Assembly (NCBI GenBank): GCA_963855995.1
Contig: OY979730.1
Span: 2,108,501-2,172,500, forward strand
Direction: 5' to 3'
DNA length: 64,000 nucleotides
Origin: Muricea muricata
Taxonomy: Eukaryota; Cnidaria; Anthozoa; Malacalcyonacea; Plexauridae
Each line of letters starts with the position of its first letter. The first letter of the stretch is position 1. A model generated the notes under the pieces. The model saw only the letters and a list, made by a program, of their open reading frames with translations, searched no databases and had not been told where the DNA came from. Below, piece after piece: positions 1-64,000 of the stretch. A program made the position numbers and the translations under genes.

Positions 1-215
1 CATTGACATTGCGACAACCAGCTCGAAAGCTCTGCTCCTCTGGTTGCCGCGCACTATTCTGTTTGGAATGAAAATTAAAATTATGTATATAACTAGAATG
101 TTAATACTTGTATTGGTGTGATGTGTTTTCTTTTCCCTCCTTTAATGTAACTATGTAATTTGAAAAAAATAGTGTGAATAAAATTTGAATTTGAATTTGA
201 ACTTGAATTTAGCAA
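1..215 (+). mobile_element. 3' end of a non-LTR retrotransposon (LINE tail)
   Basis: The stretch ends in a short tandem repeat of the TTTGAA type at about 183-215, just after an AATAAA at 178-183. A simple-repeat tail after an AT-rich 3' UTR is typical of jockey/RTE-like LINEs. The body lies left of the window, so no coding part is visible. The assignment rests only on the tail structure. Confidence 0.5.
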
Positions 216-446
216 ATATTTTTTGGTTTCCTTATTGCCACGTTAAATTATCAATTCTTAACAAACGCCTGACATTTTTTTATCAGATTTTTGCAGTTAC
301 CGTCGTTCTAGCAGAGGATGCTGAAGAAAGCAAAATTTGTTTGGAAACTACGCAGCAGTTTTCTGTGCCGCCGCTCTTTCACATCTGTCAAAAGGAGACA
401 TCCCACTAGAAATCTGAAGTGTAAACAAGCCGTCAGAGAAACTTAC

Positions 447-927
447 CAAAATTAAAACTTTTATTCCCAGCATCACTGCAACTTGTCGTTAATCCAATGT
501 ATGTATCTATTTTAAGTCGTGAATCTGTTTTAGGGACTGCACACTGCGTTTTGCTTTTGTATTTTACTGATAAACCTCCCCAGGAGGTCTGGTTTATAGC
601 AGGATCTGTTTTCCTGTCAACACGCTCAGCACAAGCTTCAGTGTCTAAACCTTTGGAGTTAACATAAAGATAAAACATATCAAGTGAATGTCCAGATCCA
701 GCTTTATATGTAGGAAAGAGACATCCAGGTCTTTTCAAGTTTAACATGGCACCATTATCACGAAACCGAAACTGAGCAGCTGGATCTAGACAGTTGTTCG
801 AAAGTTCCACAAAAGACATGTTTCCCCATTTTCTATTTGCCTGTAGTATTCTTGTGTCAATAATACACATCCCTGTCTGTACATGTTTCACAAAGAAACA
901 AGCAGCGACTAAAAATAGAAATAACAC
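447..927 (-). CDS. Exon of an unrecognised secreted, cysteine-containing protein
   Basis: An open frame of about 160 codons starts with a hydrophobic stretch (LFLFLVAACFFV) that looks like a signal peptide. A Cys- and Asn-rich module of about 140 residues follows, with several possible N-glycosylation sites (NMS, NQT, NKS). I do not recognise the family. The exon ends at 447 in a consensus donor (G|GTAAGT) at phase 1. There is no in-frame ATG at the left end of the frame. An acceptor (TTTAG|TG) just before the hydrophobic stretch would allow a start codon split across an intron; a second acceptor at 876/877 would instead remove the signal-like part. A possible next exon follows TTTTGACAG near 384 (about 26 codons and a stop), but it is weak. 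Beta-trefoil lectins were considered, but no QxW repeats are seen. Confidence 0.55.
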
Positions 928-949
928 TAAAGTGCATGCATATACAGAC

Positions 950-1834
950 TAAAAATGAGTGACAAATTTATTGTTATATCCGATTGAATTATTGAAATAC
1001 AATTCTCAACGTGTCATTCATAAGGCCTAAAAGGGCTTTTTTATACAATACTATGTGTTTGAATTATAATTTTACTTATTTCAATTATTTATTTAAACAT
1101 ACTTCTACACGGTAGACTTTTATACCTGTATGAAATATTTAACAAAATCATTGATAGCTGAATTTCAATGCGCCGTGTACATACTAGTAATGGTAATGAC
1201 TGTACCTTCATTTGGAGATGATATTAATATCAAGCAAATAAACCAATTCAAACGTGCCAGTTTAGACCGTGGTCTAGCTACTTGAGTTTAGTAGGCGTGG
1301 GGGGGGGGGCTTTGTCACATTAGCATTCTAGTGCCTTAAATGCATCAGAATGAATGATCTCGTTTAATTCGCTGAAGTGAATGCCGGGCTAAATAACCCG
1401 CTAATTCTCATTCAAGTCTACCTAAAAGTTAAACACGATTAAAATTTAAATCGCTTAACTTTAGTCGGCTAGTTAGAAATAATGCGTCGGCAAAAAGTGG
1501 TGAAAATACAACATTACATTGTTTTTATTTTTAATAATAAACCTAATATACATGCGTGGTAAAGTTTAACTTGTTTTCATGCACATGCGTCATTAGATTA
1601 TTAGTTTCTACCTGCATGTACCGTCAGTGATGTACATGTAGGCTTGTGTAGTAAATTTTTAACTCTGGCATTGTATGAATCATATATTCCGGCGTTTGTT
1701 GAGATGCATAGAAAAATTGGCGCAAAGATTAAATTAAATCGACTTTGATATTATCTTCATACATATTGCTCGTGATATCATTATTTATATTATTATGATA
1801 TTGCTTTTCCAGCGTATACAGGTATTATACATCA
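950..1834. other. Non-coding interval
   Basis: AT-rich DNA with no convincing exon. It contains a run of about ten G at 1301-1310. Nothing else is supported. Confidence 0.5.
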
Positions 1835-2090
1835 ATTAAGGTTGTCCTTCCAATAGCGTAAACCGTGAACTATGAGCGCGCAAGGGATGATGGATTTATT
1901 AAGGCCCTGATTTCCACGTACGGAATTACCTTTGTAGCAAGTAAATTGGCCTTCATAAGTTTCCTATGTTCCCTTGATGCTATTTCACAGAAATAATTCC
2001 GAGTTTAGAGGGAGCGATAAGCAATAACCCGTCATCCCTTGCGCGCTCATATTCTACAGTTTACGCTTTTAAAAGGACAACCTTTATTGA
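1835..2090. mobile_element. MITE with long terminal inverted repeats
   Basis: The left arm from about 1835 (AAGGTTGTCCTTCC, then GCGTAAAC and GAGCGCGCAAGGGATGA) returns inverted at about 2026-2090. Arms are about 60 bp with a few mismatches and the centre has no coding potential. This is typical of a non-autonomous DNA transposon. Short pieces of its end sequence (GACAACC...ATTGAAATAGCTGTATA) recur near 23728 and 26879, suggesting a family. Confidence 0.7.
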
Positions 2091-2094
2091 AATA

Positions 2095-4070
2095 GCTATA
2101 TATGAATGTTTGTTCTATAGAAAGACTTCACTGCTGTTTGTTTTCACCGTGTATGAAAGATTTCTGTGTCTGAAAGATGCAGACTAACTTCACACGATAC
2201 GTCAGCACATTGATGTGACGATTAATTTCATCACGCTCTTACCTTGAAAGCAGAGAACAACTATGATAAATCCCACGCGTGACCTCCACCCAAAGCACTT
2301 GGGAAACATGTTGTTTGTCGAGGAAACGCTGAACTTTGACGGAAACAAAATTAAGAACGACCTGCTTGTATTGAAATGTGAATGCAGAACCGAAACTGAA
2401 GCAATGTGGCGAAGCAGAAATAGAAAAATATTCAAACAAACTCAGCATGAGATCTTTTGTGCTTTTGAAATGGAAATCATATTGCACATTCCTGCGCACG
2501 TTTTTTTAAAAATCATTATGAAACACTTTAAAACAATTTACCTTTAAAACATAGAACATACTGGAATCTCTATGTGGTTGTCTTGCAGTATGTTTTCAAG
2601 TTGTCAATTAGTGTTCAATGGGCAAACAAACTAATCCATGTAATACACTCATATAATATAATATACTCGTACATAACAAGTATGTGCAACTGTTTATGTA
2701 AACTGACATAAAGAGTCGTGATAGTGATGATGGAATGATGCAAGCATGAAGGCATTAGAAAGTCTTAAAACATAATAAAGCGTGTTCTGATACGATCCTG
2801 TGGAATTCGGTTGAGTACAATAGAGACCAGTATTTTGTATCTGTGCATCCAGTTATCCACAACTTTACCTCCTCTGCAGGCGGTTCGTTTAGAGAGGCAA
2901 TTTTTGTTCATCGTTTCACGTCAAAACAGGGCATTTCTATATTTGTCAGGAACGTAGCCAATACTTTCAAGGAGGGGGGAGCTCTGTGAACTAGTAATTA
3001 TAATAGCCAGGAAATTGGGCATTTCCGTATAGTCGGTGTCAATGACAAAGTAAAAAAAAACGGCTTGTATATTCATCTATCCTACGACATGTACACATTT
3101 TTCGTACGTAGCCTTTGGCGTTGCAAAGTCTTTTCTGGACCATTCTAACAACAAGAGAAGGGGGGCGCTACGTCCCTGATATGTGTTTACTCGATCAATA
3201 ATATATTATATATAGCGTGTACATAGGTCTTATAGCATGCTAATTACGCTGTGTGACAATCAGCGGGAAGCATCCTGCCAGGCAACCATTCTCGGTGCGT
3301 CCAACCATGTCTTACAGGCTTGATGCAACTTGATGACAAACTTGCATCAAGCCTGTAAAATTCACAACTTGCATCAGTTGGTTTTGACTTTCTGGGGTTG
3401 TATAAAAAAGTGATTGAAGTTAACTATGATTAGTGGAAACGTCAACGAATCAGAACCATTTATTTTGTAGGTAATCACCATTTAACTACAAAACAGTGGT
3501 TAAAACAGTGATTAAGAGTTTATGCAATCGGTCTCTGGCTCTGTATCGGATAGTTCAACAGTTACAATCTATCAAGGAATTATTTTGATGTATTTATTTT
3601 TTATTCCTTTCTAGGTGAACTGCTTTGATAAAAATAGAAGCAAAAATATGGTTTGTAATTCAGTCCTTTATGAAGAACATTGCTTTGCAGCTGCTGTAAG
3701 CCAGGAGTCTCCACGGAACCTCAGCGTCATCCTCAACTGTTATCATGTGGATACACTTAAAACCAAATCTGGCAAGTCTTTTCTGTGTTTGCGTGTTTTA
3801 CATTCCCAGTTCGTGGAAACTTCTCCTCTTCTGTCGAGCTACATAAACGAAGAAAATGAAACATACTTTATTTTCACGATCATCGTTAAGTTCCGATCCA
3901 GCGAAAATGAGTTGATGAAAATTTCAACTCTCTCTCTCGAGTTGAACTCTATATCTTTCCGTTTTTACCTTAGCATCGTACGCCTATCAGTTTGTATACG
4001 ACTCGAGGTCGCAGGATGGATGTTAAATGTCTGAAATTAAAATGTAGTAATCCTGCAAATGCATGTCAAT
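2095..4070. other. Tropomodulin 3' flank and non-coding interval
   Basis: No exon is supported. The 139-codon open frame at 3615-4034 has no recognisable motif and no conserved neighbour. A CTTGATGCAA-type inverted motif lies at 3318-3375. AATAAA-type signals for the minus-strand tropomodulin transcript could lie in the T-rich stretch near 3590-3606. Confidence 0.45.
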
Positions 4071-7000
4071 TTACAAACCTTCGTCGTTATTTCTCAGAAG
4101 AGATTTTGCTACTGACATCATAGGACCTCTCGTCTCGAAGAAATATCCAAACCTCTTCAAAGTGTGATTGACTTCGAGTGATTTGGCGATTGCTTGCTCC
4201 GATTTAGAACCGCTTGTACAGGCCTACGTAATGGATCGTAATATACGTCGGGTATTAGAGACGTGTAATGGTTAAAAAATGGACCTGTAATGGTATTCCT
4301 TGAGTTTAAATCACTTGCCTGATTTGCCAGCCTCAATTCCTTGATTGTTTTGTTGTCTTCTAACACTCGCATCAACTTCTACTGGGACATGAGCAGGGCA
4401 TAGATGTAGTTGGATATATGAAACATAAATTTATTAAGAAATTTACATGATGGTAAACAGTAACGATCCAGTTTAAATGATAGGACACGTTCGACAACAG
4501 AACCTTGTTTATGAACATAAAATCAGAAATTTTTTCTGGATTCTGACACACGTTGGACAAGCTGAAAAATATGGCTGACCACGGTGGGAATTGAACCAAC
4601 GACCTTTGGAGTGCTAGCCCAATGCTCTTCTAACTGAGCTACGCGGTTAGATCGGTTCGAGTGTGATATTGTGAAACTAAGTCTAGTTCCTTCGATATCA
4701 ACGTAATTTATACGTAATATCAACAAGATTTGCATCTGATAAGGAACAAGACAGTAATTAGATATGCTGATTAATTATATTTTTGTGGTTAATATGAAAT
4801 GACGTACACCAGCACATGCAAGAGTTGAATATATTTCTAAACCTCATTAATAATTCATGAAAAAACACAAAGGAAATCATAGCTGTGACTAGAGTCTATA
4901 TATGAAATAAAACACATGTCGATTTTCACAAATCTTTTACTTCGATTTTCTCGGCTTATACAACATCTATATTGAAAATTACTTTATATACAAACAGACA
5001 AGATGGGTATAAAATGAATCGATTTAGAAGTCATTTAAAACACTCGCAATTCGCGCTTTATCAGATATACAACGCTCGGCTTCGCCTCGCGTTGTATATC
5101 TGATAAAGCACTCCTGCGCGTGTTTTAAATATTACCTCCTAGTTAGTAAACCTACCGCTATGACATCACCAGTTAAATAGTTTGATTCCATATTGATCGA
5201 TTCTAGTGTCTTGTTCACTTTCATAGTTTCTACAAAATGCTATCATATCAACACAAATGAGTATTAGCTACGTTAGGCTCTAATTTTACGATCATAAGAT
5301 TATTTTTCTGGATTACATTCGACTTACCAAGCATATGGCTGGTTTCATCTGTGTGTTTGCGACAGACAATTTCTTAACATGAGTATTTTTCTTGAGAAAT
5401 CCTGCTATATCAATCAAAACGCTTTCTATATCCTTATAGTTGTTCATCGCAATCTCGGTCAAGGTTGGGTCGCTTCGCTTCAATCTCCTGAGAATCTCAG
5501 ATATCTGTACCGTGTCAGGGGTCTGTAGCACATCTGGCATTGATTTGGGTCTCTTGCCTTCAACAATACCTTGAAGATAGGGAACAATCTTTGATCACTG
5601 TTAATATATTGTTTTATACGGAGTACCATTCACCACGCTGTTCCGACGGAAAATTTCATTTGGCTATGGTGGCACTAGAACCTTCAGAAAGTATCGAAGA
5701 TCCATACACCATGAAAATTTTATGATAAAGGAGTTTATGGATTTGCCAAATTCAATGGTGCAAATTTTCTAATTTCCATGATCTTTCTGTAGTGTGGAAA
5801 ACAATGACACTTTATATGCACTGACATTTTAATTTAATTATTTTGCACAAGGGTTATTGGTTTAATTTATGTGACGTAGTTGATCACGTGTATGACCACG
5901 TTGATTTAGATTGGGATTGAACGTTCTACGGAACACATGTAAATTATACGCTTCTTGAACATATTAAAATAATTTTCTAAAAAGCACTAAGTGTGAAGTC
6001 GCTTTTTAAATGTAGTATAAAATACACAGTTACTATGGGCAGTCAATTTTGTTTTTACTTCCAATGAAGGTATGACCCAATAGAATTTCATCACTATTGA
6101 TTTTTAGAGGGGACTCCAGTGATATCTGCCCCATCATAACCTATCCTTCTTGTCAATTCCCTAACATTACCTGGCTTTCTGAGACCAAATTTTTTTATCG
6201 CTTCTCCTAATTTCTCCCTTTCCACTGCAAAACTTTGCTGTTGTGTCAGAAGGCTGTGCATGCCCAGAACAGCTAAATTTGAAACATTAAATCGCATGAT
6301 TAACCAGAAAGAATAAAGCTGGTGCATTTTGGTGTTGTGTATGCGACACGTTAATAAGATACTACTGAAATTATCATTCTAGTGTTGGATATTCGATCTT
6401 AGTGAGACGATCATTCCAAGATAGCCAACTATCTGTTATATTGTTATACAGATCGAAAATTCACTCAGGTATAGTGTCTCTTTTTCTTTCATTATACATG
6501 TTTCTCTATGAATCTCGGCGTCTCTTGTAAACATGATGTCCATCACAAATTACTCTTCATTATCATTCGTCGTCCCTATAAATCCTTGGATTATCATCAC
6601 ATATACCCTATCTTCCCTACAGACATTTTTACAAACAAGCAAAAAGCTCTATTCCATTCTCCTTCTCACCTGCAATTTCACTGATATCTTCGTCACCGAT
6701 ATCTTTCATCATGACTTCCAGTTCTTCCGGGAGTTCTACTTCTTCTTCCACCGACTTCTCTTGCTTTTTCGTCTTTTCATCTTTCTTCCAATCCCGGTAC
6801 TTGCGTGGCAGATAATTGTCTTCTTCAATGGAATCTTGCGATTTCTTCTCCATGACACATATCATCGATTTTATATCATATCTGTGTTTCGCTGCTCTTG
6901 GTCTGTCGAAATACCGAGTCGGCTGGGAGACTTGCGAAGACTGACCTTGCTAAAGAGAGAAATGAATTTAGTTACCCAGGGCGGATGTTCGGTTTAAAAA

Positions 7001-7348
7001 GACAAATGAACCTATCCTCCCCCATGGCGCTATTGTCTCGTGTTTTTTGTAAAAGAAAGAATGCTTTCAGGTGATTGGTAGTGATTTGTTTTCGTTCTTT
7101 ATAAAGCCATTCCCAGCACGATATTCAAGCTTCGTTTGTAATCTGGGCTTTTCTAGTGCCCTATACGTTTAAAGGCTTTTTCCACTTCGATATCCAGTAT
7201 GATTTGTCCTTTTTAATAGTTGTGAACAACAATGTAGAGCAAACATATATGCAAAACTTACCGCAGATGGGGCAATATCTCCAGACAGTTCGGCCAACTC
7301 TTCTGACGATAAACCTTCCAGAAGATTTTCTATAGAGGCGGACGCCAT
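4071..7348 (-). CDS. TMOD: Tropomodulin (actin pointed-end capping protein)
   Basis: Tropomodulins bind tropomyosin and cap the slow-growing ends of actin filaments. Seven coding exons on the minus strand keep frame: 7348-7262, 6949-6670, 6272-6171, 5569-5328, 5239-5156, 4378-4319, 4223-4071; together 335 aa (vertebrate Tmods about 350-360). Residues 1-29 match the first tropomyosin-binding helix (NLLEGLSSEELAEL). Residues 30-123 hold an acidic/lysine-rich linker ending in LPEELEVMMKDIGDEDISEI. VLGMHSLL follows at about 124. Residues about 170-325 are the leucine-rich-repeat cap, with RLKRSDPTLTEIAMNN, KKNTHVKKLSVANTQ, MKVNKTLESINMESN, IKELRLANQ, LKRFGYFFETRGP and LLRNNDEG. The start is uncertain: about 15 residues fewer than vertebrates, and in-frame codons upstream of ATG 7348 (ending EELLYM) could belong to a longer exon. 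The intron 4318-4224 begins with GC, not GT. Confidence 0.93.
4577..4648 (-). tRNA. tRNA-like sequence, possible tRNA-Ala(AGC) or tRNA-derived SINE head
   Basis: On the minus strand the sequence folds as a cloverleaf. The acceptor stem pairs 6 of 7, including one wobble. The D arm reads TAGCTCAGTTAGAAGAGC, the anticodon stem is TTGGG/TCCAA, the 7-nt loop CTAGCAC gives anticodon AGC, and the T arm GTTGG/CCCAC has one mismatch around TTCAATT. Both pol III boxes are present. It lies inside the fifth tropomodulin intron on the same strand. The mismatches and intronic position make a tRNA pseudogene or SINE head as likely as a working tRNA. Confidence 0.5.
4925..5138. mobile_element. MITE with central hairpin, in tropomodulin intron 5
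   Basis: The core is a near-perfect hairpin at 5056-5108 (GCTTTATCAGATATACAACG and its complement, around a GC-rich loop). A related copy lies inverted at about 30590-30780, sharing GACAAGAT, AAAATG.ATCG, the stretch before GCTTTAT and TTATACAACATCT. Two copies in one window support a dispersed element. It ends about 18 bp before the tropomodulin exon at 5156. Confidence 0.6.
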
Positions 7349-10300
7349 GTACAGCAATTCTTCAGCGTCCCCTCGACTTGCTTTCTTATCGCCTTAATCT
7401 GTGACATAAAACGACTCTATGAATATAACCTTGCAAGGTGTATAAATGTTGAAATCGTATTTCAATTGTACATGCCGTTGTGAGATCGTCATTTCTTTGA
7501 AATTATTAATAGGATCACCACAGGTTATGTTGTGCTAATTGCAAATTGTTGTATACTAACTGACGCTGCCTTTCATAGAAAAATTTGAGATCCTTACGAC
7601 GGCGAGGATTTAATCGAAATAAGATTATTGTACTCGTTTTATTGTAGTCGACTTAAGGACTCTTGATAACTTTGCTAGATAACTTTCTTGAACAATATCC
7701 CGAACATTAAACCCAATCTATGCAACAGTCAACTGATTGAAGAGGTCATATCTCTAATGGAGAATCGTCAAACTCGTCATACACAATTGACGTATTCGTC
7801 GTGGACTGTGGGCGCTGAGAGGAACAGATACTTGGTGATAAGAATAGTTTTCTCAAGTCAATTTGTCACCAAGTAAAAATAACATTGTGTGGCAGAGATA
7901 AGCTTTAAGATTCTGTTGAGGCACATCTTTCATCCCTTATCTTCTCACGCACGCATCATTTACCAGACTTTTTGACCAAGATGTCCAACATCTTGATCAA
8001 ACTATTTGTTTTTGGATAGTTCTGACATAAGCACAAATTGTTTGCCCTGTAGTGCTGTACTAGTACCAGTATAGGCCTGCCTCACGTTGCAGCAGCAGCA
8101 AGGAATGAGACTTATTTATACTGGAGTACTCTACGATGATGAAGAAAGTTAATTATTGTATAAGAAGAAGCCAAAACTGAATCAACCGTATAACATCTTT
8201 TTTGCTGTTTTCAAAACCCAGTATGCAGCGCTCCAGTACATAACTACAAGGTATGCAAAAACCAGTGGCAGATAACGCCGGAAGGTGCTGTGAATATGTT
8301 TTTGAAGGGAAACATATAGAACTTTTAAATAATCATAATTATCTCGTATTTGTTATGGCACAATATTTTAGCACACAGATGCGAATTAAATAGCCCGTGC
8401 TCTGCTTAATATTCACTCCCATTGATGCTCAAACACGAAGCTATTATCGTTTGCACAAGTTAAGATCAGCTAATTTCAGCCGTTAATGTGTGCGAAATAT
8501 GGTAAATTCGTTACTGATAGTTATAACTATTAACAAAATGCTACCAAATATCCTACCGTATTTAAGCTTCTGATTGCTACAGCTTACGGCATCAGAGAGA
8601 TACGGGGAACAGACCTGGCATCGACTGCCTCACTGCCTCAGCGGCTTTCGATAACTGTTAGTTTAAACTTTATACTTAATACCCTGCGGAAAAGCCTAGA
8701 ACGTTTTGTTACTTGTCAATGTGCATTAGAGAAGCTCTGCGTCTTGATTCGTATCTTTTGTTTAAACAATTAATTACGTACAATAATACACTTGGAAAGA
8801 AAGTAATCTGCTACACAAACAGCGAGTGACAATTCACTTCAAGTTTTTATTGTGTTACTGCTACGAGGGGTTATGATGTTAAAGCAATAGAGACTTAATA
8901 TGTTTTTGAGCTCGTAGAAGATCACAGATACCCAGTGTAATATGCATATGTATACGTGTGACAATCTCTATATTTTAACTCTGAATTTTCTCGCAACAAA
9001 TCTTGTTATATTCATATTATGTGGTTGAGCAGTATATATACTTAACTGATTGTAAATATCTTAATTCATTTGTTACTTTTATGAACCAAAACTAGAGGCC
9101 TAAAGAAAAAAGCCCAATAGGGTTTCAAGTAGGTATCTAGCCCATATTTATAAAATTTGTATATTGTTAAAAAATGTAAATAAAAACAGAGGGGAATGAA
9201 TAAATAAATAGTATATAAATAGTTTATAAATAGTGTAAGCCACCTTTTAATCTGGTCGGTTAACTCCTACAGGTACACATCCAAAAACGCCACAGACGCC
9301 ATGCAAAATGCATGTGAATTTTAGCGGCTTGATGCAAGTTTGTCATCAAGTTGCATCAAGCCTGTTAGCTTCATCAATTTGAATCAAGCGTTTTCACAAT
9401 CTGTGAAAAAAAGACTTGATACAACTTGATCTTTTTAGACTTGCTTAAATAAAACACATCGAACTTGCGGTTAAAAAAGTCTTGACAATCAACTTGTATC
9501 AGCCTTGTGGATATCTTGCAGCAGACTTGCTGTCTTCAATACAGCCGAAGCATTCGAGCGAGTTAGAATTTGTTGCTGGTGTACCCAATGTACATGAATA
9601 CAGTACAATATAAATCAGGCTGATGTTTCCAGCACTTCTATAAGACGTTTGTTGTGGGTCAAGTCACCCAAGCTGATTGCTGAACCGCAATTTTCAATGG
9701 ACATGGTGTTTTTTTTCAAATTTTTTAACCACTTCATAAAACAACAATCAAGACACGTAACGTTGACAAGCTTTGCCTGTTGCAAACACCGTCACATTGA
9801 GTAGGGTTTTTATAAGAATTGCTCTTACAAGTTTTACCAAGGATTTACTCGTTGGTTGTTTTTTCATGCAGTAAAAAAAGGTTGAAAATAGAAGTTCGAA
9901 GGTCACCGAACTCACGACTTCAGTTGATTCATACCTATTGGCTGTCAACTATTATGCACTTGATTTCAGCGAAACTTGTCATTCTTACCCCAAATCTTTT
10001 TGCTTAATGCAATCTTATATTACACATCTTTCGACTTACCTCAAAATTGGGGACGTATTTGCTTTCGATTTTCCAAACTGTATAACATACTCGTGTCTTG
10101 TTCAGCTCTGCTGCGCTCACACGCGTAGACTTGAATCACGTAAACATTCATTTGTACGTTTATTAAGAACATACCCCAATTGCCAGCGTGTAGATAGTGT
10201 TTAGAGCTCTGCTGGTAATACGTTTTTGTAGGGACAGCAAGTTCTGTTGGTCGGCGATTGAAAACAGGAAATAACACACTGTTATCAAGTGTGTCATATT

Positions 10301-11166
10301 TCTGGTCTTTTCGAGTCATTGTTTCGTTCTTGTTCGTAAATCAGCAAGGTCACATCCGGACTTAGCGTTTTTGTCAAAATTCGTCATTAATTGAGGTTGT
10401 CTATAGTGATGACTATTGATCAATTGATGCGAAAATTAACTTAACATGTACATCATTTTTTTTACATATTGTTACATCTGAGGGATGAGCGTTATATTAT
10501 TTAGTACCCTTTTTACCCACATTATTTCTCCGTGATGCTAATCCTAGCGGGGGGTGCCGGGATGTTCTGTGTTTTGATGGCGTTAAGATTTGATTTGTGA
10601 CTTTGTGTGTGATTTGTTCTCAGCTATTTCAACATTGCTTTGTGAGTGATGTCTGATTGGTAGTGCAATACATATTTCGCCCCAGTCGCATACGAAGACT
10701 GCTGTCTGTCACTACCTCGTATACAGACTTCTGCGGCTATGATCTGTCATTTCAAATTTTGTCTATCATTGTGATGCTTCCACTAAGCTCTCCCACTGCA
10801 CCAATAAAATGAAAGAAATTTCCTCCCCAATGTCTGTGGGGGAGAGGGCAGCCGCACAGCCGCACAGTGTTAACTCGAACTCCGAAGCAGAACAAAAAAT
10901 TGTTCGAGTTGGCGGGGGTTCGAGTTAACCCGAATAGGTGTCATATTCATTTATTATGCTAATAATTAACAACGATAATAAGATGTAAAAGTTTTATTTT
11001 GCTGCAGTGTGTCGAAATTACAAGAACGAGGTCAGTTTAAATGAGAACCTCTAACAAAAGTTTTTCTTTCTTTTTATTTTTTTGGAAATATATAATGCAT
11101 TTTAGCTTTGACACCGATTAAGTTGTTGTTATTTCAGAATAGTGGCAATTGAAATACCAGGCGGAA
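7349..11166. other. Gene-free interval with short repeats
   Basis: No exon with supporting homology is seen. Open frames here are short and lack motifs. CTTGATGCAA-type inverted motifs occur at 9328-9366, with related copies to about 9500. The tropomodulin promoter should lie just right of 7348, but no TATA-like or initiator element stands out. Confidence 0.45.
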
Positions 11167-11167
11167 A

Positions 11168-11412
11168 ACGTAATCTGAATATGAATATTAATGCCCAGCT
11201 AGTAATTTTAAATGCATACATATCAAACTAGTCAACTTTATATTAAATTTAATTTGCTAACGTTTCGTCGCTACATATAGCTCTGATGATGTTGCGATGT
11301 AGTGACGAAACGTTGGCAAATTAAATTTAATATAAACTTGAATTGTTCGACATGTGATGATGTATGCATTTAAAATTACTTGCTGTGCATTAATATCCAT
11401 ATTCAGATTGTT
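11168..11412. mobile_element. Palindromic MITE
   Basis: Two arms of about 120 bp are inverted around a centre near 11288. The inner arms share AACGTTTCGTC and TTAAATTTAATATAAA; the outer arms share AATCTGAATAT, ATATTAATGC and TTTTAAATGCATACAT. The element could fold into one long hairpin. No reading frame is present. Confidence 0.75.
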
Positions 11413-12112
11413 CTGCAGTTTTCATTGCCAGTTATATTACTAAAGTAAACATCAATCTCGCGAGATAAGAATTCAAGTAAGCTTTCTTAGACTTCCAGGA
11501 ACGTCATGCATTTTATATGAGACTACAAATTTTGTTCTACCAGGAAAACTATCTCAAAATCTTCGTTGTCAACGAAGGTAACACAACGAAGACGTTTTGC
11601 AACCTAAAACTAAATATGAGCAGAAGTACGCGTGGACAAACTCTCTAATAAAGTGCGACAACCAGATATGAAGATTGCCCAGATTTCGCAACTTTTGAAC
11701 TTTTTTGAATTGAAACTCTTATTTTCATTTTAAACCTAGCAATCCACACCAGTGTTACATATTCGAAAAATGGATTTCTATTTGACAACTAGTGCCAGTA
11801 CTTTTTCGTATTTTCAGATCAACGGGTTAATTATTTGTGCAAGTCCGTGATTTTCCATAAAACATTCTAATTTGTTTTAGTCTTTGGACGTACAATGCTT
11901 CCGAACTTTTGAACGAATGGCATTTCATTGCAGTCGTTTGGGATTCTGGTAAACTCGAAAGTTACAAGGATGGACCGGAATCTACAAACTGCACAGTACG
12001 ACTTTCCAATTTGCTCACACCGTCCTTATAAGAAACTGGTAATAACCTACAGTGCTCTAACTAGACTTGTTGATATCGGACCTTAAAAGTGTATGAAATT
12101 CTAAAATTCCAA

Positions 12113-12420
12113 TTAACAATTAGATTACCAGCTCGAGATTTCTATGCGGTGATAGTTGATGAGGGCGAAGCCCGAATCAACTATCACCGCATAGAAATCG
12201 AGAGCGAGTAATCTAATTGGTTTAGTAGAATCAGAGGTCGAACATGGAATATTCAACAAAAAATTTGATTTTTAAGCAATTTTTTTTAAAAGAAATCTCT
12301 ATAGGAAGATGATTGTTTCGCTACTCGCTATCTATCGAGGAGTAGATTGCGAGTAGAGTAACCAATCAAATTACAGCATTTACAATAGTATACTAGTATA
12401 ATTCTACTAATAACAATTTG
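12113..12420. mobile_element. MITE inserted in the duplicated copy
   Basis: This stretch has no counterpart in the otherwise similar sequence at 22015-22035, so it is an insertion (or was lost from the other copy). It starts with a hairpin at 12118-12222 whose arms share GATTAC and TCTATGCGGTGATAGTTGAT. The remainder carries ACTCGC-type inverted motifs. Confidence 0.65.
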
Positions 12421-12776
12421 ACTCGGAAGTCAATCTTGTACTCGTTGAGAGTTGAAAAAACTCTCATTGAAACTCTTGCTTTTCAACTGCATCCTCGTTT
12501 AACCAAGAACCTGAGATGATTTTCTCTCCACAGGCTTAAAGGAAGTCGCAATTCAAGTCTGGTTGGAAGTGTTACTGGTGCGAACGTGTGGTTCAGAGCT
12601 CTGAATCCTGCAGAAGTTCGGACCTTGTCTAGAGGAGTATACAACGTGTTGTCGTTCTTAACCTGGCCTAACTGGGACGCATTTTCTCCGAATAACGCAA
12701 TAACAGGAGATATTGAACGATTTACCAGAAGCAACATGTATCTTCCAAGTTAGTTCACAACATCTCTCTACATCTA

Positions 12777-13045
12777 GGTGATCTCAAAACACGGAAAAGA
12801 AGTGGCACTAGTTGTCAAATAGAAATCCATTTTTCGAGCCTAGCAAATTTCTCATTAAGTATAATTTACTTCGGTTCCAAATTTCTGGTGGACTTATAAT
12901 TTTCTTTACTGAAGATGATTACGAAGTTCAACAAGTTTGATAAAGGAAAACAAAAGATATAAATGTTTAAAAACAGCAAAATGGATCTTTATTTGGTAGC
13001 TATTTCCAGGCCTTTTACTCACGGTCAGATCAGCTGGATAATATA
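12777..13045 (-). mobile_element. MITE family R1, copy 1
   Basis: A unit of about 265 bp with imperfect terminal repeats of about 50 bp: one end carries ACTAGTTGTCAAATAGAAATC, the other CTAGCTACCAAATAAAAATC (read inward). Full or partial copies occur at 21484, 22505, 54515, 58160 and 60122, with a fragment at 11770. It has no coding capacity. This copy lies in the broken gene duplicate and is matched by the R1 copy at 22505, so it was present before the duplication. Confidence 0.7.
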
Positions 13046-13559
13046 CACTAAGATTAAAACAGACCAATGAGAGCAGAAGAAACTCCGTTGAGTATATAAA
13101 CTCCAAGTAACACCACAAGCATCATTTTAACCTGAGTTAAAGAACCTGAGAGAGATAATAATTATGATTAAAAATATTTTTGCATGCATTTTCAATGTTA
13201 CTTGAAAATGATTAACTGTCAAGGGACTCTTACTTCGTTTGTTATTTTCAAAGTTATACATGCTTTAAAGCACTTGCATATCCATTGTTCCTGGAAAGCG
13301 TCTGGATGACAATTGTAATGATTATGACATCATTGCGATGGGGGTCTAGTGATGTCATTAATAAAATTCGCATTGCATGCGAGAACACTGTCAACGTGTC
13401 CGTGTTTACTTGCATCAAGCCAGTAAAATCCACAACTTGCATCATGACTGTGGCGTTTCTGACTGTAATAAAAGGGACTGGGATCAGACGCGTGCCGTTA
13501 TCTCTTGTGAGTTGCGTGGAAGAAACTGATTTTACGTGATACTCACGTGACATTTGTTG

Positions 13560-15073
13560 ATTGCGTTACCTGCTGTTTAACTGAGTTCATTTGTAGGACG
13601 CAGCAACCAGAGTCTGTTATGCGCAAAGAATATGAAGAAGAATAAGCATCGATTTATGAGTTAAATCATTCCAAGAAATCAAATTTCGTCAGGGTGAGTT
13701 CAGGTAATGTGTATTTTGTTTTACTCTTAACGACGCCTTCGATCGAGTGATTAGATAAATAAGTCTTGTCTTGGTTTTTTTACGAAGATTCAGGCAGCTA
13801 AAAAGCACATTTCTCGGAGAAAGTATGGGTCTCTACAAAATCTTTAAAAGTGTTATATTAAAACTTCATAGAAAGTTATTTTAATCGGCCCTATGAGAAA
13901 GTTTTCCAGAATCGTTTTCCCCTTAAATTGATTTAAGTTTAAATTGATTTAAGTTTAACTTTAACAACTTAACTTGGTGAGCATGTTAACAGTCCTTAAA
14001 ACACGCCTTTTAGCCTATTTTTATAAATTTGTTTCAAATCTTTTTTATACTAAAGGCGGGGAAACTAAAAACTTCATAGGAAGGCTGTATAAAATCATAA
14101 GCCCTTCGACATTCAAATTACATCTGTCATTCAAATTACAACTCGGACTGGTTCAAATTAATGATTAAGAAAAGCTCCAGGTCTTATACTCTTGCGAATT
14201 TTAGGACGTCATTAATCGTTTCCATGTTTACAAACCTTGTGTTTTTGCAAATCATAAATTCAAAGCGTTCAAAGCTTTCCAATTACTAATTAACACAACA
14301 GGTTGAGGTTGTGTCTGATTTGGAATGGCCTACTTTTTTATACACGCTGTGTTATTGTGTTAAATAATGTTATTGTTAACGGTTTTATTAACAATTGCAT
14401 GCATACACTGGATATTGCAGAACGCTAAAAGTTGCTTGTTTTAAATTACATGCAACCTTTTTCCTTCTTTCTCTTGAAACCACAAATTAATGGTACCTGC
14501 AAGTTGTGGTTTTTGACCGTGTCTGTTGTCGTGTCACACTTATGTTTACGCAGTCCCTGTGGAGACGTAACAAGTAAACGTTCAGGACAGCGCGCTCACA
14601 TTGCTAGAAAGTACGGATTTGAGCCTGTTAATTGATAAAAAGAAAGATTTTTAATACTAAAGTTTAATCTAGCAAGGTCGAACCAATGAACGACAATTTT
14701 GAGAGCTTATAAAAATTGTTACTATATTCTAATTGTGTTTTTAAAATATCAAGTTAGACTCGAGCACATGTCGGAATACAAGCTTGGAATATACAATGTA
14801 TATGGGTTAGGGTTAATGTTAGGGTTAGGTTATATATGTACACAATATACAGGATAGAGATATAAAGTGTATTTTGTATAAATTAAGTGCAGCGCCGACA
14901 CTGATATCAGACTAGCTTGGTTGAATAACTGTGGTTTATCGCTCTGCGTGACATGATTAGACAACGCAATGCGATTTCTACCTTGTGTTTTTGCATCATT
15001 GGAATTTCAATGATCCACTGTGTTTTCTATTTTGCTATCACTGAAGTTACCACTTCGTTGTTTTATTTGTCAG
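13560..15073. other. Upstream flank of the PAN-EGF-LamG gene
   Basis: No certain exon. A frame starting at ATG 14953 encodes a good signal-peptide-like sequence (LCFCIIGISMIHCVFYFA) but runs one base out of phase with the first recognised exon. It could be the true N-terminus if there is an unseen splice or a sequence error. The interval includes an interstitial telomere-like stretch at about 14805-14832. Confidence 0.4.
14805..14832 (+). repeat. Interstitial telomere-like repeat
   Basis: GGGTTAGGG, a TTAAT spacer and TTAGGGTTAGG occur together. This is the animal telomere hexamer TTAGGG with small changes. Confidence 0.6.
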
Positions 15074-18000
15074 ATGATTGTTCCCTTTCTGCTCACGTTT
15101 GCCGCCATAAACATGCGGGAAAATTACGGCTTACAGACGAAGAAAGTGATGAAAAAGACTATTCGTTCAACTATTGGTAAATACTTGCGCGGTCACGTGT
15201 ACAAGGTGACGTCGCAAGCTGCAAACCCCCAGCATTGCATGGCTGATTGCTGGCTGGAGAATGATCGCTGTCAGAGTTTCAATTACATCGTGGATTTGGA
15301 TATGTGTGAACTGAATGAAGCAAGCAACATTACACATCCTCAAGATCTTATTGATAGACCTGATGTTGTGTACTTGACAAATCCACTTTATGGAAGAGAA
15401 AAGGTATGTTGTTATGCGGTGGTTCATTTTTCATCACCATCATCGTCTTCATTATTGTTATCATGTTTATCATTACCTTCAATATCATCATTATCATGAT
15501 CATCATTGCCTTAATATTATCATCATCGCCATTATTTATGTTACAGATACCTCTAATGCCCAGATATCCTGTTGATTCCACTTCTGTAGAAGGTATTTCC
15601 GTACTTATGCTGAAAAATCCATAGCTCCTTCAAATATATTAATTTTGAAAAAGAAATATGAAAGTGCCCTCGCACGCAAACCTCCTGTATTAACAGGATC
15701 AAAATGATCTGTGATCTATTTAACTCATGTAAAATCAATTGCAAATTATGCCATTCAGATCCCTGTGAAAGCAATCCTTGCCAAAACAACGGTATCTGTT
15801 TGTTGGACGAAAAACTTGGATTTCGATGTCTTAACTGCAGTGCTGGTTTTTATGGTCAGATGTGTGAAGAACGTAAGACTTTCTTGTTTAGCGACTACAT
15901 CCAAGCTCGGGTAATAAGTTTAAGTGGTACGAAAACTAATTTCGCTAATTTTCTAGGCCTGGATCCTTGCAAAAGCTCACCTTGTAATGGAGGGATTTGC
16001 CGGAGTAATAGCACAGATGTATGGTGCATTTGTGCTTTTCCAACTAAGGGTCGGCTCTGTGACGAAGGTTAGTAGCATATGAAGTAATAGAGGCTTTGGT
16101 GGCGACGTGGTTAGACCACTTGTCTTTCACCTCTAGGGTCGTGGACTCGATTCTCAGTGAGACTTTCTCGAGCTGTTCGAGCCCAGTCATGATGTGAAAA
16201 GAGTATATATGTCACCGGGTACTCCGGTTCCCTCCCATCCGGAAAATTGACAGGGTAGCCTAGGTGAGGTGATACGGTCCCACAGTAATTAGCTCACTCT
16301 GTTGTGGTGACCCTGCCCTTTTGGCGAAATCAAATAGATAAATCTAAATCCAATAATGATTCAGATGGGATGGTACAGGTGGTGGTTTCTGGTGTTCTGA
16401 TGTGGATGGTGGTGGTGGTTGGTGCTGGTAGTGTTTTGTGTGGCGCCTGTTATTATGGTGTTGATGGTTGTGGCGGTGGTGATGGTTGTGGTAGTTTGTG
16501 CGGGTGATTTGAGAGCGTTTTTTGGTGCTGGCTGTGACTGTGGTTGTTGTGGCGACAGTGATGGGTGTGGTTTTTGTGGCGGTAGTGGTAGTGATGGGTG
16601 AGGTGGTTTGTCGTGGTTGGTGGTGTATGGTGGTAATATTGATTGATGTTGACCATTTTTCTCTGTTCAAGCTCGTTTGGATTACCAGTTTGATTTTAAT
16701 GGTACCAATGAATATCCAAAGCTTCCCGTCGATATGCTTCTTGTAGCATTTTCTATTCCAATTTGGTTCAAAACGAAGAATACAACCAATTACTTCATGT
16801 CATTTAAACCAGATGTAGACACAAATAAGAACGTCTTTTCCGTCTGGCGAAATGGAACATATTTTTTTATAGAACCTCTTCGTGGTGACATGTAAGTGTA
16901 GTTGTGCGCTTGTTTTGATGTCTTACTGGCTTAAGTTTTTATAATAACAACTTGCATACGTGATTGAACTTCAGAAGTGCTTATGCAACACAATTTTGTA
17001 TTAATACAAAATAAAATTGGCATTATCGCACATGTTACCCATTGCCTTGCAATTCAATGTTAGACTCTGGCGTAAAGTAACCAATTTAAAAGTCTACTCT
17101 AGCATAGGTTTTCCTTTGCCTTCTGTTTGTCTGTTGTAAGATTCGGTTCAAACTTATCGATTGCTTCTTCCAGCCGATGCGATTGAATGCTATATAAAAC
17201 TGTATGTCCTTGCAAAAGTAATCTGATATATTTGCACTACTGTATACTTTGGTTTATGTAGCACTCATTTACATACGCCAGATTTAACTCTGTATTTGCA
17301 ATGCCTTGTGGAAATGCCATATTTTTTCCAGGTTTATCATACTGAAAAGTGAGCTTATTCCATTCCAGATACAACTTTAGTTTTCCGCACTCTGGTCCAC
17401 TTGATGATAATCGCTGGCATTTGTTTGTGATTGTAATAACAAATGGCTTCATGAAAACCTCCTTGGATGGTGCCGATAGAAATGACATGATAATAATCAA
17501 TGTACATCACTATTTCACTGGGCAACTTCGACTAGGCTACTATGAGGACAATGATGGGACGGCGTATCATTTTCAAGGCTCTTTAGGAGTTATAGATGCT
17601 TTAGACCAAGATCTCGCTGCCTCAATTGTTTGGTACAGCGTTGTACAGGAATGTGCACCAGGAAATGCAGGTCGCTGGGGGAATCGCATTTGGGATGAAA
17701 TGCATTTGGCTACACCACTTCGAGACTGTGCCAGTAGAGGTATGCTTATTTCTTTCTTTCAAACACAATCACTAGTTTGTTAGGAAAAAATTAATTGACT
17801 CAACTTTTGAAGTGGATATGAAATTGCATTTTTCCCTCGTGCAGTGCACTAAATTTTATACAATTGTGTGGTAGTTATCCAGTTGAGAGTTAGAAGGTGC
17901 ATGTATATATGAAAAAAATATAATTGACCTTTAAGGTGCTCCACCTCTTGCCATTATTATGGCGGAATATAAGAAAAGAGAATCCCGTTGATCACTTACC

Positions 18001-21000
18001 TATCAGGAAAAACAAATAATTTGGCTGAAAAGATTTGTAAATTTATCTACCTTAGCCAAAGTTGTCGATTTTAGTTGTTAAACTGGGAGGCCGGCAATTT
18101 TTATTTGATTTGCATATTTGTTCAAGTTTTCTTGAACTTATCTTGGGGATATTTGAAAAAAAAACAGACTGGGGTCGGTTGTACGAAAAGTGGATAGCGC
18201 TATCCGCCAGATGGTATTTTTTTCCAACTGCAGGAAGTAACAAAAAGCAGTGACACTAAGGGTATTAAAGTCGTAAGAAATGAATATATATACATAAGTT
18301 TTACCAGCTACTGAAAATGTTTAAAAAAACACTATCCGGTGGATAGGCTATTCATTGTTCATACCCCTAGTTTTGCTTTACAGCTGTGAAAGAATTATTT
18401 CATCCAGTACTGAGGTTGCTGGACTATCCCAACGTATGATTACCCTTGCTCTCAAAATTTTCCATTCATTTTTCGCTAGCATCTAGTCACGGGAATTTCA
18501 TTTCAGATGTTAAGCTGAGGAACAAGGCCAAGAGTTTTGGGAGCACTACGAGTCTGAGGTGGCTGGAATGGAGCGTATCTCCACCTCGTCCTCTCACAGC
18601 ATTCACCCTTACCTTCATTCACTTTTATAGCGCCCCACCTAGTTCAAACTCCCCTGCACAGATTGCTTGCTATGGCGAAGATGGCGCAAGCTGTGTTTTG
18701 TCAGTGGTGATTCAAATGAATGTAACACTGGAGATCATTATAATGTCGACACGGTAAGTCAGCCTGTAATAGGTTGAATGAGCGTGAAAAAATTGCTCGT
18801 AATAAAGTAAGTAACAGACAACAGTTGACCAAAATGCTTTTACTCATTATGTGATATTGAATAGCAGTAGAAACGAATTGCTGGCTCGTTCTGATCACCG
18901 CTTGTCGATGATCAAGTGTAGCGTGATCCCACTTGTAACGTAACATGCATATTCTTGAAAATCCAAGATGGCGGACAGCTTGCATGTTTCGGTCGAAATA
19001 TAAAGCTATAGGAGCCTTTGTTATCTATTTCAAAAGATCTTTCAAATGAACAAAGGATTTTTGTTGTTGCCATTGTTACATTGTTGCAAGTATATGTGAA
19101 ATGTGCGACCATGCAGAAAATGCACTCAATCCTGGCGTTTGTGTAATTATAATTACGTTTATAATCCAGCGTTGAAGTTGATTTCATTCCACTTTCCGAC
19201 GATCGAGAACACCGAGTGACAATCACGTGGACAAACTTGGGGGGAGTGTTGGAAGTCATTGTCGATGACGTACTACTCTCCAGGGTGTTGAATGTTGAAA
19301 ACGCAACAACTATAAGTGGTCAAAGTCGATTCCTTGCCGGAGGCAATGACGTGGCACTCAAGAATTACATTGGCAAAATGGGAAGGTTGAATGTCTGGGA
19401 CAAGGTAGAAATTGTGTTCCCGTTCTGCGCATATGTTCTGCGCATATGTTCTGCTCATAATAGCGAGTTTGAGCACGACAACGAAGACCGACCTTGCTGC
19501 AGTGAACTGGGAATAGCAGTCTTTGTCGTTTGTTTTCGTCTGGCAGAAGATATATATTGTGCAGTTTTCATTGCCAGTTACATTACTAAACTGCACGAGT
19601 AAACATAAATCCCGTGAGATGAGAATTCAAGTAAACTTTCTTAGACTTCCAGGAACGTCATGCATTTTATATGAGACTGCAAGTTTCGTTCTACCAGGAA
19701 AATTTTCTCAAAATCTTCGTTGTCAACGAAGGCAACGCAACGAAGAAGTGTGAAGTACGTCTTCATGCTCAAACTCTCTAATAAAGTGCGACAACCAGAT
19801 ATGAAGATTGCCCAGATTTCGCATCTTTTGAGCTTTTTTTGAATTGAAACTCTTATATCCATTTTAAACCTAGCAAACCACACCAGTGTTAAATATTCGG
19901 TTACTACAGCATAATATCATATATTAAAAACCAAAATGTAAACAAAGGGTGAACATACTAAACAAAGGCATTAAATTATGTGACCAAGACAAGTCGGGAG
20001 CTTTTTGAAATAATTCGGAATGAAAACGCTCGAAAACGACACCATGTGTTTGTAGCCTTAGTATTCAAGTTTAGTAAAAAAAATTATAAGGATACCAGAA
20101 ATTTGGAGACGAAGTAAAATATATTTTACGAGCTAGATTAGAGTAGTTTGTCCCTCAATTCTGGTAATACTAAAAAATTTCTTTCGTTAGGTCTTACCGT
20201 GGAAATATTTGTACAAGATGACAACTCAAACTGCTGGTGATCGTGGAAATGTTGTTTCTTGGGATGAGCACAACAACACGTTTCCCTCGCTGATCACAGA
20301 CACGACAACGGAAATGCGCCTCACTTATGGTAAGAACTACCTCAGTTCATCTTGTAGTGTTACATAGTTGATTATAAAGATGACTAGAGCAACTATCTCA
20401 TCAATTGTATTTATATATAATTTACTTCATGAAAACGGAAGCAAATGATGAAAGAAAACGTTAGCAATGAAAGAAAAGCAAAGAAAACGACAACGAATGC
20501 CCACACAATCATTTCATTTTCACATTGGACTGTATTGTATTTCACTGGATCGGCGGCAATTGCCCCCTTCCAAATTACCCTCTTTCCAATTTCCCTCTTC
20601 CCAATTGCCCCCTTTCCAATCCTTCCTTCACCATTGCCCTCCTCCCTTTGTGATGTTTCATTGTTTTATCCATTCCTTTTCAGTCGGGGCTCATGATCCA
20701 TTTGTCACATTCTATGCAAGAAATGCAAGTTACTTATTGTTTCAAGGATCTCGCTGCTGCCCAGATGCTGCGAGATTAACGCTCACAATTTGGCTAAAGT
20801 TAGCAGAGCTGCCAGCCATATTGTTTAGCACAAAAAACTCCCTGTCATCTGATGAGGTTGCCTTAACCATTGACAGCAATGGCACCCTTAGTTTCTTGCT
20901 GAATAATGCTTCAATAAGGTACGAAAAAAATAGATAAAAGACACTCTTGTAGAGGTAGACCTTTCCACAATGACGCAAAATGCGGATTCCAGATTGTACA

Positions 21001-23380
21001 CAAAATTTGATCGGCTCAAGAAAATGTCGAGGAAATCAAATGTTACGTAACATAACTTTTCCACATATGCCGTCATCTTAAGAAAGGTTAGTTGTGTAAA
21101 CCTCATGCAAATGAACCTCGAAAAAGTCAGTTGCAGACGCTAATGATTATGACGGTTACGTATAACTGAGTAAAATATAATAACATATAATCAGAGACAG
21201 GGAACAGGGTTAGCTCCTCCGTTGTCCAAACAGTAGTGTGAGGGGCTGCGTCAGACTACTACTCGCCAACAGACATTGCACAATTTATGTAGTTTTAACG
21301 TCCTTATCGAAGAGAACGCGAAATGCTTGCCACTTACTGATGTCGATGTAAAGGCAGCCCCTTCTCATCTATTATTTTAAGACCTCGAGTGGAGGTCCGA
21401 TCAAGGTTTAACCACTGGCCTCCCAACTTGGACGACGAGGGTGGCAACCACAACATCACACATTGATGAAATGATCAGATAGTTTCTAATCTGGCCGTGA
21501 GTAAAGACCTAGGACTAGCTACCAAAAAGAAATCCATTTTGCTATTTTTAATCACTTATATCTTTTGTTTTCCCTTGTGAAACTTGTTGAAACTTAGTAA
21601 CTGTCTTTAATAAAGAAAATTATAAGTCTGCCAGAAATTCACAAACAAAGTAAATTATATTTTATAAGAAATTTGATAATTTGGATCGAAAAATGAATTT
21701 CTATTTGAAAACTATTGCCAGTACTTTTCCGTGTTTTCAGATCAACAGGTTATTTGTGCAAGTCCGTGATTTTCCATAAAACATTTTAATTTGTTTTAGT
21801 CTTTGGACGTACAATGCTTCCAAACTATTGAATGAATGGCATTTCATTGCAGTCGTTTGGGATTCTGGTAAACTCGAGAGTTATAAAGATGGAATCTACA
21901 AACTGCACAGTACGACATTCCAAATTGCTCACACCATCCTTATAAGAAACTGGTAATAACCTACAGTGCTCTAACTAGACTTGTTGACATTGGACCTTAA
22001 AAGTGTATGAAATTCTAAAATTTCAATCACGATTACATTCGGAAGTGGATCTTGTACTCATTGAAACTCTTGCTTCTCATTTCTCATCAACTGCATTCTC
22101 GTTTAACCAGGAATTTGTGATACCCTATGTTAAAAAGTTAGCCAGTGATCTCCCAAAAGTTATGAGTTTCAATGCAGTCAATGTTCTGGAACTGGAAGGA
22201 ATGTTTACAGCAGAGTGCGTGGATGCGAGTTAATTAATTAACCTAAGATGATTTTCTCTCCACAGGCTTATTGGAAGTCGCAATTCAAGTCTGGTTGGAA
22301 GTGTTACTGGTGCGAACGTGTGGTTCAGAGCTCTGAATCCTGCAGAAGTTCGGACCTTGTCTAGAGGAGTATACAACGTGTTGTCGTTCTTAAACTGGCC
22401 TAACTGGGGCTCATTTTCTCAGAATGGCGCAGGAGATGTTGCACTATTTAGCAGAAGCAACATGTATCTTCCCAGTTAGTTCCCAACATCTCTCTACATC
22501 TATGTGATCTGAAAACACGGAAAAGAACTGGCACTAGTTGTAAAAAGAAATCCATTTTTCGAGCCTAGCAAATTTCTCATTAAGTATAATTTACTTCGGT
22601 TTCAAATTTCTGGTGGACTTATAATTTTCTTTACTGAACATGACTACAAAGTTTCAACAAGTTTGATAAAGGAAAATAAAAGATATAAATGTTTAAAAAC
22701 AGCAAAATGAATTTTTATTCAGTAGCTAGTTCCAGGCCTTTTACTCACGGTCAGATCAGCTGGATAATATACACTAAGATTAAAACAGACCATTGAGAGC
22801 AGAAGAAACTCAGTTGAGTATATAAACTCTGAGTAACACCACAAACATCATTTTGACCTGAGTAGATAACACCAAGACGTATAATAATTATGATTTAAAA
22901 TATTTTTGCACGCATTTTCAATGTTACTTGAAAATGAGTAACTGTCAAGGGACTCTTACTTCGTTTGTTATTTTCAAAGTTATACATGCTTTTAAAGCAC
23001 TTGCATATCCATTGTTCCTGGAAAGCGTCTGGATGACAATTGTAATGATTATGACATCATTGCAACGGGGGTCTAGTGATGTCATTGATAAAACTTTCGC
23101 ATTGCATGCGAGAACACTGTCGACGTGTCCGTGTAACTACTTGTTCGATTCTTTTGTAGACTATGGCCTTCAACTAACACTAGACGATTTCTGTCAAGAG
23201 AATGCCAAAGATGCAAAGAGTTGCAATGGACGATTCCATGCACGCATTGGACTGCAGAAAGGAAGAAAGTATGGCTGTTTTTGCGCCACTGATTTGTCCC
23301 ACGATTCAAATTTCAATTTTGGACCTGGTAATTATACCGCATCTGAAATTCTGGGTGATTTAGCTAATCCTTACAATTAA
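15074..23380 (+). CDS. Secreted PAN/apple-EGF-EGF-laminin-G repeat protein
   Basis: This is probably an extracellular adhesion or recognition protein. Thirteen coding exons join in frame (876 aa): 15074-15403, 15547-15592, 15759-15872, 15957-16067, 16672-16891, 17369-17739, 18507-18753, 19170-19404, 20191-20329, 20684-20918, 21800-21952, 22266-22474, 23160-23380. Residues about 35-105 form a PAN/apple module (CMADCW, CQSFNY, CELN). Residues 126-163 and 164-200 are EGF modules, CESNPCQNNGIC and CKSSPCNGGIC. Residues 201-397, 398-605 and 605-804 are three laminin-G/pentraxin-like domains, with DDNRWHLFVIVI, HRVTITWTNLGGVLEVIVD and NEWHFIAVVWDSGKLESYKDG. Residues 804-876 form a short Cys tail that I do not recognise. 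The start is uncertain: ATG 15074 follows an AG and may be an acceptor, so an upstream exon may supply the signal peptide. Reading past the donor at 22474/22475 gives an early TAG at 22477. Confidence 0.82.
15425..15540 (+). repeat. ATC/ATT-rich microsatellite in intron 1
   Basis: Irregular tandem CATCAT/CATTAT units lie between exons 1 and 2 of the PAN-EGF-LamG gene. Open frames across it are low-complexity artefacts. Confidence 0.75.
16091..16355 (+). mobile_element. tRNA-derived SINE in intron 4
   Basis: The head has pol III-like boxes: A-box region GTGGTTAGACC at about 16111 and B-box region GTGGACTCGATTCTC at about 16141. A conserved-looking central part follows (ACTCCGGTTCCCTCCC at about 16223), then an A/T-rich tail of AAAT and AGAT units. 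Head, body and tail together are typical of a SINE. It lies sense in the intron between the second EGF exon and the first LamG exon. Confidence 0.65.
16370..16655 (+). repeat. G/T-only satellite (TGG-rich, strand-asymmetric)
   Basis: About 285 bases of irregular TGGTGG/TGTGGT units in which the plus strand has very few C or A. It directly follows the SINE and ends just before the acceptor at 16671. The His/Thr-rich minus-strand frames across it are artefacts. Confidence 0.8.
21484..21750 (+). mobile_element. MITE family R1, copy 2
   Basis: Plus-oriented member of the same family as 12777-13045. It lies in the intron just upstream of the exon at 21800. Its left end reads CTAGCTACCAAAAAGAAATCC and its right end contains CTATTTGAAAACTATTGCC, slightly diverged from the other copies. 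Confidence 0.65.
22505..22765 (-). mobile_element. MITE family R1, copy 3
   Basis: Minus-oriented copy in the last intron of the PAN-EGF-LamG gene. It is the counterpart of the 12777 copy within the duplication. Confidence 0.7.
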
Positions 23381-24994
23381 GTGCTCAACTATTGGTTTCA
23401 AAGATATATGCCAATATTAGCTAATATTAGATTCACGTGTTTTTTTCATTGATTTACTTGTAGTCTTGAGGTATTTAGCTTTTAGGAAAGGGTTTTACGA
23501 GCAACATTAATAGAGAGTATCTGGAAGTCACTAGGTCACAACGAGGTTAAATAGATTGAATGCTGAGTAATTGAATTTAATTTGAATTTATTCACATTTT
23601 GAACTTTTACACTTAGAAAATAATATGCAAGACAAGCTTCAATCTACGTACTGTTCTGGTTTGCTATACTCATAAATGAATAAGATGGGAAATGTTGGCA
23701 TTCGACTTTTCAGCTTTGCTCTTTGACAACCTTAATTGAAATAGCTGTATACCCTATCCCCTGCCCTCCCCTGGGCTATGAGCAGAAATGATGCGTAGAA
23801 CTGACTTCACAGCCTCTTTAAAGAATTTCTTTTTTTCTTTGATATGTATATAGATGTATACAGCTGGCATATAATATTAAAATTGCACGGAAACTGTTGC
23901 TTCTGGTTTGAAAGGTAGTTAAAAAGAATTAAGCAGTGAAACAAGTTCTAGCGACTTTCGTAACCCGTTTTATAACCCATCATCAACAGAACAAACATCA
24001 GATCCAGATATTTAGGCGAAAATTGTACGTCATTTCACAGCGGAATGATAACCGCACAGCGCTCCACTCTTTCGAGATTTATCGCCTATTCGTATTTTCT
24101 ATCGACGTTTTATCCCTCATCCGCAATTACTTATCCGTATTTTCTTATCCGTGTTTTATCCGTATCCGCGTTTCATCCCTACCCACTGCCCATAATGAGC
24201 TAGTGTGCGAAATCTGTTCGGAATTTCTCAAGAGAAAGTCACAAATTTCGTTTTCCGACAGAGCCTTTCATCGATCCTATCGCATATGCACCCGCATTAG
24301 TTACCCGTTGATGATTATGAGGTACTTAATGTAGATGATTCCTATGATTGATGGTGTGTTTTGATTTGTCCATAGTAGTTGTGCCCCGTTGCATTGATAT
24401 GGCCCCAGTGTGGCTTTTGGGCTTTTTTCCAGTCGCTCAGGATTGATTAGACTCCATCGCAGTCAGCATTTGCTGTCATTTTAACTCTCTCAAGAAAACA
24501 CTATAGCCTGCGTAGGAGGCTAAGGATTGTCATTGAATTGATCGACTTGCTTGCGTCACTTGCGCAAAGGCGCACAACATCGGGTTTGCTCCTCGGCAGT
24601 CGGAAATTTCCAAATTCGAAATTTTTTCGGGCGAAGTGAAGAATGTCGTATAGAAATTATCGAAGTTATTTGAAGCAATCCTGCCTCTATTTTAAGGTAA
24701 TATGCTTTGTTTTCTATCAGTAGTTGTAGAACAGTATTCAGATCTCGATATAAATGAATTTTGTGGGCAATCAGGTTCAATTCAGCCAAATATTTGGACA
24801 TACAAAGTTTGTATGTTGCACAAGTGAAACTTGGTCTTTAGTGTTCGATACGGTCCGGGTTGTCGAGAGCAAAAACTGCAGTTTAGACGAAATCTACCGT
24901 TAGTTTTTTTGTTTGTAGTAGAAGAATAATAAGGTCTCATCAATAAAGCATCATCATCTAGCAAAGTTTGTATTTTAGCTATAATGTTATGTTA
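23381..24994. other. 3' flank of the PAN-EGF-LamG gene and repeat-bearing DNA
   Basis: No exon seen. Positions 24685-24800 match 49155-49275 in inverted orientation (both contain TGATTGCCC, CTACAACTACTGATA and AAAGCATATTACCTT), marking a dispersed repeat. Its 81-codon open frame is not repeated as a protein in the other copy. Confidence 0.5.
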
Positions 24995-25002
24995 CACATT
25001 AC

Positions 25003-28000
25003 CAAGGCCGTCGCTAGAGCGTTAATTGGGGGGTTGAATATTCATATTTTCATGTTATGCCCGATTGATTTCTTTCCAAATCAAGTTGATTTCAAAAGAA
25101 ATTAGTCGGGCATAACACAAAAATAGGGACCTTACGATTTACAAAACGACAACGTGACGGCAACGTCTTAAGACAAACAGTCAATTGAAAAGAAGTGAAT
25201 AATTATAGTTGTGAACAATGCATTTGAATATTTGAAAAGCGGCTCTCGTATTGCTGACGACGGCAAATCAAATATTTTCACGTATTGTATTAACGCAGGC
25301 GTATTGAATTTAGCCGGTGGAGTTTTAAATGCGATCTAGTTAAGAACTCTTCTCAAACATGTAGCTCATGTCTTCAACCAAAGGGTTGTTAACATGTGTT
25401 AACTCAACTTATGCGATTGATGAAAAACAACTTCTATGCTTTGCTAAGCTATATCATAAAGTGTTTTCTCGCCGTTGCCGTCCTATAAATCGTAAGGTCC
25501 CTAATATGAATATTCTACCCAACCTCGTACCCAGGGTCCCTGTGTTTAATCTCGTGTACGCGTGAGGGACCCTGGCAAACTCTGATTGCCAGGTTACCAA
25601 ATAATCCAAAAATCTTGGATTATTTGGTGACCTGGCCTTGTTCGGCAATAGCATACCGGGGGACGGAAATAAAAAACCATAAACTGATTCAAGCTGAGTT
25701 TTTTTATTCCAGATTGAAACAGTGTGTGTTTAAAAGTCAGCTGTTTAAAACGATTTAATTTATTCTTGGTTTGCACATGACGTCATTTCGTGTCACTGGG
25801 CGCCATCTTGGTTGACTCTGCAGATTACTTCAGCTGTTTACAGCGAAGTACTTGTGTCAATTTACTATTTCATCGTTAGTTTTAGCGAATCATGAATGAT
25901 ACTTTAAAGATGTATGGCTCGATAGGATCAGAAATAATGAATAGATACTTTGTGGTTGCCATGTGCTTCAAACGTCAACCAAGATGGCGTCGATTGCAAA
26001 CTATCAATACGCATTGTTCAAATTTTAAGCATATATTTGATCGTGATACAGTTTATCGAATTTTGATGTCATAAGTGATCAATTGAGTGGAAATTCGTTC
26101 AATTTAACACTGATGTATGAAAGAGTCTTAACTCAATTGTCAAATTTTATCCTCCATGGACCCATGAAAATATAGAAATCTTGTACAGAGCTGTACATAA
26201 AAAAATCAGGTACTGTAAATGCCACCATATAAAAGTATGATCTCATGCTGTATATAATGTTTACTCAAACTAAATGCATACAAAATCCAGTCTGCAGAAC
26301 ATGGGCACTGGCCAGTGCAAGCCTGATATTTTTAAGGGCTTCATTTTTATGCACTCCAAAATATATCTATTGCATTGACATTGTCTTTGGAATATGGTTA
26401 AGTATCACCAACTCTTTTTCATGTTTTTTCTCTTGAAAATCAAGAATGTATGCAATTAAGGTGTCAATTTTCAGAATCTCTTTTATGTTGGATGCATTCA
26501 AATATTTCAGTCAAGCCTGTTTCCCAGCAAAGCATAAAAAGGTCAAATATGAACACGGCAGGTTTGCTGGGAATAGATAATAAATTAATGACTAAAAACT
26601 TATAACCAACCACAATTATGGTTCTGAGCATATTGTTCTTATGTACAAGTGTTTGTGCTTGAAAGGATTTCAAATTTCCCACCTGCAATTATGTAGCATC
26701 TTATGATGAAAATGAGTATGCTAATTTGTGGAATACCAAGTGAGTTTGTTCACTTTGTTGTGTGAATTGTTTTATTTTTGTTCATGTATTGTTGTGTCTT
26801 GTTCCTATGTTTTATCGCTATCCAATATCATAGCAAGCCTTTTGTGCTGGTACTTGACTTCTCCGCTTTGCCATGGACAACCGTAATTGAAATAGCTGTA
26901 TACAGCATAAAAATATTTTTATGTAGTAGTTCAGACCTCTGTATACGATTTGTACATTTACATGGGTCCATGGCAGATATATTTTAACAATTGAGTTAAA
27001 ACTCTTTGATACACTGGTACTTAAATGAATGAATTTCTAAATAAACTAAATGATCACAAATGACATCACAATTAGATAAACTGTATCACTATCAAATGTA
27101 ATGCTTAAAATTTAAAATGACACATTCAATAAAAATCATTTTAAACAGTTGACTTTCAATTTAAAAAAAAACCTTTGAATATTTGTGAAATATTCTTTAT
27201 TTTCTATCCAGTATCATAAAGAGTGTGAATAACACAATGTTATAATCTCTATGCCCAAAATGCCATTGCTGAATGGTAAGGTTGCCAAATAACCCATGAT
27301 GTTTGGATTATTTTTAACCTGGCAGTCATAGTTTATCAGGGTCCACAATGTGTTATATTGAGGTATATCATATTTTATGTTTTCCAGTGATCTATGGACA
27401 ATATTATTGGTGTAATTTTTGTAACAGCTGCATGGGGTCAAGGAGGGAGGATCAAGAGGCCAATAGTAAGTTATAAATAAGGAAATATTAGTGCATTATT
27501 GTTTAAGTCATAAATAAGCAAATATTTGGTTATTTGATTCGAAATGTATATAGTTTAATTTTTCATATAGTACTTGTTTATTAATTCCCCTGCCCCCTAT
27601 CTTTGTGGTGCTCAACTTTTTGAGCTGGGATGATCACATTGAGCAAAGCATAACATATATTTAGTTTGTCATTTGGAACTTGTCTACTAAAGTAGCAAAA
27701 AGTGTTATCTAGCTTAGAATGTGCAGTTGCAGAATATTTTAAATGAAAACTTACTTTATACCATGCCAAGTTGCAATGATCAGCTGTTAAATGGCAAAGC
27801 ATGCATGTGTATAAATCTACAATTAGTCTAATATGTATATTAGTCATTGTAAAACTCTCTTCCCCCAATGTGGGCTTTTGCAGGATTAGTTGGGATTAGT
27901 CAGCTCCTTGTCTTCTCATTGGTGAATTAGATCAATAAGAAACCAAATGATTCCTAATCCTCCTTATGTTGGGGGAGCAGAGGTTTATACCGACTGGTGC

Positions 28001-29340
28001 AATCCACTACAATGAACATATACACTTCCACTGGTCTGTGATGGAAAGGGGGGTTGAAACAACTGGCAAATTTAATTGCTGCCAATCCTATTAACATATT
28101 AAGTAACTATATCAGGATTTTGCTGACACATAACTGTACAAACATCATAGTTTTATGATCATGAATTATATATTTAAAATCTCTACATGCCAAACTGAAA
28201 AATTCCAAGATATATTTACATAGACATGGACTGACAAAATTAAGAATTTTAAATACATACAATTTTTAGATTGAATTCACAGTAGGGATGCAAAATCTTC
28301 TTATATTATTTCTTCTTATATCTTCTTATATTATTTTAAGATTTTATTTTGGATGAAAATTCTTCTTATATTTTCTTATAAAATAAACATTAAAAAAATG
28401 TCTTAACACTTTCTCATCTCAATTTCTCAAGTATTGTATTAAACTCATAGTAATTTTCTATCTGCCATTTTAAAATGGAAGTGGACAATGACTAAAAAAT
28501 AGTTCTTCAAGATTTCAGACGACCCCTGTTACTTGTACATTTCAGGTTTTAAGACATAGCAAATAAACAGTCAATTCATTAGTGTTTAAGTTTTTTATAC
28601 AATAAGTTTTCAAAAGGGATTTCTAGTTGTCAATGTCACAATTTCCGTTGTTAGGTTAGGGTAATAGGCCTGAAAGGTTCGATGTAGATTGATGACGTCA
28701 TCACATTCTTGTTTTAAAGTCAAAAATCTTCTTATATTGTCTTAAATCTTCTTATAATGATTATAAGAATTAAGAAGATTTTTGTTTTGAAAAAATCTTC
28801 TTATAATCATCCCTGATTCACAGCAATTTATTAACACAATTTTTACACTGAACTCATGCCAATTTTAAATACATGAAACTTATACAATGAATTCTGTCAG
28901 GTTCTTAAAGTTGCCCTTTTATCCAACAAGAATCAATATTAATTGCATTTTAGATCTCATACATTATATCATCATGAACGTACACAAAATTAGCGCCACT
29001 TTGATTGTAAAATTTGATTCATATAATTTTCACCTTTTCTTCGTTTGGACTCCTGCTGCCACTGGGTAAACAAAATTATATGAATAACCGTGTTTACATA
29101 TCTTTCATGTACTATTTAATATGAATTTATTTGCTTCACGATTGCAAAGTTGTTTGCTCTTCCCAACAATGGCCATCGCCCCCCTGAACATAAAGTTGGA
29201 AATTGCATAATCTGCAAGATTTGTGACGTCACGGCATCAGAGTTTGCCAGGGTCCCTCACGCGTACACGAGATTAAACACAGGGACCCTGGGTACGAGGT
29301 TGTATTCAACCCCCCAATTAACGCTCGAGCGACGGCCCTG
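25003..29340. mobile_element. hAT-like element of 4.3 kb with nested insertions
   Basis: The ends are inverted: CAAGGCCGTCGC at 25003 and GCGACGGCCCTG ending at 29340, continuing inward with GAGCGTTAATTGGGGGGTTGAAT. They are flanked by CACATTAC (24995-25002) and CACATTGC (29341-29348), a 7/8 match. CAGGG-type ends and an 8-bp duplication are hAT hallmarks. Inside, a smaller palindromic insertion splits the left end: GGGACCTTACGATTTA at about 25126 is inverted at about 25500, next to AATATGAATATTC. The motif GGGACCCTGG...TAAACACAGG then appears at 25530-25577 and inverted at 29248-29290. No transposase frame survives. Confidence 0.7.
28283..28815. mobile_element. hAT-like MITE with perfect 8-bp target duplication
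   Basis: Flanked on both sides by ATTCACAG (28275-28282 and 28816-28823). The termini are TAGGGATG and CATCCCTG. The interior repeats ATCTTCTTATA many times near both ends, in direct and inverted orientation. It is nested inside the 25003-29340 element. No open frame. Confidence 0.8.
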
Positions 29341-29348
29341 CACATTGC

Positions 29349-32300
29349 GTATAAAATTTACGAGTTGTTGAAGGTTATTGAAAACAGGATTTAACAATGT
29401 TGTGCTGCCCACATTTTTGAATATTGTCAACAATACTAAATCAGTGAACTCTAAGTATACAGAAACGGCTACTAACTGATACTACAAACTGATTTTCAAG
29501 TTGCAATGACTCGTTCTTAACAGTTAATATGCGGATTGTAAAACTTAGTTTTGTAGCCATATTCAAATTGCTTGATGACCTGCGAAGAGGTGTGAAGCAC
29601 AGAATAGTACCACATACAAAAACTCCATTTTTATCGTAGGTTTTTTTTGGGGGGGGGGGGGAGTTGAAGCAGCAACTAAAAGCCCAAACTTATCATGAAT
29701 ATCAAGCATTTAATACAAAACAAGAAAGACAAATGTCATAGCATTTTACATCATGTTTTTTAGAGTTAAAATGCAAATATTTCTTTTTTTCTTTCACAAC
29801 TACAATCCACAGAAGATCTTTCATTAAAGTGCCCTACATTTCACCTAGGTTGTTCATTACTCAGGCTCTGGCCATTCAAACACATTTTCTGGTTAATGAA
29901 AATGCTAAACTGGCTGTTCTGCCATTATTCTTTCAGTAAAAATAGAGAGAAATGTTGCACTGCTGGATGGCCTACTCTGTTTATGTTATACCAAATTGAC
30001 AAGTGCCCTCTCCTGCAGATCATAATAATTCTAAGCTGTCTTTATAAGTCGTAAGCTTCTGCATGCAATTTGCTACCCTCACTTTCCTCACCACCACACA
30101 GTCACTCACAGTTGACAAACATGCACGCATTCACTAAATTAAAGAAAATTAAAGTTCAAAAAATTTCAGTAAATTATGCATTTTAAATGTAATTTATTTG
30201 GATATTTTAGGTCAAATGTAAACTGAAAAAGACTGAATGTAAAAACAGGTGAGAATTCTACTCCAATTTATTTGCAATTCATACAAAACTTAATATGCAT
30301 TTTTATAGATTGTAGTCGTAATAGACTAATTTAGTTGATGTTGAGACTTACTTTTAGCTATTTTGTGTAAAGTGAAGATAGATTTTGGCTTTTTAGCGTA
30401 CTTTCAAAGTTTTAATTCCTTTAATAATCCTAACCCATGCATGCTACTTGCACACAGCTCACACTCTCTGGGTTTATACCTTTGGCTAATGAATTACGTT
30501 ATAATAAAAAATTTGAAATAAAAAGGTAAATTACATTTTCTCTAGCTACTTAAACCCGCTTAGACTTAATGTTTGATGTAATATTTAAAACAATTAGCAG
30601 GAGTGCTTCATCAGATTATAAAATGCAAGGTGTAGCTGAGCGTTTTATATCTAATAAAGCACAAAGTACGAGTATTTTCAAAGGCTTCAAAAGCGATCCA
30701 TTTTACACCTATCTTGTCAGTTTGTTTTCAAAAAAAAATTTTTTGTACAGATGTTGTATAAGCCGGGAAATCTAGGCAAAAGTAAAGGCTTTAATAAAAG
30801 ATCTCTATTTCATGCATAAATGTTCACAAAATTAAAAGGAAAATGAGTGTTCTTACAGTTGTCTCAATTTCTTTAGTTTGTTATACCTTTGAACCATATA
30901 TTTTTTGGTAATTATGAAACAACTTGGTGTTATGCTTTAAATTCTCCGTCAAATTTGAAAAATTTATTCACATCAGATTGTTTTAGATTATTTATCGTAA
31001 AGTATAAAGATTTATCTTTAAGTTTTTTCCTCTTTCTGCCATAGTCGTCTGTTTTCTTCTATTGTTATTTAAATAAGTGTAATGTGTCAAAGATGGGTCA
31101 AATAAGCATAAGAATTTGCGAAGATAAGAAGCATTTTAGAACCTGAAATACGACTCAAGTTGTTTTTCTTCGAGGCTTGTCTATATAGGAATGTAAATCC
31201 TTAACCGTAGCTGGCATGAAGTTTTTAATGCACCTATAGTTAGAATCTATATAGTTCAAAAGCATCAAAACATTTTACTCTTTTAAATTTTTACCGCAAT
31301 TCTCGTACTTATTTAACCGAAAAATGGTAGATTGCAGGTGCTGTCAAACCACTTCTGTAATTTGTTTTGGGGTGCACAAACAATGGGTTAATTGTTCCAT
31401 TGTTTCTGTGTACTAAAACAAAGCCGAAAGTATCAAGATACTGATCATATGTATATTTTATCAATCAAAGAGGACTTGCATTATAATTAAAGTGTAAACC
31501 AAGAATTTAAATATGACAATGTGTGGTTGTGGTGGTAATACAAACTATTTTTGATAAGTTGTTTACGTACAAAATTTACGCGTGAGCTCTTTTTTAATTA
31601 AAAATTCAATTCCCATGGGAATTAATGTCCCTAAGCTCATGCATCCATTCATTACTCACACTTTCCTCACCGTCGCACGGTCACTCACATCTAATAAACC
31701 CGCATGCACCAAATTAAAAGAATTAAAATTTCGGTAAAGTATGCATTAAATTTATTTGTTCAAACGTGAACAGAAAAAGGTCGAATGTAAAAACATCAAA
31801 GGTCCTATATACGTTATCTCTAGCTACCGAGTATTTGATTGAGTTTTCACACGTAAACCCTTGGCGTAAAGGGCATTTCGTTGTGTTAACTGGTTGGAAG
31901 TAAATATAAACTTGATTCTTACCAAGTTAAAGATAAAAAGCAAGTGAAAACGTGAAACACAACTAAAACTGTTTTTTAAGACTTGTCTAAATTTGATTCA
32001 TACATGCATGAAAATCAGTAGAATTTGGGGGAACACAGCTTGCTTTGTTTTGACGGTAATGTGTCTTTTTATTGGGAGACTTGACTTCATTTATAGTGAG
32101 AATCCTCTTTGATTATTAATATGATAAGTAAAGTTTCAGATTTGTTTTGGTAAGCAGCAACAATTGAACAATAAAGTCATTGTTTGTGTGCAGTGACGCA
32201 AATTACGGAAGTAGCTCCGGCGAGGTACCGTGCATGCAAATGAAGGCATTTCGTTTAAATAGGTATGACATATGCGGAGTAAAGTTTTAAAATTTGGACA

Positions 32301-33856
32301 ATATAGAATAATTATACGAACTATGGGGACATTAAAAATCGCATATCAATTGCAGTCAAGGAACAAAGGAATCGTGTATACCCCTATACTAATAAGAAAC
32401 AAAGAAATAGTGTATACCCCTATGAATCAGGGCCAGATTACGCGGAGAGTGGGCTAAGATTCAGCCCCCTTAGTTTGGATAAAAATTTAGCCTGTCCCAG
32501 TTATAAAATTCTAACAAAAGCCATCGGCCAACTCCGGCCTGGACAAGTTACAACACGGGTTGAAATTGAAATTTCAACCTGGTTGACGCTGGCTGGTTCG
32601 CCGAGATGAAGAATTGTCACGTAATCGACCGGAAATTTGAATTGTGAAACAATTTCACGGAGCTGAAATTCTCCATGTAATCGATCCCTTAGAATGTCAG
32701 GTCTATTCTCGCTTTTACCAAGATTGAGAGTAAGTCTCGACATCACCTAAATTCGTCTGTTATCATTACTGACTAAAAAAATGCAAATTAAGTTTTATAT
32801 ATTATGAAAATAAATGTACGAAAATAAAGGTAAAGGGTGAACTTTTATTCCAGAGAGTTCACAGTGCAAAAGCGAAGTTTAGATATGGAATCATGCTGTA
32901 TACAGGCTGTGTTTCGGTGTATGCCTTAGCAGTTTACAATCATAATATAGTCTCAAGACCTTTTTAAATTTTACGCTTGTTTAATAGCGATTTTCTATTT
33001 TCGTTTTTCAATGTCATTGGTTAGCGTTGTCTAAGCGGGCCCCTTATGGTAGACATGCTGTACCACCTAGTTTCCATTTGGTCGTAATTGTTGTGGCAAA
33101 GTCATTCTCGACGATGTGATATAGTCCAGATCTACCTTTTCTTTTGTGGGCTGTATTCAAATTAGTCATACTAAGTGTAGTGTATCTGTGAACATACTTT
33201 ATCACATTGGTCACTTTGTTCATAGTTAATAGAGCTAGATGGTTTGGAAACTCATTAGAACTACAATATAAGTCATTATCTATGCTTTTGTTCTGGTTTA
33301 TGCAGGAATGAGGTCCTTCGTCGTCACGTGCGTATTGTATTTTCACCTAACTCAGCAATAGCAACGTTTCAGGAAATTTAGCCATCCGCGACTTAAACAA
33401 TAGGGTAATTTAAGAATTCTTATTGGTGGATTTGGTGAAAACACAATACACATGTGACGATGAAGAACCATATTTTTTGCATAAACGTTGACCAACATAG
33501 ATAATGAGTTATATTGTTATTCTAATGAGTTTCCAAACCACCTACTCTATTAACTATGCTTTGTTATATTCAAGACTAAATGGAACTAGACTTCACTAAG
33601 TATTCTATTAAGTATACATACTATATATACTAAAGACATTCATTTAGTATCCTAAAATTCTGAGTATCTTAAAATTTTAACTATATACTAATTTTAGGAC
33701 GCTCTTTTCAACTGTGGTGAAAGATTTTGCTGGTTTTGCGTGGTTCAAAATTTAGTCTATTATGGGGATGCCTATTAGATTCGTTTTTATGGACAATTAA
33801 CTAATGAGATTAATTAATTATACCTAAATAACAAATGAGATTAACGAGATAGACAG
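29349..33856. other. Gene-free, repeat-rich interval
   Basis: It contains a run of more than ten G at about 29648. A copy of the 4925 MITE lies inverted at about 30590-30780. Several stretches (31080-31330, 31540-31900, 31920-32110) reappear inverted within 42880-45230. The 81-codon minus frame at 32501-32746 has protein-like composition but no recognised family. Positions 33090-33240 belong to a repeat also found at 60890-61020. Confidence 0.5.
30590..30785. mobile_element. Second copy of the MITE found at 4925
   Basis: It matches 4925-5055 in inverted orientation, including CTAATAAAGC against GCTTTATCAG, and continuing to TTGTATAAGCCGGGAAA against TTTTCTCGGCTTATACAA. The hairpin loop of the first copy is not complete here. 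Confidence 0.55.
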
Positions 33857-34915
33857 AACAAGATGGGAAAGAATATCGATCTAAGAAGTGAATCACTGGG
33901 CGTGTCCATCCGAAGATGTCAAGATACAAAATACTATCAAAATGTACGGTTTGTCAAAGTCATTTACAATCAAATTTTCGTTTAGTTTCCAATACTTAGA
34001 ATATCTTGTAGCATTAATTTTTTTCTTATTTTATGATAGTTGACTGGATATGAGTGAGCTTGTTACCTAATAGCTTGATGTTCTATGAAAAGAGAATTCC
34101 AACCAGTTGAAACAATAAACAGCATGATGAAACGAGACCGAGCGAAGCAACAAAGATCGAGTGAAAGTAAGTTTGTTCATTTTATCTTGCCGTGCCCATT
34201 TTCGTTGTCAGTTCAGCTGTCGTTTCAATAAAAATTAATATCACGAACTAACACAAATACATAGGATCTTTCACTGCCTGAAACTATATAAACAGTATTA
34301 TAATAACTTTAGCGGGCATTGTGACGTTTTTGCGGGCTAAAATAGACAAATCAGCGGGCTAAAATATATTTTAGCCCGCTGTCTAGGACCTGTATAGGAG
34401 TTTGTATGCATTTCATTTGCCACAAGTAATCTCAACTGTTTTAGGGTAAAATGACCATGCCGGTCAACATGGCATATGTGCCAAAACCTGAATCCGGGGC
34501 GAAAGTCCTCAAAATGACCCCGCCTTGAAACGGCACTGTCGACATAGCTCTAACCTCAGACCAATGCAAGCAACGGCATTTCTGAAGTGCCTATAGTGTT
34601 TAGAAGAGTTGCTTATAGGGGTGGTTATTAGAAGCAAAACATTGCCTAACTATAATATTTTCCTAGAAAATCACCACTCAACATGCTAGGTCAGCAGCTA
34701 ATTATGCATAAAATCCCTAAAATCGCTGGCAGAAATTAAATTTTCATATTTCCTAAAAAAAAATTATTATAACATGAAAAACCATGTTCAATTGTATCCA
34801 ATTCGTGCAGATTTCAAAAGGATTGACATTATCTTGTTAATATACAAGGCACTGTATTTCACTTACCCCCCGCAAAAACACGATTTCAGCCATATTTTCC
34901 GTCTTGTTTGCTTTT

Positions 34916-35137
34916 TTATCGCCGACTAGCCGACGTCTCATACAACTCTTGTACTTTTCCGTAATCACAGATGACTAAAGAACAATTCAGCCCAGTTTCG
35001 ACTTGTTCTGAGACTGTGCCATCTACTTTAGCTCCGATTTTTTTTCCTCGACAATTAGCCAAAATTGCCGCTATTACGAAGTCTTGCCACTTTTCTGTCC
35101 GATAAATGTGGCTTCTTCGTCTTTGTGTGTATTTATA
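34916..35137 (-). CDS. Exon-like frame in the left arm of foldback B
   Basis: Seventy-three sense codons lie between an upstream TAG and a TAA stop. The frame includes HIYRTEKWQDF, AAILANCRG, KVDGTVSEQVE and CSLVICDYGKVQELYETSAS. It has no ATG; the TAG just upstream could serve as a splice acceptor. About 40 bases past the stop is a donor-like GGGGTAAGT. I recognise no family. The mirrored frame in the other arm has the same protein with mostly silent or mild changes. Confidence 0.4.
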   Translation of the reverse strand, partial: YKYTQRRRSHIYRTEKWQDFVIAAILANCRGKKIGAKVDGTVSEQVETGLNCSLVICDYGKVQELYETSASRR

Positions 35138-35895
35138 CTAAGTAATCCAACAGTACTTTATACTATTGAATTTCTGAAGGTCATTTTGGTAAATTTGATC
35201 AAATTTCAGTATAAAAATCCACCCACATAAAATCGAGTCTCTTCGAGCTTTAAAATAATTTGAAAGTCACGCGCAATCGTCACGAAAATTCCTCGTGGGC
35301 GACCATACCGGGGGGAGTGAATATTTTCACGAATGCGTTTGCATGTATATATTTGCGTATTATTTTGTTTTTAAGCTTTAACTACAAGAAAATCTGACAG
35401 TTATGCATTTCTCCCATGTTTATTTTGAGGGCTATGCCAGTGCAGATACGTACGTTTCAATTTTAAAATCTTAGTGGGCTAATAGTGGCTTTTAGTGGCT
35501 TATATACTTAGTTATTTCATACTTTGGCATAATAAAAATCGCCCTTCAAATAAAAATGGGGAAATGCGTAAGTCTGTCTGATTTTCTTTTAGTTGAAGCT
35601 TAAAAACAAAACAATACGAAAATAAACATGAACATAGAATAATATGAAATGTTTACTTGGCTTGCTGTGGAAACGAGCAAACGTATTCGTGAAAATATTC
35701 GCTCCTTCGGTATGGTCGCCCACGAGGAATTTTCGTGACGATTGCGCGTGACTTTCAAATTATTTTGAAGCTCGAAGACACTCGATTTTATGTGGGTGGA
35801 TTTTTATATTGAAAATTGATAGAAGTTTACAAAATCACCTTTAGAAATTCAATAGTATAAAGTACTGTTGGATTACATAGTATAAATACACATGA

Positions 35896-36102
35896 AGACG
35901 AAGAAGTCACATTTATCGGACACAAAAGCGGCAAGACTTAGAAATGGCGGCAATTTTGGCTAATTGTCGAGGATGCAAAATCGAGGATAAAGTAGACAGC
36001 ACAGTCTCAGAACGAGTCGAAAATGGGATGAGTTGTTCTTTAGTGATCTGTGATTATGGGAAAGTACAAGAATTGTATGAGACTTCGGCTACTCGGCGAT
36101 AA
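35896..36102 (+). CDS. Exon-like frame in the right arm of foldback B
   Basis: Sixty-eight sense codons, with an internal ATG at 35944 and stop TAA at 36100-36102. The frame includes HIYRTQKRQDL, AAILANCRGCKIEDKVD and CSLVICDYGKVQELYETSAT. It is the mirror copy of 34916-35137. A donor-like GGGGTAAGT lies about 60 bases downstream, and a second short frame starting at ATG 36123 runs into it. It may be a captured host exon or a remnant of the element's own gene. Confidence 0.4.
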   Translation, partial: RRRSHIYRTQKRQDLEMAAILANCRGCKIEDKVDSTVSERVENGMSCSLVICDYGKVQELYETSATRR

Positions 36103-36718
36103 AAAAGCGAACAAGACGGAAAATGGCTGAAATAGTGAAATCGTGTTTTTGCGGGGGGGTAAGTAAAATACAATGTCTTGTATATCAACAAAATAATGTC
36201 AATCCTTGTGAAATCTGTAAGAATTTGATTCAATTCAACATGGTTTTTGATGTTATAATAATTTTTTTTAGGGAATATGAAAATTTAATTTCTGCCAGCA
36301 ATTTTAGTGATTTTATGCATAATTAGCTGCTGACCTGGATGTTGAGTGGTGATTTTCTTGGAATATATTATAGTTAGGCAATGTTTTGCTTCTAAAAACC
36401 ACCCCTATAAACAACCCTCCTAAACATTATAGGCACTCCAGAAAGGCAGTTGCTTGCATTGGTCTGAGGTTAGAGCTATGTTGACACTGCCTTTTCAAGG
36501 CGGGGCCATTTTGAGGACTTTCGCCCCGGATTCGGGTTTTGGCACATATGCCATGCTGACCGGCATGGTCATTTTACCCTAAGACAGTTGAGATTATTTG
36601 TGGCAAATGAAATGCATACAAACTCCTATACAGGTCGGAAGCCATTTAATTGTATTTGTTTTTTTGAAAAACAAAGCTAAAGTTAAACTTTAAAAGGGCT
36701 TTAAAGTTATTATAATAG

Positions 36719-36856
36719 TAATAGAGTTGATGTTCTTGGGCATAAATATGTTTTTGGCCCTCCTCAGAGCTCATTTTAACCCTCGCTACGCTCGGGCTAA
36801 AATGATTCTGAGTCGGGCCAAAAACATATTTATGCCCGCGAACGTCAACTCTATTG
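36719..36856. mobile_element. Short palindrome between foldbacks B and C
   Basis: AATAGAGTTGA and GGGCATAAATATGTTTTTGG on the left are inverted on the right around a GC-rich turn (CGCTACGCTCGGG). It is about 138 bp with arms of about 60 bp. Confidence 0.7.
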
Positions 36857-39667
36857 TTATATTCGACGTTTCGAGCGAAAGCCCTTTGTCGGGAAGTTAG
36901 TTTAAACGTTAGTGATCCATTGCTATATTTTCTACTATGTTTTGTTATGTCACGCCTGTTACCTTATTTTAAGTTTTAACAAAAAAGGCCCTGGAGGGTA
37001 CCTAATTAGAGTGGACCTAATTAGGTTTCCAGGTTCAATTCCTGGAGCCACACAGATTTGCACTTGTACAAACTATGACAAGCATAGAAGCAAGGTGAGT
37101 ATACTAAATATTAGCCAAGTAGTGGGACTAGGCATAGAAGTAAGGGTGAGTATATTAAATATAGACAAGTACTGGGTGCTTACAATTATAACTAATTTCA
37201 CCAAGAAGAATTTCGTAGCTTTATAGTTCTCCTTGATGTCTAGTTGTTGCGCTTAACATTAGGTAAGTTTATGTGACATTGCCATTAGTTAACTCTAATC
37301 TAATTTAGTTAGTATACTAGAGTTACCTTAGTTAACTAAAGGTAGTCTAGTCTACCTTAACAGTAGACACTAGAGAGTTACGTTAGTTAAACTAATGTGG
37401 AGTTTGACTCTACCTTAGTTAACTAACGTAACTCTCTAGTGTCTACTATTAATGTAGACTAGACTTACTTCAGTTAACTAAGGTAACTCTTAGTACTAGC
37501 TATAGTATATTAGAGTTACCTTAGTTAATAGAAGTCTAGTCTAGTCTACCGTTACAGTAGACACTAGAGATTTACGTTAGTTAACTAAGGTAGAGTCAAA
37601 CTCCACATTAGTTTAACTAACGTAACTCTCTAGTGTCTACTGTTAAGGTAGACTTAGACTAGACTTCTATTAACTAAGGTAACTCTAATATACTATAGCT
37701 AGTACTAAGAGTTACCTTAGTTAACTGAAGTAAGTCTAGTCTACATTAATAGTAGACACTAGAGAGTTACGTTAGTTAATTAAGGTAGAGTCAAACTCCA
37801 CATTAGTTTAACTAACGTAACTCTCTAGTGTCTACTGTTAAGGTAGACTAGACTACCTTTAGTTAACTAAGGTAACTCTAGTATACTAACTATAGTAGAT
37901 TAGAGTTACCTTATGCGCATGTCATATAAACTTACCTAATGTTAACCGTAATAACTACACAGCAATGAGAACTATAAAGCTACGAAATTCTATGGGGTGG
38001 TAAGGGTGGCGGGGTGGTTAGTGGGATTAGTTATGACTGTAAGTACCTACAGTACTTAGTACTGTAGTACAGTACTAAGTACCTACTAAGTACAGTACTT
38101 AGTAGGTACTAAGTACTGTGCTTAGTACCTACTAAGTACTGTACTTAGTAGGTACTTAGTACTGTGCTTAGTACCTACTAAGCACTGTACTTAGTAGGTA
38201 CTTAGTACTGTACTTAGTACCTACTAAGTACAGTACTTAGTAGGTACTTAGTACTGTACTTAGTACCTACTAAGTACAGTGCTTAGTAGGTACTTAGTAC
38301 TGTAGTACAGTACTAAGTACCTACTAAGTACAGTACTTAGTAGGTACTAAGTACAGTACTAAGTACCTACTAAGTACAGTGCTTAGTAGGTACTAAGCAC
38401 AGTACTTAGTGCCTACTAAGTACTGTACTTAGTAGGTACTTAGTACTGTACTACAGTACTAAGTACTGTAGGTACTTACAGTCATAACTAATCCCACTAA
38501 CCACCCCGCCACCCTTACCACCCCATAGAATTTCGTAGCTTTATAGTTCTCATTGCTGTGTAGTTATTACGGTTAACATTAGGTAAGTTTATATGACATG
38601 CGCATAAGGTAACTCTAATCTACTATAGTTAGTATACTAGAGTTACCTTAGTTAACTAAAGGTAGTCTAGTCTACCTTAACAGTAGACACTAGAGAGTTA
38701 CGTTAGTTAAACTAATGTGGAGTTTGACTCTACCTTAGTTAACTAACGTAACTCTCTAGTGTCTACTATTAATGTAGACTAGACTTACTTCAGTTAACTA
38801 AGGTAACTCTTAGTACTAGCTATAGTATATTAGAGTTACCTTAGTTAATACAAGTCTAGTCTAAGTCTACCTTAACAGTAGACACTAGAGAGTTACGTTA
38901 GTTAAACTAATGTGGAGTTTGACTCTACCTTAGTTAACTAACGTAAATCTCTAGTGTCTACTGTAAAGGTAGACTAGACTAGACTTCTATTAACTAAGGT
39001 GACTCTAATATACTATAGCTAGTACTAAGAGTTACCTTAGTTAACTGAAGTAAGTCTAGTCTACATTAATAGTAGACACTAGAGAGTTACGTTAGTTAAC
39101 TAAGGTAGAGTCAAACTCCACATTAGTTTAACTAACGTAACTCTCTAGTGTCTACTGTTAAGGTAGACTAGACTACCTTTAGTTAACTAAGGTAACTCTA
39201 GTATACTAACTAAAGTAGATTAGAGTTAACTTATGGCAATGTCATATAAACTTACCTAATGTTAAGCGTAACAAATAGACATCAACGAGAACTATAAAGC
39301 TACAAAATTCTTCTTGGTGGGATAAGTTATAGTTGTAAGCACCCAGTACTTGTCTATATTTAATATACTCACCCTTACTTCTATGCCTAGTCCCACTACT
39401 TGTCTTATATTTAGTATACTTACCTTGCTTCTCTGCTTAGCATAGTTAGTATAAGTGCACATCTGTGTGGCTCCAGGAATTGAACCTGGAAACCTAATTA
39501 GGTCCACTCTAATTAGGTACCCTCCAGGGCCTTTTTTAAACTTAGTAATATGGTTGCAGGCGTGACATAGCAAAACATAGTAGAAAACATAGTATTATAA
39601 TAGATCACTAAAGTTTAATACTAACTTCCCGACGAAGGGCCTTCCCTCGAAACGTCGGATTCTGTTT
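36857..39667. mobile_element. Element C: 2.8-kb palindrome built of nested palindromes
   Basis: The ends CGACGTTTCGAG (left) and CTCGAAACGTCG (right) begin two arms of about 1.4 kb symmetrical around position 38259. Matching pairs at several depths all give the same centre: 37253/39264, 37921/38598 and 38035/38484. Each arm also contains its own palindrome of about 690 bp, centred near 37598 and 38919. These are made of repeated TTAGTTAACTAAGG, ACTCTCTAGTGTCTACTG and GTAGACTAGACT units. The core 38041-38480 is tandem AGTACCTACTAAGTAC/GTACTTAGTAGGTACT, itself self-complementary. Each arm has a T-arm-like CCAGGTTCAATTCCTGG (37030 and its mirror). There is no real coding capacity. Confidence 0.85.
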
Positions 39668-40154
39668 AAATAGTTTAAGGCAGTGAAATATCCTATGTAT
39701 TTGTGTGCTTTTGACCGCTATACCAACACATGCAACGTAGGTTTGTGATGTTAATTTTTATGGAAACGAAAGCTGAACCGACAACGAAAATGGAAACGGC
39801 AAAAAAAAATCAACAAACTTACTTTCACTCTATCTTTGGATCATTGTGGCTTCGGTTGGTCTCGTCTCATCATGGCTTCAACTGGTTGGCATTCTCTCTT
39901 CATGGAGCACCACGCCAGTAAGTAACAAACTCTCTCATGTCCAAGTCAACCATCATAAAATAAAAAGAAAATCAATATTACAAATATTTTGAAATATTAG
40001 AAACTAAACGAAAATTTGATTGTAAATGACTTTGACAAACCGTACATTATGATAGCATTTTGCTTCTTGACATTTTCAGATGGACACGGCTAGTGATTCA
40101 CTTCTTAGGTCAATATCGATTCTTTCCCAGCTTGTTTTGTTATTGGTTGGTTCC

Positions 40155-41700
40155 CTTCTTTAGTATTTCATAAAATATTGGAGAAGATAGTATACAAACG
40201 ATTGTACTTATTTTTACAAGAAAGAAAAATATTATATTCTAAACAGTTTGGTTTCCGAAATTCGTATTCTACTTCTTATGCCTTATTAAGTATTGTTGAT
40301 AAAATAAAAAATGCAATGGATAATCGTGATTATGCCTGTGGTGTTTTTTTAGACCTAAGTAAAGCTTTTGATACAGTGAATCATGATATTTTGATTAAGA
40401 AATTATAGTTTTATGGTATTAGAGGTCATGCAAACAAGTGGTTTCTATCTTACCTAACATGTAGAAGACAATTTGTTTCAATTAATAATATTTCATCTGA
40501 AGAACTAATTAGTTCATATGGAGTACTTCAAGGTTCAGTTCTTGGCCCGCTGCTCTTTCTTTTATATATAAATGATTTTGCAAACTGTGCTACAACTTTA
40601 GATTTTCATATCTTTGCCGAAGACTCGAACTTGTTTTTTAGAAGTAATAATCTTTTATCTCTTCAAAATACTTTAAATAATGAATTAACAAAAGTATATG
40701 AATGGTTTTGCGTAAACAGGTTATCTTTAAATATAAAAAAATCAAATTTTGTAATATTTCATCCGAGACAACGTAAAACACTAAATAATATTGAAATAAC
40801 TATTAATGATCAATTATTAAAACAAGAGTATACGATTAAATACTTGGGGTTGATACTAGACTGCAATCTTAGTTGGAAGGATCATATAAGTTTTGTGGAA
40901 AGCAAGGTTAAAAGAAGCATTGGCATTTTATCTAAACTCCGTTACTTTGTTAGTTTAAATACACTAAAAAATCTTTATTATGCACTTATTTATCCCTTTC
41001 TTACATGTGCCTTGATTGTATGGGGATGCACCTATCCTTCTACTCTCCAATCCTTATTTATATTACAAAAACGTTCCATCCGTATTATCACTTTTACTAA
41101 ATACTATGAACATACAAGCATGCTGTTTAAATCTCTCAATATCATGAACTTAATTGACCTGGTAACTTTCCATGTTGCTGTATTTATGAAGAAATTTTAT
41201 GATAAATTGCTACCATTCGTATTTGATGACTTTTTCAGATCAGCGAGTGATGTGCATGACTATAATACTAGGTTTTCTACAAGTCAGACTTTTGGTATTC
41301 CAAAAGCTAGGACCAATTATGGTATTTTTAATATCAGATTTCATGGAGATAAAGTATGGAACTCAATTGCTGATGACGTGAAATATCTTTCAATTAAAAG
41401 ATTTAAGAAAAAAATAAAAGAGGATATGATTGAAAACTATTAATTGTTTGCTTTCTTAGTTTGCTTTTCTTCTTCTTGAAATTCCTAAACAGAGTAAATT
41501 GGTTTTCTCGACGCTAGGAAAAATTTTCTCTTTTTTTGCGAAATTTTCCATACCGACTTTCTGGGTTTTTTTAGCCCTAATGGTTATTATGGAAAGTCGG
41601 TACTCATAGTTTTGCAACTCAAATAATAATAACATCAATGTAAACATTTTTTTATATATGAGTGAAATAAAGAATTTGTTGTTGTTGTTGTTGTTGTATT
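40155..41700 (+). pseudogene. 5'-truncated non-LTR retrotransposon reverse transcriptase
   Basis: One frame of about 420 codons (40178-41443) covers most of the RT domain and the region after it. It contains KILEKIVYKRL, QFGFRNSYST, FLDLSKAFDTVNH, GVLQGSVLGPLLFLLYIND, the catalytic motif written FAED instead of F/YADD, and IKYLGLILD. TAG at 40406-40408 is the only stop inside. The endonuclease and the start of RT are missing, as is usual after incomplete target-primed reverse transcription. The 3' end is a (TTG)n tail at 41677-41697, after ATTTGT. It lies just outside the right arm of foldback A. The clade is probably jockey/CR1-like, not resolved. Confidence 0.88.
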
Positions 41701-41889
41701 CACTTTTAACCGCCATTTGCAATCAGCGTGCGCCATGCGCTTCTTACGTGTTCTTTTCGTAATATGAAACTTGATGTCTATTGGCCAAAACTTTCATGCT
41801 GCTATGGGCGGTTGCTATGGGCGGTACCAATGTTACGGAGGCCTGTCTTGGTAATATTGGTACCGCCAATAGCAACACGTACGGTGCAT

Positions 41890-42280
41890 GCTCAATTAGA
41901 CCTTTAACCTTTTAGACGAAGTTTTGAAAAAATTCGAAACAGGCAAAAATATTACCACATCTTGAAAGAGCATCCTAAACTTAGTATAATTGCAAAGTTT
42001 GGTTGTAAAATGTTGTATACTATAGAAAATATAGCCTTGCGAATTTGGCAAATTTTGTAAACATTTGTATTACCGGTGGAAAATAATACCCAGTTGATAC
42101 CCTTGGGTATTCATTTCTCACGGATATTACAAAACAACACAAAATTTGCTAACATCGCAAGGCTATATTTTCTATGGTTTACAACCAAATTTTACTAAGT
42201 TTAGGATGCTCTTTCAAGCTGTGGTAATATTTTTCCTATTTCGATTTTTTCAAAATTTCGTCCAAAAGGTTAAATGTCCA
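41890..42280. mobile_element. Palindromic MITE
   Basis: Arms of about 180 bp are inverted around a centre near 42085. They share ACCTTT..GACGAA, GGTAATATTTTT (inverted), GAGCATCCTAAACTTAGTA and AGCCTTGCGA. Relatives of one arm occur at 33700-33760 and 45430-45500 (TTTTGCTGGTTTTGC, AGTCTATGATG), so the family is dispersed. Confidence 0.7.
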
Positions 42281-43133
42281 ACAATTACGATGTTTAGAAA
42301 ACTGTTTACAAAATAAGCAAAAAAACGACGTTAATAAGCATTAGAGAGGACTAAGTAATAATCTACTATAATTACCAACCCGAAGCAAAAGTAATGGTTT
42401 TAGGCAGGATGATTACAGTGCAGCTTGTGACATTAGAATTTACTTAAAAATGCACGTTTTTATTTGCGGTGCACTTGTTTAAACCTTAAACGCATGCTTA
42501 GGGCAGCTCGCTGTAAATATGTGTTCTTCTGCGCATGTGTTTTTCTAAAGTTAAAGAGAAATGGTTATCGTCTCATTTGAAAGAGACTCCAAAACAACAT
42601 ATAGAAGTCTATCACAGAATTTTTACATCTGCCTCATTTCATGAAATATTTTGATTTGAGTTGTATTCTTAAGTTGTCCGCCATCTTGGATATTAATGCT
42701 ATGTATGATACGTCACAAGTGGGGTCACGCATTTTTTTCTTCAACGACACAATGATTAGTATGCTCCCATAACCGCACGTACGGTAAGTGTTTCAGATTT
42801 TCGCACGGACTGAAAATGTTTCAAACAATATTTAATTGTTGTTAGGTATTTTGGAGTAGCTTCGACTGGCTTGTCATATCGATAATCAAAGAGGATTCTC
42901 ATTTTAAATAAAGTCAAGTCTCACCACGAGCAGACGCCATCAAAACAAAGCGAGCTGTATCCCCCCCCCCCCAACCCCACTGATTTTTATGATGTATGTA
43001 TGAATCAAATTTAAACGAGACCTAAAAAACAATTTTAGTTGTGTGTCACGTTTTCAATTGCTTTTTATCTTTGCATAATTCTCTTGTATGTTTGACCCAG
43101 CCTGTGTAGACTTTTATAAACATAAGAATACAT

Positions 43134-43263
43134 GGGTGCTCGGAAACACCAGATTCATTTCGAGTGTTGAGCATAATATCTCACGAGTGAGCGCAGCGAA
43201 CGAGTGAGAAATATCATGTTCAACACGAGAAATAAATCTGGTATTTCCAAGCACACATGTTTT
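43134..43263. mobile_element. Short palindromic MITE
   Basis: ACATGGGTGCTCGGAAACACCAG on the left and its imperfect complement on the right enclose a turn of CTCACGAGTGAGCGCAGCGAACGAGTGAG. It forms a hairpin of about 130 bp. Confidence 0.65.
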
Positions 43264-44343
43264 TTCTGTTTATTATATAAACTACAGGTTTTTCATCAAC
43301 ATAAAATGTCCAGAAGCTATGATTGGTGATTGTTTGAAAAGCGATAATTTTCACATGTGGAATTATCATAAATAATCTCACATGTGAGATTATCAGTTTT
43401 ATCAGTGCCCGAAATTCTTATAAAGCACTGTACTTTATATAATAAATCATTCTTATATTTATGCGACCGAAAATGACTGAGTAATCGTCGGTTAAAAATG
43501 ATTGCTCGAAATCAAATCTTCCGTTGATGGGAATTTCAAGTGAGACGTACATACAAAAGTTCATGCAAATTTAGTTAAATAACAAACTTTTACGTAGCAA
43601 AATTTACATAAATTCGCGTTTGTACAAAATTTCATTTGAAAGGCAAATAAATGAACTTTACAAATCAACCCAATGGTGTAAACTACACGGCAAATTTGGA
43701 TTCGAGTTATTTTGATACACTGTACAATGTGTACCAAAAAAAGGCTACCCTTTGAAATCAAGCGCTGGTGGCGCGCGATCCCAATTGAATGTTTTAACTC
43801 CTACAAGGGCCCATTCTGGAGTTATTTAGGCGCAGCAAATTCCAATTATGATCTATGCATTGTTGGGGCTCATTAGGCCGGCTTGACTTCAAAGGGTTTT
43901 TTGGGGACACGCTGTGGCCCCGTTACACTATACCGGATTACATTGGAGCGTCGTGATTCTTATATTAGATAGTTCAGGGCTATTTCAGATCCGCTAGAGC
44001 ACCTAGTTACCAGGACTTGTCCGTGAATTTTCTTAAGAGATAAAATAACCCCTACCCTAAACCTAACCATACACCCAAATCCTAACTCTAACCCTAAAGG
44101 CCAACCCTAAACCTAGAAGTCGAGAAAAAATACGTTAATAAAAAATAATAAAGAAAAAGTCAACGCGGGATTCGAGCCCCAACATAAAACTTGAATCAAC
44201 ACCCACATGTCTTCGTTCCTGTGCTACTCGAGCAATCGCTGATCCATTCAAAAAACAAAACATTTTACTCTGGCGCCAAATAAATTAATGCACATAAGAG
44301 GTGCTATGTGCTATGACGGATCTGAAAAAGCCGTAACCTATCA

Positions 44344-44584
44344 GGGGCCGATTGTATGAAAGGCGTTTAGCTTAAACGGTGGATAAGTCAAAAATATAAA
44401 ACAAGTTTGCATGTTGTATAAACAAACTAGCCAAAATTATTTCACCTGAGAAGAGCAATTATATATAAAACTAAATATTTATTCTATTAAACTCATAATT
44501 TCGGTTCCGTACAAGGTGTAAAAGTGATTTTTAAATTTCACTTATCCGCCGTTTAAGCTAAACGCTTTTGATACAACCGGCCCC
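44344..44584. mobile_element. MITE with GGGGCC ends
   Basis: GGGGCCGATTGTATGAAAGG and GTTTAGCTTAAACGG at the left are inverted at the right (CCGTTTAAGCTAAACGC, ACAACCGGCCCC). The total is 241 bp, non-coding. Confidence 0.75.
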
Positions 44585-46094
44585 AGATGAGGATGTTAAC
44601 GTTGTTTCCATTACGCCACTGTAATCCGGTACGTGCCGCAGAGTGCAAATCACTCCGCTTTAATGGTGATACGAAAAGTAATCCGGTATGTGCCGTACCG
44701 GGAAAGTGAAGTGTAAACAACAAACCGGTACGCTCTGGTGCAACCTTTTGAATAATTCTTGGAAAACAATAGGATTTTTACTATGCTAATTAAAAAGAGC
44801 AGGGGACCCGAACAACAATGGCGTAGTGTAAACACTGCTATTAAATTAATTCGGTATGAAAAGTAATCCAGTATAATGTACAAAGGCCTGTACATTAAGT
44901 ACTTCTACTTATATTATTAATAGGAGAAATTCCCAAGGGAATTGAATTTTTAAATAAACGGATCACAAGTAAATTTGTAAACAACTTATCAAAAAGAATT
45001 TGCATGTAAAGATGAATTTGTAAAAAACAATTTGAGTCATGTTTTATGTTTTAAATGCTTTTTATCTTCGCATAATTCCCATGCTTATTTAACCGAGCCT
45101 TAGACTTTGGCAAGTTGCTTCTGACCAGTTAACACACGAACAGCCCATGCCCTTTTAGCCAAGGTTTTACGTTTGAAAACTCAATCAAATACTCAGTCTA
45201 GGTGGGCTTAAGTAGCTATAGATAACGTAATTTACCTTTTTATTTTCTTGTACACGAGGTAATTTATTAGTTATTAGTTAAGGCTGCTCTAACTGGCTTA
45301 AGCTGCATCATATACTCTGCCTTGTCTGATACTGTATGTTGTATACTCTTGTTTATTGTACTTGTGTTTAAAATACTCGCAACTTGTACTTTAACAGATG
45401 CAAAACATTCGGTTTGCAATTCTACTAAATTTTAAAACACTTTTTCCAGCTGCGATGAAAGATTTTTGCTGGTTTTGCCTAAATCAAACTTTAGTCTATG
45501 ATGTGAATTGCCTATTTGGTGAAAAGAATTTCTAAGAATTATCATAAAGTGAAAAATCTTCCAAAGGAATTGTCCAGCATACAACACTGAGTTGTTTCAC
45601 TATTACAAAATATATAGCACTAACTGACAAGGTCAAAGCGATTTGTTGTAGTTTTAACGTAGTTTTAAATCTTATTTAAGAGGATAGTAAGGCTATAAAA
45701 CGATACTGTCCTAATTGTTATAGAATAATCTCCAACTCATTAATAATTCATGAGCAAATTAGCGAATGAACTCGCCCTAATTCGTCACATGATTGACGTT
45801 GGATACCCAAGGAAACACGCTAAAAATCATATACCATCACTGTTGTTAGATCAAAAACCGTTTTCATCTAATAACTGAAATCATAATTACAAATTTATCT
45901 TAATTACTCCCTCTTCGCTCATGTTCAAATGATCAAGGTCTGTAATAAATTCTACATGCCCTACACATTTCTGTCTTACAATGGACTATAGAAATTAACT
46001 TACAAAACCAGGCAGTAGAATACTTATCTCCATTGTTCACAAAGACAAAAACAAATTACTTTCATAGGTCCCCCGTTAGCGCTTAATAAATTGA

Positions 46095-46305
46095 ACAGCC
46101 AATGAAATGTTTTCGTTTGAGATGTTATGTAAACAACGAGTTTGAGATGTTATGTAAACAACTCGTTTCTCTGTGTCAACAGGGGAACCTAACACTCAAA
46201 AACAATAAAACACTCACGCTTCGCGCTCCTGTTTCATAACGTTTTCTCGTGTTTGGATCCCCTGATGAAACACTCAAACTCGTTGTTTACATATAACATG
46301 AATTA
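46095..46305. mobile_element. Palindromic MITE
   Basis: TTATGTAAACAACGAGTTTGAG on the left is inverted on the right (CTCAAACTCGTTGTTTACAT), enclosing AGGGGAACC/GGATCCCCT-type inner repeats. Confidence 0.6.
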
Positions 46306-47142
46306 ATGTTGACCCTAACATTTATGAATATTGTCTTTTTTGTATATTTTTGGTGATGGATAAAAGAATTGTATTATTTTCAAAACATAAACTTAACATG
46401 GTATTAATGGTTTTAGTGACACCAAAATAAATAGCAACTTCAATTCAAAATAAAACATGAAAATATTTAGACCTTCTGCACACTTTTCATCAACAGTGTT
46501 TGCTCACCTCCTCATGATCAATCAGCTGGATAAGCATTAATGGAACTTTCAATGCACTGTAGATCTACAAAAATGTCAAAATATACAATAAGCAAATAAA
46601 ATTTCATTTTGTAGAGAAGGGGCATATACATTATTTGGCTTTGCTACAAGAGCAGTGTCCCAGTATATACCAATCAGTTCACTGTACATGTGCAAACACG
46701 AGGGAGGAAAACTGAATACCCAGAGAAACCCAAAGCTTTTGGTAGAGCAATGACCTGACAAGAAATGAGTTCGAATCACATTCATGAGACCCTATTGACC
46801 ATTGAACCAGCAACTTTCGAGGTTCAAGGCAAGTGGTTTAACAAACTCACCACCAAAGCCCTACTAGGGAGAGATATATTTATTTGATATGGCCAGAGCA
46901 TAATACCTCCAGCACAGAATATCAAATAAGAGTAACTCAGCAGTGCAAAATGTCACCATATTTTTAAGCAACTCACAGGCAAAACAGTTCAGCATTTTTT
47001 TTGGCCAGAAAATGTGTTGACTGGCTAGAACCAGCATAATGAACATACGCAATGCCATGTGGTCTGAGACACAAATGTGAAAGGTTCTTACTCAAGTCAA
47101 CCTAATGTCTAATTCCTATTCTGTACTGCTTCGATAAACAAT

Positions 47143-47645
47143 TAGGCTGTGCAATCTCCGGTTTTTCAGCTCCGGCTGGTGATAGCTTAAAAACTCTGGC
47201 TCCGGCTTTATATATGTTCATATACACACGTTTATATATGTTCACACTTTGAACATGTCAAAACTGGGGAAAAGTTAAAATGATAAAATCTAACCGTGTA
47301 ATAGCATATATTACTTGGATAGACTTTATTGTTTGTACTGTTTCAGTTCACACAATGTCTCGAGATCTTTGTTATGTAGAGAAAGAAATTGTGCATTAAA
47401 TATTTTATTAAACAGAGTAAAGGACTAAAAATATAAATGTAATATTATTTTTATGTAATTTTATGTGTCAGTGACACAAATCTGTCACTGACACACAATT
47501 ATTCATTCTTCAAATATCATTATTTTAATCATTATCAAATATCCTTATTTTGACACACCAGCTGAAGCTGAAAAGGTAATTCTAACTCTGGCTCTAGCCA
47601 AGCAAAAAATGCCGGAGGTTCGGCTGGTCTCCGACGCACAGCCCT
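47143..47645. mobile_element. MITE with GGCTGTGC ends
   Basis: The left end GGCTGTGCAATCTCCGG is mirrored by CTCCGACGCACAGCC at the right. CTCCGGCT-type motifs occur near both ends and an internal hairpin (GTCAGTGACA/TGTCACTGAC) lies near 47470. Confidence 0.55.
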
Positions 47646-47730
47646 ATAAACAATTGAGCTCTGTTTTTAGCTCATAACAATAATCAGAATCCACTCTTAA
47701 ACAACTTACAGTATTTGGTTCTGTCAAGAC

Positions 47731-47976
47731 AATAGACCTTACCCATAATGACGCCATTTAGTAGTTAAGCGAGTAAAAGTATTTAAATATGACAATATTG
47801 TTAAATTTTTTCAGGTCCTTATTTGTCCAGGACATTAAATGAAACAAATAATTTAACATATTTATTTCACAAATAATCTTTTTGTTACTTAAACCATTCA
47901 ACTATATTGGTATATTCAAATAGTTTCACATGCTTAACTACTAAATGGTTTATTCATCATGGGTACGGTCTATTGG
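47731..47976. mobile_element. MITE with CAATAGACC ends
   Basis: CAATAGACCTTACCCAT and CCATTTAGTAGTTAAGC on the left are inverted on the right as GCTTAACTACTAAATGG and ATGGGTACGGTCTATTG. It is 246 bp with arms of about 45 bp. Confidence 0.75.
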
Positions 47977-49412
47977 TATCTGATCATTTAACTAACAAGT
48001 TGTTTTGCCAACTGTCAGTTTGCCAACATCATGTGGTTCATATTTAAAAATAAGGCCTGTTTTATTGTCCCTTTTACTCATACCGAACATCATTCAAACA
48101 ATAGATCATGAGTTTAGGCTCTCATCATCTGAAAGGTGATGTCTAAAATAGGCCTAAGAAATATTGTTAAACAAATAGACTTTGCTACTGAAGTTCATAA
48201 TTATTGAAGACATGAAACGTCTCGAGTTTTCCAATGTCATCCAAACAATACATAGATTACAGTACAGTATAAATTATGGCTACTATAAATCCTTACTCTT
48301 AAAACATAAAGAGTTAAAACTAAACTCCAAACAGTAACATTTTGTCATCACAAGGAGTCAGGATTGTATTGTGGAGAACTTTATATTATTTTAAGCCTAC
48401 ATACCTAATGTGTGGCTATACTACAGGGCTATACACATGGGCAAAATGATTGGCAAAACAACCACAATTCAAGTGAATTATAAAGTTAAATGGATGGGAA
48501 TGGGAATTATTGGTATATTATAGCTCAAAAATACACAAACTTTGCTGTTATTTTATCTGCTAATGCAGATATATTGTTGTTGTGCATCTAACTGTTAGCT
48601 TGTAGCCAATCAGAGTGTTCACTTGTCCAACAGGTGTTGTTCGTCAAATTTCAACTTCCAATATAGCAACTGTTTTGAAGAATGGATATCAAATAAGAAG
48701 CTCGTTCTGTATGTCTTGCTGTGCTCAGACATTATTACTTTCCAAATTAAGCCAAAATTGACTTAACTTCGTGTTCTGAATAAAGCCAATTTGCACAGCG
48801 TGACAGCGCCAAACGAAAACAAGAATTCAACAACGTGATTGGTTGACGAAGAGCCAAACTTTTTCACCAACCAATCACATCGCTGAATTTCTATTTTCGC
48901 TTTGAGTGGTGTGAACAACTTTGCAATTAGGCAATTATTATATTATTGATCCAAAATGACCACATTTGCTGATTGGCAGATACATGTGGGCTCATACTTT
49001 ATTGATAAGAGTTTATTAGTTATTCAACTATAAAAATTTAAATTAACGGTAGAGTTGATGTTGCTGAACTGCACTTTTTACTTTGATAATCGTCCACAGC
49101 ATAGACTAAAATACTAAGGCTTCACATGGGCGAAATACAAACTTTATATGGTCAAATATTTCGCCACATTCAGTCTGATTGCCCGCAAAACTCATTTATA
49201 TCAGAGATGTAGATACTCTTCTACAACTACTGATACATAATAAAGCATATTACCTTGAAATAAAGGCGTGATATTGCTTTGATTACTGTTTTGAAGGTTT
49301 TGTAACATCGTTCTTCTTTGCGAAGAAAAAAAAGAATTTGAATTTGGCAAATTGCCAAAGACGTGGTGATGGTACTGCGGAACATAAATGGATAACCGTC
49401 AGTATTGAGGAC

Positions 49413-49497
49413 ATTGGAGGAATAAATTGGATCTCATTGGCCCCTCTAAAGTCCTGAGTTCTAGTTGGAGGGAAGGCTTTTAATTGGTCAGTTCGAA
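49413..49497 (+). promoter_or_regulatory. Candidate KIF23 cell-cycle promoter: CCAAT boxes and CHR-like site
   Basis: Four inverted CCAAT boxes (ATTGG) lie at 49413, 49426, 49436 and 49483. A TTCGAA at 49492-49497 resembles the cell-cycle homology region bound by the MuvB/DREAM complex. It is 60 bp upstream of the KIF23 start codon. Mitotic kinesin genes in vertebrates use this CCAAT-plus-CHR layout. The motifs are short and can arise by chance, so this is an inference from clustering and position. Confidence 0.35.
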
Positions 49498-49557
49498 GCG
49501 AACGCGGTTAGCTCGAAAGGTTCGTCCTATATTTTCTTGTTTTGTCGCCGTTTCGAA

Positions 49558-52500
49558 ATGAAATCCTCAAGGTAAGATGTAATTTTTGGGTTTATTTGTT
49601 ATTATACAACGCGAATTTAATGTCTTTACTTTGCACTTTAGTGCCCCTTCGCCGTACCCACGAAAAACCCCAAAGAAAACGCCGAGAAAACCGTCAAAGT
49701 CGAAGCCAACAGACCCCGTCGAGGTATAAAAATTATGCCGAAAATTTTTAGCTCTTTGTTCGTTAAATTTTTGTTTGGTAACGTGAGTGTTTGCTTGGAA
49801 ATGGATAACTTAGACCGCTTTCCTTTGTTTTTATTGACAGAAGTATTCAGTGCACAAATTATTTGTCGTTCTTTAATTTTGTAATACCCATTTTTTGTTA
49901 TTAAAAAACTACTGACCAGTGTAAAATATTTGAATACAGCTATTATTAAACATAGACGATATTGCAGTCTACTTCGTTCCTTGCAAGTTTAGCAGAGTGA
50001 TCAACATGAATTGAAGATAAATTCGTGATTTCTGCCCAGAAATGTTAAATGGAAGATACAATTGATATCCAGGCAAATACGCCATAAAATTATTGCCTTT
50101 TCTCCCAAGGTATTCTGCCGAATAAGGCCTCTAAATGACAACGAAGAAGAAACTTGTATCGAAGTCATAAGCAACACTACCATCCAGCTTAACCCACCAC
50201 AGGTATATGACCATTCTAAAACTAAGCATGTCAGTCTATCATTGTTAATACTTGCCCTAGAGTTGTTACCTGGCTTAAAATTTGCAACAATTATCTTATA
50301 GAACTCTCAAGGATTCAAGTCAGGCCATAGAGTTACTGCGGTGAGCCATCACTTGGTACTGAGTAGCCCAAATGACTTTTTGACACTCTTAAACATAGCT
50401 AGTGAACAACGCCATAGAAATATAGAATACCTGGCCACTTAGGGTTAGGGATATAAACTGGTCAGGTATTCTAGAACTACTCCACAAATAAAATGCCTAA
50501 AAAGTTTGGGTAATGCATGCCAAAACATTGTCGGTTTTCCATGTTATTATCTCCATGTCTCGAGTTTTGAATAACCCAATAAACTGCTGACAAGACTGAG
50601 AGACGACCTTAGAAATTTAAGAAACAAAACTGTTTTCGATGTAGACGCAACATTCATTCAAGCAAGTGTTTGATGAGGACAGAGATCAGAAAAGTGTGTT
50701 TAATACTGTGGCCCTTGATATCGTCCATGATTTAATCCATGGCAAGAATGGTTTGTATTCTGCATATTCTTAATCCTTTTTTGCAAACAGTTCAATCAAA
50801 TATAAGACAACAACAAATCCCCAAAAATCATCATAAGCATCTTTTAAACTGAGGATTTGACCAAAAAATTTGAATTGCAATAAACTTGGAATATAACCAA
50901 GTTATTTGTCTTTACATTCATAATTTCTGATTTTTCTAATCGTTGTGCTGTAAACGGTCATTATGGCTTGAAAGCTTCCCACAAGATGTCTGTGAGTCAA
51001 CAAACTGACTTGGTGGGTGTTAGAAAAGTGTGAGATTCTCGGCAAATGATGCTAAAAGGTTGTAGAATTCTCTGTAATTGAGATTCATGCTGTGTTTCAG
51101 GTCTCATATTTGCATATGGCATCACGGGATCGGGAAAGACTCACACGATGACAGGAGAGCCAAGTGATGGAGGATTATTGCCTCGAGGATTGGATGTTCT
51201 TTTTAACAGTATTGGAGGCTTTCAAACTAAACCTTGTGTAAGTTGAGACAGACGCTAAACAGTTCAAATAGTAGCAGGACAATGTGTCCGAAAAGAAAGG
51301 CAAGCCTTTTGAATGTGAATGTTTTAATTCCCATGTGAGACCCTTCTGAGTATTTTGGAGAAAAGACTTCCTACTAATTCACAATGCATGAATGAAAATT
51401 CTCTATTATATTGTTCTATGCATTCTTGAGCTCATTAGGGAGTTAAAATTAACATTCAAATTTGAGTGTTTAGCAGCTTTCTGGAGCATGACTTCAAAGA
51501 GTAGCATTTTTCTGGCCACACTGTATTTAAGGAAAATTATAGCAAATTTTAGGTTCGTAACAAATTTGATGCAATTTTTACAGAAATTTGCAGCAATGGC
51601 TGCGTTTATACACATAATAACAGTTTCCCAAATACCTTGTACTGTAGTAAAAAATACACATCAAAGTTAAAGAAGATTGCAAAAATTGACCTTTATTTTA
51701 ACTTGTTTTGCAAAACCTTATTTGCACAGAAAGATAATTATTTTACAATCATAAATATCAAGTAGCAGTTTTTATTGTTACATGTATATGAAATTATCAC
51801 ATTTCATTACAAAATTGATGCCCCCAATTTTCCACCTTTGAGAATATGTAGGTGTGCAGCCCTACCCTGCTACTGTACTCAATGTTCTTCCCCCGCACAG
51901 GTTTTTACCCCGGACAAAAGCAATGGCATGGATGTACAAAGTGAATCTGATGCCAAGTTAGATTATGACCAAAAACAGAAGGAAATGGCTGCTCTCTCTT
52001 CCCTTAGGAAGAACAGGTAAAATTTCTTCATTAGTGATTAGTGAAGTTAAGAAAAGTACTTAGATGATCTGGGTTCAAACTTTTGGGAAAGCTAGCACCA
52101 TTTCCTTTACTCTGTAAAGTCAACTTTGTCTGCAATCAAACCTTCAAAGTTGAGCCAGTGTGTTTTGTTTTTCTCTTTCAGAGGTGATGATGATATTGCT
52201 GACATGGTGCGAATACCAGATTGCTACAAATTTGATGATGTAAGTTCCATTTTATAATTTGACAAGTTAAATCTTGTGGAAACACCATATAAGTTTGTTA
52301 CAGATAAATTATGTTGCATGTATTGGTGTTCCCACAAATGTGAGGTTATTGTATTGCTACAAGTGCCACGAAAACATCAAGAATGTTACTGAATGTCTAT
52401 TAAACTACGACAATTTTGACTTCGCCAGTAGTTATCTTTGCTAAATGATACATTAATGGTTTAAAAGTGACCATAAAAAAAATTCTGAATTCAGTGGTGG

Positions 52501-55500
52501 GTGATCTGGCATGCGAAATTGCTAGTCTCGACGCACGGTCACATATTCTTTAACCGAGGGACAACAAAAGCCACAAACGAGACGCCCGCTGTGACAATCG
52601 TCATAAGAATCGTTCCAACTAATTCTACCGTAATACGAATGCTGAGAATTTTCAGACCCATGTCTTTCTCACAGCTGGCCATGTACTGAAATAACTGCAT
52701 ATCCTCTTGGGGCAAACCTTCTGACAGGGGGGTGACATCACATCTCTTTGCCACCTGGGTAACCGAGCGATGTATGGCAGCTGATACCACAGCCGGTGGC
52801 AACAGCTTGATGAGTATTGTCACTAGATCGAAGGTGACTCCCCCTGCGTATTGCCATAATTCATAGTGCTTTCCAAATGCATCATCAAAATATGCGAAGC
52901 TAAATATTATTATGTCCAACGCGTGATAACTTACTGCAAAAGATATAATAAAATTGAAGTCCCTCTGTGTCCTGTCTAAAGAGTTTCTTAGTTCCTGTTG
53001 CCTGTATAAAACCTGCACTGGACTGGTTTCTTTACAGCGAGCGATCTCCACGAGGGCATCGATTTGCAAGCTATGAACATGACACACGAATGCGTAAACA
53101 CTAAGCCATACAGCCCACCAACCAGTCGTATATACGATCACAATCGTGTACACTGCCTAGTGCCAAATACTGGAGAAAAATGGCCTCCAATGAAGCGCAA
53201 AGAATACTGCAGACAGCAGCCATAGTGTGACAGAGATCCATGTATAGACCTTGGCTCGTTTGCGCAATATCTCGCGATATCCTGCAGACACGTTTTGCAC
53301 GCTTGACACGAGCTCTGTGAACTGTCCGCGTCTCAAATAAACTTGCGTGAAGACAAACGGGCATAGAAGATTAAGACACGTTGACACGCTGTTGAGAAGG
53401 TCCGCAAAATGTACTTTATTTTTCTTGAATCTGTAGTGGATAAAGTCCAGAGCCATGACAGCAACGAGCGATACAAGCCATAGAACTAAAACGAGAACAT
53501 CGTATATTTTATATATGATCTCCTTAACTTCGACGCTGTCGTCCTGGAGAGCAGGCCGCCACATGCCAAGCAGTTGTAAGAGACAGTAACATGGTCTCAT
53601 ACAGTCGCTTGAGCCTTGAGGTCGCCTTTCTTCGTGCAAAATACAAGTTGAAGACGTAAGCTCGCAGTCTGTATTCGATTTACGATGTTCTACACTGCTT
53701 GAAAGTAACAAATTTGTGTCTATATCACGCTCAGCCATTTCCGCACAGAGGCGTAGGAACGAATTAAAAGTTGGGGGGGGGGCTGAACATACGAGCGCCG
53801 AAGGCGCGAGTTCTGTGGAGGGGTCCGGGGGGAATGTAGAGGGTCCGGAAAATTTTGAAAACTAGAACCCCGGAAATGCCATTTCCGGCGATTTAGGCAC
53901 TTAATTTGGAGTTTATTTTGATTGCAAAAATGAGCTAAATTTGGCACATTTTTTACAAAAAATGTGAATAATGTATAACGATTTCAAGAAAAAATGCATT
54001 AGTTAAAGTTTGGATGTTGATTAGTGAATGTGAATTTTTGATATCTATACTAAATGTTTATTGAAGTCAAATACTGATTTTATAGGTCCTATAACAATGT
54101 AATTAGATATTGACACGAAAACAGGGAAATCTAACATTCTAACCATTCTAACACACTATCTAACACAACATTCACGTGATTAAAATCACGCCGGACGGAT
54201 TTTTTTTGGGGGGGCTTAGCCCCTCCTTACAAAATTTTGGAGGGGCTCGAGCCCCCCAGCGCCCCCTGTTCCTACGCCACAGTTTCCGCATGACAGCAAA
54301 TTGTGACAGTCGAACTGCGCATCACAATAATCAACTCGCGTGATGTTGGCAAGGCGGAATGATATGCCCTGTGGGCCGAATAAATCCTCTAATAGAAAGT
54401 TAATAAATTATTAATTGGGGGAGGGCATGACTACGAACCGTTGCAGAATCCATATAGTTGCGAGAATTTAATAAACATTTAGTGATTTATTTATGGTCTC
54501 TTCAGACAACTAAGTGATCTGAAAACACGGACGAGTACTGACACTAGTTGTCAAACAGAGATCCATTTTTCCAGCCAAACTAGCAAATTTCTCATCAAGT
54601 ATAATTTACTTCGCTTCCAAATTTCTGGTGGACTTAGAATTTTCTTTACTGAACATGATCACAAAGTTTCAACAAGTTTCATAAAGGAAAATGAAAGAAA
54701 TAAGTGATTAAAAACAGACAAATGCATTTTTATTCGATAGCTAGTTCCAGGCGTTCTCCTCACGGTCAGCCGGATCAGCTGGATGTTAGACTTAAAGTGC
54801 TGAACGAAAAGTTTCAGCAAATTGAAACTCGATCCAATATGTGGTGCAACTACGGTGCTAAATATATTTTGAGTCTTTACTAGACTGTCGTTTCCCATCG
54901 CAAAAAAGATTCCCAACTCAAGTTGACGAAATCAGCGTGTTTAAATGAAGTTTTTCCATCTATGTAGCTGGCTACTTCTAATTCTGTACAGTTCTTTCGT
55001 TTCTCTCGCATGCGAGGATTTACCATTATTGAAACGTTTACGGCTCTTATGCATGCATTGCACAATTCCACGGGCAGCGTTTGACATTCAAACCAAGAAA
55101 ACTGAAAGGGAAAGAGCAGAGCTTACTGTAAAATTGATTTGTATTGTTTTGATGTAGGTCGATGAAGACAATGGATATGCCGTTTTTGTTTCCTACGTCG
55201 AGATTTACAACAACTTTATCTATGATCTACTCGAAGACGCGAAACAGGATTTTATTTGTCCCAAGTGAGTGTTTCGGTTTAAAATGCAACATGTTTTTTA
55301 GAAACAAAATGTCGCTTACAAGACTTGATCCTGTTTCAGACCTCCAGTTTCGAAACAGTTGCGCGAGGACAACAATAGAAATATGTACGTTCAAGGCGTC
55401 ACCGAGGTGGAAGTAAAGAGTACGGAAGATGCTTATGCCATGTTCTGGAAAGGTACAGTTTACTGTATGATATAAGCTAATACCTGGTTGTCATATTATA

Positions 55501-58500
55501 GTAGTTTGTGGTGAAGTTTTATTAAGTATCAATTACATTAATAGTTTGAAACCGATGTAAAATATCAATCGCTTGATGACACAAGATCTGGTGGGTTTGA
55601 GCACATATTGGAAAAAACCGACCTCTCTTGCCAAAAAATCTTAAAAAGCTATGTCTGACTGAAAATATAAAAAGAAAAAACTCTGAAAAATACAGACATC
55701 TCGCAATTAAAATTTAATTAAAACAGGACAAACAGTCGAGGCTATTAATTTCCGACTTTGTTTCAAAGTTGGTTTATTTATGACCGGATTTACAAAGTAT
55801 TACTCAAGGCTGATTACATGTGCAGACAATCTAAGTCCTCTCGTTTTTGCCACTGGTAAAGCGATCGTGAAGTATTGTGCGGTACTGTAAATATTTTTCT
55901 GTCCAAAGGTCAAAAGAAACGTCGTGTAGCTGACACTCAACTGAACATGCAGTCCAGCCGCAGTCACAGCGTCTTTACGTTGAAACTCGTGCAGGCGCCT
56001 TTGGATCCTGACGGAGAGAGTGTCCTCTTGGTACGACTACAGTAAATGATCTTTAATTGTGACATTTAAAACATATGGAATGATCAAGAGCCGACACAGT
56101 GATGGTTACAGCGCAATATACCTGTCTTTGATGTAACAGAAAATTTGATTGGCTCCACACTTTCTCCGAGCCAATCGAATTTCGTGTAACATCTCGTGTT
56201 TGAATTTAGGATAAAGATGAAGTGCGTGTTAGTACGCTGTCGATGTGTGATCTCGCTGGATCGGAGAGAACGAACAGAACTAAAGCTGATGGAGATAGAT
56301 TAAAAGAAGCAGGTATTATAAAGTGGTTTTTAGTTGAACTGATGCTTTGTGTGGTCAGTCTGCTGTCTCAGGTGGGGGAATCAAAACTTTTCAGAGTATG
56401 CAGTGGCGTCCACCTTAAGCTCAGTGTCGAGACCTAATTAAAAAGAGGCTTTTTAATTGTCTGTGATACTAGTCGCACTATCACTTAGAGATGTCAATAT
56501 GTATGTGTCATTATATTGATTTTAAAACTTTGTGGGTGTTTTGTTTCAGGCAATATTAACAAAGATTTGATGAATCTGCGTTCATGCTTGGAGATCTTAC
56601 GGGAGAACCAAGCCAATGCAGATGGCTCACAGACTGGAAAGGTTTGTAGACAAAGCCTATTATGATGCCCACGCGATGCTATGTACAATAGTATATTAAT
56701 ATAAAATTTTCCATATTTTAGATGGTTCCATACAGAGAGAGCAGATTGACGCATTTATTTAAAAACTTCTTTGATGGAGAAGGCAAGGTATGGTGTGTGT
56801 ATTAATACGGAGTAATGGTGCAACATTGGTGCCAGTATACTGCCCCGCGTGTAAGAGAATCCGCTGTCCAAATCCGGGAACAATACATCATAGAATCCCG
56901 ACTAACATGCATATTGATTTGACCGAAATCAATCCATTGGTTGTTGTAATTCGCAATTCGCGTGTCAGGATTCGGAAACAACAAGACAAACTTTGGAATT
57001 CATGCATTGGAATCCGAAATCCGTTTTCCATTAAGTCGCTTACCTGCACTTAATACAACTAATTTGAATACAGCCCACAAAGGAAAAGGTATAAATCTCT
57101 GCCTCTGCAGACAGACCATATCACGTCGCCGAGGATAACAATAAGTGTAGATAATGACTCAACTGTGAATTGAGTGAACTGTACCTGTGGACAGTGTAGT
57201 ATTCAGCTGTGTTTTCTTCGATTGATGTAGGTTCGCATGGTGGTGTGCTTGAACCCTAGTGCTAAAGAGTTCGACGAGAGCGTGGTATGTTGTGTTCGCC
57301 AGTGATGCATGTTTTCAGTGTGAAAGTTCTCAAGATCGTAACACCTCGTTGCTCTTTGTCGTCTTTTTAGCACGTCATGAGATTTGCAGAAATTACTCAG
57401 GAAGTTGTCGTCGCTAGACCAACTGGTATCAAGTAAGGGATGATCACGCTTTACGGAATCATTTTGATGTGCTGAAATAGGCGCACCTCATTATTCCTCA
57501 TTTACTAGGAGTACAGATGTTAGTGTACTTGAAACTAAAGGTTGTTGTAATCTTGTTCACTTACAAAATCTTTACAACGTCACAACATTTAACTCGTGGT
57601 CTCTATATTCGTGGTGTTAACTTTCGTTTATACTTTATGTCTGGGAAGTGTCTTCACAGCAGCCAAAATGTTGTAGATATCAAGTATAAATATTCTTGTG
57701 AGGCGAGGCCGATGTTGGTTTCCTTCTGAAGCTTATTGGAAACGACACCATCTGCACATAGCTTCGTTTAAATGCATCAAAATCATCCAACCTGTTATCC
57801 CATCTTGGCTAAGCCTTGCTTTAGCTCTGTACCATTGAAAAACTCCTTACCATCATATCTTTGCAGCTCCAACACTGGACTTGCTCCTGGAAGAAGAAAA
57901 GGTAAGCAATGAATTTGCGTTCTTCTTTCCTTCATGGTTTGTTTCCAACGTGACAACAGTTAAATACTTCCTGAACTTTAGCAAACCAGATGTTCAAAGA
58001 AGCACTGAAAAACATCAAGGAAGATGCATCTGGTATGTTCATTATTTTGGAATAATCGGTATCTACTGTCTGAGCTTACTGATGCACAGAATTAACTTAT
58101 TTGTTAGTACATCATTCTATAGCTTTCTATAGCCAAGTGACCTCTTTTATACTATCCAACTGATCAAAGGCAAAGGCCTGGAAATGGCTACCGAATAAAA
58201 ATACATTTTGCTGTTTTTCACTTATATCTTTTATTTTCCTCAATGAAACTTGTTGAGACTTTGTAATCATGTCCAGTAAACAAAATTAAAAGTCCACCAT
58301 AAATTTGCAACCATGAGTTAAGTTTAAACACAGAAGTTGGCTGGTTTTGACTTCGTGCACATTTCATTTTAGATGGAGTTGGCAATCCTCTGCTTCTTAA
58401 ACCTGTACAAACATTCCCTCCGTTTCCGCTGATAGAGGTAACTGTTACTGGAATTTATGGGGGGGGGGGGGGTCAGAGAAGTGTTGGAGTAAACATGGTT

Positions 58501-61500
58501 GTGATCTGTGTTCTTGCAGATGAACAGCTCCGAGGATTGCATCACGCTGGTGAACCTTCTCAGATACCTTCAAGAACGGGAGAAAAGAAGAGCAACGCTT
58601 GAAAAAGATTTAGAAAGAAAACGTAAGCATTGCAAAATCAAAACAGGTTTACAATATCCACCGTACTGAGCTGGAAGCAAAAATACTCCTTGTTTGCATT
58701 CTTGCCCTGAACAACAAAAAATTCTGCATGGGACTGTTGCAGTTTGTTACGGTCATGCAGCTTTAAAGCGAAGTAGCATGAAATATAGATAAAAAATACC
58801 ACTTTTTACATCCTTTTTTGTTTGTTTGTAGGAGCGACGTTTCGACAGGAACTCGCAAAACTCGACAGTCAAACTTCGGAGAAAGACAGAGTAAATATTT
58901 TTTTTGCAATAATGATTGATAGCTACTTTATCCGTTAAAAAGGTTACGATTAATAACTCTTTTAGGAAATCAAGTTTTTAAACTTGTTTCTGATCAAGAT
59001 TTTTTTCTTTCTAGCTGATATTTGAGTTGCAAGCCGCGAATATTGAAAAAGAAAAGTATGCTTAAATCTAATTTTATACGATCAGTTGATAATCTAATGT
59101 AGGACATAAGTATTTTGAGCGGTAATACTAATGCACACATGAAGTCTGACATTTGAGCGAAAAAATTTAGGTCTCTTCCAACATATACATGTTTTGTGAG
59201 TGGCTGGCTGTATCACAAGACAATATTATAGAAATTAAACTCCTCGAAATAAATTTCAATATTTGCGTGCTTTTACTCTGGATTATTCGAATATCTATGT
59301 TAAGGGAACGCTTCTCCTATCTAACTCGCTTTTTTATTTTCAGAGAAATACAGAAGTTAGAGAGAAGATTGAAAGCATTCTCACAAAAGGTGTGTTCATC
59401 CGAAACTGATGCAGTTCGAGCCCTGCAAATATGTACTAAACCCATTTGTTAAAAATGGCATAGAAATTTAACATGTGTGTATTTGTAGAACGATGCTTTG
59501 CAGAAAACGAATCAGCAACACCAAGAGAACGCGAAGGAATTGCAGACAGAGGTATGTTAAATGTTTGCTGATGATATGATCATTACTGCGAAGTAGAAAC
59601 TTACTGAGTGACTATGCAATTGTTTTGAATAAGAGTTCTCTTGATTATTGGTGATACTGATACAGCCCTGCTTTGTTCCCAGGACTCGGCTCGTTCGTTA
59701 TCTAATAATAATTGCTATATTCTAAAAATATTTAATATACCTAGCTTGACGAGCAGCGGAAGACAATCAGCAAAGAAAAACAGGATCGATTGAAACTCAA
59801 ACAGGTGAGAGAAATGATTCTGCATAAATAAACAAGCAGTAACGTCACAATTCTGCATATGAATCCCAAAGCTAGTAGGTTCGATTCCCAAGCAGGTCAG
59901 GAATATTTTTAGCTTGCCCGGTGTGGATAAAATTTATTATAACACCACAAAATTCATTTTCACTTTAGTACATAACAACGCCAAGATATATAAAAAAAAT
60001 TGACCACAACGATATGTTAAAACACTTTGCCTTGCGATCTTCATTCCTCTTTACTTGTAGACTTTGAAAGGCGTGGTTACTCAAGAAAGAGATAAATGGC
60101 AAAAGGAATGCGTGAGTAAAATGAAAGAAAAAGGCCTGAAACTAGCTACCAAATAAAAATCTATTTTGCTGTTTTTAATCACTAATATCTTGTGTTTTCC
60201 GGTATGAAATTCGCTGAAACTTCGTAATCATTTTCAGTGAAGAAAATTATAAGTCCACCAGAAATTTGGAACCAAAGCAAATTATACTAATTGAGAAATT
60301 TGCTAGTTTGGCTCGAAAAATGGATTTCTATTTGACAATTAGTGCCAGTACTATTCCGTGTTTTCAGATCAACTGGAATATTGCCATCATGCATTATCGT
60401 AGGATCTTTCACCAATGTCGATATAACTGAACTAACGGCATTGGTATAGAACTGTATGTAGAACTACTCGAAGAAGTAAGCATGCTTGTTTTGTTTCAGG
60501 ACAAACGGGTCAAAAATAAAGAATTGGAAATGGAGACAAAGATAATAAAGAGCGAGGAAAAACTGCGACAACTCAAAGAAATCGTCTATAAAGTGAGTTT
60601 ACAAAAAAGAATTCGATGATTTTTGAAGATGTAAACTCGTGTCAATGCACTTGTGTATTACCAACCACTACTCACTTATTTCTTTTCGGAACAGAGTGAC
60701 AAGAAAAATGTAAGGCCATCAATTCGTGGCAAGGGATTCTTCAGGTCTCGATCTCCACCTCCTGTCGCCAAAAAGGTATCTGTCTGTCAATGTTTTGGGG
60801 ATAAAAATAAGATAAAGTTCTCTGATTGGCAGTTGATAGAGTAAAGCCTAGCCTCCATTAAGTCGCGAGTGTCGTCAATATGTCGAAGTGACCGATGTGA
60901 TAGAGTATGTACGCCGATCTACACTTAATATGACTAATTTGAATACAGTCCACAAAAGACAATTTAGATCCAGACTATATCACATCGTCGAGAGTGACTT
61001 TACTAAAGTCACAGCCCAATGGAAACTAGGCTCAAGAGGTAAGAGCCTTCTCTTAAACGATGTTTCTTCTACTAAATTTTAGCCTCCTGTCAAACTTCGC
61101 CACCGACGCTCAAGATCGACTGATTGTTGGCTTGAGCACAAACCTGCTGAAAATTTTGAAACAGGTATTGTGCACGGAGTTTTAAAATTTTACATAAAAT
61201 TTCGGTTAAATATGCAAGGATTGTAGACAAGATATTGTTTAACACCAAACATCGTTGTGGAACGTTAAAGTGTTTGAACATCACAAGTTAAGAAGTTATG
61301 AGCAACATTCCTGTTGTATCATGTGAAAACTAAATGCGTTCGACTGGTATAGTTTATAGAATAAATATCCGGATTTCAATTTACTCTCTCCGTTCAGAAA
61401 CAATCCTTCGTCCTGTGTTGAAGAACAAGAAGACAGTGAACGTTCCAGAAGAAAGACATTTCAAAGAATCTCAGGTATGTATCCCATCGCCCATCGCAGT

Positions 61501-62841
61501 CGTTAGAGTGTATACTCTGTTCATTTGGTTGTCAAAAAGTATAAGCTTTCAAGACTGTTTTTCTTTTTACTAAATCAGGGTTTCTAATTGTCCTTCCATG
61601 ATTCTTTCCAGGCTACGAATTATGTTTTGGAGCATCAAGAAGCCGATTCTCAAGGCGAGCTTGAAACCAAATTGATCAAAGTGAGAGTGAATTTCTAGCA
61701 TTCAAATTGATTTTATCACCGGAGTGGGTGTGTTTAGAGTTTTTCTTGTGTGACTGGAGAGTCTTAAGACTGTATCTTCTTCTATTCAGGGCGACATTTA
61801 CAAGACAACAGGCGGAGGACGTTGCGTTCAATTCACTGACGTTGAAACACTGAAGACAAATTTCGATGTCGCTCGTAGTCCAGAAAGGTGAGACTGCCTG
61901 TTTGGTGATGTTTGCATTGAAGACAATCTCTCGACTCTGTTATCTATTTTGACTGATCCTTTAACAATTGCTCTGACTAAAGGCCTTATCTTAATGCGTG
62001 GCATTTTGATATGAGTCACCAAGCTTTGAATAGAAATGACGGTAGTTATCAATCACAAGAATATCTTGTTCGCAAATGACTTCATCCCTCGAGTACATCA
62101 GAACACTTCTGATGAAGACACCGAATTTGAAGTGTTGTAATGTTCGGTCGTCGCATTCATTGAAACATGACGAGAGTAGCAAGCGAAATATGATCAATAA
62201 ACCTGGTTGCTGGGAACAAACAAGTTTCCATTCTTCATTATTTTCTACTTCAAAATATTGTTTAATAATGTAATAAACATACCACATCTATCGCAGGAAG
62301 CGAAGTTATCCTGAAGAGGAAGGTGTAGATGAAGTAAAAACAGAACCGATGGACGAAGATGACGCTAGCGCCAGTTGGACGGATGTTGAGACCAGGGTAA
62401 GCTATCAAGAAGTTAGGAATTGAAAGGTTTTTCCTTTGCATACACTGTATGACCTACAATTTTAACAAGCCTCTCTTTCATGATTTTTAGTGTGCTTATG
62501 GTATTGAAGGACGACCTGGTCAAGTTGACCCAAGCATTCATCACACTGCAAAGTAAGTGAAATGCAACTTAGTTGAGGAATTTGTGTTGTAAGAAGATAT
62601 CTTAATGCCAATTTCCTCTAAATTATTACTTATGCACGGGGGGGGGGATTTTGTAATACCTCTTCGCAAGATAATTATTTTCATTGGCTCGTTTGAATTC
62701 GTTTAACCAATCAACAACCAATTAGAAGAGCCTTCTGGCAGGTGCCACATTGCCCATCAATGTGTTTCGACCTCGACTTAACGTGCAATAACACGCGAAT
62801 TTGCTTCTTTTTTTTTCAGGCGGCGAAAGTCAAACGAGTAA
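49558..62841 (+). CDS. KIF23: Kinesin-like protein KIF23 (MKLP1), centralspindlin subunit
   Basis: Plus-end kinesin-6 motor that, with CYK4/RACGAP1, bundles the central spindle in cytokinesis. Thirty-five coding exons stay in frame (873 aa; human isoforms 856-960). E1 49558-49571, E2 49642-49723, E3 50110-50202, E4 50302-50340, E5 50645-50750, E6 51101-51237, E7 51901-52016, E8 52182-52239, E9 55158-55264, E10 55340-55452, E11 55909-56030, E12 56210-56312, E13 56550-56641, E14 56722-56787, E15 57231-57284, E16 57371-57432, E17 57867-57901, E18 57982-58032, E19 58373-58437, E20 58520-58622, E21 58832-58890, E22 59015-59055, E23 59344-59389, E24 59489-59551, E25 59745-59804, E26 60061-60111, E27 60500-60592, E28 60695-60775, E29 61083-61164, E30 61398-61474, E31 61612-61680, E32 61790-61887, E33 62297-62396, E34 62491-62552, E35 62820-62841. 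The motor is residues 33-454: P-loop GITGSGKT near 118, switch I SSRSH near 304, switch II DLAGSE near 343, and the kinesin-6 loop-6 insert in E7-E8. A neck follows, then coiled coil at about 506-677. RRSRS (712-716) fits the conserved Aurora B/14-3-3 site. The end carries KRRK (867-870), a nuclear signal. Confidence 0.96.
52539..53738 (-). pseudogene. Gustatory-receptor-like seven-helix protein with one in-frame TAG
   Basis: An intronless frame of 399 codons runs antisense in KIF23 intron 8 (52240-55157). Hydrophobic segments lie near residues 78-100, 112-134, 165-184, 196-220, 261-284, 298-322 and 365-393, giving seven helices. A long acidic N-terminus and a very short C-tail after the last helix match the insect Gr/cnidarian Grl (7tm_7) pattern rather than a GPCR. 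Family membership is inferred from topology and general look. Codon 194 is TAG (53157-53159), between helices 3 and 4; the frame continues unchanged on both sides. No GT-AG intron would remove it. A hAT MITE is inserted right at the start codon. It may be a recent pseudogene, an allele-specific null, a readthrough gene or a base error. Lack of introns suggests retroposition, or the intron-poor state common in some receptor families. Confidence 0.65.
53746..54282. mobile_element. hAT-like MITE inserted at the receptor start codon
   Basis: Terminal repeats CAGAGGCGTAGGAAC and GTTCCTACGCCACAG are flanked by identical 8-bp duplications TTTCCGCA (53738-53745 and 54283-54290). It is 537 bp with G-rich inner ends (runs of G beside GAGCGCCGAAGGCGCG, and GGGGCTTAGCCCC). 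The first duplicated base is the A of the minus-strand ATG of the receptor-like gene, so the insertion separates that start codon from its former 5' flank. Confidence 0.85.
54515..54785 (-). mobile_element. MITE family R1, copy 4
   Basis: Full-length minus-oriented copy in KIF23 intron 8, between the hAT MITE and exon 9. It carries the same end motifs as the 12777 copy. Confidence 0.7.
58160..58325 (+). mobile_element. MITE family R1, copy 5 (partial)
   Basis: It begins GGCCTGGAAATGGCTACCGAATAAAAAT and stops after the CCACCATAAATTTGCAACCA portion, so about 100 bp of the distal end is missing. It lies in the KIF23 intron before exon 19. Confidence 0.6.
60122..60372 (+). mobile_element. MITE family R1, copy 6
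   Basis: Nearly full-length plus copy in the KIF23 intron between exons 26 and 27. It begins GGCCTGAAACTAGCTACC and ends CTATTTGACAATTAGTGCC then GTGTTTTCAGATCAAC. Confidence 0.7.
60885..61030 (+). repeat. Dispersed repeat shared with 33090-33240 and 57040-57150
   Basis: The copies share TGACTAATTTGAATACAG-CCACAAA and ATATCACATCGTCGA-type stretches. In the copies at 60888 (plus) and 33044 (minus) the same reading frame stays open and encodes a similar peptide (TNLNTVHKR.../TNLNTAHKR..., LYHIVE.DF). It lies inside KIF23 introns without being spliced into the gene model. Confidence 0.5.
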
Positions 62842-64000
62842 TTCCGGCCTTTTTTTGAAGCGTTAGAAAATCTCGTGGCAAAATGTGTATTAACGAGTAT
62901 TTTATATTATTTTCTTTCGGATATATATAAAATGTACATAGTTAGAAACGTTCGTATTATTATATGATAGTATAGATAATGACAGCGCTCTGTGCATTAT
63001 TGACCCAATTATGATTTGATCGAAATCATGATAAGGGAAAAAACACGCAATCGTTGTCCGTAGCACTATAGTTAGTGGCGAGCTAGGGAAATTTTACAGG
63101 GATGTGTGAAGTGAGGGGGAGATGGTAGTATGGGGGGGGGGGTGTTGTGTATCTTGATGAGGCAAAAAATGTCACAGACATATTCAAATAAACAACATTA
63201 TTTTACTGCATTACTTTGAAATGCAGTAATTTGAAAAACACTAACGTGATAATAATCAAAGTATGTCGAGTACTCGAGATATGGTTATTAGAGGTGCAAG
63301 AGCATCCCCACACCCCATCATGCTTGATCCATCCCAAAAATTTTATATTAAAGCACGTTTGTTTTAAAGATTGTGAAAAGGGATGTTTATTGTGATCTTG
63401 TGTTTTTATTAATATTATATATTAAAAAACAGTACATTCTCTCACGTAGAGAGCATGGCATGTCAAAAACAAAAATTCAATTCTCTTCTATTTGACCATA
63501 CCTGGCGGAGTTTTAATAGCGTCTGCAAGGGCTTTTTGTGTTAAAAAGTCTATGGGAACACAATTACAATGTTTATCATCACATATAAAATTGTGGACGC
63601 TTTTGTTTATCTTTAAAATAATTATAGTATATTTTATAAACACATGATTTAAAGATAAGAACTATTTTTAGACTACAAGGGTTTAGACTAAGTCAAGGTT
63701 ATTGGATTTGAGATAAGATCATTTTAAATCTGATAATTTTTCTTGCAACTTGCAATGCGACTCTGGCATAGGTCGATGTTATTTGAAATGTAGTGGTTGA
63801 AATGTTGCAAGTGCCGTTTATACTTTATACTTTCGTGTTGCTATCTTTATCTTTTACCTTTTATACCTTGTTTGAGAATCGAAGTATAAGAGAAGGGATG
63901 TTAACGGAGCTGTGCAGTAGTTTCTTTCGACTACTATTTACACAGAACATTGGGATTCAGAATTGGATTTCAAGTTGCAGCAAAATTATCTTACGCAAGA
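62842..64000 (+). other. KIF23 3' UTR and downstream flank
   Basis: No further gene is seen. A candidate poly(A) signal AATAAA lies at about 63187. A G-homopolymer lies at about 63134. The rest is AT-rich DNA without a supported exon. Confidence 0.5.

Follow-up and report, generated by a model that had tools for sequence, protein, structure and literature searches.

The window, the whole 64,000-nucleotide stretch of DNA analyzed here, holds a 2.8-kb nested palindrome whose features, with those of its surroundings, are listed in Table 1. This block is an inverted repeat centered at 38259. Its main arms (36981-38214 and 38304-39537) are 1,234 nt each, 98% complementary and 89 nt apart, and a self-comparison of the window showed that the homology between them reaches outward to 36861 and 39660, with the mirrored CGACGTTTCGAG included. 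Each arm contains a palindrome of its own, made of two halves around an asymmetric 111-nt middle: in P, the halves 37207-37543 and 37655-37991 are 337 nt long and 96% complementary (center 37599), and in P', the halves 38518-38863 and 38975-39320 are 346 nt long and 95% complementary (center 38919). The arm palindromes are in turn composed of half-units of about 97 bp, 12 over both arms (6 forward and 6 reverse), which alternate in direction and follow the order A-C-B, B-C-A in each arm; P also shows a 195-bp period repeated 3.1 times. Across all 66 pairs of half-units the mean identity was 0.89 and the minimum 0.82. The four copies of half-unit A are letter-identical, and the four copies of C differ at one place. 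Between P and P' lies a core array of 413 bp, a length given as assembled.

An ungapped scan of 37200-38300 detected the main center and many core centers, the latter 23 bp or half that apart; the centers of the arm palindromes fell below its thresholds and appear only when a gap is allowed, because of the asymmetric 111-nt middle. Symmetry is thus seen at about 23 bp, 97-195 bp, 0.8 kb, and 2.8 kb. Within the block, a BLAST self-search returned 29 non-redundant inverted repeats, compared with none in each of five Markov-simulated 64-kb sequences, which excludes a chance origin of these repeats. An earlier note on this DNA had described the 2.8-kb inverted repeat with a center at about 38259, a palindrome in each arm (centers at about 37598 and 38919) built from smaller units, a core of tandem self-complementary blocks, and symmetry at about 20 bp, 100 bp, 700 bp, and 2.8 kb; all of these observations were confirmed, with the values given here.

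Table 1. Coordinates of the nested palindrome, its parts, and its immediate surroundings in the window
Feature	Position	Strand	Remarks
Older palindrome, left arm	33849-35435		Contains the internal empty site near 34298-34313
Older palindrome, inner piece of right arm	35538-36636		
Small palindromic (MITE-like) element adjoining the block	36720-36855		Self-match 84%
Whole nested palindrome	36861-39660		Includes, from the possible target duplication, up to 4 nt on the left and the matching nt on the right
Possible target duplication, left copy, ATTC	36861-36864	+	Or ATT, 36861-36863
Left tip hairpin, minimal hammerhead-like, 2 core mismatches	36865-36892	-	Descriptor; no Rfam match in 36820-36960
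Two neighboring small hairpins, one of tRNA T-arm-like geometry (by eye)	36981-37057	+	Identical between arms
50-bp direct repeat, 1.9 copies, left arm	37082-37176	+	
Arm palindrome P	37207-37991		Six half-units of ~97 bp, A-C-B, B-C-A
Core array	38048-38460		46-bp units x 8.4; also 23-mers x 18.2, direction alternating
Arm palindrome P'	38518-39320		Mirror of P
50-bp direct repeat, 2.0 copies, right arm	39342-39440	-	
Right tip, same motif as left tip, 1 core mismatch	39629-39656	+	Predicted cut after 39656; no Rfam hammerhead in 39560-39700
Possible target duplication, right copy, ATTC	39659-39662	+	
Older palindrome, outer piece of right arm, severed by the insertion	39659-40143		

Pfam matches were obtained for three of the seven frames scanned in the window, and the EGF and PAN domains present mark the DNA as probably animal, perhaps cnidarian. 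A reverse transcriptase frame (40409-41443; Pfam RVT_1, LINE type by eye) starts just to the right of an older palindrome that surrounds the block. Outside the block, the self-search gave 16 further inverted-repeat rows, two of which are parts of the older palindrome. Other self-complementary elements lie at 5033-5130, 11172-11409, 33221-33558, 41896-42281 (missed by the filter of the self-search), and 43116-43273, and the genome seems rich in palindromic repeats. The window also contains a dispersed repeat family: the blocks 11763-12126 and 12508-13405 recur in the same order, with 91-93% identity, at 21686-22039 and 22240-23134, and have related pieces at 54506-54784, 58163-58313, and 60126-60373.

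The older palindrome, identified in the self-comparison of the window, spans 33849-40143 and carries the block in its right arm. Its arms measure about 1.6 kb without insertions, and their pieces are 82-92% identical between arms. The right arm is broken both by the small element at 36720-36855 and by the block, and the left arm, when reversed, presents the site without either insertion; this empty site lies in the other arm of the same older palindrome and is not an allele. With both the block and the small element removed, the joined flanks were identical to the empty site in 56 of 61 columns, with one 2-nt gap, and the alignment scored 96; with only the block removed, the score was 82, the poorer value arising because the small element stays in. 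Beside its right edge, removal of the block restores the sequence of the host palindrome's other arm. Judged by sequence comparison against the internal empty site in the left arm, the block is a discrete insertion within the right arm of the older palindrome. At its edges lies a possible target duplication of 3-4 bp, ATT or ATTC, which is weak because it is short. Right beside the empty site the two arms of the older palindrome carry different small sequences. The one in the left arm (34299-34386) includes a perfect 30-bp palindrome at 34352-34381 and GGGCTAAAAT-type words. By eye, the flanks of the small element at 36720-36855, TTATAATA and TTATATTC, could be an 8-bp duplication.

When aligned to each other, the arms of the block (within 36865-39656) showed 40 substitutions and 4 gaps in 1,346 aligned bases, mostly toward the outer ends. 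In successive 135-nt steps from tip to center, identity was 90.8, 93.3, 94.1, 97.8, 99.3, 98.5, 99.3, 100, 100, and 97.0%; thus, the outer ~400 nt (three steps) are 90.8-94.1% identical, compared with 97.0-100% elsewhere. None of 20,000 shuffles placed the mismatches as far outward as observed. The gradient is not strictly monotonic, as identity drops to 97.0% in the innermost step, which falls in the core array. Among the transitions between the arms, 17 of 23 keep a G-U pair in plus-strand RNA and 6 do not (P = 0.035, the sole value below 0.05 among 12 comparisons). By part, the counts were 12 to 5 in the outer part (P = 0.14) and 4 to 1 and 2 to 3 in the two arm palindromes. With one of 12 comparisons below 0.05 and the parts weak when taken alone, we do not claim a strand bias; mismatches that keep G-U pairs would fit RNA editing, constraint on a hairpin, or chance.

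An alignment of the four half-palindromes over 474 columns bears on how the nesting arose. While 396 columns are constant and 1 is mixed, 63 unite mirror pairs across the main center (37 substitutions and 26 gap columns, 24 of which form one indel), and no column groups together the two halves of a single arm. Private changes numbered 12 in the two outer half-palindromes versus 2 in the inner ones, the ragged alignment ends being left out. Mirror copies of the half-units are also more similar than neighboring half-units, and the edge of P toward the outer end is related to its edge toward the core, down to AAGTACTGGGTGCTTAC versus AAGTACTGTAGGTACTTAC. On the best reading of these data, the symmetry grew through successive inverted duplications, with an order of events that rests on one copy. 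The ancestor would have been a simpler foldback in which P lay between two outer ends. Sequence near one of these ends could then have been duplicated in inverted orientation, for example by repair or by replication switching template across the hairpin, so that P, core, and P' came to lie in this order between the outer ends. The core array may have grown out of the inner edge of the outer end. Through copying between the arms, the inner part would have stayed alike, the effect being strongest there. A similar step, in which one end is copied onto the other to give TIR1-F1-F1-TIR2, has been proposed for Galileo (PMC3573991).

We consider the block to be, probably, a non-autonomous foldback-type transposable element inserted in the right arm of the older palindrome, a reading that rests on one copy. 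Besides the single copy, points that weigh against this reading are the shortness of the possible duplication, the dip in identity in the core array, and the position of the empty site in the other arm of the older palindrome, where the two arms differ right beside it. It has long terminal inverted repeats, and these are internally repetitive. Stop-free frames in the block reach 106 aa at most, and the block contains no transposase gene, which a non-autonomous member would lack too; any mobilizing enzyme must therefore come from elsewhere. Such an enzyme could be supplied in trans by an autonomous element not seen in the window, and the default assumption, taken from other foldbacks that were compared by structure only, would be a DNA transposase that acts at the tips. 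Within the 64-kb window there is no second pair of such ends, and the possible duplication at the block edges, at most 4 bp, is not one of the Mutator-type 8-10 bp. The suggestion of a foldback transposon made in the earlier note gains support from the long, internally repetitive inverted ends, the empty site, and the absence of a frame above 106 aa.

Two other explanations were an artifact and a host hairpin locus. Chimeric palindromes are known to form during whole-genome amplification (PMC6218980), and the earlier note had raised the worry that the symmetry was made during assembly. However, the 40 substitutions and 4 gaps that separate the arms are graded along the arm, and the block edges agree with the internal empty site. 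This is not how a mirror of one arm made during assembly would look, and because the arm divergence is graded and the edges are definite, the worry is unsupported; an artifact of assembly or amplification mirroring one arm is very improbable. It is hardly more probable that the locus is a host hairpin maintained to make small RNAs or double-stranded RNA. P alone is predicted to fold into a near-continuous RNA hairpin of -611.5 kcal/mol over 785 nt, but a long palindrome of whatever origin folds likewise, and the block is an insertion amid repeat-rich DNA. The earlier note had proposed that such DNA could extrude large cruciforms, block replication, or make long double-stranded RNA; the prediction made here covers the RNA hairpin of one arm palindrome. 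Moreover, the best 150 of 170 Rfam microRNA matches were all below the gathering score, a search at the gathering score returned none, and we take the microRNA-family matches in the core array to reflect its self-complementarity. Descent of the two hairpins at 36981-37057 from a tRNA was likewise rejected, with no ARAGORN call and no tRNA in Rfam at the gathering score. The fold z-score of these hairpins is an ordinary -1.31. The hairpin region contains a run of 84 identical aligned positions (one gap ignored), which was reached by 1,075 of 20,000 shuffles of the outer arm; therefore, selection is not claimed.

A further set of explanations turns on the tips of the block; on paper, each tip forms a small hairpin that is hammerhead-like on the outward-reading strand. 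The catalytic core of hammerhead ribozymes follows the consensus CUGANGA ... GAA ... UH. A descriptor of a helix-III-poor hammerhead, composed after the motif was seen and with bulges allowed, gave a single match in the window at one core mismatch or fewer, which was the right tip with its cut at the element edge, and five matches at two mismatches or fewer, including the left tip; the background in 60 simulations was 0.05 and 0.62 per 64 kb, respectively. By this post hoc descriptor the tips have the minimal geometry, in which stem II is present, stem I is short, and helix III is nearly absent. An intact core is at neither tip, with one position altered at the right and two at the left, and Rfam found no hammerhead in the two tip regions. 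The tips may, speculatively and from their sequence, resemble decayed minimal hammerhead ribozymes of the Penelope-like kind with a cut site at the element edge. Two further matches in the window were discarded. The exact 9-mer GACGTTTCG also occurs at 58836 (three occurrences in the window versus 0.12 expected), where by eye it has no hairpin or inverted partner. At 11283 there is a CTGANGA...CGAAAC match, of a kind that 8 of 100 shuffles contained at least once, and the fuller hammerhead descriptor did not return it.

These tips raise the alternative that the block is a non-coding retroelement mobilized by a Penelope-like element (PLE), in which the outward hammerheads, now decayed, would have trimmed RNA of either strand at the element edge before its reverse transcription into an AT-rich site. 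PLE hammerheads are described as usually minimal and lacking helix III (PMC6155905), and the PLE PAc favors AT-rich DNA, cutting most often at an ATT motif (PMC11167929); the possible duplication here is ATT(C), and the better descriptor match falls exactly at the right tip. Against this stand the making of the descriptor after the fact, the altered core at both tips, and the blank Rfam result. The two tips, because they are inverted copies, amount to one observation, and a plain hairpin accounts for the same letters. Furthermore, PAc insertion in vitro proceeded without a need for ribozyme cleavage (PMC11167929), and the block, with no frame longer than 106 aa, encodes no PLE reverse transcriptase with a GIY-YIG endonuclease. 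We regard mobilization by a PLE as unlikely. Rather unlikely as well, and a little more so, is that the block is a Penelope-associated, non-autonomous hairpin retroelement whose outward ribozyme ends would give the same end-trimmed, self-folding RNA from both strands, and whose nesting would come from template switching of the reverse transcriptase across its own hairpin; if this were true, foldback structure would arise through RNA, without a DNA transposase.

Relatives of the block were sought in viral and prokaryote sequence collections, although for eukaryotic DNA these are the wrong place to look. The inverted-end patterns had no match in viral or prokaryote contigs, the hairpin-region pattern had none in viral contigs, and a 19-base half-unit word had none in prokaryote contigs. 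A 16-base half-unit word matched 34 viral contigs, once each, and the tip-hairpin pattern matched 7 viral contigs with a GC content of 0.60-0.68, five of which form two groups (of three and two) that share their sequence at the match. We took these 34 and 7 matches as chance because neither the element nor 33849-36640 had a blastn match at 1e-3 in any of the 41 matched loci. Similarly, blastn of 36857-37600 against phages and plasmids yielded no match.

Among known elements, those closest in design to the putative foldback described here include foldbacks with repetitive ends; in the open-licence literature, as far as its texts cover the point, we found no foldback with arms palindromic at several scales, and the phrase "nested palindrome" is used for other things in the texts checked. 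The statement in the earlier note that no family with this nested build was known is consistent with this literature, and the build is unusual. Galileo, a foldback-like member of the P superfamily in Drosophila, resembles the block in having internally repetitive inverted ends of 300 bp to 1.2 kb, in the proposed extension of one end by copying onto the other, and in the exchange inferred among copies; in contrast, it has coding copies, its ends carry direct tandem repeats, and palindromic arms are not described in the sections of the paper concerned (PMC3573991). Tetris, a foldback of Drosophila virilis, is also non-autonomous and has inverted ends with internal tandem repeats of about 220 bp, but its target duplications are 8-10 bp, and the string "palindrom" occurs 0 times in that text (PMC4079207). 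Tm1, a Mutator/foldback element of root-knot nematodes, shares composite inverted ends, internal repeats, and the nesting of one inverted-repeat element in another; it differs in its 9-bp target duplications, repeats of a ~14-bp motif, and asymmetric terminal motifs (PMC3169594). The possible 3-4 bp duplication of the block is unlike those of Tetris and Tm1, and therefore no superfamily is named. PLEs with minimal hammerheads share the geometry of the tip motif and an AT-rich target with ATT, whereas the block has no reverse transcriptase/endonuclease frame, has changed core positions, and has inverted ends; PLEs are described as tandem or partial tandem repeats (PMC6155905, PMC11167929). Set beside these elements, the block offers a readable case of how foldbacks may build long inverted ends, with its layers of inverted duplication, a measurable difference in arm identity between the outer and inner parts, and an internal empty site. 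Should further copies include intermediates of the form outer end, P, outer end, end extension would become directly testable, and tips that proved to be ribozymes would mean that RNA could be another route to foldbacks.
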